Source of the DNA: Turritopsis dohrnii
Taxonomy: Eukaryota > Cnidaria > Hydrozoa > Anthoathecata > Oceaniidae
Length of the DNA stretch: 64,000 nucleotides
Reading direction: 5' to 3'
NCBI GenBank assembly: GCA_027922465.2
Contig: BQMF02000060.1
Coordinates: 124,001-188,000 of the forward strand
The translations under genes and the position numbers were made by a program. How positions within the stretch are numbered: position 1 is the first letter of the stretch; each line of letters begins with the position of its first letter. This document shows positions 1 through 64,000 of this stretch, piece after piece. Below the pieces are notes generated by a model. The model was not told the origin of the DNA. It made no database searches and saw nothing but the letters and a program-made list of their open reading frames with translations.

Positions 1-1665
1 GTCCAAACCTAGCGGTTTTTTGTATATTTCGTGCGTGTGTTTACATGAAACTAAAACAGCGTGCAATGCATGTCATGTCTCCCAGCGAAGAAACCCTTTT
101 AGATTTACAAAAGTTTCTTTGATTAATATTAAATGGATTTTAAAAGAAGAAATACATATTTTAAGATGAAAAAAGAAAATCTGTAGAAGAAACTTCGAAT
201 TATCTTGAATTGTGATCATTCTGAAGTTCTCAACGTTTTGTAAACAGAAGGGTGAAAAAGGTATATATACATTTTTTGTTTTTAAGTGAAAACACAAACA
301 TCTTCGTTTGTTTTGGTATATGGGTTGTTACTATTTTTAAGCTTTGGATACTGAAGCTCAGCTCTTCAGCTCCAACATCAAAAATGTGTGTCTACTCTGC
401 ACCACTTACATACTTTTAATGTTTGATGTTAATGTTTCAATGTTTTTAATGTTTCAATGTTTGATCAATTTTTAAGTTATACTGCCAATGCCCCTTATTA
501 CAAATGGCTTTCCTAATCACAATAGCAAATTAAAACTTCTTCCAACTGTCTGTAAATTCAAAACACTGCACATCATGTAACAATACAAAACTGTCCTTTC
601 AGCATATATATATAAGTTTATACTTTTTAATGATCAAAATTTTTGTTTACTTTTTTTGTTTGCAATTTTGAGAATTTTGTTCGTAGTTAAGAACATTGGC
701 AGTAGTGTTAAAAAAATATGATTTACATACGTAATCACTGTGATATCTGAAAAGATCAATATAAACTTAATATCATTTCTTACTCCCAAAATAAAGGATG
801 TTTTATGTCATTCAGATCAATTTAGTTTATCGGTGTTTCATTTAGTGTCAATTGCACTTTTGCAATGTCCTGAGGTGCATACGAAATCAGAAATGCAATG
901 TTATGTTATCATTCAACCGATTTTTCAAATTTCTTAAAGAATTTTTATAAACAGGATACGAATGTTAACTTAGATCAAGAACATTTGTAAATGCATGCCG
1001 TATTGCTAATCAAACTAAAATAGAAATTTCTGATTTCGGTTATATGTTGATTTTGGTCTATGTGGATGTGATTTGCATGACCAAAATTTGCTTGCTTTTT
1101 TGTGCTACTAGGAAAATAACACATTAACATTAAGTATCAAATACAGAACTTTGAGAGTTTATGAGTCAATATATCCTTAATATTATTTCGTACTAACAAA
1201 ATAAAGAATATTTTATTTCATTCAGATGTAATCCAGTTTATTGGCTGTGTATACATTAAAAGTCTCACATAGTGCCAATTATCTTTTGATAAATGTCCTG
1301 GGGAGTACATTAGAAATGTAATGTTTTATTTTGCAAATCATGTAACCTTTTTCAAATTTCAAGTATGTCATATGGTCTTTTATTTTCATACTTCAGCATA
1401 TTTCGCAGAAATCCTTTTGCCTGTTAAGGCATCTTGTTTTTTTTAATTAGTCGCTCAATACAAGGTTTAAAACCACTAATGTGTATTGAGGTACAAGGAG
1501 GAAGATGACGATGAACATTACATTTAAAGTGTTGAAGATTAAACCCAGTATGGAAAACATCACTATAATAGAGTTTCAATTGAAGTTAATCATAGCAAGT
1601 TGGATAGTAGTTCATACATACAGTTGTTATTGCAGAATTTCTAATTCATTTATTTTTACATTTTA
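1..1665. other. Non-coding flank upstream of GSTCD
   Basis: No supported coding region. The stretch is AT-rich. About 740-940 and 1165-1360 are a diverged direct duplication: both contain TCAATATA, then a run like AATAAAG.ATnTTTTAT, then TCATTCAGAT, AGTGnCAATT and AATGTCCTG. A 5' untranslated exon of the downstream gene may lie here, because a good acceptor (TTTTACATTTTAG) ends at 1665 just before the first in-frame ATG at 1672. Confidence 0.5.
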
Positions 1666-1671
1666 GTTAAA

Positions 1672-4600
1672 ATGACACTGTATTTAAATAATTCAGCAGC
1701 TTCGAAGGTGCTTCAATTTTTGGTATTGCAAATTCAGAATAAAGATTTGAATATTAAATATCATAATGGAAATATTTTGTTGGAGCTTGCAAATTTTACA
1801 GCATCTGGGCTCTCCAATATTATTCGACAAGTTGTCAAGCATACCATTAGATACTCCATTGCTAATGACTGCGGATACCAGCAAGAAGAACTGTTACTGG
1901 TAATGTGAACTACACCTCAACAAGACAAAGTTTTTTCAAGAAATAGTTTTTGGGTAATCTCACAAAACTAAACCCATCATTTGATATAATTTTTTCGAAA
2001 TTCTATGAAACATGAATTGTTTATGCTAACTGTATTATGTCTGGCCACACATAACTAAGATGTTGGACATCAACTGTTTCTTTCTTGATTTAATTAAACA
2101 AATCCTTTGAAATCTTTTTGAAATGTAAAAACTTAATTGTTTTTGGCAGCAGCAACAATAATCATTACTTCAAAATTTTCAGGGTTACAAGCAGAACTGT
2201 TTAAAAGCATGTGCAGAGGTTCGTATTTGAATTGAATGCTCTTTCATTAAATGTGCGAAAAAGTGTTTGTAACTTAAAGGAATCATTATTTTGTTTAAGG
2301 TGAGCTGTTGGACAAACTTTTGTGAAAGAGAATTTCCAGATGCTGTTGAACAGGTTTTGATGCAGTTACAGTCTGGTGCTTATCAATTAGAAATTCCTGA
2401 ACCATTCATCAAAATAGAAAAAGAGTTATGTGTTCCCAAGAAAACACCAAATGTTATGAAATATTTTAAAAGTAGAAAGAAGAAGATACTAAAGTCCAAG
2501 GAGTTGATTGCAAACAAATCGAATTTTGTTTATAAATCCATCGATGACTTCCTTAACAACTTGGAAGTAAGGAGTAACTGTTGTCTGCAAACATTTGCAG
2601 AGTCAGAAACTACCAGTATTCATAATATAACTGAAGATTGGTTGTCAAATGTGAAATCTAAGAGTGACATCAAATGGCCATACTTGTGTGCCCTAAACAT
2701 GACTATAGCTGATATCATCATACTTGGATATATGTTCGAAGTTATAGAATCAGTGAGTGACTTGTTTGCTGAATTTTACATCAGTACTAACATTCATTTA
2801 ACAGTGTATATTTTTACTTTTCCTGTGTGTACAGTTGTTCAATATGCCAGTATGTTATATTTTAGATAGTTCCTTGCAGAGCAGCAGTTAATGAACTTTT
2901 TGCGAAGCTTCCACACATGAAAGAGTGGTTCTTACGTTGTGTATCTCAACAAAATGTAATAAAGTCTGCATGCAACGTATGGAATTTCAAAAGGAAAAAT
3001 AAATGCAGACATATACAGTTTGTTGTTTTTCCTGAAAATGTATCTGTTACACATGGTATATATAAGTCATAAACGTCAACAACGATTTGGAATTCTTTGT
3101 TCGGTTTTGTATTTAAAATCATTCTATTTTTAGTTTCTCTTCAAGTGAAGTCGATGAAGCCAAGGCATATCCATTCACAAATAGAAAAGAACGTTCCCAG
3201 GATAATTAATAGTTTACATGTGCATGATATTGTACAGCCACTTGGAAAAACTGAAGAGCGACCAGCAGCCATTTATTGGTCGTCATTACCAGCTGAATTG
3301 AATCCTGTTGAAGGTAGAGTTTTTGGAATGCTATATACTCTATTTATAGGCAACCCTTCAAACCAAATATAGTAAAATTAAATCTAAACAATAAAAAATC
3401 TTCATGAGATTTGAAGAGAATGATATGAGTGATGTTAGAAATGATTTGTAGTTTCTGGAGTTTTGAGCAGGGTAACTCATAAAATCATTTGCAATGTTTT
3501 TTGTTTTAATTTTTCAACACATGGTTAATAGTTAAGAACGCTCTGTCATTGTTTTACTTTTGGAGGGGATCTTGGATTCTGTAAAATGATGTTTAAGTTT
3601 TTTTAGGAGAAATGTACACCATATTTTTGACTGTAAGTTCGAAAGAATTGTTCGAATCAGAGTTTCGCATCAATGCTCGGTTCCGTGGAACTAAAATTTG
3701 AAAGAAAAACAAAACAATCAAAGTGTAAATCTAAAATCTAAAAATGAGCGTTCGATTCAAACTAACTTTCAAAGATTCATCAAACTTTCATTTTTAGGTG
3801 AACTAGATGATTCAAGAGCTTTACGGAAAAGACAGCAAGTTGAGAATATGATCCATCACCTGTTGTCAGTCTTGAAAGGAGGCCAAAGGGTAGTTGACTT
3901 TTGTGCTGGCGGTGGACATCTTGGAATAGTCATTGCATATATGAGGAGAGATTGTCATGTATGATTCAAATTTCTTTATGAAGAAATACGATTCTAAAGT
4001 TTGTTGAACTATCTGTACCGGGACTTTTTCAACACTTCCGGAAATCCGATTTTGCACGACTGAACACCAATACATGTCTTATCCAGACTACCGACTATTT
4101 TCTCTGATCGAACGGATAAAAGATTCCCTGTGACGCAATCACATTTCATTTTCATGAATTTCCAAGAATTAGTTTCTTTTCTTCTTAAAGTACCAATTTG
4201 TCTTCAGTGAGTATTTTGGAAATTGAAATTTAAGAAATTTTATCTTTTTTCCAGGTGACGCTTTTGGAAAATAAAGAAGAATCGATCGAAAGGGCACTTG
4301 CTAGAATCGACAAAATGGGTCTCACAAATATTGACGTGCACATGTCGAATCTTGGTTACTATAACGGAGAATTCGATGTTGGCGTTTCGTTACATGCTTG
4401 CGGTTCAGCAACAGATTTAGTATTGGCCAAGTGTATACAACAGAAGTAAGTTTCCTGTCTTAGTCAAGTATAACCCTAAGTCACCTTTCCATGAATGCTG
4501 TTAAGGACCTTACCCAAACTACGACTGTAACGAGGACGGAGACGTTAAGAAAACAATTGTTTTCATCCGCAATGTGATTTACTACTCACAATGTGTAAAG

Positions 4601-5228
4601 TAGTGTTTTGAAGTCATACTGAAAATAAAGTGTGACCATGGACATTTTTTTTATACGTCCATGGCACGACGATAGTATTATTTCAGATTTGATTTTCCTG
4701 TGGTTTCTTCACGATGTTTTCCCTCTAAGTTCATCAGACTAACTTCATAAATAAACTTCCGAACCCAACCCTTTAAATTTGTGTTGTTTTGTGATATTGT
4801 ATATAAATACCATACGTCTCGTCTCGTCTTCGCTGCCGTCGTAGTTTTGTAAAATCCTCGAACACAACAACCCCAATGTGTAGACGATCCTATGACGTTT
4901 GCTATTTTATTCCAGAGCGTCCTTTGTGATTTGTCCATGTTGTTATGGCAGCATTCGTCCCACGGACAGCATATCTTATCCAAAAAGTCAGCGGTTTTCT
5001 CATATGAGTGAAGCAGATTACTATTTGTTGGCTCACTCCGCTGACCAAACATCATCAGACTTCGATAGTGAATACAGCAGAAAGGGTAAACAGTCGATGT
5101 GGTTGGTTGATTTCGATCGAGCGTCTCATACAATAGAGATTGGATCTTACCAGACTGCGATATTCACGATGGAACCTAAAACATGTTCGCCAAAAAATAA
5201 CGTCATTGTTGGAATGTGCGTGACGTGA
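1672..5228 (+). CDS. GSTCD: GSTCD-like protein (GST C-terminal domain plus methyltransferase-like fold), 8 exons
   Basis: Exons read as 1672-1899, 2183-2218, 2300-2752, 2866-3055, 3134-3313, 3798-3958, 4255-4445 and 4916-5228. They sum to 1752 bp, giving a 583-residue protein in one uninterrupted frame across all GT-AG junctions; human GSTCD is about 633 residues. Diagnostic stretches are CLKACAEVS (GST-like N-terminal part), VVDFCAGGGHLGIV (SAM-binding motif I of a class I methyltransferase fold), SLHACGSATD, CPCCYG and the C-terminal SPKNNVIVG. In the family the N-terminal GST-C-like region is fused to a methyltransferase-type domain; the substrate is not established. The cytosolic location is inference. 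The ATG at 1672 follows an acceptor, so a 5' UTR exon probably lies upstream. The last exon reads straight through to TGA after NNVIVG, close to where the human protein ends. Confidence 0.93.
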
Positions 5229-7318
5229 TGTACAGGAAATTCTTTGTGACCGATCATGTTTTTCAAAGAACAAGGGTTTCGTGTTTATAATGAAGTGTCT
5301 GTCTAATAATTTCAGTGCGTCACGATCCAGAACTTACAATGAAACATTGAGACATGTCTTGAAAGCTGCTGAACAAACATCCTGCTGATGGAGTAAATTA
5401 CCTTTGCAATCACTTTCTTCACGAAGATTGCATCGTGATTAGTGAGATATTTTTTATCTGAAGCCGATCAGAATCCGATTTTTTGTAACTATTCTCTCTA
5501 TGCTATATAAAGCATTCCAACTGAGTTCAGTTAGAAGAAAATTGACGAAGAAAGAAAACTAATTCTCATCCTTTTACCTCCTGGGCGCTTAATAGGTTAA
5601 TATTTTAAAAAAATGTAGGCGTTTATTGGTTAGGAGGTTTAAGATGAAAAAAAAACCTAGCTCTGCTGCGAGATCGTCAGACGCAATATACTTGATAATG
5701 TTTTTGACGATTAAAGCATACAAATTGTAAGATATTCGCATCCATTTAAATTGAAAGTCAGATATATGCTCTGAAACACGGAGATGCTGAAATTAATGAA
5801 ATAGCACCTGCAAGCTTGGGCTAACCTTAAGGATATCGCCGTTTCTTGTGATCTACACACGAAAAAAGTTTAAATGACCGATTAACTGATAACAAAGTCC
5901 TTTCTTTTATTTAATTGAATCCATTTGGTTAGGAGGAATTTCCGATTTATTTTTAATCTTGTCTCCTAGCCTCACTTTCCTTCTTAGTATGGCCATCCGC
6001 AAGGCTTTTCTCCGCCGCTATATGGTGGCTCTTTTTACTCTGACGTACAACGCATCCACCATATAAATGCATGAGAAGTACCAAACAACATGCACAATAA
6101 CGGGGAAAAAAAGACAAATTCAAAATAAACCCTGTTGTGTATTAATATTATAACTTTTTAAAACTGAGACAATCTGAAAATTAAGCAATTTTTGGAGCTC
6201 TGATTCAGTCAAGGATTCATATCAGTGTGAGAATAACTCTGCTTAAAAACAATGTTACACAAAGTTGGATGTTCACAAGGAAACCATCGAAGGCAAAGTC
6301 TTTTAATCGAATTTGGTCGAAAGCTAATGGCCGCTTTGAGTGAGGTTTTTGAAATAAGACTGCATGCCTTAATTGCTAAAATTCACTTTCTCTTGCAAAG
6401 TGGGTATTTCTTTGAATGTGTCTTCGTAAAAAGGCGATTTCAACAGACAAACCGTCGTAAGTGCTCGCTAAAAAACCACTCCCTCAAATATGCGCCACAA
6501 TAATTAGAGGCTATTTGTATCGTTGACGCTTTATTTAACAAATAACACAATTGAGACTTGAATAGTTGAATTGAAGTGCTTTTTTCTCAGGTTATCTTAT
6601 AACACCACCGAAAATAAATAAACAATGCACAAGAGTTTCATGACGTCACTAGTTTAACAATGTAAACAACTCGTCAATATTTTGCAGGAAGATCATCTTT
6701 CTTGTCGCCTGTTTATTTTCCAAACTTCGGTGTCTTTCTTGTTAGCCACACCAGGATACAAGATTTTCACACATATGAAAGCAAGGAATCACAGTCTAAA
6801 CGATACCTTAAAGAGTGGCCTTTTTTACACGACGAATGACTAATAGTTGGTACATATTCTGCCATCACATATTGCCATAATGTTACAAGAAAATGATATA
6901 CATAAACAAATGTACAAACTAAATGAAATTTTTATATTACTTTTGTAAATATTCACACATTTAAAAATTATATCATTAAATTCTTTTCACGTACACCATC
7001 CCGAGTTTCGGTTTCAGGAGCTGATCACAATGGAGCTTTTTTTATTTTCAATATGGTCAGAAACATGGTGGTAAATATGGTGAGAATTACGTAATAACTA
7101 GGATCTCGTCAAAACGTCTCCCCTCTCGCTCTGTCGATATGATCAGCCCCTAACATGATGCACGATATTTTTTCACAGCAATAGTTTAATTTCTGTTAAT
7201 GAAAATTTGAATCAAGTGAGTAAAGCTTAACACGAGTTAACATTATTACGGGCATGTTCACAAGACCATCATTGATTGATTACAGACTCTTCTCTTGATT
7301 TTTGATCTTTCCAATTCA
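5229..7318. other. Intergenic region between GSTCD and PPAT 3' ends
   Basis: Two genes converge on this 2.1-kb stretch. I see no coding region with support. A possible alternative acceptor (AATTTCAG) ends at 5315, but no exon is required there. The rest is AT-rich sequence with no clear repeat ends that I could pair. Confidence 0.5.
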
Positions 7319-10300
7319 TCACCATTCTAATTCGACAGGATACTTTCCCGTCAAACAGGCTTTACAATGGCCAGTATCACCTGCACCTTTGATTCCTGAG
7401 CTCACAGCCTTTTGAAGTCCTTCTATGGAGAGGTAGAGCAAACTATCTACTTTGTAGTGCAAAGCCATTTCTGTCGGATTGTATTTGTTGGCGATAAGTT
7501 CACCACTCGTTGGAATATTAATTCCCATAAAACAGGGATATTTCAATGGAGGGGAAGCAATGCGGATATGAATCTAAAGGTAAACAAAAATATTGAGAAT
7601 TCCTGATGGAAACAGTCCAGCATGTCAAAACTTTCAAAAGGTTAGCCGAGAAAATGCAAATTAGCGCACGTTTGATTAAAGAATCCGAATAATCAAGTTA
7701 TGCATTAATTCGAATGAAATGGAAGCGGTAAATCGATTCCATAACATTTACTGCATTCATGACTAAATTGATACTGTACAAACAAAACATCAAAAACAGA
7801 AGTATATGGAACAGTGATAATGTGTTTACGTAATATAGAATTACGTTTTATGACAAAAAAAGACAAACCTCTTTTGCCCCAGCTTTTCTTAATAGTTCTA
7901 AAATATGTGGCATTGTATTTCCTCGGACAATAGAGTCATCAATCAAAATGATCCGTTTTCCTTTTATATTATCCAAAATTGGTCCAAATTTTGTCGTGAC
8001 CCCGCGTTTTCTTTGTGCTGAACTTGGTTGTATGAACGTACGACCAACATATCGATTTTTTACAACAACGGCTTCAAAAGGAATACCAGATTGCAGAGAA
8101 AACCCTCTAGCAGCAGGAGTTGCGGAATCAGGGATGGTACTCACAATGTCTGCTTCAACAAATCCTTCCTTAGCCAACTGTCGACCACATTCCTTGCGCA
8201 CTGTATGTACGATTTGGCCCTCAAACTGAGAATCAGCTCTTGCAAAATAAACATATTCAAATATACAAAATGCTGCACTTTTAAGAGGTGGACGATTTAC
8301 TTTATGAAGGCTTTTTATACCATCTTGAGTGAGTCTCACAATTTCACCAGGCTCGACATCTCGGCATAATTTTCCCCCAACTGATGAAAATGCACACGAC
8401 TCTGAAGAAACCAGATAAACTTTTCCATCTAAGCATGTTTTTTTATTTGTTCCATTGCTCATGCTATAACAAGTTTCTATAGTACCCAAGCACAAAGGCC
8501 GATTTCCATAAGGATCTCGGAATGCATAAATTTCTTTCTGGGATGTCATCAAAACAATAGAATAAGAGCAATGTATCACAGACATAAGGTGTTTTATTCT
8601 GTTAAGCCAATCAGCTCCATCAGGTTCTCCATTGGGGGGCTCATGCACCAGTAACTGCGTGATGAGCTCACTATCTGATTCAGTAGATAAGCCAACACCA
8701 TGGTTGAGTAACTTCTTTCTAATTTTATGAGCATTCACAAGCTCTCCATTGTGTGCCACTGCAATTTGCCCGTGAATTGTATGAACAATAAATGGTTGAC
8801 AATTGATCAAACATGATTTCCCTGCAGTTGAATATCTGTTATGCCCTATGCCAATACAACCTGGAATATTCGATGTGTTTGTGGAATAAACTGATGAAAC
8901 GAGACCCATTCCCTTTACTGCATGAAACTCTGCTCCATTAGATATCACCATACCAGAGCTCTCTTGCCCTCTAAAATAAAGCATATCACAATATGTTTAT
9001 CATGCAATTGTAGTTTTTAATTATGGCCATTCTTTCTTTTTATTGGGCCTAGATTTTCAAAAACAACTAGTTCAGTCATACCTCTGACACCTGTATATTG
9101 ATAATACCATTTGAGGATAGGTGAACTGAAACTTGCTTATGGTTTATCTGTAGTTATCTATAGGCTAATTCACTAACAAGATGTAATCAATAAAAATTTC
9201 TATCAATTTTTTGTGTGTGTGTGTATGTTTTGTGTTTTTCAAATGAAAATAAGAGTTTTTCAACCTTAATGATAGTACGATGGCATGTTAGACTAAAACC
9301 CATAAAGATTGTCAAGAAAAATTATGTTTTGAAACATTTTTTCAAGGCAAGATATTTGTTCAGAGCACATCTTCAGATGGGTCTTATTATTCAGAGTACA
9401 TTACTTTCACCATTTCACTGATATTTTGAAAAAAGTTGACATACAGACAAACTTAAAAAAAAAATGTGGTAAACTAAAACTGGCGATGTAAAAGGTTATG
9501 ATTCAATTCATTATGACATTATAACATAATCTATAATCTTATTGGTAAGTCATATGTAATACAACCATATATTTTACACCTGCCGATGCAACTCTGTTAT
9601 AAAAAGTTTTGTGGAATATTTAAAAACTAGCTTTTACTGTGTGCATACCCCGTGATGAAAAGTTCAATTATGGATTGGGAACGGAAAGTGTACCCATGTT
9701 GTAGAGCTTGAAAAACTGATCAAAGAAATTTGTGAGGTCGTTTATCTACAATCAACTGTTAAAGAGATATCACCGATCAAGCATTTTGATGATGTCATAG
9801 CCCCGCACTACCCAAAAATATCTAGGCCCAAAACTTTCGTCAACCCATCGCCTGTATTGCGGACCCCAAAAAACATCAGTTATTACCAATTGGTTACCGC
9901 GATATTTCCCCAAAAACGTTACGTTCAATTGGGGATTCAATGCAATGGATCCCCCGTGATGATAAAAAATCTGACGTCATATGCCACATGCTATTATTAT
10001 AATAATCATGAAAAACGAATATCTTGCCTCTCGCCTTTTACGCGCAACTAAGAAGAACTTGACCGTAAAATTTAATTAAATATATCACTCTCAAAAATAA
10101 AAATGGTATATGCACAACGTCGATTATTATAAGAACATAAGTAAGACTTCCATAGATTTGTACAACAATACAATCAGAAAATAGTAGTAAAGGATAATAA
10201 ACAAAGAAAAAATACTACCTATGTTGCAATGCATTGAGAGCAAGATAGAGATACTCAAAAATACTGCCATCTTCACATATATTGGGAGAAGCAACACAAC

Positions 10301-10340
10301 CAAACACTGCACATGAATCCTGGAGTACAACTTCCTCCAT
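7319..10340 (-). CDS. PPAT: Amidophosphoribosyltransferase (glutamine PRPP amidotransferase), 3 exons
   Basis: Exons on the minus strand are 10340-10219, 8970-7869 and 7573-7319. They sum to 1479 bp and encode 492 residues with every junction in frame. Exon 1 has no long ORF but is clear: it starts MEEVVLQDSC, places a Cys at residue 10 followed by AVFGC, and ends LNALQH, which joins RGQESSG in exon 2. The family makes phosphoribosylamine from PRPP and glutamine, the committed step of purine synthesis. A short propeptide is removed so the Cys becomes the N-terminal nucleophile; here the propeptide would be nine residues. Visible motifs are GHNRYST, AHNGELVN, STESDSE, FRDPYGNRPL, CIFEYVYFARADS, KNRYVGRTFI and the PRPP-binding loop IILIDDSIVRGNT. 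The C-terminal HCKACLTGKYPVE fits the eukaryotic enzyme with its Fe-S-type cysteines. Intron 1 (8971-10218) holds no recognisable gene. Confidence 0.96.
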
Positions 10341-10553
10341 TTTAATTTAAATGAAAATATTTTTTTAGAAATCACATATATGTCTGCCATTATTGATTTT
10401 TTCACGTGATAGCTCATTGTTTTATTGACTTTAGAAATTTTTGCGAAACGTGATTGGTTGTTTTTATCTAATCAAAAGCTCCAGAGAACGTGATATAGTT
10501 CATTCGCATGTGCTAGTTGGGCGAATAAAGACGGCAGCTGATTCAGTATAATC
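10341..10553. promoter_or_regulatory. Bidirectional promoter shared by PPAT and PAICS
   Basis: Only 213 bp separate the two start codons. The interval contains a palindromic E-box CACGTG (10403-10408), an inverted CCAAT box ATTGG (10453-10457) and two further ACGTGAT half-sites (about 10449 and 10489). No strong TATA box is seen. A single divergent promoter for PPAT and PAICS is established in vertebrates. The use of this interval as such a promoter here is inferred from the layout. Confidence 0.75.
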
Positions 10554-11918
10554 ATGTCTTCCGATAAAAATACTTTGGGTAAGAAAAGTTTGTAACTCCA
10601 TTAGAAATATTTAAAGCATGATTATAAAGATTTTCTTCCTATACTTTGTTTAGCAGACTATGGCAAGCTGGGAGATGTGGTTATGGAAGGAAAAACTAAA
10701 GTAGTGTTCGGCCTGCCAGAATATGAAGATGGTCGATATGTTTTGCTCCGTTCAAAGGACCAAATAACTTGTGGTGATGGTGCAAGAAAGGATACGTTAA
10801 TTGGAAAAGGTGCCCTGAGCAATGACACCAATTGCTCAGTTTTTCAATTTCTCAATGCATCAGGTGTTCGTACCCACTTTCATAAGAAAACATCAGAATC
10901 AGAATGTATAGTTGAACAATGTGAGATGATTCCATTGGAAGTGGTTTCAAGGAGATTAATAACTGGTTCCTATTTGCGAAGAAATCCTGGTGTTCCAGAG
11001 GGATATCGGTTTTCTGAACCAAAAATGGAGTATTTCTTCAAAGACGATGCTAATCATGATCCACAATGGTCCAGAGAGCAAATTCTATCAGCAAAATTGA
11101 CTGCAGCTGGAACAGTGATTGGAGAACATGAATTAGCAGAGATAACTGAAATAGCCTGTGCATGTTTTGAAATTCTGGAAAAAGCTTGGGCCTCCCGTGA
11201 TTGCGTTTTAGTTGACATGAAAGTGGAGTTTGGTGTGACTACTAAATCAAAGAAAATTGTCCTTGCAGATGTTATTGATAATGACTCTTGGAGGTTATGG
11301 CCTGCCGGAGATAAAAGATTGATGCGAGACAAGCAAGTCTACCGAAATTTGAAGGAAGTGACAACTGAGGCTATGACTGAAATAAAAAAAAACTATACAT
11401 GGGTTGCAAATGAAGCGCGTCACTTCAGCTCCAAGCCAAGTGCCCATGTTGTGATTTTGATGGGATCCTCTTCAGATGCTGGTCATGGACAAAAAATTAA
11501 AGGAGCTTTGGATATGCTTGGAATCCCAGTTCACTTGCGAGTTTCTTCAGCACACAAAGGCACCAATGAGACATTGAGTATTCTTCATTATTATGAAAGC
11601 CACAATATACCTACTGTTTTCATAGCTGTAGCTGGCAGAAGTAATGGGCTTGGACCTGTTTTATCTGGAAATACTTCGTATCCTGTAATCAACTGCCCAC
11701 CTATCTCAGCTGATTGGGGATCTCAAGATATATGGTCTTCCCTTCGCTTGCCATCAGGTTTGGGATGTTCCACGGTACTTGATCCGGAAAGTGCTGCCTT
11801 GAATGCTGCAAAAGTGTTGGGTATGACCGATCATAATATCTGGTCAAAGTTAAGGGGAAAGCGACTGAATAATTACATTAAATTGATCCATGATGACCAA
11901 AGTATTTCTAGCAACTAA
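10554..11918 (+). CDS. PAICS: PAICS: SAICAR synthetase / AIR carboxylase bifunctional enzyme, 2 exons
   Basis: Exon 1 is 10554-10578 (MSSDKNTL) and exon 2 starts at 10657 (or 10654; both acceptors keep the frame) and ends with TAA at 11918, giving about 428 residues against 425 in human. The N-terminal SAICAR synthetase half shows EGKTK, SKDQIT, CEMIPLEVVSRR, TGSYLRRNPG, FFKDDANHDPQ, LVDMKVEFG and DVIDNDSWRLWP. The C-terminal AIR carboxylase half shows LMGSSSDAGHG, SSAHKG (the Lys form typical of animal class II PurE), VAGRSNGLGPVLSGN and SSLRLPSGLGCSTV. It carries out the carboxylation of AIR and the ATP-dependent addition of aspartate, downstream of the PPAT product. A polyadenylation signal AATAAA lies near 12200. 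Confidence 0.97.
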
Positions 11919-13188
11919 ATGTAATTGGAACATATCTTAAAATTTTTTTGCATTACTATTGAAGTGGACACCTCAAAAATATGACTGTAATTTTTTATGT
12001 GTTTTGTTAGTGTAAGTTGTTTATATCAAATGATCTTGAACTTTTGACTTTTCTTTGTCTGTGAACTTAAAATAATCTACTACTTGAACAGAGACTCGGG
12101 ATACAGACGTTTCGTTTTTTACTTTTTGTCTGTGTTTAAGTGATTGATACGAAATCTTTCTCTATATTCTATGTATTGTATTGTGACTAATTAAAAAAAA
12201 ATAAACATTTCCTGTTATACTTCCATCTTGTGACTCTCTGTGCGGCTCGTTTAAACAGAAATTTGTTTTGATACTGTCGTAGCATGTGACCAAAAATGAC
12301 ATGTTCACGTGGTAATGTGTCTGTACACGTGATGCTAACTTGAGTTAATACAACTGTGACGCAAATGAGTCGTGAATTTTAAAAGCTCAAAGAGGTGCAA
12401 AATAATCTTAAAATAGCAAAATGGATTTAAGTATATATAACTATATTTTCTCAGTTTTGTTTCGTATTACCCAAAAGCCTTGTGCCTTACGATAGAACAC
12501 GTTTTTTCTATTGCTGATAAATTTAATTTCCTCACTCAGACTCAAAGACGTGTGCGACGACGTGAGGCAAACAAAAGATTCACTTTAGTCTATAGATTTG
12601 CGTTAGAATGGAAGTCTATTCACACCATACTATTGGGAAACGCTTTAAATTTTACTAATATCATTATTGGATTTGCACGTTCTACACACAACGTGGAAAG
12701 TAATATTTTGAAGTCGTACTGAAAACGAAGACGTGAGAATAGCAGTACTTTGGATAAATTTTCTGACAAACTTCATAAACATTATAAACAAACTTCTTCA
12801 CCCAAGTGTACCATTTCTGCTGTTTTGTGAAGATGAATATCTTATACGTCTTTCTTGTCCTTTTTACTTCCTAAATAATATGTATTTTACCAAAACTTTA
12901 TTTGTAAGATATAACGTCGCTAAACTGGGCAATTTTGGCCTAATTTGGACCAATTTTTGAAAGTTCTCCAAATTTCACAAAAATTTGCACAAAAAACAAT
13001 TGGAAGGTGCTGATTTCGAACTTGGAAGTGATTTTTCAGTTTCAACACAATTTGGGCCAAATTTGGGCCAATTTTTGAAAGAAGTAAAACATCGTTAGGA
13101 TAGTCGGATTAGAAGGTTCCAGGACAACTCCCCCTAGGCAATCCCCCCCTCCCCACCCCCACCCCCGGATGATTGCCCCCGGAGCATT

Positions 13189-13221
<33 letters not shown>

Positions 13222-13280
13222 ACCACCACCATATAGGTACGAAAATCCCCCCGGAAATATCCGAACCATTGTTAAAGCAA
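11919..13280. repeat. PAICS 3' flank with dispersed-repeat monomer and long C tract
   Basis: After the PAICS 3' UTR there is no supported gene. About 12905-13085 carries inverted, diverged copies of the GGCCAATTT / CCAAATTTGG repeat that forms the 128-bp array around the Polinton. About 13115-13235 is a low-complexity stretch with GGACAA/GGCAAT-CCCCC motifs and a run of about 30 C (13189 onward). E-box-like CACGTG and ACACGTG sites occur near 12308 and 12326; function unknown. Confidence 0.5.
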
Positions 13281-13290
13281 TAAAGTAATA

Positions 13291-14082
13291 AAGATTGTCC
13301 CACTTTGTAATACCAAAAAGCTGTCCCACTTTGTAATAACCAGATTTTCTACTTTGTAATACCCTCACATAATTTTTTTCAAACAGGCATTTTATGAAGA
13401 AGCAACCCCAAACTGACGTCGCAATTTACTGTAGGAACAGATGTTGGAATTATTTGCAATATTCATCGGGGGATTTGGACTTTATTATTTTAGTCGCGAT
13501 AAAAACGTGGGCAAAATTAACCCTTAGCGTACAGCGTAATATCGTGCGTATTCATCACAACTACTTTTCATCGCTATTTTTTCCCGGGAAACTCGTTTCG
13601 CTAAGGTATGCCAACTGACTATAAAGGTTATGATGGTATTTGTAAAAAGAGAGAAAGAAAGAATTTAAAAACAGTTATTTCAAATTATAATACATCGAAA
13701 TTATGTGCACAAAGTAGTTTCTCGGTACACTATTATTAGATCTAGCTTTGTCATGAAATACATGCCTATTTCAAAAAGATACATCATAGAAATTTCTATG
13801 GATACATCAAGTATGTGCTGTATGAAATGTAAATTTCATATGTTTTTGTCCTTTGTTTTTTTTATTCTTCCAAAAACGCCATTACTTGTACTACTATTTT
13901 AATCAATCCTTACAAAGCAGAGAACGAGGTTATCACATTTCTTTGGTATTACAAAGTTATTACAAAGTGGGACAACTTTTTGGTATTACAAAGTGGGACA
14001 AGCCTTATTACAAAGTGGGACATCTTTTTTATTACAAATCGGGACAGGTATTACAAAGTGGGACGATTATTACAAAGTGGGC
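13291..14082. mobile_element. MITE-like inverted-repeat element with GTCCCACTTTGTAATA units
   Basis: The left arm (13291-13365) has two or three tandem GTCCCACTTTGTAATA units. The right arm (about 13945-14082) has about five units in the opposite orientation, and both contain the spacer TACCAAAAAG. Repeated subunits within inverted ends fit a foldback-type non-autonomous element. No target duplication could be fixed and there is no coding evidence inside. Confidence 0.55.
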
Positions 14083-14233
14083 TTTAACACCATTATGTGC
14101 TGAGGCGGATACAGACATAATCAATTTTGTGGAGAAGTACACTGTCACGAATTTTCTTTTCAGTCCCAATTATTATTTAGTTTCTATTCTTAATAACTTA
14201 ACTCTCCTCCAGAAAGATTGATGTTTCAAATCC

Positions 14234-14827
14234 GGTGACAGGACAATTCCCCCCTGGACAATTCCGCCCCGGATGATTGCCCCTAGTAAATTACCCCCCG
14301 GAGCATTACCCCCCGGACAATCGCCCCCGATATAGATAGGAAAATTCCCCTCGGAATATTGCCCCCCAAACCAACAAAGTTCCATATTCTCATTGTCTAC
14401 TAAAATGATATTTGAAGTGTTTATTTACGACACAGTCCACTGGAGTGTCCGACAAAGATCACTAGAATTCGGTTTATAAATAAGGAATATTGACAGCGCA
14501 TTAGTCAATACACCTTGGAGAATTACTTTTAACCCTAACGTTTCTTCTTGCCACCAGACGTTCTGGAAATTTTTGAAATATTACGTAAGGAGGAAAGTGT
14601 TGTACGTATCCGAATACTTCAAAATCAAGCAGGACATCCACCACCTCCTCAAAGACGGAGATACGCTGATTGTAACCCTCGAATTCTACGCATAGTTGAT
14701 GAATACCCAAACCGCCAACGACTAGATTACTTACGACACATTGCTTATAACATTTCATTTTAAAACAAATATTTACTAGGGGGCAATCATCCGGGAGGTA
14801 TTGTCTAGGGGGGAATTGTCTGTCACC
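14234..14827. mobile_element. 594-bp inverted-repeat element with GGTGACA ends and C-rich arms
   Basis: The left end reads GGTGACAGGACAATTCCCCC and the right end is its near reverse complement, ending in GGGGGGAATTGTCTGTCACC. Inside each arm the motif GGACAATCCCCC / GGATGATTGCCCC repeats. A relative of the left arm, without a matching right end, occurs at about 13118-13250. The 14500-14760 interior has an open frame on each strand, but neither shows a recognisable domain. Confidence 0.55.
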
Positions 14828-15102
14828 ATAATTAATGCATACTTTACAGACATCTAAAAATAAAACTGGTTTTTACCGTAAACCATGTAAAATTTGTCTG
14901 GGTTAGTGAGGGTAAGGGTCTGACTTTGCTTTCATCATTCAAACGCATTTATAAAGTTTCAGCTAGAAGTTTTACATGGCTTAAAATTAATAATGTTTCC
15001 CTAAGTTTATTCTCAGAGTTGTCGCTCAAAATGTAGAATGGATTCGCTGTTTATGTCTATCTTAAAGAACTACAGCTAAAACTGGGTAACTTACATCACT
15101 TT

Positions 15103-15745
15103 TTAACCGAAGGCGAGAACTGCCGGAAAACCCCACGAGAACTGTCTGGAAAACCCCACGAGAACTGTGAGACCTGGAAAAGTCTTCAGTTTGTTTTGAT
15201 GCGCACATAGAAAGGTTGTACTGTGATTCAACCTCGTACTCAGGGTTTCTTGGGTACGAGTTTGTACTGTGATTTTGATAATTCTTTGTTTTAGTTGCTG
15301 TGTAAACTTCGCCTCTGGGGGACTTACATACATGTAATTGCCCCCACAGCGAGCGTAAGCGTAAGTAGTTTCACGATTCCGATTTTGTTCTTCATCTTCA
15401 TACTGATGATAATGATGATCATCCTCCAACTTTTCGTGTTACTGTTACACGCTGGTATATTTCCCGTTTCAAAACATGGTACTGTAAGTGGGAGACAGGA
15501 TGTTTTTTCGTATCTTTCTCCTAATAATTGCCCCCGCAGCGAGCGTAAAGCGAGCGAGGAGGCATAGTAGTTTCACGAGATAGGCGAAAGTCAGTTTTCG
15601 ATTTTGTTCATCATCATCTTCCAACTTTTCGTGTTGCTTTTACACGGTGGTATACAATTATTAGCTGACTTTGCTTTTTTTCCGTTTCAAAGCATGGTAC
15701 TGTAGGTGGGAGAAAGAATGTTTTTTTTGGTATCTTTTTCTAATT
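15103..15745. repeat. Tandem duplication of about 200 bp plus solo transposon end
   Basis: About 15338-15530 and 15535-15745 are diverged direct copies: each holds ATTGCCCCCnCAGCGAGCGTAA, TAGTTTCACGA, CCAACTTTTCGTGTT, ACACG.TGGTATA and CATGGTACTGTA.GTGGGAGA. Just upstream, 15229-15249 (CAACCTCGTACTCAGGGTTT) is a diverged copy of the terminal repeat of the DUF6589 element found at 16998. The stretch CCCCACGAGAACTGT is also duplicated at about 15132 and 15162. Confidence 0.55.
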
Positions 15746-16740
15746 TATTATTATATTATACTACGTTATTTAGGAAGGTAGTATACTTAAATTGCTTAGA
15801 CATTTTTCATATTACTTTTGTGTTGTTTTAGTGCAGTGAACGACTAGGATTTTGAAGCACAGCTTGAAATCTGAAATTTTGCCAACAACATTTTATTTCT
15901 GTATATATGTTTTAGCTCTAAATCTTTCATTCGATAAATTTTATTCAATGCACTGATTTTTGGCGGATCTTGCCTTAAAAAGATTTTAATTGGATATCTG
16001 TGTATGCAAGAAAGCCTACAGATTGTCGTTCTTCGTGTTTTCCTTCTTTTTTTCTGTCCTCCAACCTGGTGTGATTATGATCAATAAAACCTTCTTATAT
16101 TTTTTTCTTGTTTTTTATGTAAACTTTGGCTATTTCTTGTTTCGAATCATAGTTTGAAACGCAGTTTTCTAATGGATTTTTCGCTTTAATTTTTTTTTAA
16201 AAAAGTTTTTTTTTCTTTCTTTTGGTTCTTACAGAATTTCTTTAACAAATGTTTATCTTATTTTGATTATAAAATACGTATCCATGGTTTCAGTTCACAC
16301 ATTTCTTTTGTTTGTAGCCAATACTTTCTGATATTACTTGTTAAGCCTTAATTACACTTTTTGAAAGGTATAAATTAGCATCAGTGTGACATAGGACTAA
16401 GACATAACAAAAAGTAACAAAGTTTTTCTTTGTTTTTGTTTCCGTTGTATGGCTTGCAATGTATAGCTTGCTGTGTGTACAAATTGAAATGCTTGAGTGC
16501 GGGGGCATTTTTAGCTAAAGCTACATGCTAGTTTACTACTATATTATGAAAAATGTCTAAGATAACAAAAAGTAACAAAGTTTTATGCAGATTTTCAGCT
16601 GCGTTAAGTACATCTATTTGGTTTGCATATTCCCAGTTCCCAGCCACAAGGTTACACTACACATTAAATAATTCGTATCTGTATGCAGTGAAGAAAGAGC
16701 GTGCCGAAAATCACATATTTAAGAATAATTCGAAATTTTA
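15746..16740. other. Gene-free AT-rich stretch
   Basis: No supported gene. A short inverted pair (CTTAGACATTTTTCATAT near 15799 and its complement near 16541) and a repeated AACAAAAAGTAACAAAGTTTT (about 16407 and 16564) suggest an old degraded element. I could not define its ends. Confidence 0.35.
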
Positions 16741-16872
16741 GTCGGGAAAAGCGACTAATTTCGAAATTTTGGTCGGGGAAAAGAGACTAAAATTTCTCGA
16801 GGTGACTAAATTTTTCCCCGACCAAAATTTTCCCCGACTAAAATAAATCCCGACTTTTTTACCCCGATAAGG
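16741..16872. repeat. Palindromic cluster of GTCGGGGAAAA / GACTAAAATTT units
   Basis: Alternating inverted units of TAGTCGGGRAAAAG and CCCCGACCAAAATTT, ending in CCCCGATAAGGT. The same terminal motif (CCGATAAGGT) and related GTCCGACTAAAATTTT units occur at 27361-27410 and 28090-28192, so these belong to one repeat family. Confidence 0.5.
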
Positions 16873-17358
16873 TAATTGCGTTTTTCCTACTGCGCATGTA
16901 CTCAAGAATATCAAAATGTTACCATCACATTGTGGACTAATGAAGCTGACAAATTGATAATTAGTGAGTCAATTAGGTTTTTTCTTACTCAATGAGCCAA
17001 CCTCGTACCCAGGGTTTCTTGCCTTTTCGATATACGGACGGCGGCGAAGAAGACCCTGGCATACGCCGATTAAAATTGCAATCTGATTGGTCGAAGTTTA
17101 AGCAAAGGCCGTTTGCTTGTTTTAAGAACATTCGGGAAATCGGAACTTGTAGCAATACAAACGGTCCAATACAAACATGGTCGAAAGATGGTGCGAAGAT
17201 ATCTTGCAAAGTGTTTTTAGGAATGAATGATTTATTTATTTCAAATCTAAGTTAGAAAATACAATAATAGAATAGGAGCAATGATTTGCCATTGTATGAC
17301 ATCTCCAATGCTCTGATCCTGACACCTTTTAACTTTAAGGATTACCGAGTTAGCTTAG

Positions 17359-18529
17359 TACCGTCTTCGTGTCTAATTACGGACAGCCTTTGTAATTACG
17401 GACATCGACAAAACATATTTCCAACCCTCTGTAAATTAAAAACACGGCACATCCCGTACTGTCAACAAAACTGTAATAAAACAAACTTCAGAGATAATTG
17501 AATTTATTTGAACGCTAGAAAATTACCAATATGCCATTTAGAATTTACTTTTCTAAACTTTAAAGATTTAAAGTAGACTGCGCTCTCTTGAGAATCGTGC
17601 GTATTTTTATGAGCTCCGTGTGTACAATGGTAGCCATATTTACGGATAAAAAATAATAATGGCCACCTCCGTCATGAAATATCGACAGGTCGAAAATTTA
17701 TGTTTAAAAATGAATTGAGGAATGAAAATTTTTTTAGATCATGCTTTTAAAAAGTTAATTATCATAAAATAAATCAAATAAATAAAGTTTTTGTACGTCA
17801 ATAACAGTGGGGGAGGACACTTTTTACTGAGTATTGAAATACCGTATTTCCTCTAATAAACGCCGCGGCGTTTATTACAAATTCCAGTTTTTGGATGCGG
17901 CGTTTAATGGAAGGCGGCGTTCATAAGAGGGCGGCGTTTATTACAAAATGAAAAATTGGACAGAAGCAAACTTAAACATTGTGTGAAAAGATTGTGTGAA
18001 AATGTTTTACACAAAAGATATGTTCACAAAAATGTCAAAGAGGAGCAATATCTTTGTCGCCTATGAGATGAAAACTTTTATAGCAATTAATCACACATCA
18101 AATATTCATGGAAACGTGGAAGAATTTGTTGATAGAAAACAAAAAAAATTATTAGCTATTAAACCAATTCTTGTTTAGCCTGTTTTCTAATTAACGCCGC
18201 TTTCCAAGATGCGGCGTTTATTAGAGGGCGGCGTTTACTACAAATGTTCGGCTATAAGTGCGGCGTTTAATAGAGGGCGGCGTTTATCAGAGGGCGGCGT
18301 TTGTTAGAGGAAATACGGTATAGGCCATTATGATTTTCATGGTCCATTATTCTTCAAGTGTTGCTGCTAATTGCTCTCTATTGGATTGCTCTGTTTCATA
18401 AAACATTTTATTCAGTTATACGTGGTGAACTTGGCAAGAATGCATGTCTATTTTCGTGACAAGAATGTTTGTTTACATTTTGATGTCCGTAATTACAAAG
18501 GCTGTCCGTAATTAGACACGAAGACGGTA
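17359..18529. mobile_element. Nested element with TA-CCGTCTTCG ends
   Basis: The left end (17359) reads TACCGTCTTCGTGTCTAATT and the right end (18529) is its exact complement. The next inner part, ACGGACAGCC.TTGTAATTACGGACAT, is also mirrored. TA at both outer edges fits a TA target duplication. It lies inside the DUF6589 element and contains another element with similar outermost bases. Confidence 0.7.
17840..18320. mobile_element. 481-bp MITE with TA-CCGTATTTCC ends and GGCGGCGTTTATTA units
   Basis: The left end TACCGTATTTCCTCTAATAA and right end TTGTTAGAGGAAATACGGTA are inverted. Both arms contain repeated GGCGGCGTTTATTA-type units. Flanking TA suggests a TA duplication. It is nested in 17359-18529. 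Confidence 0.7.
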
Positions 18530-19668
18530 TCACAATAAAGAATAATAATTATTTTTACACTTGCACCATGTGCACAGGTATTTTTCTCACTTGGCCAGCT
18601 GCTGGCATACTAAAGCTATATATGATTTAGCTACAAATTTTTGTATATTTCTCACACGAATTAGCGTTTTTGAAAGTCGTTGATGATTATTTTTCGAACT
18701 TGTCTTATTTAATTTGTAAAACTTATTACATTATTAATGATCGCTACTAACAACAAAAGGAGGTGAGCATTTTTATCATTGCTATAAGCTTATGCAATAT
18801 TAAATAAAATTTAAATCCCAATTCATTATACCTGATCTTGATACTTGACATTGAGTATTGATGCAATTATTAGTGAAACTCAGCAGCCAGCAACTCCGAA
18901 GAAAGTGCACCAACGAAATGGTGGCCTTAAATGCTGTCGACTTTGTGGCATTGCACCAGAAAATAATAAACTGCTGCACATATTTCACAAAGCTGGAAAA
19001 GCAAAAGATCTTCAGCATAAAATTTTAAAAACCTCAGGTAAAACTGATTGAGTAAACTGGTATATTTATATTTTTTATTATTTTTGTGATTTGAGTATAT
19101 TATCTTCAATTATGCAGGTGTGGTTGTTTCAGAATTAGATGTATTGACTACTGCCATCTGTAGAAGTTGTGAATTAAAAATTGAAAATAACTGGTCATTT
19201 CGGAAGAAAAGCCAGTTAGCTCAGTTGGAACTACGAAAGAATCTTTGTGTTAAAAGGGAGTGTGTTTCACCTGGAGAAAGAAAAGTAAAGAAAGCACCAA
19301 GTCCTGTTGTAACAACACAAAAACGATTATTTCCTGTTGCTCCTTTATTGGCAGACCTTCCAAGTTGCACTGTCAGAACAATTGCAACTGAAACCACATC
19401 AGTTTATCATCCTGACTATGATGAAATTGTCACAGACCCAATAACAGAAAAAGAACATGCATCATTGGTTGCTGCTATTGAAACTAGACAACCTCTTGCA
19501 ATTGCAAGAAATATGAAGGCAGTACCAAGCATTTTTTTAGCAACAAAAAGATTGATTGCAGATGAAATGAGTGCTTCAGCAAAGAAACTTTGCAAAAGAA
19601 ACAATGGTTCAAAATTAATCAATAAAAGTTATGAGGGTTTGTCAAAGTTTTCTTTGAAAGATATCTCG

Positions 19669-21570
19669 TTAGGTGAGAATTATTTTGTACTATCTCCAAT
19701 TTCTTTAAACTGAGAAAATTAAGTTTTAAATTTCTTAACCACACAAAATCTTTAAGAAACCTTTCTATGGAAAGTTACTTGGTACATTTTGAATACATCG
19801 TATTTGGAGTCCCTGACCAAAAATTATTTCAAATTTGCTAGTACCCACTCTCCTCCAGGGAAAGTTTGCAATTGGAGATAGAACAAAATAGTAGCGAAAC
19901 AAGTGATATTTATTAAAATTATTTTGTATTAACTCCATGCTCTTGAAAATTCACCTTTAACTGACAAAAAATATTTTATACAGTACGAAAAACATCAATT
20001 TTCCTTTATGTTACTTCTGTGTATATCACTTGGAGTTGCTTGGGCACTCCAAAATCTTAATTTGGAATTTAAAAAGACTATAATTTTTCCTTGACATGTG
20101 CTGACAGTAAAATACAACAGACACGTTACATCTAAAAATGACAGCAGGGCTGATCGAAAAAACGCTCGTGAAATTAAAGATGAAAAGGTAGTTGTTGTTT
20201 GTAAAATGTTATAAGCTTGCCAAACTCTAAAGTAGGAAACTTTTAATACAAAAAGAAAGCTATCACCATACATATATATATTGTTCATACAAAAAAGGGT
20301 ATTGTGTGCTTTGGAGCTTTACTGGAAGAGGGAGGGAAAGACATTGCCAGTAATACAATATCAATATTGGAAAGAATTCTTAAGGATAATCCTGCCATTA
20401 AAAAAGTTATACTTTGGTTTGACTCGTGCGTTGCACAAAATTGAAACAGCTATAAGTCTGCTCTGTCCTTCAAGAGTTTATTTTTCGACAGAGATAGTTA
20501 TAATCGAACAGAGGTTTTGTGAACCTAATCGTTCCAGCATTCAAGAAGTTGATAATATTCATAATCAAATTGACAGGGTCTTCTCTTCAGTCGAGATATT
20601 TTCTCCACTTGGGTTGGTGCAAATGCCACCAAATGCGAATAAAAAACATCCGTTCATTATTACCATACAAGTGCAATCATTAAGAAGCATTAAGAGCTTC
20701 ATTCAAGTTGCTGCATTGCTTAATTATAAATCTGTTCCGTATTTTTCAATCAAAACAGTTCTTCATCGCAAAAACACCCCAAACCATGTCTTCTATAAAG
20801 AAAAATTTACCGACCCTTTTAAACAGGCTAAACTGATCAACAAACCAGAAAGTGTACCCAAAAATCTCCATAAATCCCGTTTGCAAAAATTTTGAAAGCT
20901 AGCAGATTGATTTCAATGGCCAAGGATGATCTTGAGAGTATGTTTGCCTATATGCCTCCTATTAATGTTGCTGTTTGTAAGATTGCATTAAAGTGAAAAA
21001 AGATAAGTTTGGTACCAATCTATGCAATCTATATTTTAAAACTGCGTATTTAAAGATTGCGTTAAATTTTCTAGGGTGAAGGTTGGCTATTTTGTCAATT
21101 GATTAATGTCCTTTGTGTGTTCTCATGTAGCTTTTTATATTTGCATGACATTAATTTTTGTGATTATATTCAAACCACAGAAAATGAATGCACTTTTAAG
21201 GCTTTATCAGCATCTTATGATTGATAAATGGCTTCCACACTCGCCATTTTGAAAATACAATAAAAACAAACAATCTCCACTATTTACAAGATTATCTAAC
21301 AGCGGTTTCAGGGCAAATCAATAACCTCATATCAACCTGTACACAGAATAAGTCGTATTTGCTTGGCTTTTGGAGATAGAACATAATAATTTTAAGGCGT
21401 TATAACGAATAAGGAGATAAAACAATATCAGACTGTCGTTTGAAGGAGATTTTGCGCTTGTTTTTGGAAAAAGCTCACGGAGAAAGAACGAAATGATCCT
21501 GAAAAGCTTGAAAACAATCGGAGCTCATTTTTTCCAAAAATGGAGATAGAACAAAATAATTCTCACCTAA
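19669..21570. mobile_element. 1.9-kb inverted-repeat transposon inserted into the DUF6589 coding exon
   Basis: The left end TTAGGTGAGAATTATTTTGT and right end complement (CAAAATAATTCTCACCTAA) are inverted, followed inward by TATCTCC/GGAGATA. CG flanks both sides (19667-19668 and 21571-21572). GGAGATAGAACA-type units recur inside near 19873, 21378 and 21412. The interior carries a decayed transposase-like reading frame (20281-20895). Confidence 0.65.
20281..20895 (+). pseudogene. Decayed transposase-like reading frame
   Basis: A 204-codon open frame exists, but its first third is in the wrong frame. Near 20366-20450 another frame reads KKVILWFDSCVAQN and then hits a stop. This resembles the WxDNCxAQNKN motif of a cnidarian transposon protein family. 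The later part (EVDNIHNQIDRVF, then NHVFYKEKFTDPFKQA) fits the downstream half of the same kind of protein. It is therefore a frameshifted remnant rather than a gene. The family name is not known to me. Confidence 0.45.
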
Positions 21571-24500
21571 CGATCTGGAAAGAAATGTTTTCAACACAAC
21601 TATATTTAATTGATGTTTTAAACTCTGTCGCTGGTCAATATATAGATGCAGATGTTGTGCCAGATCAAGTAATGACCAAATATTGTTTTGTGTACTCAAT
21701 ATTGATGAATACACGTTGGCACGAGTTAAGCTTATTTCAAAGGCTAAATACTGTTCTCTTAATTGAAGGAGGGTGTGGTAAACAGGTATGATAGACACTA
21801 TTTTTTTCATCTTTATTTCTGTCAAGTTGAGTTAAATTATTCTGTAAAATCAATATTTCATGCTGTTTTCTAGCTTCAAGAACGTCTTCATAAGGTTGGG
21901 GTTTGTTTGGTGCATTGCAGCAGATCAAAATTGTTGGAAGTGGTAGGGGGTCATTTCCTTGATCACACCATTGACGAGCTAAAAAAAGGTGGAACATTTC
22001 GTGGAACTGGTGATAACTGGGACTTGAGGATTACAAAACATCATATGACGAAAGCAGATCAAAACACAGACATGCACTTGTTTGCTTCTAATATCATCCA
22101 GAACAGGTTAGATTTTCGATATTTACCAAATGACAGGCCAAAGGGTGACATAATTCAGCTACCACTCAGTACATTTTCCTTAAACGTTGAGGAATGGAAG
22201 AAATACATAGAAACATCCAAAATCATAATTGGGAGGGTTTTGTTGGAATTTTTCAATGAATTTGGATTTTTGAAAAAGTGCCTTCCAGAACATATAGAAC
22301 ATTTATACAGTAATTCCATGGCTGAAAAATCGAACATCATGTCAATGCCTATAACTGATGCAAATGAAAGCAGTTACAATGATTGTGTGAAGATTTTAAG
22401 GACTTACGAAACTTGGATAGCTGAAATTTACCACCATGCAGGTATTCTTCCTTCGTTACCTAAAGGAAATGACCCTCCCCTTCCTGAGCATTCTGCAGCA
22501 CCTGGTCAGCCCTTTGCTCATTGCAACTTTACTCCGGATGATCCCATGAAAGAAATGAAAATCCCATTTTCTGGGGACCAGTTAACTAGAGTTAGATTTG
22601 CCGGAGCTAAAGATCTTCTTGCTGGTTCCCATACACCTGTTGATCGACTTGAACATTGTGCACCTTTCAAACCTGTTATGTGGCACACGAAGGCATCGTT
22701 GTTGCAATATTCATATCATTTATTATATGATTCTACTTCTACCTGCCAAAAGGGAACTTTGAAATACTTTCGTGAAAAGTACAATCGAAAAAATGCAACA
22801 CCCAAAAAAGTTTTGGACTCTTATGAAGGAAGTGAAGAACTTTTCGTTAGTGTAGGAAAAGCCTATATAATTGCTGCTGCCATGTCAATGCTTGGAATGA
22901 GTGATGTGGATAAGAAACCAACCATTCACTGTTTTCCTATGGATTTAGTTCACAAAAGTGTGGATATCAAGAAAAAGTATTTAGATGAAATTCTTACATT
23001 GTTTATTGATCGATTCCTGTTACAAAAAAATTGTAGAGAATTTGGTGATGACTATGTAATGAATTATGGGTTGTGCTCTATATATTTGACGGTGCTTATA
23101 CTTCAACTGAAAGACACAGCACGAGAGGGGGATGGTGAAAGGAATCTCATAAATCAGAAGCTTCTACTTGGAATTTTCAAGTCATTGGGAGAATACAGCA
23201 AATATGCGATAGAAATGTTTTTAAGTGTGAGCCAAATAGAATGTCTACTGACACCTAGATTATCAGAACAATTTAAATGGGGATTTTTTGTCAATTGGAG
23301 AGGGGGTAAAGGTAATAACATGGAAGAAGATCTTGCTCAAGAAATCTGCAATAGAGTGAGTAAAAAAATTGTTCAGCGCATGGGTCCTAATAAAACTATA
23401 GATTCAATCAGCAAAGTCTGCAAAGCATCATCAGGTATAAAAGACATATTGGAAAATATCGATGAAGTATTAGGTGTTGCTAAAGTCAGCGTACAACATC
23501 ATCGCAAGACATCAATGCCGTCCGTATATCGAAAAGGCAAGAAACCCTGGGTACGAGGTTGTCAATGAGCATGCGCAAGAAAATAGAATACCGTTGTCAA
23601 TTCCTTAATTTTATTTTTCGTGACGCAAAGCAGGCTAAACATGGGCGGCCTTGGCTGCTTGTATTTATTAATTGCTATTATTACTGTTTTAAGATATTTG
23701 TTGCTCATGCAAGACGAGAAATAGAATATCAAAATTTTTTGAGGTTCGGAATTCCCGAGTTACAAAACCGAGTTACAAAACCGAGTTACGCATTATGACG
23801 TCACAAACCGAGTTACTAACTCGGAGATTTTTAAAGTCTAATTTTTCTCGAGTTATTAACTCGGAAATTTTATTTTCGTAAAATTTTCCCGAGTTACTAA
23901 CTCGGAAATTCTTTTTGGTTTTATTTTTTCCGAGTTAGAGAATATTTTTCAAATATTGTAAGGAATATTTTCGAAAGTTCACTGGGAATAGTGTGAGTTT
24001 TTAAAAAAGGCAAAGTAGGCCAAATTTGTGGCAAATTTTGAAAATCGTTCAATTTTAATGAAAATTTAATAGTGGAACAAGTTTGTACTGCTGATTTTAA
24101 ACATGAAGGGCAACTTGTGGATAAGGTCAAATTAGGCCAAATTTGGACCAAATTTTGAAAATTGTTCAATTTTAATGAAGATTTAATAGAGGAATAACTT
24201 TGTACTGCTGTTTTCGAAATTGAAGGTCAACTTGTACATAAGGCTAAATTTGGACCAAATTGTTCAACTATAATGAAAATTTGCAAACGAAGAAATTTTA
24301 TAGCGCAAGTTTTGATTTTCATTAATGCAGAAATGGCATCAAAATTAATCAGTTGAGGAAGTCGATGAATATGTTAATCCTAATGATTATGCTGTCCTTG
24401 ATATTATTTTTAACTAAAGCTTGACCATGGCACCGCTGACATATTTTTCTATTGCTCTTACCCTTGATGAATTGTGATAGCTGAAAACTCTGAGATAAAA

Positions 24501-24887
24501 AGTTGCCGAAGTGGGAAAATTGATTCTATATTTCTATATGAATTTATTTTATTTCATAATCTTGAGGTGGTATCATGTTAATTCTAAAAGAAATTATTTA
24601 ACAGTGCTAAATACAAAAAGATTTCAAATAAATTAGTGTCGACATTACTGTTTGATGTGACTTGATTCAACACCAAAGGCGTAAATACCTTTTGTTTACT
24701 ATCTTTTAGATTGTTGTATTCGATTGGCAACTTTAAAATAAACCTGCAAGACCAGAGATCTTAAATTCAAATTAATTTTTGTGAGTGCTAATATTAGGTT
24801 TATGTCATTGGCGTTTTTGAAACTACTAAAGTAACACTTAAATATCTGTCAATTAAGATTAGTTTATACAGTCCTTTATAAGAAAAC

Positions 24888-26148
24888 TACCGTAAATATC
24901 CGAACAAGCGCCCAGCATTTATTAAGCGCCCCCCCCCCCCCCCCCCCCCTCTCGAATAAGCGCCCACCTTTTAAAAGGGGGCGCTTAATCGAAAACTGCC
25001 TTGAGAAACTGGGCGCTTATTTAAAATTTTTACTTTCATATATCGGGAATAAAAAAATACGTAGCTTATGTCATTTCTATAAAACATAAATGGGAAATTT
25101 TCTATAAAGTTCCTTTTTTCCTGGAAGACCTGGAAAACCTTGTGCTGAAAGGGTCTAAAGTGCTCAAGGAACAAAAGACCATTTTCAGTGAGCAGCAAGA
25201 CAACACTGCAAATCCATTTGAAATTACCGATTCCGATGTTGAGGATGCTCAGTATCCTGGTAACATTTTATCTGACGAGGAGGAAGATGATATCGATGTT
25301 GTTTAAACTAAAACTAAAAAACTAAAAGACCTAGTAAGACGAAACCTAACTTTTTGTTATATCTTTTTTTCAGTTTCATTTTCCAGGGAAAATTATAAAA
25401 ATCAAAATTACTCTTTGGTGCCTAATAGACGTCCCGCCCCGCTAATTAATTTTTCGATTTTTTTCCACCCAGGACATTCTTTTTCCGACCCCCTCGGCTA
25501 TTAATTTTTCGAAAAAAATCCAACCAAGACAAAAGTTTATTGCGTTTCTAGATTGTTTTATAGTAACTATGATTTTTGGTTCTTTCATACAACAGTTGTG
25601 TACTTTATCCCATTCATTTTCTTTTTTTTTTTAAATTCGTGCTTTTCTTTTCCTCGTATATCGTGACGTATATCGCATATTTTATGAAGCGCGGAGAAGC
25701 ATTAAGAAACGCATACAAGATAATAACACTTCAAACGATGCCAATGTTAATGCTGCTGTTGATTAGGAAGATGAAGGAAACATTTTTGACATTCTCGAGA
25801 ACATGTAAATATAAAAAAAACTGAGGACATTATATTCCCCTGATATCTTCTGTTTTTATTCTTTTGGATTTCTTATTTTTTTATACCATATAAGTACTAA
25901 GATTTTATTAGATACGATCTGATCATGACAAAACAAAGACAAAGAATTTTTTTCCACACCCCCGGTTATTAGGTTTTTAGGATTTTTCCAAACCCCCCGC
26001 TAATTCCAACCCCCCTGCTTATTAGCTTTTGGGGAATTTTCCAACCCCACTGCCTATTCCAATCACCCGCCCCTCTCGATTAAGCGCCCATGCGAAAAAT
26101 CCAAAAATTTAATAAGCGCCCAGGGCGCTTGTTCGGATATTTACGGTA
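24888..26148. mobile_element. 1.26-kb element with TA-CCGTAAATATCCG ends and AAGCGCCC units
   Basis: Ends TACCGTAAATATCCGAACAA and its complement are perfectly inverted and bounded by TA. Sub-terminal AAGCGCCC/GGGCGCTT units repeat, including a C run at about 24929-24948. The interior is open from 25025 to 25306 on the plus strand. Confidence 0.7.
25025..25306 (+). pseudogene. C-terminal coding remnant with acidic tail inside a transposon
   Basis: A frame of 93 codons ends in NILSDEEEDDIDVV and a stop; upstream it reads FFLEDLENLVLKGSKVLKEQ. It has no start and no recognised domain. Acidic C-terminal tails of this kind occur in pogo-like transposases, which also use TA targets, so it may be the 3' end of the transposase of the parent element. 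This is inference only. Confidence 0.3.
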
Positions 26149-27360
26149 CATTAACAACAAAAATTGCCGGAGGAAAAACTTTTGAAAAGTTTAAATGTGT
26201 TAAAAATTAATTAAAGAAAGTGCTGTAAAATATGAAAGAGTGTAAACATTATAATTACAGTAACAATAACACACACCGGCTTAAGATGACTAGGGAGAAA
26301 AGAAAAAAACTAAAACAAAACACGTGAGCTCATACAGCAAAAAAAAAACATAAACAACTTTCTTTCTCATGTATTCGTCAATGTTATCCAAAGTATAGAA
26401 AACCTTCACCGACTGCTTCAGGCCTCAAATGAACCAAAAACATATATTTCCGATAGTACTTAAATTAAAAAACTTTAGGACAAGTCAAAATCTCCTGCCG
26501 AAAGTTTCCGTTATTAATGTACATCAACATGCGCCAGATGGCATTAAACGAAAGAGTACCATTTGACGAGTACATTTAACGAGTACCATTGATCATCGTA
26601 CCTTGTTTGGATTTAGCCTCAAATTATTTCACTAGAATTTTCATTAGAATTGAACAATTTTCAAAATTTGGTCCAAATTTGGCCTAATTTGACCTTATCC
26701 ACAAGTTGCCCTTCATGTTTGAAATCAGCAGTACAAACTTGTTCCACTATTAAATTTTCATTAGAATTGAACAATTTTCAAAATTTTCTACAAATTTGGC
26801 CTACTTGCCTTTTTTAAAAACTCAAACTATTCCCAGTGAACTTTCGAAAATATCCCTTACAATATTTGAAAAATATTCTCTAACTCGGAAAAAATAAAAC
26901 CAAAAAGAATTTCCGAGTTAGTAACTCGGGAAAATTTTACGGAAATAAAATTTCCGAGTTAATAACTCGAGAAAAATTAGACTTTAAAATTTTCCCGAGT
27001 TAGTAACTCGGAAAAAATAAATCAAAAAAAAATTTCCGAGTTTAGTAACTCGGGAAAATTTTACGTGAATAAAATTTCCGAGTTAGTAACTCGAGAAAAA
27101 TTAAAATTTAAAAATCTCCGAGTTAGTAACTCGGTTTGTGACGTCATAATGCGTAACTCGGTTTTGTAACTCGGTTTTGTAACTCGGGAATTCCGAACCT
27201 CAAATTTTTTGATACTTTGTCTTAAGAGATTGTTCACAAATGACGTCAACCATTTTTTCAAGATTTTTGTCCCCCCTCCCCTCTGTCAACCTGCGTCAAC
27301 TTTGCGTTACTCCCTCTACCTCAGTTGACTCAGCTCTCTCCCAATAATCTCTCCTAATAA

Positions 27361-28192
27361 TTTTGTCCGACTAAAATTTTGTCCGACTAATCATTATGTC
27401 CGACTAAATATTTGATCCAAATCATTTTTTCAGAATTTTTCTTCTTATCAGTTTAATTACAAAATTTTAAATATTTAGAATTTCTTTATGATTTTTCTTT
27501 TTGCTCACCAACGAATACAATATTTTTACATGACTCAGTCATAAATAAGCAATTTCTAAAGTGGTAAAGTGTTTTAATAAATAATATTAACGCTCGTTTT
27601 CATGATGTTCATTGTTTATTCTCGACCCTTTCGTAAACAGATTGGACCTTTTTAATAGCCTCGCTTATTCCAGGAAGAAATCCACAGGAAAAGAGAAAAG
27701 CACCGGTAATAACAGAAACTTCCGATGAAAGTGATAGCGAGGTAGTTCAAAAGAAAATGAAGAAGACAGCCGTAATGGAAGAAACGCCTGAGCCAATGCA
27801 GGAACCAAAATAGATTTTTATACTGATCAGGAATATGACATTGAAATTGAAAAATAAAATTATACTACAACCCTTTTAATTAAGATTTTTTCCGACGGCA
27901 AAATTGTACCGTCGCGGTATGATGATTTTGTTGGACATATGTTTTTCACGTCGGCAAAACTGTTTTTATTAAATATGCCTTTCCCCTCGTTTTCCTATAT
28001 ATATCTAGAACTTAGAGTAATCGGCGCACTCCCACACGCTTTTTGAGAATCCTTATCGAAAATTAAGTAAGTAATGAAATTTTAGAAAAGGACCAAAATT
28101 TTAGTCGGACAATATTATTAGTCGGACAAAAGTGAATAAAATATTTGGAGGTGACTAAAATTTTGTCCGACTAAGTTTTGTCCGATAAGGTA
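27361..28192. mobile_element. Inverted-repeat element with GTCCGACTAAAATTTT units
   Basis: Left units at 27361-27410 (TTTTGTCCGACTAAAATTTT, repeated) are mirrored by right units at 28090-28192. The right end finishes GTCCGATAAGGT, like the cluster at 16741-16872. The outer boundary and duplication are not certain. The interior includes an exon-like coding remnant at 27674-27813. Confidence 0.45.
27674..27813 (+). pseudogene. Exon-like coding remnant (basic/acidic tail)
   Basis: An acceptor-like TTATTCCAG ends at 27673 and is followed by an open frame to TAG at 27813. The composition looks coding: RNPQEKRKAP, TSDESDSE, KKMKKT. No domain is recognisable. It resembles a terminal exon of a transposon gene or a captured host exon. 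Confidence 0.3.
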
Positions 28193-28199
28193 GGTTGTG

Positions 28200-29452
28200 C
28201 GCTCTATGTAATGATTTGAATGTCCTAGACTTTATACTTAGATACTTTAATTAAACCACTAAAACGTACAAAAACGTTTTCAAGACCGAACATATATATA
28301 TTTTCAATTAATGCTTAGCAAGAAATTATCAACGTTACTACTAAAAAAATGGTCATTTTAAAGCAACATTACTACTTATGTCTGGCCTTGGTTGGTTGGT
28401 TGGTAGAAAAAAAACCCCGTGTAGCGTCTTCACCTTTTCGCAATCGATGCACAATGTGATATAAAAGGAAAAGATGAAAGGAAAGAATGACGCAACCATT
28501 AGCATGTTCGCTCGCGTGCTTTCCTGTGTTAATGATTTATTACATGCAGATCTGAGGATTACACTATGCTGATGTCAGTAGAAATAGAACAATTGAGAAA
28601 TGATCTGGGAACGAGCATCAGGTTCAGTATTAATAAAGCGCGATAATCTCAGAAGAAAACTGCTGACACATGTTTTTCTCGACCTATGATAGTTCATTAT
28701 CTTGATAGTGTTAAGTTATTGATTTGTATTTCAATATACGCTATATTTGCATATTGCAAATATGCTATTTGCATTAACAATTAATTTGAGAACTCTCAAA
28801 TCTAAATTTTCTCAATTAAATTTTATTTTGCTTTTCAAAAAACTGATGGCAGTGTTGGAATCATTTTCGTTCCATAAGGTCCATCTTGTAAGCTATGCCA
28901 TGCCGAGCCGAACTTACCAAATTTTCGAGTTAGCCCGACACAACTTGCAAAACCAATATTCAGCCGTCCGCACACCTCCGCAGGGCTTGTTTCGGATGCT
29001 TAACGTTATTTACTTCTAATTTAGGCTGGGTCAAAAAAAGATTATTTATGCTATTCAATAAAGCTTGGTTACCACTACTGTGAATGATTCAAATTTTTTG
29101 AGCTACTGGGAAAATGAATCTGAAACCGGCCTTATAAGGTGAACTTTGTTTATTTGGAAAGCTTGGTTCCCACTGCTGCGATGAGTCTCATCGCTCGTGA
29201 CTCATATGATTCGTCGACCAAAGCTCACCAACACTTATTGCAGATATACGATATACGGACGCCGCCGTCCGCATATCGAAAAGGCAAGAAACCCTGGGGA
29301 CGAGGTTGTTTCTTTTTCTTTCTTTTCCGAATGGGTTAAGCTACAGTATCGAAGATAACTTCTGAAACTTGTGACGCATTAAGACAAATATTGTTTCCCA
29401 CATATGGTTCGTCCACTTTCAAGTGAAAAATGAAAAATGCTAGTTTTTCTAA
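28200..29452. other. Gene-free stretch with a solo DUF6589-element end
   Basis: No supported gene. About 29265-29309 (GTCCGCATATCGAAAAGGCA onward to GACGAGGTTG) is a solo copy of the DUF6589-element terminal repeat in right-end orientation. The rest shows no paired repeat that I can define. Confidence 0.5.
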
Positions 29453-30089
29453 AGCCGATGATACACGAGTCGATTAGTTGCTTTCGATTTGTAGAATTCT
29501 ACAAATCGCTGCGTGTATCATGCACAAATCGTATGTTGTGAGCATGATTCTACAAGTTGCTTTCGACTAAAAAAAAATCGAACCTGTTGGAATTCTGCGA
29601 TTAATCGCAGCTTTTTAAACCAATCAAAAAGCTTCTTTTTTTTAATGCGCACATGAAAACTTCTAGATTAAAATGATATGTTTATTAAGGTAGGGTGGGA
29701 TGGAATCTGGCATGACCGTATTTTGCTTTGTGAGAGCCACTTCAACAAAACGCAACAAAGCTTCGAAATCACAAGGGACCATCCTCAAAAAGTTAAAATA
29801 GTCAGCTTCCTCTTCCAGTCGAAATTCACGCAGAAGTGTGTCGTAAACCCCAAACTGCTTTCTTTTCTTCAGTCAAGATTTTGTCCATTCTCATTTTTTA
29901 CGTTTCTTTTTTTCTTGGCAAGCCACGATGATAATAGCAGCAGCTGCAACCTCGTCTTCACTGTCTGAATACATGATGTAGAAAGAAAAAATCGCTTGCG
30001 TGTATCACCTTGTATCGGCAACTTTAAAATATGCGCAACATAAGTACGACTCAGTCGAAAGCAACTAATCGACTCGTGTATCATCGGCT
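29453..30089. mobile_element. Harbinger-like MITE, copy 1 (TAA duplication)
   Basis: Ends AGCCGATGATACACGAGTCG and its complement are inverted over about 34 bp (next: ATTAGTTGCTTTCGA). TAA flanks both sides (29450-29452 and 30090-30092). A 3-bp TWA duplication with such ends is typical of PIF/Harbinger elements. The interior has no intact transposase. Confidence 0.75.
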
Positions 30090-30220
30090 TAAGAGGTAAT
30101 AAACGAACCTCGTGTGATTCTTATAACATTCTAAAATTGATTTCAAAAATCCGCGCTAAATTTGGGGTCGCGCTAAAGAATTACGGTAAAATCAAATGCC
30201 GAAACTTGCAACTGATTTTA

Positions 30221-30823
30221 AGCTGGTGGTACACGAGTCGATTAATTGCTTTCGATTGATTGCTTTCGACAAATCGCTTAGTGTATCACTGAAAAATTGC
30301 CGAAAAAAGTTGCTTTTTTCGAGTTGCTTTCGACAAAAAAAATTTCTAACATAGTGGAAACTTAACAATTAATTGCTTGTTACTACCCATTCAAAACGCT
30401 TTGTTTTTGTACATGTAAATTTAGATTTTGAAGCAAAATGAGAATGTCACGAATAAAATATAGTGTTGTGCGTTGTTGTATTCAAGTGAGAAGAAAAATA
30501 AATATGATAAAAACATGGGAAATAAAACTAGTTATAATAGTTACTATAGTCAGCCTTGCTTTCAAGGCGAAATTCACTCAAAAGAGTATCGTAAACATCA
30601 AATTTAACACGTTTTGTTCAAGTTTTGTGCTTTCGTTTCTGATTTTTTTTATTCAGGCTACATTTCAAGATAATGATGGCAGCAGCTGCGATTTCAATCT
30701 AATCCTCGTTGTCTGAAGACATTGTGTTGAAAGGAAAAATTGCTTGCGTGTATCACCTTTCATATACGCACTACGAGTTCGATAAAAGTCGAAAGCAATT
30801 AGTCGACTCGTATATCACCGGCT
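30221..30823. mobile_element. Harbinger-like MITE, copy 2 (TTA duplication)
   Basis: A diverged copy of the element at 29453: ends AGCTGGTGGTACACGAGTCG and CACCGGCT, flanked by TTA at 30218-30220 and 30824-30826. It shares the inner GATTGCTTTCGAC and CTTGCGTGTATCACC stretches with copy 1. The two copies lie 131 bp apart in the same orientation. Confidence 0.75.
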
Positions 30824-30934
30824 TTAGAGATTCGAAAAACAACAAGAAGCCACTTGGCTTGAAGACTTCAGGACGTAGCACAACGATGCATATTTAGTCT
30901 CAAAAATACAACGTTGCCGAATTGCCAAATACAC

Positions 30935-31161
30935 CTTTCCCGAATTTCTGTTTAAATGCCGAGTTAATGCATAGTTATCAAGTTTAGCCTCGTTTCTATG
31001 TTTTTTATTGTTTTTCTAATTTCATAATGTTTGCAGTAAGTAATAGTTACTCGTTCTTTCAGTTCCCCATTGGAATAATTAGAAGTAATTAAGAGTTTGA
31101 AAAAGAGGCGAAACTTAGAAGCTAGGCTATAACACGGTGTTTAAACAGAAATTCGGGAAAG
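30935..31161. mobile_element. Short MITE with CTTTCCCGAATTTCTG ends
   Basis: The left end CTTTCCCGAATTTCTGTTTA is mirrored by TAAACAGAAATTCGGGAAAG at the right end. The inversion continues weakly inward (AGCTA/GTTA.TAGCC..). A target duplication is not clear. Confidence 0.55.
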
Positions 31162-31194
31162 TTCTATTATGTTCAAATCTAATAAAATGACTGG

Positions 31195-31685
31195 CAAATT
31201 CAAAATCAGCAACTTCTAATTGTGCGTTGTAGAAATTTTTATGAATATTGCAGAACTTTCTAAGTTTGATCCAAATTTGGCCCGAATTACCCATTTCTGG
31301 TCAAATCTGACAAAATGACTGACAAATTCGTAATCAGCACCTTTCAAATGTGATCGGCGCAAAATTTTTTGAAATTTGAAGAACTTTCGAAATTTGGTCC
31401 AAATTTGGCCTAAATTGGCCAATTTTAGTCAAACCTGACAAAATCATTGTCAAATTCGAAATCAGCACCTTTCAATTGTGATCCGTGCAAAATTTCATGA
31501 AAATTGAAGAACTTTCGAAATTTGGTCCAAATTTGGCCTAAATTGGCAAATTTTAGTCAAACCTGGCAAAATAATTGTCAAATTTGAAATCAGCACCTTT
31601 CAATTGTGATCTTTGCAAAATTTCCTGAAAATTGAAGAACTTTCGAAATTTGGTCCAAATTTGGCCTAAATTGGCCAATTTTAGT
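31195..31685. repeat. 128-bp-period tandem repeat, left part (Polinton target site)
   Basis: The marker GAACTTTC occurs at 31253, 31381, 31509 and 31637, exactly 128 bp apart. Each unit includes AATCAGCACCTTTCAA, TGATC.GTGCAAAATTT and TTTGGTCCAAATTTGGCC. The array resumes at 46768 after the Polinton with the same unit phase, so the pre-insertion site can be read directly. Inverted relatives occur at 12905-13085 and in the arms of the 23727-27214 element. Confidence 0.85.
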
Positions 31686-31970
31686 AGAGATAGGAAAGTG
31701 CCGATGTTAGGACAAAACTATGACGTCATCAGAAATCATATGATTTCGGGAATTTCCCTACTATAGCTAATATTATCATCTTTGTTTTCATAACGCGATA
31801 CGAGTTATGAAACGTGTTATTTTGATTACACAACACATAAGCAGTTTCTATTATTATAACCGCAAATTACTCATAAATGTAAACAATATCATAAAAATGT
31901 AGTAAAAAGCAGTTTGTAGTAGTTTCATTTTTATAACATAAATAAGCTAATAATACATATGACATACAGA
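31686..31970. repeat. Polinton left terminal inverted repeat (285 bp)
   Basis: It pairs with 46483-46767. It contains TGACGTCATC, a CATATGATTTC stretch and ATCATAAAAATGTAGTAAAAAGC. Inward the pairing stops at CATACAGA. The right side then has a CACAGA microsatellite that the left side lacks, and both resume briefly at GATCA. Confidence 0.92.
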
Positions 31971-32400
31971 TCAGAGTAGTCTAGTGGATAAGAACGCTAA
32001 CTTGTAACAACAAGGTCGTGTGTTCGAACCCCACTCGGTCTCTCATGTCCTGGTTGAAAAACTTGCATGAGTGCGCACTTCCCCGCAGTTGCGTTGGATA
32101 TATCGCGGTTTGGGTAGACTTCGGTCTGGGTGATTAATCACTGTCAGGTTTCACTGGTCCACAGAGACATTCAGGTTACCGTCAAATCGATCGAAATTCA
32201 ACATAAACGTCAGGGCTTGAAGGTGTTAGCATGAACCTAAACTACTATGACATGTGGCTGTCGGGATATAAACGTCAGGGCTTGAAGGTGTTAGCATGAA
32301 CCTAAACTACTATGACATGTGGCTGTCGGGATATAAACGCCAGGGCTTGAAGGTGTTAGGATGAAGCTAAACTACTATCACATGTGGCTGTCGGTACAAA
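31968..32400 (+). mobile_element. tRNA-derived SINE-like unit with 3 x 65-bp tail repeats
   Basis: 31968-32041 folds as a degenerate tRNA: acceptor AGATCAG against TCGGTCT with one mismatch, A-box TAGTCTAGTGG, and T arm GTGTG-TTCGAAC-CCCAC containing the B-box core GTTCGAACC. The anticodon arm does not close as a normal 5-bp/7-nt stem. It is followed by about 160 bp of unique sequence and three tandem 65-bp units starting ATAAACG at 32203, 32268 and 32333. It lies between the left terminal repeat and the first gene. A SINE insertion, or a tRNA-like part of the Polinton itself, are both possible. Confidence 0.55.
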
Positions 32401-32433
32401 AACCTAAGGGTTCTCTAAAATAGAGTTTTGTTT

Positions 32434-33597
32434 TCAATAATAATAATAATACCATATACTAAACATCGTGGTAATCGCTAAAACCAAAGCTATTTTCTCT
32501 TCTTCATGAGATGGGAGTGAATCTGTTTGACTCACTACTCTTGTTTGAACTTTCTTTTGTAAACTTTTATTTTTTGTTTGTGTTGGAGAGCTAGTCACTT
32601 TGGGCGAAATATGTTGCTCTTGCATAACATTAATCATTTTGTTTCTTCCGAGGCTCAAGTTGTCATTAGATATGAGAATTTTATTATTATAACCAGACAC
32701 TCCCGACTTGATGTTTAGATTCATGTCACTAGGTAACATGTAAATACCTTGTCCAACAGAATAATCAACTTTACTTGAAGCGTAATTTAAAGTATCTTGA
32801 TAACGTTTAATGTCATCTTGAATATCAACTCTGCGGTTAACAATGTCTTCAAAGTTATTCATAAAAACTCTTTGAGCTGTTAAAGCACTTGAATTATTAC
32901 CTAAAATAGAAGAACGAGCTGAGGCTTGCGAACTAAGAAGAAGATAAGCATATGCTCTAACACTCTCTGAAATTTTTACAAGACCTGTTTTTGTAAAGCC
33001 TTTAGATTTTTCTATAATCCACCGTGTCATGGAGTCGTCTGTGAAATAACTCAGACCTGGCGTTGGATAGTCTCTACGTCTTTTTTGATACGAGCTATAA
33101 AAATATTGCCCTTTATATTTTTTAGGATCAGAATCGACACCATATTCACTACAGATTTTTAAAAACTCTTCTTTGTTATAAGGATTATCGTATTGATTGA
33201 AACTATCTTCAAAAGGTAGAGGTGTCTGCAAGCGCTTAATGATTCGTCTAATATGATAATAGACGTGAAAACGATATACTGATCTAATCATAGGAGTAGA
33301 GCGACCTTCTTTCAGGTGTTCAGAACTGACCCCACAAGCACTTGAAGCACACCAAGTGACAAAATTGAGTTGGGTTTGCCATAATTTAAATGGTTGTTCC
33401 TGCCAAATTTTCATACGTTGATCATTTTCATCCATTTCGTAATTAGTAAATATATTGGGAAAGCTCGCAGGAAAAGAACCATTTTCAGAGACGATAATTG
33501 TTTGTTTGTATAAATCTTTAGCATTCAATATCTGAAGGTATTGCCCTCCATTTGGTTTATAAAGCGCGTTGGGAACATATTTAAAAATATTCTCCAT
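32434..33597 (-). CDS. Conserved Polinton protein of unknown function (387 aa), C-terminal hydrophobic tail
   Basis: An intact 387-residue frame. I know similar proteins only as unnamed sequences from cnidarian Polinton-like loci; recognisable stretches are NFVTWCASSACGVS, VYRFHVYYHIRRI, ISESVRAYAYLL and DDIKRYQDTLNYASSKVDYS. No enzyme motif is visible. The last about 20 residues (KIALVLAITTMFSIWYYYYY) look like a membrane anchor. The five final Tyr codons are an ATA microsatellite on the plus strand, so the end may be length-variable. It is divergent from the putative minor capsid gene with 45 bp between starts, so the two probably share a promoter. A structural or virion role is possible but unproven. 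Confidence 0.75.
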   Translation of the reverse strand: MENIFKYVPNALYKPNGGQYLQILNAKDLYKQTIIVSENGSFPASFPNIFTNYEMDENDQRMKIWQEQPFKLWQTQLNFVTWCASSACGVSSEHLKEGRSTPMIRSVYRFHVYYHIRRIIKRLQTPLPFEDSFNQYDNPYNKEEFLKICSEYGVDSDPKKYKGQYFYSSYQKRRRDYPTPGLSYFTDDSMTRWIIEKSKGFTKTGLVKISESVRAYAYLLLSSQASARSSILGNNSSALTAQRVFMNNFEDIVNRRVDIQDDIKRYQDTLNYASSKVDYSVGQGIYMLPSDMNLNIKSGVSGYNNKILISNDNLSLGRNKMINVMQEQHISPKVTSSPTQTKNKSLQKKVQTRVVSQTDSLPSHEEEKIALVLAITTMFSIWYYYYY

Positions 33598-33642
33598 TAT
33601 TATTATTATTTAATAATATTATCTTCTATTTAATACAAGAAA

Positions 33643-34203
33643 ATGTATATCACAGCAAATCTCGTAAGGGGTGAGAAGACCATATATCTACCTTACCCCA
33701 TTCGAAATATGGACGGTTCGAAAGAGATCGCATTATGTGAGATATTTGGAGACACCTTCACCTATCAAATCACAACACCAATAACATTGAAGCTGTCTGA
33801 CGATGGGAAAGCTGAAAAGTTGATACCAAAACGAAAATTCACTGGCAGAGAATTGAACGCGTTTTTAGCAGGCACCTTTTTAGAAGGCGATATAGAACTT
33901 AAACCATTAGGCAAATACTCTCAAGTAATCAGAACAAATACGCTAGCTAAAATAACCAAAATGAATTTACATCTCTCTGAACTCGACAACACTCAAAATC
34001 TTGAGGATGGAAAGCTAAGCGATATTCTACTAACTATTCCCATCGATAAATATAGTGACTTTATACATACTGAGCCTAAAAATCTCCATTACAAAAAACT
34101 AAAAAACGGTGTATTCCAGTCTCTCACATTGAGACTGACAGATCAGCATGGTGGTATACTAAAAGAAGATCTGGGTACAACCGTTGTTTTGTACATCCGC
34201 TAA
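33643..34203 (+). CDS. Putative minor capsid (penton-like) protein, 186 aa
   Basis: An intact 186-residue protein rich in predicted beta strands. The C-terminal stretch LTLRLTDQHGGILKEDLGTT resembles the closing strands of small jelly-roll capsid proteins in virus-like elements. It sits directly upstream of the putative major capsid gene and packaging ATPase, the usual minor-capsid position in a Polinton morphogenesis cluster. The assignment rests mainly on order, size and general pattern. A 9-bp A/T-only inverted repeat (34224-34232 / 34238-34246) lies between this stop and the next start. Confidence 0.5.
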   Translation: MYITANLVRGEKTIYLPYPIRNMDGSKEIALCEIFGDTFTYQITTPITLKLSDDGKAEKLIPKRKFTGRELNAFLAGTFLEGDIELKPLGKYSQVIRTNTLAKITKMNLHLSELDNTQNLEDGKLSDILLTIPIDKYSDFIHTEPKNLHYKKLKNGVFQSLTLRLTDQHGGILKEDLGTTVVLYIR

Positions 34204-34247
34204 ACCGAGATAAAAAGTAAAAAATTAATTATATATCATAATTAATA

Positions 34248-35564
34248 ATGGAGTATGGAAAGAGGTTAAATCCAGAACGTTCACTTAGAACTGCTCGCGG
34301 TGTAAAAGGTTCTCGTCAAAAAGTAATTGTCACACACAATCCGAGTGAGATCGATCAAAATCAGTTATTATTGGTTAGGTTTCCAAATTTAGGAAGTGAT
34401 GATGTTATTATTCCAGGAACAACGAATCTAAGTTTTGATATTGAACTCGAATCGAAAGCTGACTCAAAAAGAACATTGGTCAGTAACATTGGAAGAGCTA
34501 TCGTTAAGAAGTTGGCTGTCAAGTTCGAAGGTAATGAGATATTGAGTATCGATGACTTTGATCTTTTTGGATGTTACAGAGATTTATGGTTAACCAAGTT
34601 TGAAAAGAGAAACGCGATAAGACAGGGTATCATCATCGACGATGGGTGTACAGAGAATTGTATGAAATTGAGGATTGGTGCTTCAGATAAAGACACCTCT
34701 GATGTAGAAGACAAGGTCATTGCTGACACCTATAAAAACAAGTTTGTCATTCCACTCGACTTTGAGATGCTAGATAGTACTATCCCATATTATCAAGCGG
34801 GTTTAGGGAATAGGTTATGCTACGAGATCACATTTAACGACTATAACCGAGTTATCTATTCTGACCCTCCAGATACTGCCGCAGGTCAAAAACGTAACCC
34901 AGATGGTAAATACAAAATATCTAACATCTCACTTGAATATGAGCTTGTGACACAACCCACGTTGGCTAGACAAATCGCTTCTGAATATCAAAACATGGCT
35001 TTGCTCTATGATAGGATTTTGCGGCACAGACAAATTAGAGTAAACAAGTCAGACACAACGTGGAATTGGTCATTCAACACACCAGCCAAATCTTTGAAGG
35101 GTATCTTAGTTCTATTTGAAGAAGAAAAATCCTACAAACGAGAAACCTGTAAATTCTATAATCCAAAGATCAAAAAGGTATCTGTCATCGTTGAGGGTAA
35201 GCCTAACCAACTTTTTGCTCAAGGGATGCAACCGTTTGAACAATACAATGAGATTTGCAAGTATTTTGCTGAAGGAAAACCAAAAGATAATAGCGTCGGC
35301 GAAAACCGAAAGCGCTTGGGATTACATGATGTAAAAGTCTCTGATTACTTAACAAACAAGTATGCTCTATGGTTAGATTTCAGAACAATTGATGAGAATG
35401 CCTTGCATGGGACCGGTCGAAGGATTGAAAATGCGAGTGAAGGCATCACTTTACAGATTGAAAAGACCGCTGAAACTGCAGGAAACTTAAACGCATATAT
35501 ATATCTAATAATGGACGCTCAATTAAATATTCAAAACGGTCAATTTATGTCTGCATTATATTAG
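34248..35564 (+). CDS. Putative major capsid protein (double jelly-roll type), 438 aa
   Basis: The largest non-enzymatic plus-strand product of the element, followed after 4 bp by the packaging ATPase gene. It begins with a basic, disordered-looking tail (KRLNPERSLRTARG) and then has alternating hydrophobic patterns typical of capsid beta strands. Stretches such as KKVSVIVEGKPNQLFAQGM, YALWLDFRTIDENALHGTG and the terminal YLIMDAQLNIQNGQ match what I recall of capsid candidates in cnidarian Polinton-like elements. Trimers of such proteins form hexons in related viruses. No structure could be computed here, so the call is contextual. Confidence 0.7.
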   Translation: MEYGKRLNPERSLRTARGVKGSRQKVIVTHNPSEIDQNQLLLVRFPNLGSDDVIIPGTTNLSFDIELESKADSKRTLVSNIGRAIVKKLAVKFEGNEILSIDDFDLFGCYRDLWLTKFEKRNAIRQGIIIDDGCTENCMKLRIGASDKDTSDVEDKVIADTYKNKFVIPLDFEMLDSTIPYYQAGLGNRLCYEITFNDYNRVIYSDPPDTAAGQKRNPDGKYKISNISLEYELVTQPTLARQIASEYQNMALLYDRILRHRQIRVNKSDTTWNWSFNTPAKSLKGILVLFEEEKSYKRETCKFYNPKIKKVSVIVEGKPNQLFAQGMQPFEQYNEICKYFAEGKPKDNSVGENRKRLGLHDVKVSDYLTNKYALWLDFRTIDENALHGTGRRIENASEGITLQIEKTAETAGNLNAYIYLIMDAQLNIQNGQFMSALY

Positions 35565-35568
35565 TAAA

Positions 35569-36174
35569 ATGGATACACTTTACATGAAAGAACCTCACAC
35601 GGCATTATTCGTCGGACCAACATCGTGCGGCAAAACGGATCGTGTTGTAAAATTATTAGAAAATCAATACTTTGATCACTTTGATTTCATCGTGATTATA
35701 TGTCCCACCTTGAGGTGGAATCAGACTTACAGAGATCGGAAGTGGTTCTGGAATGACAGCTATGTGATTTTAATTGAGCCGGAAGGATCTTTGTATGAAT
35801 GGATTAAGAAAATGGACTTTTTCTGTGCTGGATATAAAACGTTATTTCTGATTGATGATATAATAGCTGATGAAAAATTGGACAAAAAGAGACAGCCTTT
35901 GCTCGAGTTGGCAATTAGTGGTAGACATCGAAATCATTCGCTATGGTTACTTACACAATCATACACAGCTATACCTAAAAATTTACGACGACAAGCTAAA
36001 ATGTTATATGTGTGGTATCCAAAAGATAGAAACGATCTAGCCACTATTCATGAAGAAAACGATGTCATTGAATCGCAAAAAGAATTGAAAGATGTCAAAG
36101 AAAAACTGAAAGGAGGGAAACACACGTGCCTAGTCATGAGAATGGAACATCCGAGAACGCACGTGATTTGTTAA
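35569..36174 (+). CDS. A32-like genome-packaging ATPase (FtsK/HerA superfamily), 201 aa
   Basis: Walker A GPTSCGKT at residues 16-23 and Walker B LFLIDDI at residues 92-98 (tandem Asp) are clear. They are followed by HSLWLLTQSYTAIPKNLRRQ, the sensor-like Gln region of the family. The protein would pump element DNA into the capsid. Its length is normal for Polinton ATPases. It is the last gene of the capsid cluster, and its stop lies 14 bp before a perfect 9-bp hairpin that separates it from the convergent PPP1R15-like gene. Confidence 0.93.
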   Translation: MDTLYMKEPHTALFVGPTSCGKTDRVVKLLENQYFDHFDFIVIICPTLRWNQTYRDRKWFWNDSYVILIEPEGSLYEWIKKMDFFCAGYKTLFLIDDIIADEKLDKKRQPLLELAISGRHRNHSLWLLTQSYTAIPKNLRRQAKMLYVWYPKDRNDLATIHEENDVIESQKELKDVKEKLKGGKHTCLVMRMEHPRTHVIC

Positions 36175-36188
36175 ACAGGTTGACGTTA

Positions 36189-36213
36189 TTTGTTACATGA
36201 CTCTTGTAACAAA
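36189..36213. terminator. Hairpin between convergent Polinton genes (9-bp stem, 7-nt loop)
   Basis: Arms TTTGTTACA (36189-36197) and TGTAACAAA (36205-36213) are perfectly complementary. It lies 14 bp after the ATPase stop and 14 bp beyond the stop of the minus-strand gene at 36228. Its position suggests a 3'-end or transcription-termination signal usable from both sides. Confidence 0.6.
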
Positions 36214-36227
36214 AAAATATAAGACTC

Positions 36228-36473
36228 CTATAAGACTACTGTAAGACTCCTATAAGAGAATAATTTACGTCTCAATACAGGTTCTAGAATTTTACCAATA
36301 TGTTTAATCCTCGATTCAAAGCGTACTCTGTCAACAGCAGCCTCTATCCAGTTACTTCTACGAGATTCACAAGCAGAGATATAATGGACCATTACTTTAT
36401 CATTAAAAGTAACCCTTTTTGTATCTTGATGAGAAAATATAATATCATCATCTGAGGATTCATCATCGAACAT
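36228..36473 (-). CDS. PPP1R15/GADD34-like eIF2alpha-phosphatase adaptor, 81 aa
   Basis: A complete ATG-to-TAG frame, no intron. Residues 1-12 are acidic. An RVxF-type PP1 docking motif (KRVTF, residues 19-23) is followed by KVMVHYI (26-32). Then come Trp42, Ala46, Asp48, Arg49, Arg51, Phe52, Arg55 and Ile56 at the same mutual spacing as in the C-terminal core of animal PPP1R15A/B. In that family the core recruits protein phosphatase 1 to eIF2alpha, restoring translation after kinase-driven shutoff. Herpesvirus, asfarvirus and some poxvirus proteins are known mimics. The last about 12 residues derive from a local TATAAGACT repeat. It lies between the ATPase gene (convergent) and the 44-bp array. 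Function is inferred from motif match; PP1 binding alone would be a weaker claim. Confidence 0.8.
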   Translation of the reverse strand: MFDDESSDDDIIFSHQDTKRVTFNDKVMVHYISACESRRSNWIEAAVDRVRFESRIKHIGKILEPVLRRKLFSYRSLTVVL

Positions 36474-36536
36474 AATTGTTTAAGTAAACAATGTTTATTT
36501 ATTTAACAATGTTAGAATATATTATTAAACATCATC

Positions 36537-36800
36537 ATCCTCTTATAATTATTTTGTCTTACATAATTATAAGAGGACAGCAAACTCTTATACAACAAAT
36601 TTCAACAAAATTATAAGAGGACAGCAAACTCTTATACAACAAATTTCAACAAAATTATAAGAGGACAGCAAACTCTTATACAACAAATTTCAACAAAATT
36701 ATAAGAGGACAGCAAACTCTTATACAACAAATTTCAACATAATTATAAGAGGACAGCAAACTCTTATACAACAAATTTCAACAAAATTATAAGAGAGTAT
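36537..36800. repeat. Array of five 44-bp units, each with an internal hairpin
   Basis: Units start at AAGAGGACAG 36571, 36615, 36659, 36703 and 36747, with a partial sixth at 36791; the period is exactly 44 bp. Each unit contains TATAAGAG..CTCTTATA (8-bp arms, 9-nt loop). The array is preceded by a longer inverted repeat CCTCTTATAATT / AATTATAAGAGG (about 36539-36576). It occupies the divergent spacer between the PPP1R15-like gene and the membrane-protein block, so it may be a promoter/enhancer or a replication-related site. Confidence 0.85.
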
Positions 36801-36826
36801 AAGAAAATTATAACAAACACAACAAA

Positions 36827-37471
36827 ATGATAGAATATGTCAACTTCGTGTTATTAAGCATACTGCTGATCTCGCTATTTTACTTTTATTTTGTGTTAAA
36901 AAAATACCTCTCTCTAATAAAAATGGTGGAAACAGCGATCGATAATTTAATCAACCAGAGTTATGATGTTCCGGGTGAATTTCCACCTTCAGATGGTAAA
37001 AGACAAAAATTACTCGAGTGTGTCTTAACCGGTAATAGCAAGCTATACTTAGGGAAAATGTACACGGAAGAGCAAATTAACAAACTCAAAGATGAAGAGG
37101 TAGAAAAACTTTTTAGTATCTACGAGGCTAAACTATCAGGTCAAATGGTAAAATCCTTGGGGAAATCACTCATACGTATTTATTCCATGGGAGCTTGTGC
37201 AACGTTAGGAATAAACAATCAAGATGCGTTGAGCAATGACCTGGAAACTGACCCCTTCTTAAACTCTGCCCTTCAAAGATTTACATGTGACTTATATTAT
37301 AAATTCGGCTCATTATTAGCACCACTCAGTGTTGGACTTATTACCGGGAGGCATTATATCAATGAAAGGAATTTAAATAAATCCGATGATAATATAAATA
37401 CAGTAGATAATAAAAATGTCAGAAGAACAGACTCCCATTCAAGTGACAACGAAGAACCCAAAAAAGGTTGA
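36827..37471 (+). CDS. Polinton membrane protein of unknown function (214 aa)
   Basis: A strong N-terminal membrane segment (about residues 5-27) precedes a soluble part with KRQKLLECVLTGNSKLYLGKMYT and KLSGQMVKSLGKSLIRIYS, which I recall from unnamed cnidarian Polinton proteins. The C-terminal about 35 residues are polar and disordered. A second Met (residue 33) could be the start of a version lacking the membrane segment. The gene overlaps the next by 56 bp in another frame. It begins immediately after the 44-bp array. Confidence 0.7.
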   Translation: MIEYVNFVLLSILLISLFYFYFVLKKYLSLIKMVETAIDNLINQSYDVPGEFPPSDGKRQKLLECVLTGNSKLYLGKMYTEEQINKLKDEEVEKLFSIYEAKLSGQMVKSLGKSLIRIYSMGACATLGINNQDALSNDLETDPFLNSALQRFTCDLYYKFGSLLAPLSVGLITGRHYINERNLNKSDDNINTVDNKNVRRTDSHSSDNEEPKKG

Positions 37472-37760
37472 AGCGGGTAAGAAGTTGGCGGAATACAACC
37501 GTAAAAAACGAGAACAATTAAAACAAGTGTCACCTCAAAAAGAAATGGAGAAGCCTGAGGCCTCTCTCACCAAACCAAATGAACAACCCATGAACTACAC
37601 CTATGGTGTAGGTGGAATAATAGCTCTCGGTTTAGTTGGTGGATTTGCTTATTTTGTGTATAAAAAGAAAGAGCAAATATTACCCCGTGGGTCACCATCC
37701 ACCCCCCTTCCACAAAGATCTAAAATACCAGTGAAAATCAATAAACATGAAATGGAATAA
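37416..37760 (+). CDS. Small single-pass membrane protein (114 aa)
   Basis: The start overlaps the end of the 214-residue gene. It has a basic N-terminal helix (KKVEAGKKLAEYNRKKREQL), a Pro/Glu-rich linker, one membrane segment (about residues 62-82) and a Lys-rich, Pro-rich tail. No known domain. Tight packing with its neighbours suggests co-expression. Confidence 0.7.
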   Translation: MSEEQTPIQVTTKNPKKVEAGKKLAEYNRKKREQLKQVSPQKEMEKPEASLTKPNEQPMNYTYGVGGIIALGLVGGFAYFVYKKKEQILPRGSPSTPLPQRSKIPVKINKHEME

Positions 37761-37790
37761 AAAGAAAAAAAATGTATATATATAACAAAT

Positions 37791-38018
37791 ATGGACAAGA
37801 AAAGTATCGTCAACGATTTATATCACGCATCAGTCGTCTGCGTTTTCGCTATCGGCTACTCTATGCTAGGAAAAAAGGTGTTAAAAATGACACCTCCCTC
37901 TATTCAAAAGTTCGACTTGGAAGATACGGGAAAACTAGTTGCCATTATCGCCGCTAGTGAAGTGACAAAGGACTACTTAATCAAACAAAAGATTTTGCCT
38001 GAAAATATCAATATCTAA
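37791..38018 (+). CDS. Small hydrophobic Polinton protein (75 aa)
   Basis: It begins with MDKKSIVNDLYHASVV and a hydrophobic segment (about 12-30), then a second moderately hydrophobic stretch (LVAIIAASEVTKDYLIKQ). It ends 2 bp before the next start. Similar short proteins occur in cnidarian Polinton-like loci as I recall them; function unknown. Confidence 0.65.
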   Translation: MDKKSIVNDLYHASVVCVFAIGYSMLGKKVLKMTPPSIQKFDLEDTGKLVAIIAASEVTKDYLIKQKILPENINI

Positions 38019-38020
38019 AT

Positions 38021-38443
38021 ATGGCTTCTATCGCAATGATGTTGGGTGGAGCTTTGGCTAACGCTTTGGCTTTCACAGGATCAAGCTATCTGTTTTCAAG
38101 TTTATCCAAAGACAGAATCGATAGGGAAAGAAAACGTCATGATCTGGCCATAGAAAAATTACAAAAAGCACAGATTGAATGGCAGCAAAAACGACAGGAA
38201 AGGATCGATTTTATCAATAAGCAGCTTATGCTCGAAAAGAAGGCTGAGACAAAATTCGTAGAACTAAATGATGCAATGAGAGAGTACAATAGAGTATTTA
38301 GTAATCATCTTGAACCGCTACCACGAGAGCCTGTATTGAGCGACTTTTATACACCGAGTCATGATCAACATGAAAGAGAATTGGCTTTTATAGCTCTGAG
38401 TATGCTCGGTATTGGTGGAATTGTATGGTATTTTGAAAGATAA
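38021..38443 (+). CDS. Coiled-coil protein with hydrophobic ends (140 aa)
   Basis: A hydrophobic N terminus (about 1-28, small residues) is followed by a long charged helix (DRERKRHDLAIEKLQKAQIEWQQKRQERIDFINKQ in two overlapping parts, about 33-68), then a LSDFYTP motif and a C-terminal membrane segment (about 120-137). This is the last plus-strand gene before a hairpin. Unknown function; a virion membrane or core protein is possible. Confidence 0.7.
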   Translation: MASIAMMLGGALANALAFTGSSYLFSSLSKDRIDRERKRHDLAIEKLQKAQIEWQQKRQERIDFINKQLMLEKKAETKFVELNDAMREYNRVFSNHLEPLPREPVLSDFYTPSHDQHERELAFIALSMLGIGGIVWYFER

Positions 38444-38471
38444 AATGTATATTCAATTTGAGTACAAAAAT

Positions 38472-38496
38472 TATGTTACACGTATCGTGTAACATA
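38472..38496. terminator. Hairpin between convergent Polinton genes (11-bp stem, 3-nt loop)
   Basis: Arms TATGTTACACG (38472-38482) and CGTGTAACATA (38486-38496) are perfect, with loop TAT. It is 28 bp after the stop of the plus-strand gene and 17 bp beyond the stop of the minus-strand gene starting at 39803. Confidence 0.65.
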
Positions 38497-38513
38497 TATA
38501 CACACTCAGATGG

Positions 38514-39803
38514 TTACCGTCTAGTCACGAGGTACGTATAGATCATCCATCCAACCCCTACAATCAGAGCCCATAAATTTTGACTCAACCAACCTACAAC
38601 TTCTTTTGCTCTAGTGAGTATCCACGATACGATAGACCCAATTATTCCCGGTAAAGCCTCTGCCGCTTTAGACGCCAATCTACCTAGAAGTGATGCTAAC
38701 GCTTTGAGTTTATTTTTTATCCATTCCTTCGCATCGTCCTTTTTATCACCACCTTTGTCAGGATTTTGTGAAGAGCTTCCAGCTGCTGATCCTCCCGGTA
38801 ACAAAGCTTCCACAAGGACACCGATAGCCATACCAAACGCTGTCAGAATGCTAACGATTGTTATACCTTGTTCGCGGAATAATGTTCGTATCCTTTCACC
38901 TAATGTGGTATCTTTGTCGAGGACTTTAGCAATGGTTTCTTTGATGCTCGTAACTTGACTGTTTAGTTTGCCTTTGAGAATATTAATGTTCTCTTTCCTA
39001 GCTTTCAACTCTTCACGTAATCCCTCCATTCTCTTTTCAACCTCTTTTCGCTGTTCGTCCGTGTATGTTGCATCATTTTCCATTTCTTCCAACTTGTTTT
39101 TTTCCTTATCGATATGATGTTCTATTCGAACCTTTTTCGCAACCTCTTCCTGAAGACCTCCTCGTATGTTTCTCAACGCTTTATCCAATCCTAACAGCTC
39201 ACGTACAGGATATTCAAATAGATCGCCGGTCTGAGTTGTTTCATGATCGACCGATTGTTGTCTAAGCGTTGAAATTAAATCTTCTGTACTGTTCACCACA
39301 TCACCAGACATATCTTCCAACTCTACATCGGTTGCTGTTGTGATTTTAGATGTCGAAGGAAGGTCATCTGCTATTTTATTAAGTACAGCTGCCTGTCTGG
39401 CTGAAAATTTGCTCTTAGGTATATCATACCCTAAACTACGTAATCTGTTCTTACCCAATATGTCAGCTATAGTACCGGTAGCCCTTAGTCTTCCATTGTT
39501 TGTCAATGGTTTGCTACCGTCTTTGTAGTATAATTCACCATCTCTAATTTCAAACAGATCGGTATATAACGTCTCAGGTTTTGGCTGGAATTTTTCGGAT
39601 AATCTATCATACAGCCCTTCAACTAGTTCTTTCAAAACTCTAGTATGCAGACTGTGACCACCGAATGATGTTTCTCGTTCACCTGATGTATGTATCTGTG
39701 CACCCGTACGGTCACCGGTCGGTATGAGAGGAAACGTCTCATCGGTTGTTTCATCTGTCGTCATACCTTGTTCTCCAAAAGGATCTATGTCAATGTCTGT
39801 CAT
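38514..39803 (-). CDS. Large coiled-coil/membrane protein of unknown function (429 aa)
   Basis: The N-terminal about 50 residues are acidic and disordered. They are followed by DLFEIRDGELYYKDGSKPLT and GKNRLRSLGYDIPKSKFSARQA, a central coiled coil (about 205-300, Glu/Lys-rich), then GERIRTLFREQGITIVSIL leading into a hydrophobic segment. The C terminus has amphipathic helices (EALPGIIGSIVSWIL) and a final membrane segment (NLWALIVGVGWMIYTYL). I recall close relatives only as unnamed cnidarian proteins. The many glycine-rich amphipathic segments would fit membrane remodelling or entry, but this is speculation. Confidence 0.7.
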   Translation of the reverse strand: MTDIDIDPFGEQGMTTDETTDETFPLIPTGDRTGAQIHTSGERETSFGGHSLHTRVLKELVEGLYDRLSEKFQPKPETLYTDLFEIRDGELYYKDGSKPLTNNGRLRATGTIADILGKNRLRSLGYDIPKSKFSARQAAVLNKIADDLPSTSKITTATDVELEDMSGDVVNSTEDLISTLRQQSVDHETTQTGDLFEYPVRELLGLDKALRNIRGGLQEEVAKKVRIEHHIDKEKNKLEEMENDATYTDEQRKEVEKRMEGLREELKARKENINILKGKLNSQVTSIKETIAKVLDKDTTLGERIRTLFREQGITIVSILTAFGMAIGVLVEALLPGGSAAGSSSQNPDKGGDKKDDAKEWIKNKLKALASLLGRLASKAAEALPGIIGSIVSWILTRAKEVVGWLSQNLWALIVGVGWMIYTYLVTRR

Positions 39804-39863
39804 TTTATTTATTTAGAGGATAAATTATTATTAATTATTATATAACATAATCTCTCTCTAAAT

Positions 39864-40457
39864 ATGAGTTTTAAAATTTATCCAAAACTACCCACTGCTC
39901 CTGAGGATTTGAATGAGCAGGAAAAGTTTAACGCAAGCGTAATAAATTCAGAATTTGAAGAGTTGATAAAACTTAAGAACAAGTTTAGCATCAAGCTCAA
40001 GAGATACAACAAGGCGATAGAACGATCGATGCTACTAAATGCTAGCTCAAGCGCTATAACCATCGGCTCTGGCATCGGTTCAATTGCAACAGGGGCTACT
40101 ATTATCGGAATACCTATTTCTGCAGGATTAGGTGGCGTAGCCTTAGCCGGCTCTATCTGTACCGGACTTACCACAGCTGTCATCAAAAGATATCAAAAGA
40201 AAGTAGAAAAAGTGATAAAATTATATGATATTGTTACATCCTCAATTTCTGTCTTTGAAACTAACATAAGTCAGGCGCTGACTGATGGGAGGATCAATTA
40301 CAAAGAATTCCAGGTTTTACAAGGAACATATTACAAAGCTTTAGAAGGACTCAGTTCTACAGATAGAAAGATGGAGACTGAAACCCAAAATCAATTTCAA
40401 AAATGTTTGATGGTAGAACTTCAAAACCTGAAAAAATCCATAAACGAAAATGGTTAG
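39864..40457 (+). CDS. Protein with glycine-rich membrane hairpin flanked by helices (197 aa)
   Basis: Charged helices (about 15-50) lead into a long small-residue hydrophobic stretch (about 55-105, with GSGIGSIATGATIIGIPISA) and then more charged helix, including RKMETETQNQFQKCL. The layout suggests a membrane-inserting hairpin between coiled coils. It is divergent from the 429-residue gene with 60 bp between starts, so a shared promoter is likely. Function unknown. Confidence 0.7.
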   Translation: MSFKIYPKLPTAPEDLNEQEKFNASVINSEFEELIKLKNKFSIKLKRYNKAIERSMLLNASSSAITIGSGIGSIATGATIIGIPISAGLGGVALAGSICTGLTTAVIKRYQKKVEKVIKLYDIVTSSISVFETNISQALTDGRINYKEFQVLQGTYYKALEGLSSTDRKMETETQNQFQKCLMVELQNLKKSINENG

Positions 40458-40527
40458 TAGGATGTGCTTGTGTGTTCCTAAATTTGAAAAAGTGATATAA
40501 AGAAATATGATCACAAGTATATAGACA

Positions 40528-40848
40528 ATGGAATTCCCAACAGTTGATACATTTGAACAAACAATCAAAAAGCAAAACAAGGAACAAATGGCAGAGATCA
40601 TAAAGTGGCGAGAGCTACCTGAAAACGTGATTTATCATGTTAAATTTTTTTCTACAAAAGCTATGTATGCAGAGTTGAAAGACGGAGCAGGAAATATATA
40701 TAAGGTGTGGTTGCCTGAAAGACTTTTCATTGAATTAAATGATTATGGTTGGAGCTCTAGAGAGGCCTTTGTCAGACCGAAAGGTCTCAAACAATCTCAA
40801 AAGAATTCAGAAAGACAATTCTTTGATTATGACATTATATGGCGCTAG
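40528..40848 (+). CDS. Small protein, possible OB-fold nucleic-acid binder (106 aa)
   Basis: A helix-rich start is followed by VIYHVKFFSTKAMYAELKDG and NIYKVWLPERLFIELND, a strand-turn-strand pattern like an OB barrel, ending FFDYDIIW. Small proteins of this look accompany Polinton replication genes. Single-stranded DNA binding is a hypothesis only. It sits next to the integrase gene, with a hairpin between their stops. Confidence 0.5.
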   Translation: MEFPTVDTFEQTIKKQNKEQMAEIIKWRELPENVIYHVKFFSTKAMYAELKDGAGNIYKVWLPERLFIELNDYGWSSREAFVRPKGLKQSQKNSERQFFDYDIIWR

Positions 40849-40866
40849 ATAAAATCTCGTCGACTA

Positions 40867-40891
40867 ATCTTTACTTGTTTCTAGTAAAGAT
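40867..40891. terminator. Hairpin between convergent Polinton genes (9-bp stem, 7-nt loop)
   Basis: Arms ATCTTTACT (40867-40875) and AGTAAAGAT (40883-40891) are perfect. It is 18 bp after the stop of the 106-residue gene and 13 bp beyond the integrase stop. Confidence 0.6.
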
Positions 40892-40904
40892 ACTTTTGTA
40901 CGAT

Positions 40905-41888
40905 TCACCAACCTTGCACATAATCAGGAGGTAGCTCTGTATCTTCAGGTATTAATATCAGCTCTTCTTTCACAAAAGCTCGTTCAGGTCCATCTTGAAG
41001 GTAATACATTACACGGTTACCAGGTTGCTCTATTACCTCACTCAATCTATATGTCTTGTTTGACCATATTCTATCTGTTGCTCTTTTTCGATGGTCATCG
41101 TGCTCTTCACCCGGTTGCAATAGATATCTATACAAACCATCTTGAGGTAATTTTTCTTCAGGTGGATAGCTCTCTCGTTTAGCGAGAGGCACCTCTTTCA
41201 ATTTGATGGCATCTTTCGGTTTCATACCGATCATCTGAGTCTTTGTATCGTTTAATCTACCCACAAGTTTATACAAATATTTGACCCATGTGGATGATAC
41301 CTTTTCCGAATCATTTAGTTCTTGAGCATCTTGTATTTTGAATAAATTTTCAGCAAGTATCTTGTTCAATGCTTCAACAAAAGCTGTATGGGTATGCTTA
41401 TATTTAGTAGTTGCTCTTTTAATTTCAACATTATTCTTCTCCAACAATTTTGATACATCCGCTTTGAATTCTGAACCGTTATCACATTGAAATACTTTTG
41501 GATAGTTTAAGGGTCCAACCTTGTAGATGTCTTCGATCATAGCGGCAACCTCTTTCGCTCTCTTAGTATTCAAAGGTCGAGCCACCTTATAGCGTGAAGC
41601 AACATCGATACCAGACAAAATGTACTTGTATCTATTACCATATAGCATATCACTAGGCATATACAATATATCAAATTGATGAATTTCATTCGGTTTAGTT
41701 ACCTCATAATGCGGACGTTCGATTCTTTTCGGTGCTGGTAAATGTACTTGCCACAAAGCTTGCTTTGATAGCCACTTCTTAATTTCCTTCAGTTTGAAAC
41801 CAAATCCTCTTAGATTGTGAACAGCCTTTTGTCCTTTCCATAAGTTTTGAGGTTGATAATAAATCTCTTGAAGTTTAGTGTCTGACAT
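40905..41888 (-). CDS. Polinton integrase (retroviral-type rve core), 327 aa
   Basis: The catalytic triad is Asp73 (HQFDILYMPS), Asp136 (QCDNGSEF) and Glu172 (AFVEALNK), giving the D,D(35)E spacing of retroviral and Polinton integrases. The N-terminal helix-rich part (WLSKQALWQVHLPAP) is typical of Polintons; no HHCC zinc set is visible. The C-terminal part (about 265-320, TYRLSEVIEQPGNRVMYYLQ) resembles a small SH3/chromo-like barrel. The enzyme joins element ends to host DNA and makes the short target duplication seen at both borders. Complete and intact. Confidence 0.95.
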   Translation of the reverse strand: MSDTKLQEIYYQPQNLWKGQKAVHNLRGFGFKLKEIKKWLSKQALWQVHLPAPKRIERPHYEVTKPNEIHQFDILYMPSDMLYGNRYKYILSGIDVASRYKVARPLNTKRAKEVAAMIEDIYKVGPLNYPKVFQCDNGSEFKADVSKLLEKNNVEIKRATTKYKHTHTAFVEALNKILAENLFKIQDAQELNDSEKVSSTWVKYLYKLVGRLNDTKTQMIGMKPKDAIKLKEVPLAKRESYPPEEKLPQDGLYRYLLQPGEEHDDHRKRATDRIWSNKTYRLSEVIEQPGNRVMYYLQDGPERAFVKEELILIPEDTELPPDYVQGW

Positions 41889-41987
41889 TTTTTATTTATA
41901 AACAACGTTTTATTTTAGCTCATTTTGTTAAAATGACACGAGAAAAGTGGCTTAAAAGTTTTTATTATCTTTATATAAAGAATAAAC

Positions 41988-42290
41988 ATGACCGACAAAA
42001 CAGAATCAGATTACCAATCAATGACTTATGATACATTGATAAACTTATGTGCATCACGAAAAATAAAATATGTTAAGCAAATGAATAAAGCTAAAATGGT
42101 TGAGGTACTTGAAAAAAATGATAAGGATCCATCTTATACTCTCGATGCTGATACGAAACAAGCATTTTATACACGCTATTCAAACTGGATAAATAACAAC
42201 GAAGAAAAATATCTCAGATATCGAGAGCATAATAATGAGCAGAAAAAGATGGTTCGGAAACAAAAAAAATTGGCTCGTTCAACCTTGTAG
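41988..42290 (+). CDS. SAP-like small basic protein (100 aa)
   Basis: Residues about 12-45 (YDTLINLCASRKIKYVKQMNKAKMVEVLEK split over the motif) fit the helix-turn-helix pattern of a SAP DNA-binding module. The same module type begins the adjacent DNA polymerase. The C-terminal third is strongly basic (KKMVRKQKKLAR). It is divergent from the integrase gene with 99 bp between starts. A DNA-binding role is inferred. Confidence 0.6.
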   Translation: MTDKTESDYQSMTYDTLINLCASRKIKYVKQMNKAKMVEVLEKNDKDPSYTLDADTKQAFYTRYSNWINNNEEKYLRYREHNNEQKKMVRKQKKLARSTL

Positions 42291-42301
42291 AGGCTGTGTT
42301 T

Positions 42302-42327
42302 TTTGTTACTTAAAATCGAGTAACAAA
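42302..42327 (+). terminator. Hairpin after SAP-like gene (9-bp stem, 8-nt loop)
   Basis: Arms TTTGTTACT (42302-42310) and AGTAACAAA (42319-42327) are perfect. It is 11 bp after the stop and upstream of the polymerase gene, the one case in this set not between convergent genes. Its arm sequence is nearly that of the hairpin at 36189. Confidence 0.6.
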
Positions 42328-42405
42328 TGTTAACTATATAGTCTGAAAAAATTGGAAATTTCTAAACTACCTTAAAGGAAGCTAAACACATTTGTATATC
42401 ACAAC

Positions 42406-45400
42406 ATGACTTCACGAAATACTGTTGTTCAATTAAAAGCTATCGCGAGAGAACGCGGTCTACATGGCTACTCAAAACTCAGAAAAACTGAGTTGATCGA
42501 ATTATTAGCAAACACACCTGTCCGACCTGTTCCACTACCAAGACCTACTAGGTTTAACCGACCTGTTCCACCACCAAGACCTGTTCCACTACCAAGACCT
42601 ACTAGGTTTAACCGACCTGTTCCACCACCAAGACCTGTTCCAATTATTCCTACCCAACAAGATATGGATTTGTTTGAACAGCAAGAAATGGCAAAAAATA
42701 GACCTCAGGTGAAAAGTAAGTTGGATGAGTTGAAGGAGTGGTTAGTAAGTCACACACCTAAACCTATTCGTGAGAAAGTGAGTAGCGCTTTCAGAGAGAT
42801 GAAGAAGAAGATTCTCAATCTCTATAAGAGGAAGAATGATGATGAAAAAGATGAGGTTATCAATCAGCGAGAGGATGAAAAAGCGTTTGTTCCTGTTGAA
42901 ACAGCGTTTGATAATGCATATAGGAGATATAGGATTAGTGGTGTGAGAGAAACGAACACCTCACGAGAGAGGGATAATGTCGATGCTTTTTTTGAAAAGG
43001 TTAAACCAATATTAATTGACTCGATATTGAAAGTACTTAATGATCTAAATTCAACAAAGATACAAACAACAACCTGGATTAGGTGGAGAAAAGAAGATCT
43101 ATCCGATCCTGAAGCTATAATCTATGTTGATAAAGCGTTCAATTCTAAAATGACGGAAGTTTTTCAAGAAAGTGACTTGAATCAAACGCTTGATGAGATG
43201 TTTGCTCATATGAAGACGCAGATTGAAAACCCAAAGCTACCTAACTCTGGTTTTGTTATTGAAAGGATTTTGAATATTGATATTGACTTTCATAAGCTAA
43301 AATTAACGAGAGGCAGCTCTTACTTACCTTTACCTGAGAATTTCAGTGGGAAACGATCTGTTATCAATCCACATAACGAAGATGATGAAGAGTGCTTCAA
43401 ATGGGCTGTTATCGCAGCTCTCAATCATGATAAGATCGATAATCATCCTGAACGAATCTCAAACCTCAAAAAGCATGATAACTATAATTGGGACGATTTA
43501 TCGTTTCCAATGTCGCTAAATAAAATAGATTTGTTTGAGAGGAGGAACCCTGATATCGCTGTGCATGTTTTAACAAAAGACGATATAGATGGTATCTATG
43601 TGTGCCGTAAATCGAAGTATTTTGATCGTGAGGAGACAGCTATTTTGTTTTTACTATGTGAAGAAGAGAAAAGACATTATATCGCTGTAAAGAACTTGAG
43701 CGGTGTCTTGAGTAAGGTCAACTCGAAGCATGAACATAAAGAGCATTATTGTTTAAATTGTCTCTATGGTTTTTCAAGCGAGCGAGTTAGAGATGAACAC
43801 TTTAAATATTGTATAAATAATGATGTGGCTATGATTGAAATGCCTGAAGAGGGTAGTAAAGTTAAATTTCATGATGGACAATATCAATTCAAGGTACCTT
43901 TTATGATGTATGCAGATTTCGAGTCTGTTCTCGTAAGGTGTGAAGATACGAATAAGAAAGAACAAAATGAATCTTTTATCGAAAAAGTAACCACTCACGT
44001 ACCATCAGGTTTTTGTTGTTATTCTAAATTTGCGTATGGTAAAGTATCGAATCCTCTAAAACTGTATCGAGGTGAAGATTGTGTTGAGGTATTTGTTAAT
44101 CATGTGGTAGAAGAGGTGAAAAGATTATATAACATGTTTCCTGAAAAAGAGATGGAACCTCTAACAAAACAAGAGTGGAAGAGTTTTTCAAATGTAGACA
44201 AGTGTCATATATGTATGAAAGAATTTGGTGGTGATGAAAACCTTAGGGTAAGAGATCATTGTCACTACACTGGGAAATATAGAGGAGCTGCTCATAAGAA
44301 ATGTAACCTTAGATTCAAGATACCGTCATATATTCCTATAGCTTTCCACAATCTGAGTGGTTATGATGCTCATCTATTTATCAAAGAACTCGCGAGACAA
44401 TATGGACATGAAACATTGAGAGCGATAGCTGAAAACAAAGAGAAGTATATTTCATTTAGTCTAGACGTAAAGGTTGGTGAATACATTGACAAAGATGGAA
44501 AAACTAAAGACAAAAAGATACAGTTGAGATTCATCGATTCCGCTAGATTTATGATGAGTAGTTTGGATAATCTATCAAAGAACTTGAGTGATGAACAGTG
44601 TAAGAACCTTCGAAAATACTTCAAGGGTGATGATACTTTTAATCTGATGAGAAGAAAAGGAGTATACCCATATGAATATATGGATTCTTTCGAAAGATTT
44701 AATGAAGCGAAACTACCACCAAAAGAGGCCTTTTATAGTAAGTTAAATTTAGCTGAAATAAACAAGAAAGACTATGAACACGCTCAAAAGGTATGGAATA
44801 TGATGAAAGAGAAAACGCTTGGAAAATATCATGACCTTTACTTATTAACTGATGTGTTATTACTAACAGATGTGTTTGAGACTTTTAGAGAGACTTGTCT
44901 AGAGAATTATCAATTAGATCCTGCACATTTTTACACTGCTCCTGGTTTATCATGGCAGGCGTGTTTGAAACAAACGAGGATAGAGTTAGAATTGTTGAGC
45001 GATCTAGATATGTTTATATTTATGGAGCAGGGAATTAGAGGAGGTCTTGTTCAAGCTGTTCAGAGATATGCTGAAGCAAATAATAAGTATATGGGAGATC
45101 GATATGATCCTGCTAAAGAGAGTAGTCATCTTCAATATTTGGATGCGAACAATCTTTATGGTTGGGCGATGACACAAAAGCTGCCGATAGGTAATTTCAA
45201 GTGGGATGATCCTAATAAATTTACATCTGAAAGGATTAGTGAGTTGGTTGAAGAAAATGGTGAAAAGGGTTATATATTAGAGGTTGATGTTAGATATCCT
45301 ATAGAACTTCATGACTCGCATAATGATCTTCCATTTATGGCTGAAAGGAAAAAGATTAATAAAGTAGAAAAACTTATTCCGTGTTTATCAGATAAGAAGA

Positions 45401-46353
45401 ATTATATTACGCATATTAGAGCTCTTGATCAGGCTTTGAAACACGGGTTGATTCTAGAAAAGGTTCATAGAGTAGTAGAATTTAATCAAATCGCTTGGAT
45501 GAAACCATACATTGATTTTAATACGCAACTAAGAACACGAGCCAAAAACGAGTTCGAGAAAGATTTTTTCAAGTTGATGAATTGTTCAGTTTTTGGAAAG
45601 ACAATGGAAAATATTAGAAAACACAAAGATATAAAGTTGGTTACGCGTAAACAGCAATATGAAAAATTAGTTATGAAACCAAACTTCAAGTCGGCCACTT
45701 ATTTTAGTGAATCGTTAATGGGAGTAGAGATGGGTAAGATAAAGGTTGTTTTAAATAAACCGATTTATATGGGACCAGCTATCTTAGATTTGAGTAAGAT
45801 AGTAATGTATGAGTTTCATTATGACTATATGAAGCCGAAATATAGAGATAATCTTAAATTATTATATATGGATACGGATTCGTTAGTCTATCATATTAGA
45901 ACTGATGACTTTTATAAGGATATTGCGGATGATGTAGAAAAGAGATTTGACACGAGTGGATATAGCGTTGAAGATGGAAGACCTTTACCAATTGGAAAGA
46001 ATAAGAAAGTTCTTAAATTAATGAAGGATGAGTTGGGAGGAAAAATCATGATGGCGTTTATAGCGTTGAGAGCAAAGACTTATGCGTATAAACAAATCGA
46101 TGAAAAAGAAGGTAAGAGATGTAAAGGTGTAAAGAAATGTGTTGTTAAAAAGACGATTGGGTTTGATGACTACAAAGAGTGTTTATTCAAAAATAAGAAT
46201 GTCTACAGAGAACAAATGATTATTAGATCGATTAAACATGATGTATATACAATAAATCAAAATAAATTGGCTCTTAATGCGGATGATGATAAACGAATAA
46301 TTTTAGATGATGGAATTACAACATTAGCCAGAGGACATTATAAACATATATAA
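42406..46353 (+). CDS. Protein-primed family B DNA polymerase with SAP and zinc modules (1315 aa)
   Basis: Domains in order: SAP module (residues about 4-34); a duplicated Pro/Arg linker of RPVPLPRPTRFN units (about 42-82); a Cys330/His424 region (EECFKWAV, RHYIAVKN); a CCHC finger (Cys449, Cys452, His465, Cys469); exonuclease motifs I (Asp504, Glu506), II (Asn649, Asp654) and III (Tyr812, Asp816). Between exo I and II is an endonuclease VII-like zinc module (Cys600, Cys603, Asp617-His-Cys-His, His630, Cys633). Polymerase motif A is at Asp913 (YLDANNLYG), B at Lys1056 to Gly1064, and C is DTDS at 1156-1159. All catalytic residues are present. The enzyme replicates the linear element from a terminal protein primer. 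The last gene before the right terminal repeat. Confidence 0.96.
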   Translation: MTSRNTVVQLKAIARERGLHGYSKLRKTELIELLANTPVRPVPLPRPTRFNRPVPPPRPVPLPRPTRFNRPVPPPRPVPIIPTQQDMDLFEQQEMAKNRPQVKSKLDELKEWLVSHTPKPIREKVSSAFREMKKKILNLYKRKNDDEKDEVINQREDEKAFVPVETAFDNAYRRYRISGVRETNTSRERDNVDAFFEKVKPILIDSILKVLNDLNSTKIQTTTWIRWRKEDLSDPEAIIYVDKAFNSKMTEVFQESDLNQTLDEMFAHMKTQIENPKLPNSGFVIERILNIDIDFHKLKLTRGSSYLPLPENFSGKRSVINPHNEDDEECFKWAVIAALNHDKIDNHPERISNLKKHDNYNWDDLSFPMSLNKIDLFERRNPDIAVHVLTKDDIDGIYVCRKSKYFDREETAILFLLCEEEKRHYIAVKNLSGVLSKVNSKHEHKEHYCLNCLYGFSSERVRDEHFKYCINNDVAMIEMPEEGSKVKFHDGQYQFKVPFMMYADFESVLVRCEDTNKKEQNESFIEKVTTHVPSGFCCYSKFAYGKVSNPLKLYRGEDCVEVFVNHVVEEVKRLYNMFPEKEMEPLTKQEWKSFSNVDKCHICMKEFGGDENLRVRDHCHYTGKYRGAAHKKCNLRFKIPSYIPIAFHNLSGYDAHLFIKELARQYGHETLRAIAENKEKYISFSLDVKVGEYIDKDGKTKDKKIQLRFIDSARFMMSSLDNLSKNLSDEQCKNLRKYFKGDDTFNLMRRKGVYPYEYMDSFERFNEAKLPPKEAFYSKLNLAEINKKDYEHAQKVWNMMKEKTLGKYHDLYLLTDVLLLTDVFETFRETCLENYQLDPAHFYTAPGLSWQACLKQTRIELELLSDLDMFIFMEQGIRGGLVQAVQRYAEANNKYMGDRYDPAKESSHLQYLDANNLYGWAMTQKLPIGNFKWDDPNKFTSERISELVEENGEKGYILEVDVRYPIELHDSHNDLPFMAERKKINKVEKLIPCLSDKKNYITHIRALDQALKHGLILEKVHRVVEFNQIAWMKPYIDFNTQLRTRAKNEFEKDFFKLMNCSVFGKTMENIRKHKDIKLVTRKQQYEKLVMKPNFKSATYFSESLMGVEMGKIKVVLNKPIYMGPAILDLSKIVMYEFHYDYMKPKYRDNLKLLYMDTDSLVYHIRTDDFYKDIADDVEKRFDTSGYSVEDGRPLPIGKNKKVLKLMKDELGGKIMMAFIALRAKTYAYKQIDEKEGKRCKGVKKCVVKKTIGFDDYKECLFKNKNVYREQMIIRSIKHDVYTINQNKLALNADDDKRIILDDGITTLARGHYKHI

Positions 46354-46482
46354 GAGGTAAGAGGTAAAAAAAACAAAAAAAACAAAATAAAAAAAAAACA
46401 AGATAAACGAATTATACATGATACCTATTGACTTTGAAGATCTTTTTTGACTGCAACGATGATCTGTGTCTGTGTCTGTGTG

Positions 46483-46767
46483 TCTGTATGTCATATGTAT
46501 TATTAGCTTATTTATGTTATAAAAATGAAACTACTACAAACTGCTTTTTACTACATTTTTATGATATTGTTTACATTTATGAGTAATTTGCGGTTATAAT
46601 AATAGAAACTGCTTATGTGTTGTGTAATCAAAATAACACGTTTCATAACTCGTATCGCGTTATGAAAACAAAGATGATAATATTAGCTATAGTAGGGAAA
46701 TTCCCGAAATCATATGATTTCTGATGACGTCATAGTTTTGTCCTAACATCGGCACTTTCCTATCTCT
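46483..46767. repeat. Polinton right terminal inverted repeat (285 bp)
   Basis: Reverse complement of 31686-31970 with no difference noticed. Immediately inside (about 46463-46484) lies a TCTGTG microsatellite absent from the left side. TTAGT (46768-46772) follows the end. Confidence 0.92.
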
Positions 46768-47010
46768 TTAGTCAAACCTGGCAAAATCATTGTCAAATTC
46801 GAAATCAGCACCTTTCAAATGTGATCCGTGCAAATTTTTATGAAAATTGAAGAACTTTCGAAATTTGGTCCAAATTTGGCCTAAATTGGCCAATTTTAGT
46901 CAAACCTGGCAAAATCATTGTCAAATTCGAAATCAGCACCTTTCAATTGTGCTCTGTGCAAATTTTCATGAAAATTGGTCAACTGGAAGTCCTAATTTGA
47001 CCAAATTTGC
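46768..47010. repeat. 128-bp tandem repeat, right part (Polinton target site)
   Basis: It continues the repeat interrupted at 31685: TTAGTCAAACCTGGCAAAAT, AATCAGCACCTTTCAA and GAACTTTCG (46852). The last unit decays after about 46975. A GTA microsatellite follows at about 47065. Confidence 0.85.
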
Positions 47011-47370
47011 GAATTCGGCAACGATGTCATGTAAACGCTGCACGAAAACGTTCATAACTTGGAGTAGTAGTAGTAGTAGGAGGAGAAACCACGGGTATTT
47101 TAAATACTTTACTCCACCACGGGTGTCCTAAAGTCAAAAACAAGAAAATATTGTAACAATTCATATTACAATGTACATTATCAATATTTACAATTATTTA
47201 TCATACAAATATACAAAAATGTAACTTAGTAACGGACAGATCTTTAATTACAGAACGAAAAACTTCTCACAACATTCATACTTTATCACGTTTTCGTGAA
47301 TTATTTCTAAGTGATTTCTTTTGTCCATAGCAACGCCGAAGTGATGCTTCGATTGTCTAACTATAGGTAA

Positions 47371-47904
47371 TCACAATGGGGTATTTTCCACGAGTATAAC
47401 GAATTCTTTTAAAACAGGAGATTTTCCCTCAAATAAGAAATGCACGGGCTTGTTACTTTTATATGACTTGTTCAGGTCAGGCGTTGAGACATCGTTAGGA
47501 AAACTGGGCATTGAATCATCCCCATCCATTGAAATGTCTGGCTCGTCATTTTCTTTTAAAGTAGATAGAATTTCTGCTGGACAACCTGCAAGGTTTCTTC
47601 GATAAGAAGATTCCATAGAAAAAATATTCCTTTTGTTTTTCAATCTACTGCTGGTCCTCCTTCGCATGGAACGAGTAGAAAATGTATGATTACGTTCTTT
47701 GAGGTTCATCCTATCCACTTGGGGTGATATCCATTGAGAAGAAGAGCAATAATCAATAGCTACCATTGGAACTTTAATTGGTTCCCCTGTTTGGATAGAA
47801 TCCTCCAAATGCAGGTCTCCATTGTATGTTTCTTCCACAAACTCCAAAGGCACCTTTTCAATCTTTTTCTTTTTCTTCCTCCGATATTTTCTTCTTGTCT
47901 CCAT
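47371..47904 (-). CDS. Unrecognised basic protein (177 aa)
   Basis: An ATG-to-TGA frame with coding-like composition: a very basic start (RRKYRRKKKKK), RRRTSSRLKNKRN in the middle, an acidic Ser/Asp stretch and a conserved-looking C terminus KEFVILVENTPL. KPVHF near residue 154 is a loose match to a PP1 docking motif. I do not recognise the family. It lies 515 bp downstream of BORCS5 on the same strand and could be an independent intronless gene or the last exon of a larger one. A nuclear protein is likely from the basic clusters. Confidence 0.5.
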   Translation of the reverse strand: METRRKYRRKKKKKIEKVPLEFVEETYNGDLHLEDSIQTGEPIKVPMVAIDYCSSSQWISPQVDRMNLKERNHTFSTRSMRRRTSSRLKNKRNIFSMESSYRRNLAGCPAEILSTLKENDEPDISMDGDDSMPSFPNDVSTPDLNKSYKSNKPVHFLFEGKSPVLKEFVILVENTPL

Positions 47905-48418
47905 AATTATATATAGCTATTCTAATTTCTTTAATTCCACACATACTTATTTCAGGGAAATAGCCATTTCTCTTTGAAGCTACAAAAACAGTATTATTGT
48001 GAAATTATTCCACAACAGAAACAAAAAATATAGTGAAGATTTCACATTCACATGTGAATTAACTTATATACAAATACTCCACATTACCCTATCTTCTCCA
48101 AGTCCAACAAAGATGTAATAATTTCTCAAACACCAGTTACAGTGGTGTGAAATAAATGTAAAAAATAAATTGTTTCACCATAAAACACATTAGTGCTTTT
48201 TTATTAGCTTCTCTAAGACACTACAAGGAAGATAGCCACTACGTATGAAGATACAAACTACTGCCAAGAACATATTTTACTATCAAATAAAATGAACTTT
48301 ATCTTAATACTTTTCCGTAAACTTAATAACAAATAAATTTTTTCTAAATGACAACATAAAAGTGATATTTACAAATCAAATATAAAAACCGCAAACATAT
48401 AAATAAACATCAAGATTT

Positions 48419-48949
48419 CTAAGTAATTTCTGGGTCGATAATTCGCTCATTTTCAGGAAGACGTTCATTCAAATTTTTAAATTGCAATTTCACATTCTCT
48501 AAATTGATGGCAATTCTTTCCAGAAGGTTCATCACCTCTGTGACTTTAATAATTTGAGAAATCACATGATCGATCGATTTCTGACGTTCATGTAAATTCT
48601 TATAATTAGCCAGTGCAAAAGAGTCCACTTCTTTGATACGTTTAGTTAATACATTTTGATCGAATGAAACCGCTTCAGAGCATTCTGTCAAGTGAAACTG
48701 ATAACGCAAAACCATCTCAGAAATAGGAGCAAAATTGATTCTTGGTATATCTTGATACATCTCTTCTGTAAAACTTAAAATAGGTTTACTAAGTTTCAAA
48801 TTCTTCAGAAGTTCCATATCTTCATCAGCTGCCTTGTCATTCTTTTCCGCTTGTTTGGAAACAACTACAATGTCATTCAATCGAGCTTTTGGTTTTTCCT
48901 GTACTGATTTTGTGGGTATTCCCAAGATATTACTCTGATCATTACCCAT
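48419..48949 (-). CDS. BORCS5: BORC complex subunit 5 (myrlysin)
   Basis: A complete single-exon 176-residue protein (human 196). It starts MGNDQSN, a good N-myristoylation signal after Met removal. Family-specific stretches are LNDIVVVSK, LRYQFHLTECSEAVSFDQNVLTKRIKEVD, HERQKSID and the end LNERLPENERIIDPE. BORC sits on the lysosome surface and recruits ARL8 for kinesin-driven outward movement; BORCS5 supplies the lipid anchor. Mostly helical. The lack of introns contrasts with the other host genes here; a retrocopy is possible but the frame is intact. Confidence 0.9.
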   Translation of the reverse strand: MGNDQSNILGIPTKSVQEKPKARLNDIVVVSKQAEKNDKAADEDMELLKNLKLSKPILSFTEEMYQDIPRINFAPISEMVLRYQFHLTECSEAVSFDQNVLTKRIKEVDSFALANYKNLHERQKSIDHVISQIIKVTEVMNLLERIAINLENVKLQFKNLNERLPENERIIDPEIT

Positions 48950-48999
48950 TATTTAAACTAAACTTTTAAATAAAACACAAAAAATTAAAAAAATGTCCC

Positions 49000-49640
49000 T
49001 ACACATTTTTTTTTGTTTCAACTAACATTGAAAATTTCTTTGTAGTTTTGTTATTTAAGTTATTAAGATGTGCAAGGGCCTTCAGGAGAAATCAAACTTG
49101 CTAATAAAAACACTATTTTATAAAGGATAGAAACTCTATATACAACAAAAAGGTGAAAGCATGTATCCATGAAATATCAAAAATATATAACTTATCTATG
49201 ATATAAAATCTCAACAAAAAAATTCCAAAATAGACTGATTCATGAAAATAAATAGCTGCAAAATTTTTGTTTGCTTTTGAGACCATGAAAATCACCATCA
49301 ATCTTCCTCACTTTGGAAAGCCTTCCCTGGTTAAAATCCTGACAGGATCCTAGCTAGGATTTCAACCAGGGTTTAAACACAAATAACAAACAATGACGGG
49401 GTTTGATAAATCGCTATATGTTGCCTAGTGTTCTTATGAAATTCATATCATGTGGAAAGTAACAAAATAGAGTACACATTCACTAACTCTTAAAAACAAT
49501 AACATTTATATCACTCAACATTTTACAACTTATTTCTTACTATAAATGAAGAATAATTCCATTATCAATACATCAACACACCTTCACATAACACTAGAGA
49601 TGAAATTTCTTCATATAAACAACCCCTTAGTTTGTGGTGT
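49000..49640. other. Upstream flank of BORCS5
   Basis: No supported gene. About 49326-49376 holds a palindromic pair (CCCTGGTTAAAATCCTGACA and its near complement ending in CAACCAGGG), probably a small hairpin repeat. Confidence 0.4.
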
Positions 49641-49649
49641 AAATCTTTT

Positions 49650-50090
49650 TACACGCTTTTTTTTTATAAGAACAATTTTATAAGAATACAAGCCTCACAT
49701 TTGTCAAAAAAATAAGAAAAAAATAAGAACAACCTGAGGCTCTAATCAATGTTTTAAAAATTAAGAACAGCCTAAGCCTAGATTTTCTTATAAAATACAA
49801 TTCATGATAAGAACAACTCATTTTTGTCAATTTTCTCACTGAAAAATGGTTTAGAAGTTTGTTATTTTTCTTCACCTTTCTTCGAACAGCAACCATGCTC
49901 TTAAAAAGTTGTTTTTAAAAAGTTTTATTTTAATTTTACTGGAAGTTCCATAAATAAGAACAAAATGAGGCTGAAACCTGAAATTGCGTTCTTAAAGCCA
50001 AGAACAAAATAAGAACAATTCAGGCTGAAAACACCTGAAAAAATAAGAACAGCCAGCCTCAGGTCAGATTTTACTGTTTCTTATGCAATG
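49650..50090. mobile_element. MITE with TA-CACGCTTTTTTTT end, truncated copy
   Basis: It starts TACACGCTTTTTTTTTATAA like the complete copy at 63364-63821 and shares the TAAGAACAGCCTAAGCCT, AACAGCAACCATGCT and AGAACAGCCAGCCTCAGGTC stretches. The right inverted end is missing: similarity stops after TTTTACTG.TTCTTAT. Confidence 0.65.
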
Positions 50091-50520
50091 CTATTTCAAA
50101 TGATTTTAAAAAAACTTTGAAATCAGCCTGACGTATTATGCACATGTGCATTGTTACTTTTGATTGTGTTCAAATTCAGCTATACATAAAATAACTATAA
50201 CTATAACTTAAGAGACATAACTAACACTATAGAAAGAAAAATATCCCACAAAACATCACTGCCCAGCCCATGACTATACCATAAAAAATATAAGAAACAC
50301 TTTAACCACAATTGGAAAACAAAAGGAACAAAATATATTTAACTAAATATCAAACAATACTCATTTAAATCAGGCCTGGTCATAAGAAAACTAGCAATTG
50401 CATTAGTAACCTTAATTTGAAGATATCAGTTATGGCGTATGCTCCTGTAAATTTTCCAGATCGAGGATCTTCATTCTGTATGATAATCAAGTCAATCAAT
50501 GTGTCAAGTCAATGTGTCAT

Positions 50521-51346
50521 CAGTGGCGTAACTGAGTTAAACTTAGGGTAGGTGCGTTTTTGACAAATTTGGGCAATATTAAAGCAATAGCACACTTCAT
50601 GCCATAGTAACAAATGCACAGAGCTAATTTATGCAACTTTGTTGACAAATAATTAATTTAAGGGCAGAAAGTTTCGCGGGCAGAAAGTTTTGCAAGGATG
50701 GAAAATCGCGAAATCTCGCGAATTTAATTTTCGCTAATGACAGTTTTAAAATAAATTTTACTGATAAAACTGTCGCGAATCCTCCAAAAACTTTACTTTC
50801 GGGGGAAAAAACTTTCATGAATGACAATGAATAAAGAAATTTTTTTTTGAATTATTTTAAAAATTCTTAACTTTCTTTCAAAAAAACTGTATTAGTTCAT
50901 TTTAGAGCGAGTCATTCATTTCTTCCCACTCCGAATCTTCATCACTACTATCCTCGATAAAATCAGACCTTCTCCCACACAAAATCTCGAATTCTTCCAG
51001 ATCATATGTTGGTGATTGACAATAGATGTTGATTACCAGTGTCGTTTTCTTGTTCAAAATTGGGTGGAGATCATGAAAAGGGTCGATCGGATTTTTTGTT
51101 GTTCAAAAAACTTTAGCAACTTTTAGAAAAACTTGACTTTTCGCGAATTTTGAATTTACTTTCTTACATGGCAGAACTTTCGAGAAAAAAGGCAAAAATC
51201 ATGAAAGTTTCCGCCCTTAAAGTAATGATTTATATAACTTTAGTGAAAAGAATATCGTATGAAATATTACTTGGTCAGAAAAAAGGGCAAGCTAAATCAG
51301 AGGGCGGTGCGATCGCACCCAACGCACCCCGCCAGTTACGCCACTG
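50521..51346. mobile_element. 826-bp MITE with CAGTGGCGTAACT ends
   Basis: Perfect inverted ends CAGTGGCGTAACT / AGTTACGCCACTG are flanked by GTCAT on both sides (50516-50520, 51347-51351). Sub-terminal parts differ but the interior contains inverted GGGCAGAAAGTTT / AACTTTC.. stretches. The ends resemble those of some hAT-type elements, but the 5-bp duplication does not fit the 8 bp expected of hAT. Confidence 0.65.
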
Positions 51347-51869
51347 GTCATATATGTAAAAATATCGAGATTTTCACGGAGAATGAATTTAACAAGAAAT
51401 ATAATGTTTTCGATTCGGAACGTAAAATGAGCTAAAGATAACTTTGAGGGTAAATAAAATATCTTCAAAAGATAATAAAGAGGAAAAATAAAACCTGAAA
51501 ATTAAAAAAAAATTGTATTACTCTCCATCGTTTTGTTTTGAAGTTCAAATCGTTTTTGAAACAAAGACGTTTCCATTCCATTAACTCATCACCATCTGGC
51601 TGGTTAATTTTTTAATTTTTTTTCGAAACTGCAACCTTTGTGAATACTTTTTTTAACTTAATGTTAAAAAAAATTTAAAAAGAAAGAGAAAATTACATAA
51701 TACAATTATATAAATAATACGTAATAAAATTGCGCGCACCAAGCTCCTTCTTCGTTTCGCAGCGGATTTCGCGGAGTAAACTTGTTTTCTATGACCAAAC
51801 GAAGAAAATTTGTGAGCACTGATTTTTAATTCAAAACCAAAAATATTCCAAAAAGCGATCACAGCACAT

Positions 51870-52465
51870 TACCTTAAGGGAACTAATTTTCACGGGTACA
51901 AATTTTCGCGGAACATATTATCGCGGAACTTATTTTCGCGTTTTTTGCCCCTTTCCATGAAATTAAGTTCCGCAAAATACAAAATAATGGCTTGACTGCG
52001 AAAATTAGTTCCACTAAATTTAAGATTTTTAAACCGCTAAATCAGTGATTCGATTTTTAGCACCACGTGACACTCTGATCCGCTGTTTGCAGCTTCATAA
52101 TTCAGTAAATCGAAATTAAGTTGAGATTCAAACCGTTTCCGAAATCATAAACATCTTGTAATCGGGAAAACGATTATTTTTGTAATTTTTTATATTATTT
52201 TGTTTGAAAAAATGTTGGTTGACAGTATAATAGTTGACAGTACAATAGTATAATAGTTTAAAGTAGACAGTACAATGGTTCTTCTTTCTCTTGATCTCCC
52301 TCCTCCGCATGACATGCTTACCGCAAAAATAAGTTCCACAAATTTCATAAAAAATCCTTCAGCCGCGAAAATAAGTTCGGCGAAACTTGCCCATTTTGAC
52401 CCATCCAACCGCGAAAATTTGTTTCGCAAAGATTTATACCCGCGAAAATTAGTTCCCTTAAGGTA
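51870..52465. mobile_element. 596-bp MITE with TACCTTAAGGGAACTAATTT ends
   Basis: The left end TACCTTAAGGGAACTAATTT and right end AAATTAGTTCCCTTAAGGTA are perfectly inverted. Repeated CGCGAAAATnAGTTCC units occur in both arms. Outside, ATCACAGCACAT (51858-51869) and ATCGCAGCACAT (52466-52477) differ by one base. Confidence 0.7.
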
Positions 52466-53049
52466 ATCGCAGCACATAAACAATTTCCAAAGCAAAACTT
52501 TGAGTTTCAACATTTTGAGACAGATTTCTGTTGACTTTTAAATATTATTATTACAAGCCAGGCATGCGATTGCCACGTGTAAATAAATCTTGGTGTGTGT
52601 GGAGGCGTATAATATACTTGATAAAGATATGTAAATATCGAAAATTTGTAAAAAGATGTGTTTTAGCTGTTCATATGTATAAATCAAACACAACACACAC
52701 ACTGGACATTTGTTTATTTATATATATATATATTATATATAGTGAATAGAGGCCGGACACACACTATAAAGAAAGTAAAACAAGAATGCTTAAAACAGAT
52801 GTGATATCTTGTGAGAAAGTAAATAAACTGCTGTGCAACATCAGTAGCAAGCTTTATTGCAGTTTACCCCTGTAACTATTGACCCCTTCTTTAAACCTGC
52901 AATTTCTGACATGTTCTTTGCAGACATGGTATGGTATCGTTTTTTTAAAATTGCAGGTTTAAACAGATCAATTTAGCTATAAGGAAGGGGGACTAAACTA
53001 CTGAATTTCCTTCTTGAAATCTGTTACAGTGATTCATGTTCTCAAAAAC

Positions 53050-53340
53050 AAGGACTCTAACTACAGACCCATATCCCTTCTTTCAAACGTAGATACAATT
53101 TTTTAGAAAATTGTAGCAGCTAGCTATAATCATCGACTTCACTTTCTATTCAGTCTTTTCTGGACAAATTCAAAATTTTGGCTAAGCAATTTGGATTCAG
53201 GAGTATTCAACTATTCATCCATTTATTACCTTGGCAAAGGTAATTTTCCTTGTGGTATTTTCATAGACCTCCAGAAACACTGTGATACTGTGGACCATGA
53301 TACCAATACAATACTCTTAAGCAAGTTAAATCACTAATGT
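53050..53340 (+). pseudogene. Decayed LINE reverse transcriptase fragment
   Basis: Reading across frameshifts gives NYRPISLLSN, then QFGFR, GIFIDLQKHCDTVDHD and ILLSKL. These are hallmark blocks of the finger/palm region of CR1/Jockey-like non-LTR reverse transcriptases. Stops and frameshifts show that it is dead. No 5' or 3' end is recognisable. Confidence 0.7.
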
Positions 53341-53949
53341 GTTCGGTAGAATTCACAGCTATAGATGCCATATTTAAATTGGAATAAAAACAAAACATTT
53401 AGGCACATAAAATTGCGGAATCGCTCAAAACAAAAATCAAATCTAGAAAACAGCTTAACATATCATTTACATACTCAGAATATCACAACACAGGCAACAA
53501 AAATTATTGTGAACAACAATTATTTTTACTCGTGAAATAATTTTTCATTTTTACTTCCAATTTGTTTTGTTTTTTGCGTGAATGTGCGCTCCATTCCACG
53601 CAAAACGAAATAGTTTCAAATTTACATATAACAAAAGAAGCGATTTATTATGGAGATACACTATATCTGTGCGTTTTTGTTATTACAATTTATCAGATTG
53701 AATCTAATATAGCGTTATCTCTATAATGTTTAGGGGAGTGTTATTAGCTTGACTTCATTCGCACGCACTTTTTGAAACATTACTCAGAAAGAAGGAATTT
53801 ATTGCACTGAAACTTGCAAGAAACGTATCAAAAAATCGTATAATATTTGTCCAATAAATCCCAAGCTGATGTTTCGTTGAATTGACCTTCGACTTGTATT
53901 TTCAAAAGTGCAGTATTTGTAACAGAAATATATTTGAGAGTATAAGATA
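53341..53949. other. Upstream flank of CELF-like gene
   Basis: No coding evidence. It probably contains promoter and 5' UTR of the CELF-like gene, but no motif stands out. Confidence 0.35.
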
Positions 53950-56900
53950 ATGACAATTGAAATGACGACGACTAATGGCATTGGAAATCACATAAGAGAA
54001 CCAGAGGCATGCAAGCTTTTTATTGGACAGGTTCCGCGAACATGGACGGAAAAGGATTTACGTCCTATATTCGAACCATATGGGGAAATACACGACTTGT
54101 CAATATTACATGATAAATATACTGGTCAACACAAAGGTTGGTACCAAATGATGTTTTGTGCTTTCATTTTTCATCAAATAATTGATGATCTAAATCATGT
54201 AGTCTATTATTATTATTATTATTATTATTATTATCAATTTATTTGTTTTCTGTTACAAGGTATTCTAAAAATTACATGGTAAAAAGTCCTATACGTTACA
54301 AAAGATATACTATATAGTCATTTAGGGGAAAAATGCCGCATGTGATGTTTCAGGGGAAAAAAGCCGCACTTGATTTTATTTGTTTTTCGTAATGAAATAC
54401 ATGAAAAACTAATTAGATATGCTTTATCATCTATTTAACAACTATTTTTTTCAATTAATATTTAAAATATTTGCTCCGATTTTTCATATTTCATACTTCA
54501 AAATTCACCATCAAATTGTTTGCAATATCAACTTCATATAGACTCGACTTCCTTTTGCCACTACAACCGCGTGGTACGGTAAATCAATAGAAGCCGTGCT
54601 TCACGTAGCTATCAACACCATCTTGAAATCATCCAATAAATATTGCATCATAATCGTTATGCCGTATTACCGAAATTCATGCGGCTTTTTTCCCCTCTCA
54701 AAATTAGACTGTATGGGGGAAAAAAGCCGCAAAGTTTTCTCACGTTAAATATCCCCTTGGGAGATTGATTCCCAAGAAAGAACATTCGAATGAGAGGACG
54801 TTCCCACAGTTGCTGATACAAAGGGAAGAAGAAAGACAATTATAATCAGAAAACAAGATGTTTTGCTTACGAAGAATTTCTGTGGTGTGGAAACGGGCCT
54901 CTATGGTGTGGAAACCGGCCTTTATGTAGTTTTACAAGATATTTTACCTACGAAGTATTTATGTGGTGTGGAAAACGGCCTTTATCGTTCTCATGGACCG
55001 TAGTTTTCGAAAATTAATATAAATAAAGATGGCATCTTAGAAAAGACGTAAAAAACAATGCGCGGTTTTTTTTCCCTTTACTGCGGACTTTTTCCCCGAT
55101 CTTCAGGATAAAAAAACCGCACAATCATTCTTACTTTTCTACAAAATAGATGCATGAATATGTTAAAAAGATATACCAGTGTTTTGTTGTAACATATGTC
55201 TTTCACATTAACATGGTTAGAATTGTTTAACTGTAAACATAATGCAAATCAATAAAAAGTTTTTAAAAATGCGGCTTTTTTCCCCCAATCGACTATAATA
55301 TATTCATCTGGTTGGTATATTATGACTTGACTATTTAGACAATAGATTTGCTACTAGTATCCTGTTTAAAGAGGGAAACAAGCATTCAACATAAATCAAC
55401 ATTCCAATATACATTTTTCTCACAACTCTTCCTCCATAATGGACCATGGAATTTTCTTTTCTCCATTCAACAGATGACCAATTATTTCATAGGATACAAC
55501 TTTTTGAATATATTTTTCAATTTTAATGAGTACACCTCAGCCGATTGACAAGTTTTCAAAATTTACTTATCTTTACCAGAAATGACATTCATAATCTTAT
55601 AAACATAATTCTTTGAAAATTCTGTTGTATTTGCAATTTTTTCTTCAATTGACAGGATTTGAATTATGAAAAATTCATTTCACTTTTTGGCACATGTAAA
55701 CTTAATGAAGAATTAAAGGAAATAATACTGACTCCAAACAGCCACCTGACATAGAAACATTTTATTCAATGTTTCAGGAAAAACAGTAGCAAATGAAAGC
55801 AAATGAAACTTGTTACAGAAACTTTTTCGTTTTTTTTTTTTTTTATTTTTTAATCCTTTTTCGCTTCAAAACTTTTATAATGATTTCTATATGCTATTTG
55901 TGATAATTGTAGTGCCCTCTTTGTTCGGATTGTGATTACACTTCGCACCTTTGGTAATTTATGATTTATAATTAGTTTACATAACCTTGGGGTGTGTTTC
56001 GCATTATAAGTTTCGTTGTTGTTTTTTTTACGTTTAATAACGACATATTTCATGTAAGTTTGTGGAAAGAGAACCAAACATTTTTCAAAATTTATCAACC
56101 TATAAATTTGAAATAATGTAGCTGCAATTTTCAATCAATATCAAAATCTTTAGTGTGAAAACATTCTAAGCATAGAATGTAATGTTTTGGCCATGGAATG
56201 ACAAAAAAAATTCTGTAAAAAAATATATAACATGGTACCGCTTTTTGATAACTATCTGAAATTTTATTTTTACCAAAGTATAGGTCAGAAAGTAATTAAT
56301 AACAGACAGAAAGTAATTAATAGTAAAAGGACAATACTGTGTTCAGAATGAAAATTAAAACATTAAGGTATATTAAATCGCATTTTGATACATCAAATCA
56401 GAAGTTTTGTTTTGTTTTTGTCAGAAGTTTTGTTTTGTTTTCTGGCGCAGTAGTATAGTGGTTATCACTCCCGGAATTCATGCGAGAGGTCGGGGTTCAA
56501 TTCCCCTTGACGACGATTCACCATGAGCGAGTGAATATACTACAGCATTGGGTCGACCCATGCCATGTGAATGAAATTGGGTAGATTATACATCGGGTGT
56601 TGCAGGTCATCCAGGAGAGCACAGCCCCTTGATTGGGTTTGTGTCAATCATGAGAGTGTCAAATACTAACCTAAGCCGTGGCCCCACCTGGAAAACTGAT
56701 GCAATAGCAACTGAGTGTGGACAGCCACGTAAAATAATACCTAATAATCTTGATGGCATTTCCATTTGGCAACATCTTTTTTTTGGTTATCATTCATACT
56801 ACAGCTGTTCTTTGGAAACCATATTTTTTTGTAATTTTACAGGTGTTACTTGTAAACTTCAATGCAATTGCCAAACTCTAGTACAGCATACATAGTGATG

Positions 56901-59900
56901 TAAGACTGTGGAAAGACAACATAAACAGACACAAAAGAAGCAGCTCTAAGTTTACAATATTACTACAACTTGAGTTATTTTTCTTTCTTATTCTTTTTTG
57001 TGAAGCTTAAAATCAAAAAACAATATTGAAAAGACTTTTCATTAATTTTGCTATTTTCTATTGCTATTTTCTCTCTTGTCTGCTATGTATTTAAAGCTTT
57101 ACAAATTGAAAATAAGCCACCTGTGTAATTCTTTTCGAAAAATGTCAAAAACTTTTCTTTATAATTGATGTCATTGCAAGAATAGAATCTTGGTTTGTCT
57201 GATTCATCAAAGTAGCCAGTGATCAATCAACAGACTGAAGGCAACACCTAACTATATGGTCATAAGGTTCACTAGGCCAACAGTATTAGGAAAATTGTTC
57301 ATATTAAACACTGACTAGTTGTAATGAACTTGTCAGCGAAACAACTGACTTCTGGTTGTGCATCTTGAAGTAGTCATTGTAATTATTTTGTTTTTCAGGT
57401 TGTGCATTCCTGACTTTTTATCAAAAAGCTTCAGCTGCCACTGCACAAAAAGAGTTACATGAAAAGAAAACTTTACCAGGGGTTAGTGTATTTTTCTTTA
57501 TTTACCATCAGTAACGTTAAATATGTGGTTTTGTACTATGTTTTCTAGGATGTTTAAAAGTCATTAAAATCATTTTTGTATAGATAACCAGATATAGCTA
57601 TGAATATAAAGATTAAATAATTTTGCCACATTTATTCCGAACCATAATAAAAAAATTCTTTAAGAAAAAACTTATGATTTTCCATAAGAAAATCAAGTTT
57701 TTTTTCTTTAAGTTACTCTCTCAAAATTTCTTAAAGGAATGGTCCAGTGAAAAATTTAGTTTTTCAGAAATGCCATAAAATGATTCAGTACGTTTAGATT
57801 GGCAGGAAAAAAATGATTTTATCGATTTTCTACCCTTATTTCCTTCAACAATTTTCATCAAAATTCCATCAAAATTGCAGACCTTATGGACATCTTCAAT
57901 TTGTGATGTCATTGGCGACACATTAGTGTTTACAAATATCAATAAACATTATGTATATTTTTGAAAATGTCTGCATTTAATGACTAGGAAAATGTTTTAT
58001 CCTCTCAAAGTGAAGTCGAACCATCAGATGAAAATGAAGAACTTTGCAACTGTAATATAGACGAGTTCTTCAAAGTTTTTAACGGCTTGTATCCGTACTA
58101 TTTTGAGGAATCTGCTATAAGTTTTGATGAATAATGAGTAGAAAATAAGTGAATAATAACAAAGAGGTGAAGTTAATGCTCGACGAGAGATTTTTCTTAC
58201 ATGTCATTAAAATCAAGATATTTTGCAATTGTTGATGTTAAAATAATCAAGCAAAAAGAAGTTTGATACAATTTCAAAGTCATTAGAATTATGCAATAAC
58301 CAGAAACCTTTTATGATGTTCTAATTACCTTGTGTTTTTAGTGTTTTTTGCTTTACAAATATATTCAGTGACTATGTTGAATCATTTCCTATAAACAGTG
58401 TCTGGCACTAATATTCAGGGCTTTCTTATGCCTTTGCTCAAGCCACAGTCCTGTATATACACTGATTCACTAAATAGTACATCATCTAATAAGGTTTCAC
58501 TGATGGTTAATGTATACTAGAGTGGTAAATGTATACCAGAGGATTAGTTCTTTAAAAAAATTGGAGTAGCATGAGAACATCACAGTACTAGTAAGAAGTA
58601 TAAACCTGCTCTAAGTTTTCCTAGGAAATATTTGTAATGAAATAATTGCTCTTCATTTTTTAGTCACACCATGCCATGCAAGTTAAACCTGCGGAATCAG
58701 AAACCAAAACAGAAGAAAGGAAATTATTTATTGGAATGTTATCTAAAAAAATAAATGAAGATGACCTGAGGTTAATGTTCTCACCATATGGAACTATAGA
58801 AGAACTAACTATTCTTAGGAATGCTGATGGAAGCAGTAGAGGTAATGAATAATCAGAATATTTCTGTGCAATTTTCTATTAGATTGTTTACATTTTGCTC
58901 TGATCAATTATTTTAGCTTTTAGACTTTTCTTGTGGTAACTCTGTTATCTTACTGTTACTGGTAACGCTTCATAGTAATAATGTAATAATGATAAGTCGA
59001 GTTCTTAAGACCATAAAACCAATGTAGATATTTATAAATTTTTTCTTATCTATATTTCAGTCTTAAGTTTGGCAGTCTGTTAAAGTGTAAACATTCAGAC
59101 CTCCCAGAGTGTCCTAAAATCCTAAAATGTCCTAAAGTTATAAATTTTAGTAATTTTGTCCTAAATTGTCCTAACTTTTGGTATATTGTCCTAAATGTCA
59201 TAAAATTTAGGATAAAGTTCAAATGAAAAAAAAACAATTCCTGTTTTTGAGTGTAGTTATTGAGATATTGAGATTGAAAATACATTATATATTTTGAGTA
59301 TATTTTGTTTCAGCTTTCGTTGAATTGTCTACTATCATTGATTCTGATTTTTGACTGAATACAACAACCTTGTAAAGGAGATATTTTTTCAGCGGAATAC
59401 GGAAAATGCCAAAAGGTCTTCTCAGTTAATAGAAGTGCTATATCACAAATCAGAAGTCTTACAAGTAGCAAGCTGCATTGTACCAGTGAGAAGGAGGGAA
59501 AGAGAAAATACCACTTAAGACAGGACAGTGACAATGCATTAAAATTAAAATGTCCATAAATAACATTTACTAGAGTTGAATTAACCAGGAAAACAGAGAT
59601 TGTTCCGGCTTTAAAATGTGTTTAGTCTAACTTTTTATTCTCTTCAACTAATGAAGATGTTTCCGGATTCAGAAATAGCGAATTTGTAAAACAGAATACA
59701 CTATTCAGTTTGGAATGTATCCTTATTTGAAAGATCTTTTACTAGAAGATATGAGAAATTTAGTTTTGAAATCTGTTTCAGAAAAAAGAACTTGAATAGA
59801 TCTCATTTCAAGTGTAGATAGTTTTTGAGAGTTTTTGTTTTCATTTAGCTTTTGAGTTAACTATATTGGTCCAGTATTTTTAACAGTTGAAGTTAATGAG

Positions 59901-62488
59901 TTTCTTTTGTATCACTTCTGATTATACCATTGAGTTATCTAGTAGACTTTACATTGAACGAAACAAGACTACATGGATTGATAATGAACAGGAAGCTAAA
60001 GAACTAGCTTTTAACAAAGTCGAATCATTTGCACCTTCATATTACTCAAAATGTAGATAACAGACAATCATTTGTTTTCTTGTTGTTTTTACCCTAACTT
60101 TTAGGTTTTTCCGCACTTAAGGTATACAAGGTTTGATAGTTGTTTATGCTTATTTACACTCATTAAAAGTCGAAGCCAAGGGAAACTTTATGTTGTTCTT
60201 CATTATTATATATCTAATCTTGATTCTTTAATATTGAGGGTTCTATGAGAGTTTGTTGTGGAAGCATCAGTATGGAAAGATTTGTTAAAGCAACATACTG
60301 AAGCAACTGCTGAGAGCTTTCCAGAAATAAATCTTAAGTCATGGCCCTTTTTTGATAAAAGCTTTTAGAAGGAAGTTGATTATTACTCAAATCCAAATAA
60401 TGTTACTCATTGTTTTTTGGGTTACATTTGAGCAAAAAGATACTTCAAAATCATCAGTGTATTCTTTCTTGTTAATATTTTTCTTTACCACCCAAACCTG
60501 GCATGATTGTTTTCAGTCTGCGTTACTCATTTATTGCAGTTCTTCATTTTATCGCTCTTGGACTTAATAAGTTAGACAGTTACAAGTGTTCAAATTAACA
60601 ACTGTCCACACCATAATGAAGAATATTCTAATCAATTTTTTCATGAGTCAACTCAAAGTTAATCCAAACTCTGATTACAAAAAGTTGTTTGAACCATTTT
60701 ACTTATTCTTAAGCCCAGTAAGCAAGTTTATTGAAATTTTTATGATTGTTTGGGTCTTAGTTCTTTTACATCTTTGACACTCGTTCTTTGTCTTATGTGA
60801 AGTATTGTTATAGTCTGCAAGTTTTAGATGTGTAAAGTATAATCACTGGTATACTGTTTTCAGGTTGTTCTTTTGTAAAGTATGCTAATCGATTACAAGC
60901 TCAAAATGCCATCAAGCATATGCATAACAGTCAGACAATGGAGGTTAGTTTTTAAATTGTGACTTCTATTTCATCTTGATATTCCTGATGCAATTCTTGT
61001 TTTTTGATCTATCAAACCATGTTCATAGATAGAAGGATGAAGGCTAGGTTAACACAAACAGGAAAATACATTTTAAGAAAAGTTCTTGAATCAGCAGTGA
61101 CTTCTTTGTGAGAGAGAAACAGGAGAGTTTCCTGCATTAAGCTTTCTTAAATGAAACTAAATTCTTAAATGAAACTAAATTCTTGGGTTTAAAAAAAAGA
61201 TTTCTTTTGCAGGGTTGTTCTTCAGCAATAGTAGTCAAAGTTGCTGATACTGAAAAAGATAAATTACAGAAACGGATGCAAGCTATGGCTACCAATCTTG
61301 TTGGTCTTGGCATGTCAATGGGTCAGTTTAGTTTACCAACTACTAGCCTACCAACAGCTAGTTTGATGAATGGATCATCTGCTGGATTACAACAGAACTT
61401 AGCTCAAAGTGCATATTATCAGCAAGTATGTTTGTGCTTTCATTTTTTTAATTTATGATAGTTGGTTTCAAATAAGCTAGCTAAAAATTACATCATGTAT
61501 AGTATGCATGTCAGGCACATTTCCAAGCACTTTTAGCTACTACTGTTTTTTTGGGTAGATTGAGATAGATTAAAAATAGTTTTCAGGGGGTCAGCTGACC
61601 AAGTCAAACCTTTGTTAAAAGTAAAGGCAACATTTATTTAAAACCCAACCAACCAAATTTCACCATGAGGCTGTTAGATAATACGTTCATATCAATATCA
61701 GAATGAATCTGTTTTCATTTTTCCAGTTAACCATTTATATCACTGTTTGTGTGTTGTGTCAAGGAAGAGATATAAGTTTGCTGTTATTAGAAATATTTAA
61801 GACTGATCTCTCATGTATAGATTCAATAAACACTGATATTTTGTATTGTTAATAGTTACTGGCACAGATGACTTTACCCAATCCTCAATTAGCACAGTTG
61901 GTTAATAGCCCAGGATTGAACTCTGGTGTTCCTGGGACAATGGGAGCTATTGTGGCAGCTATGGCTACACAACAAACACAACAGCTACAGCAAGCCCAGG
62001 CATTGACTCAAGTGCAGCAGACTTCCCAACACCAGCAATTGCAACAAGCTAACTCGTCCCTATTTTCTTCGCCTGGAGGTGTGACGCAACAGCTTCCCGT
62101 AGCAAGTTTTTCGACAGCACAGACTGGTAATTCCTTAGCTAATGGAATATCTAGCTTGCAGAGTAGTTTAGTTGGTAAATATTTCATTCCTTTTTAGAAA
62201 AGGTCTTATGAAGCAAACTCCCCGGTGTTATAAATTTGTTTTATTGAAATGAACTTGTTATAATTGATTCTTTTTTAGGTGCTAATCCTATGTCTGGCCT
62301 AAATGGAACTGGCTTGAACAGTATGTCAAGTCTTGCAGGTGTGAATGCTTATGGTACTTCCATTAATCCAAGTGTATATGCTACCTCAGTGAATCGTGCT
62401 AATCCTGCAGCATCTGCTGTGACTGGGATGCCAGGCATGCCGCTGGATGCTCTCCAACAAGCTTACACTGGTATCCAGCAATATGCCG
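53950..62488 (+). CDS. CELF/Bruno-like RNA-binding protein, 5' seven exons (partial)
   Basis: Exons read 53950-54136, 57399-57481, 58664-58841, 60864-60943, 61213-61425, 61856-62174 and 62279-62488, all with GT-AG borders and compatible phases (423 codons so far). RRM1 begins [25 protein letters not shown] and continues [13 protein letters not shown]; the linker [11 protein letters not shown] is typical of CELF. RRM2 is [25 protein letters not shown] through [28 protein letters not shown], then [16 protein letters not shown] Gln/Ala/Ser/Leu-rich divergent linker follows. The third RRM should lie beyond the window. Family members bind GU-rich RNA and regulate splicing, decay and translation. 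CELF1/2-type is most likely; the paralogue is not decided. Introns are full of transposon remnants. Confidence 0.93.
54313..55297. mobile_element. 985-bp MITE in CELF intron 1 with GGGGAAAAA.GCCGCAT ends
   Basis: Left TATAGTCATTTAGGGGAAAA.. and right ..AAAAGCCGCAT-type sequence ending CCCCAATCGACTATA are inverted with small differences. GCCGC-AAAAAA motifs recur inside both arms, and TGGTGTGGAAACnGGCCT is repeated three times (about 54881-54977). Flanking TA is consistent with a TA duplication. Confidence 0.55.
56441..56650 (+). mobile_element. tRNA-derived SINE-like sequence in CELF intron 1
   Basis: A-box TAGTATAGTGG (56451-56461) and B-box GGTTCAATTCC (56494-56504) with a GGGG/CCCC T stem are clear. 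The anticodon arm is degenerate. The tRNA-like head is followed by about 130 bp of unrelated sequence. It is a different family from the unit at 31968. Confidence 0.6.
57988..58134 (+). pseudogene. Exon-like coding remnant in CELF intron 2
   Basis: After an acceptor-like TGACTAG there are 49 open codons to TAA, with coding-like composition: [16 protein letters not shown], then [15 protein letters not shown]. The end LYPYxFExE resembles C termini of cnidarian transposon-borne proteins. A minus-strand open frame at 57721-57942 ([22 protein letters not shown]) may belong to the same insertion. It does not fit the CELF reading frame. Confidence 0.3.
59300..60780 (+). pseudogene. Possible decayed transposase remnants in CELF intron 3
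   Basis: Short coding-like blocks in changing frames, for example [20 protein letters not shown] near 59718 and [11 protein letters not shown] near 59520. No intact frame and no clear catalytic motif. It may be an old transposase gene. Low certainty. Confidence 0.25.
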
Positions 62489-63363
62489 GTAAGGCTGTCA
62501 CTTGTGATTTCATGACAATGTTGTAAGACTATAACATTGTCATGGATTTTTTTCACTTGTGAGAATAGCCTTATCAAATGTATAGGATTGTTTATTTTGT
62601 TTGATTATATCTTTCCATATGTGAATGACTCTTGTTTGTTGTTGTGTGCAATTTCTGTATCAATTTCCATGTTAGCGTTTTGTGATGTTATAAAATGTTA
62701 TAAGGTTGTGAACAGTTGAGCATTTTTAAAACTGATTCATAGATGATAAACATCTGATTATATTTCTTCATTTTTAAAAGGATGACTTGCTTTTTAAGAT
62801 AGTGTTGGCTGCATGATTTTAATGTTCTTATTTCATGTTGTTTTTCTGTGCAAACTGTTTTATTGCTTTGTAATGTTAAAATGCATAACTACATTGTTAC
62901 ATAACTACTCCTAAATCTTAATAATCCGTAGAAATTTAGTAACTAAATACGATGAAATTTGATGTAAACCATCAGTTGAAATATTGTTTTTTATGTGTTT
63001 ATTCTAGCGGCACTATCCTAAAAATCAAGTTGAAACGATGCAATGAAATCAAAATTACTATAATTAAAAAATAAACAAACAAGAGAAATTCCTAAGCAGA
63101 ACCAGAAAAGTAAACAAACCGTAGAAAATGTTATGCTTCTTATACATTTGATGGTTGTACTCTTGTTCATAGAAGACTTTCACAGTGGTGTTTCCAATGA
63201 TGATTTCTAGAAACAATACATTTAAATAACTTTTAAGTAAATCTTTGAGTAAAACCTCCATTTCAAATTTTTCAGAATCTTTAATGATTCTTCTGAAGAA
63301 AAAAAAAACCGAAAAAAAAACCACATGCGAACAAAGTCCTGTTAACAATTTTAGTACGTCCCA
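62489..63363. other. CELF intron 7 (start)
   Basis: Intron sequence after the donor at 62489. No other gene or clear repeat is seen. The next CELF exon is outside the window. Confidence 0.5.
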
Positions 63364-63821
63364 TACACGCTTTTTTTTTATAAGAACAATTTTATAAGAA
63401 CACAAGCCTCAGATTTGGCCAAAAAATAAGAACAAAATAACAACCTGAGGCTCAAATTAATGTTTCAAAAATTAAGAACAGCCTAAGCCTGAATTTTCTT
63501 ATAAAATAAGAACAATTCATGATAGGAACAACTCATGATGTGAATTCTCTCACTATCAAATGGTTTAGAAGTTGTTGTTTTTTTCACCTTGCATACTCAT
63601 ATCGAACAGCAACCATGCTTTTAAACAGTTGTTTTTAAAAAGATTTATTTTAATTTTACTGGAAGTTCCATAAATAAGAATAAAATGAGGCTGAAATCTG
63701 AAACTTTTTTCTTCAAGCTAAGAACAAAATAAGAACAATTCAGGCTGAAAAAGGCTAAAAAAATAAGAACAGCCAGCCTCAGGTCAGATTTTACTGGTTC
63801 TTATAAAAAGAAAAGCGTGTA
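63364..63821. mobile_element. 458-bp MITE with TA-CACGCTTTTTTTT ends, complete copy
   Basis: Left TACACGCTTTTTTTTTTATA and right TATAAAAAGAAAAGCGTGTA are inverted and bounded by TA. The interior has inverted AAGCCTCAG / CTGAGGCT motifs. The second copy at 49650 lacks the right end. Confidence 0.7.
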
Positions 63822-64000
63822 GTGAAACAAATAGAATTTGCTTAACCATTTCAAACTATGATTGTTGAACATACCTGGTTGTCTAAAATTTCTTGGAGAT
63901 GTCATTGTGATAAGTGTATGTGATGGAAAGGAATTTCATATGAACATTTATGTACTGATCAGTAGATTGTTTTGTTTTACTTGCATGTCTTTCAATGTTT

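Follow-up and report, generated by a model that had tools for sequence, protein, structure and literature searches.

A Polinton in the genome of Turritopsis dohrnii carries a short gene whose product is almost certainly, judging from its sequence, a homologue of the phosphatase adaptor PPP1R15/GADD34. The gene lies on the minus strand at positions 36228 to 36473 of the 64,000-nucleotide stretch analyzed here (the window). As the original prediction stated, it is intronless and encodes 81 residues: the reading frame (P0001) runs from an ATG at 36473 through 81 codons to a stop codon ending at 36228. We consider it rather likely that this is a cellular PPP1R15 gene, captured and trimmed, whose product would recruit PP1 together with G-actin to dephosphorylate eIF2alpha.

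The Pfam profile PF10488 (PP1c_bdg/PPP1R15) matched P0001 with an E value of 3e-7 and a score of 30.8 bits, against a curated cut-off of 26.1, and the match joined residues 13-59 to profile positions 164-210. A phmmer comparison with proteins of solved structure gave gap-free alignments to PPP1R15B over residues 14-58 and 14-59 (E values 8.2e-6 and 1.2e-5) and a match to the viral adaptor DP71L over residues 16-70 (E value 1.6e-4), while the PPP1R15A constructs gave weak hits (E values 0.22 and 0.61). Similarity to PPP1R15 therefore reaches well beyond the RVxF motif, which bears out the proposed PPP1R15/GADD34-like identity. The further claim that the match covers nearly the whole protein was slightly generous, since the profile spans residues 13-59 and the useful similarity approximately residues 13-67 of the 81. 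A chance match to the RVxF motif was considered and ruled out by the PF10488 score, by the PPP1R15B and DP71L matches, and by the shuffling of the motif pattern described below.

All of the residues that had been singled out beforehand are present in the translation, namely KRVTF at 19-23, KVMVHYI at 26-32, W42, A46, D48-R49, R51-F52 and R55-I56. The protein begins with an acidic stretch at residues 3-10 (36444..36467, minus strand), and such a stretch likewise precedes the core of the candidate host gene discussed below. This is followed by the RVxF PP1-docking motif, RVTF, at residues 20-23 (36405..36416, minus strand), a motif described in the accessible text of PMC10743859, and by the phi-phi motif V29-H30 (36384..36389, minus strand). 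According to the same portion of that source, the counterparts in human PPP1R15A are KVRF (residues 555-558) and Val564-His565; the distance between the two motifs is identical in P0001, so that by spacing they correspond to RVTF and V29-H30.

Residues 38-56, RRSNWIEAAVDRVRFESRI (36306..36362, minus strand), are predicted to form the helix that binds eIF2alpha and actin. Ten positions are fixed in the eIF2alpha-binding consensus that the available part of PMC5346070 cites from Rojas 2015; nine of them are matched here, with S in place of G, N or L at the tenth. When this pattern was searched as a regular expression with one position left free, it occurred once in the six frames of the window and in none of 200 residue shuffles. 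In the PPP1R15A complex, Arg591, Arg594, Arg587 and Asp588 lie at eIF2alpha, and Phe592 and Arg595 are important for actin (PMC8500838, accessible portion). Counting the spacing from the tryptophan, P0001 retains W42, D48, R51, F52 and R55, and V47 and S54 replace the eIF2alpha-contacting Arg587 and Arg594. Beyond the helix is an LxxxL motif, L63-L67 (36273..36287, minus strand), whose positions align with the leucine pair on which DP71L depends according to the excerpted text of PMC5346070. The RARA motif that follows the core is absent from P0001. Since that text describes DP71L as also being without RARA, this motif is not demanded of short members of the PPP1R15-core group.

The 3' end of the gene is overlapped by an 11 bp tandem array (36218..36257) that encodes a ragged C-terminal tail, and for this reason the last residues of the adaptor vary among copies. 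Directly upstream of the adaptor start is a second array at 36561-36795, with 5.3 copies of a 44 bp unit that are 98% matching, which could be regulatory. No RNA structure was found at the 3' end of the gene (z 0.57), and searches for Rfam and tRNA matches found none.

The element that carries the adaptor extends from 31686 to 46766 (15.08 kb). Its terminal inverted repeats are 285 bp long, 100% identical and 14.5 kb apart, at 31686..31970 (plus strand) and 46483..46766 (minus strand). The repeat search extended the right arm to 46767, and its last base was assigned to the target-site duplication, a 6 bp TTTAGT that flanks both ends of the element (31680..31685 and 46767..46772). The identity of the repeats suggests a young insertion. 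From left to right, the element contains gene X (32434..33597, minus strand; 387 residues, with no function assigned), a 186-residue open reading frame (33643..34203, plus strand) that gave no profile match and is by its position a putative minor capsid or penton protein, a 438-residue open reading frame (34248..35564, plus strand) that by position and conservation is the putative major capsid protein, a Pox_A32-type packaging ATPase identified with Pfam (35569..36174, plus strand) that adjoins the adaptor gene, an rve integrase, also identified with Pfam (40905..41888, minus strand), and a PolB gene recognized by its visible motifs (42406..46353, plus strand). Among these motifs is YMDTDS, which we take to be a PolB motif. 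The polymerase reading frame also has a Rho_N-like N terminus, a proline-rich repeat and an Endonuclease VII-like piece (Endonuclease_7).

The description of this Polinton as intact thus holds for the repeats, the target-site duplication, the integrase, the ATPase and the visible polymerase motifs, while the capsid protein is putative and no protease or PolB profile was matched at an E value of 0.01 among the 14 other Polinton reading frames scanned. The 438-residue frame, situated where the double jelly-roll major capsid protein would be expected, has 3473 homologues; it had no Pfam or PHROG match and no match to PDB sequences below an E value of 0.5, and a fold search in which an alignment of the query with 21 of the 3473 homologues was compared with PDB sequences, together with PHROG, found nothing credible. 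That the adaptor might be a host gene merely situated near a Polinton was rejected, since in the window the terminal repeats enclose it and at almost all other loci sampled (counts below) it adjoins the ATPase. In the flanking DNA, a 553-residue reading frame at 21907-23568 matched DUF6589 (E value 5e-37) and is probably part of another mobile element, and two reading frames beside the insertion, at 47371-47904 and 48419-48949, resemble the host genes RHINO (at the Pfam cut-off) and LOH1CR12.

The genome assembly (435.9 Mb in 891 contigs) was searched for further copies. The adaptor protein gave 455 first-look candidates, the best 150 of which were 93-100% identical and free of stop codons. 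A search with PF10488 gave 413 candidates, the best 150 of which were all above the Pfam cut-off with open frames, and a search with the ATPase gave 941, with one internal stop codon among the best 150. Because only the best candidates were scored, these numbers say nothing about decayed copies. We read 82 distinct places of the window type, after dropping the duplicates L051, L040 and L041 and setting apart L082 and the divergent family B described below. The adaptor frame was present in 81 of these: the window copy, 47 picked by similarity to the adaptor, 31 picked by the ATPase, and two (L085 and L086) found with the database protein P0132. The ATPase was used to pick copies so that their choice would be independent of the adaptor gene. 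Of the 33 copies in that sample, the window included, 32 carried the adaptor (30 of 30 in the main sample, which contains the window copy, and two of three taken from further down the list), so that the frame is conserved in sister elements. The exception, L098, has no adaptor, and its ATPase is followed directly by the next gene. Conversely, the ATPase lay beside the adaptor in 50 of 50 adaptor-picked loci; one of these, L001, is the window copy, and the pairs L030/L041 and L032/L040 each stand for a single place.

Loss of the Trp, R-F and R-I residues in orthologues had been named as a point against the PPP1R15 assignment; these residues and the aspartate were retained in 81 of 81 frame-bearing copies. 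The same 81 copies all have the RVxF motif (with R or K) and the V/I-H pair. At least nine of the ten eIF2alpha consensus positions were present in every copy and all ten in 41 of the 81; residue 40 was G in 41 copies, S in 39 and D in one. LxxxL was retained in 78 of 81. In L039 (C333:10032-10220 of the same genome), an acidic segment, ESSDDDIIFS[YH]QD, occurs three times in tandem, and in L082 it occurs twice.

Sequence change in the adaptor was compared with that in neighboring genes among 30 ATPase-picked rows. Changes shared between copies numbered nine non-synonymous and three synonymous in the adaptor, and singletons eight and three, corresponding to dN/dS-like ratios of 0.74 and 0.66, respectively. 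The ATPase gave much lower ratios, 0.08 and 0.14, and so did the C terminus of the putative capsid protein, with 0.17 and 0.25. An earlier sample, biased by its choice through the adaptor, had given 0.52 versus 0.19. Between the window copy and the divergent L082 there were nine non-synonymous changes and one synonymous change (a ratio of 2.5), and between L010 and L082 the ratio was 0.63. Recent constraint on the adaptor is therefore weak, or change has been favored; the numbers are small. No stop codon was seen in 68 codons of the 30 rows, where few would be expected in any case.

Two types of divergent adaptor were found. An element on contig C105 has an ATPase 97% identical to that of the window and an adaptor, L082, with a longer spacer, MIAWDYAYRKSRRSNW, where the common type is shorter; it scored 15.4 bits against PF10488 (cut-off 26.1). 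The second type is family B. Both types, and the C11 frame described below, came to light when P0132 was used as a query on the same genome. Among the best 150 of 420 candidates, 12 family B places, one of them with an in-frame TAA, were 46-49% identical to P0132. The window type (family A) and family B are 48% identical over 66 amino acids. In the two family B surroundings that were fetched, on contigs C773 and C108, the adaptor adjoins the 3' end of a gene X that is 82% and 70% identical, respectively, to gene X of the window, and it is therefore situated at another site in the Polinton than the family A adaptor. The corresponding region of the window, between the left repeat and gene X, has three copies of a 65 bp unit (32203-32394), and no adaptor remnant was found there with tblastn.

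Family B carries a longer version of the adaptor, which upstream of the core has the sequence SKYHxxCC in common with the candidate host gene. In the nine family B copies that were read (L083, L084 and L087-L093), this sequence was in frame with the core in two (L084 and L087) and unjoined in seven (L083 and L088-L093), with a lysine tract at the change of frame in the unjoined copies. Slippage, decay or recoding may each account for the frame change, and the seven unjoined frames tell somewhat against a maintained long form.

The candidate host gene is located on a separate contig, C11, as an open frame of 345 amino acids. A 272-residue stretch of this frame (P0137) has TKRVHFGEETVCNLVTWSYAYKQSRKGDWVKMANDRAHFKRRIENVGKVLEPVLK and a further eight residues at its end, and ahead of these come an acidic run and FCFQHD. 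Its locus was the only full match among the best 142 of 425 candidates, and 13 other Polinton reading frames (the polymerase excluded) had no match in the 1.5 kb around the gene. P0137 had no Pfam match, and in the PDB search it matched PPP1R15A (E value 0.0058) and DP71L (E value 0.014); it departs from the eIF2alpha consensus by having H for R. With this modest profile support, the C11 gene is a candidate for the host PPP1R15. For the presumed substrate, eIF2alpha, the host genome gave a match to PF07541 at one place; the match is interrupted by a TGA, which may be due to an intron.

The adaptor aligns with P0137 across both core and tail. Family A and the candidate host gene share a stretch of acidic residues, after which come F and residues rich in Q/H, as well as a GK[IV]LEPVL tail, and among the cellular proteins compared the candidate host gene was the best match, with 47.4 bits versus 38.5 for the best vertebrate PPP1R15B piece. 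Those similarities that lie outside the functional core, the SKYHxxCC of family B included, argue for gene capture and not for convergence on a motif. In a tree built from the core (residues 19-68 of the window copy) the deep nodes had supports of 23-65, which is compatible with one or several captures in any order.

Relatives outside this genome were also sought. Scans of IMG/VR gave no confirmed relative, and a protein-database search with P0001 alone produced one candidate and no relative. When the query was an alignment of 11 rows, one of them a piece of human PPP1R15B, the search returned 15 proteins at E values of 1 or less among 39 candidates. Ten of them (P0122-P0131) we take to be pieces of vertebrate PPP1R15B, and P0134 is a chain from a human structure. 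The remaining four (P0132, P0133, P0135 and P0136) are short proteins that stand alone on contigs of 1.0-3.1 kb; as P0132 and P0133 fall under the Pfam cut-off and P0135 and P0136 have no Pfam match, these four are no more than possible relatives. P0135 and P0136 have an acidic start, KKVTFSD, RF..RI and ILKPVL, but no Trp, and are perhaps a further reduced relative.

In its layout the adaptor resembles the core of animal PPP1R15B/CReP and PPP1R15A/GADD34, with an RVxF motif, an equally spaced V-H pair and a W...RF..RI helix, and to PPP1R15B it can be aligned without a gap over residues 14-59. It differs from both in having 81 residues, as opposed to more than 600 in mammals (size from the accessible text of PMC10998612), in having neither the ER-targeting part nor RARA, and in the substitution of V47 and S54 for two eIF2alpha-contacting arginines. 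Short viral mimics of PPP1R15 are known from herpes-, asfar- and avipoxviruses (PMC5346070 and PMC8301327, in the portions available). Like DP71L, ICP34.5 and canarypox 231, the adaptor is a stand-alone short core, and with DP71L it shares the alignment over residues 16-70, including LxxxL, and the lack of RARA. Unlike these three, its carrier is an integrated Polinton, with hundreds of candidate copies in the genome. The terminal inverted repeats, 6 bp target-site duplication, rve integrase, PolB motifs and A32-type ATPase are those of Polinton/Maverick elements, and the size of 15.08 kb is within the span of 12.7-24.6 kb that the accessible part of PMC8097293 reports for Mavericks of vertebrates; what this element has in addition is the PP1-adaptor cassette between the ATPase and the next gene. 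The original prediction knew of no report of such a gene, and our literature search, for the most part confined to papers free of subscription, likewise found no published Polinton adaptor of the PPP1R15, GADD34 or eIF2alpha kind. The word 'phosphatase' occurs zero times in the accessible main texts on Mavericks, adintoviruses and their kin (PMC8097293, PMC11071296, PMC11071308). The protein is thus of a known kind, and what is new is the kind of carrier.

How might such a protein act? RVTF and the V-H pair would dock on the PP1 catalytic subunit, and the W...RF..RI helix would be presented to G-actin and eIF2alpha. PP1 would in this way be directed to Ser51 of eIF2alpha, leading to its dephosphorylation, and translation, including that of the Polinton's own proteins, could continue when replication triggers an eIF2alpha kinase. 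In vitro, a core of approximately 70 amino acids suffices when PP1 and G-actin are present, and viral and invertebrate forms have this core in common, as reported in the available text of PMC10998612. We regard action on eIF2alpha as probable, and a role as a counter-defence in an infection-like phase as having a little better than an even chance; its link to an antiviral kinase of the host, and with it a response of the PKR/PERK type, is one that we infer.

The adaptor could instead be derived from PPP1R15 and still bind PP1 but have been retargeted, for example to a protein of the element's particles or to a host regulator, with no action on eIF2alpha. The two eIF2alpha-touching arginines of human PPP1R15A that are not kept would fit such a change of partner, as would the universal retention of RVxF and V-H (81 of 81 copies) in a gene that changes faster than its neighbors. 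Yet the tryptophan, aspartate, R-F and R-I residues, which include those facing actin and eIF2alpha, are equally universal, the LxxxL pair is kept in 78 of 81, and families A and B would be expected to have diverged in an eIF2alpha helix that served no purpose; we therefore think retargeting unlikely. There is a very small chance that the short protein holds PP1 or G-actin without delivering eIF2alpha and thereby blocks the host PPP1R15. A trimmed core with imperfect eIF2alpha contacts might behave in this manner, but DP71L, a short viral protein of the same layout, is described in the accessible text of PMC5346070 as causing dephosphorylation.

It is also conceivable, at slightly lower probability than retargeting, that the adaptor has no function and is a piece of a host gene that a Polinton acquired and spread through its own amplification. 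Such a passenger would account for dN/dS-like ratios near 0.7 in recent copies and 2.5 between the window and L082, for the ragged C termini, for the L098 element that does without an adaptor, and for the seven of nine family B copies in which the core frame is unjoined to the upstream stretch. Over longer distances the evidence is against it. The core is present in two distant families (48% identity over 66 amino acids) at different sites in the element, and dN/dS is 0.46-0.58 between family A or L082 and family B and 0.21-0.44 between family A, L082 or B and the candidate host gene (with dS of 1.0-1.8). The motif sites are, moreover, far more conserved than the rest: when L010 (family A), L087 (family B) and the host gene were compared, 14 of 17 literature-defined motif positions were invariant versus six of 33 other core positions (Fisher 1.7e-5). 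Adding P0132 changed these counts to 12 of 17 versus three of 33, and adding P0132, P0133 and P0122 to eight of 17 versus none of 33. The stop-free 30 rows point in the same direction, though with few stops expected.

The chances are about even, in our estimation, that the Polintons of T. dohrnii are infection-like now, or were until recently, in cells that answer with an eIF2alpha kinase, two lineages of these elements carrying at two different sites a phosphatase adaptor captured from the host and trimmed to a minimal form of about 60 residues. On that reading a transposable element would possess a gene for immune evasion, which would point to eIF2alpha-based antiviral defence in T. dohrnii. 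The adaptor would also be a clear case of the capture of a host gene by a virus-like transposon, and, as a small and testable protein, a natural minimal PPP1R15 core with which to ask which contacts are needed. A conserved countermeasure against translational shut-off would indirectly support the view that the Polintons of animals form virions and encounter the immune defences of their hosts.
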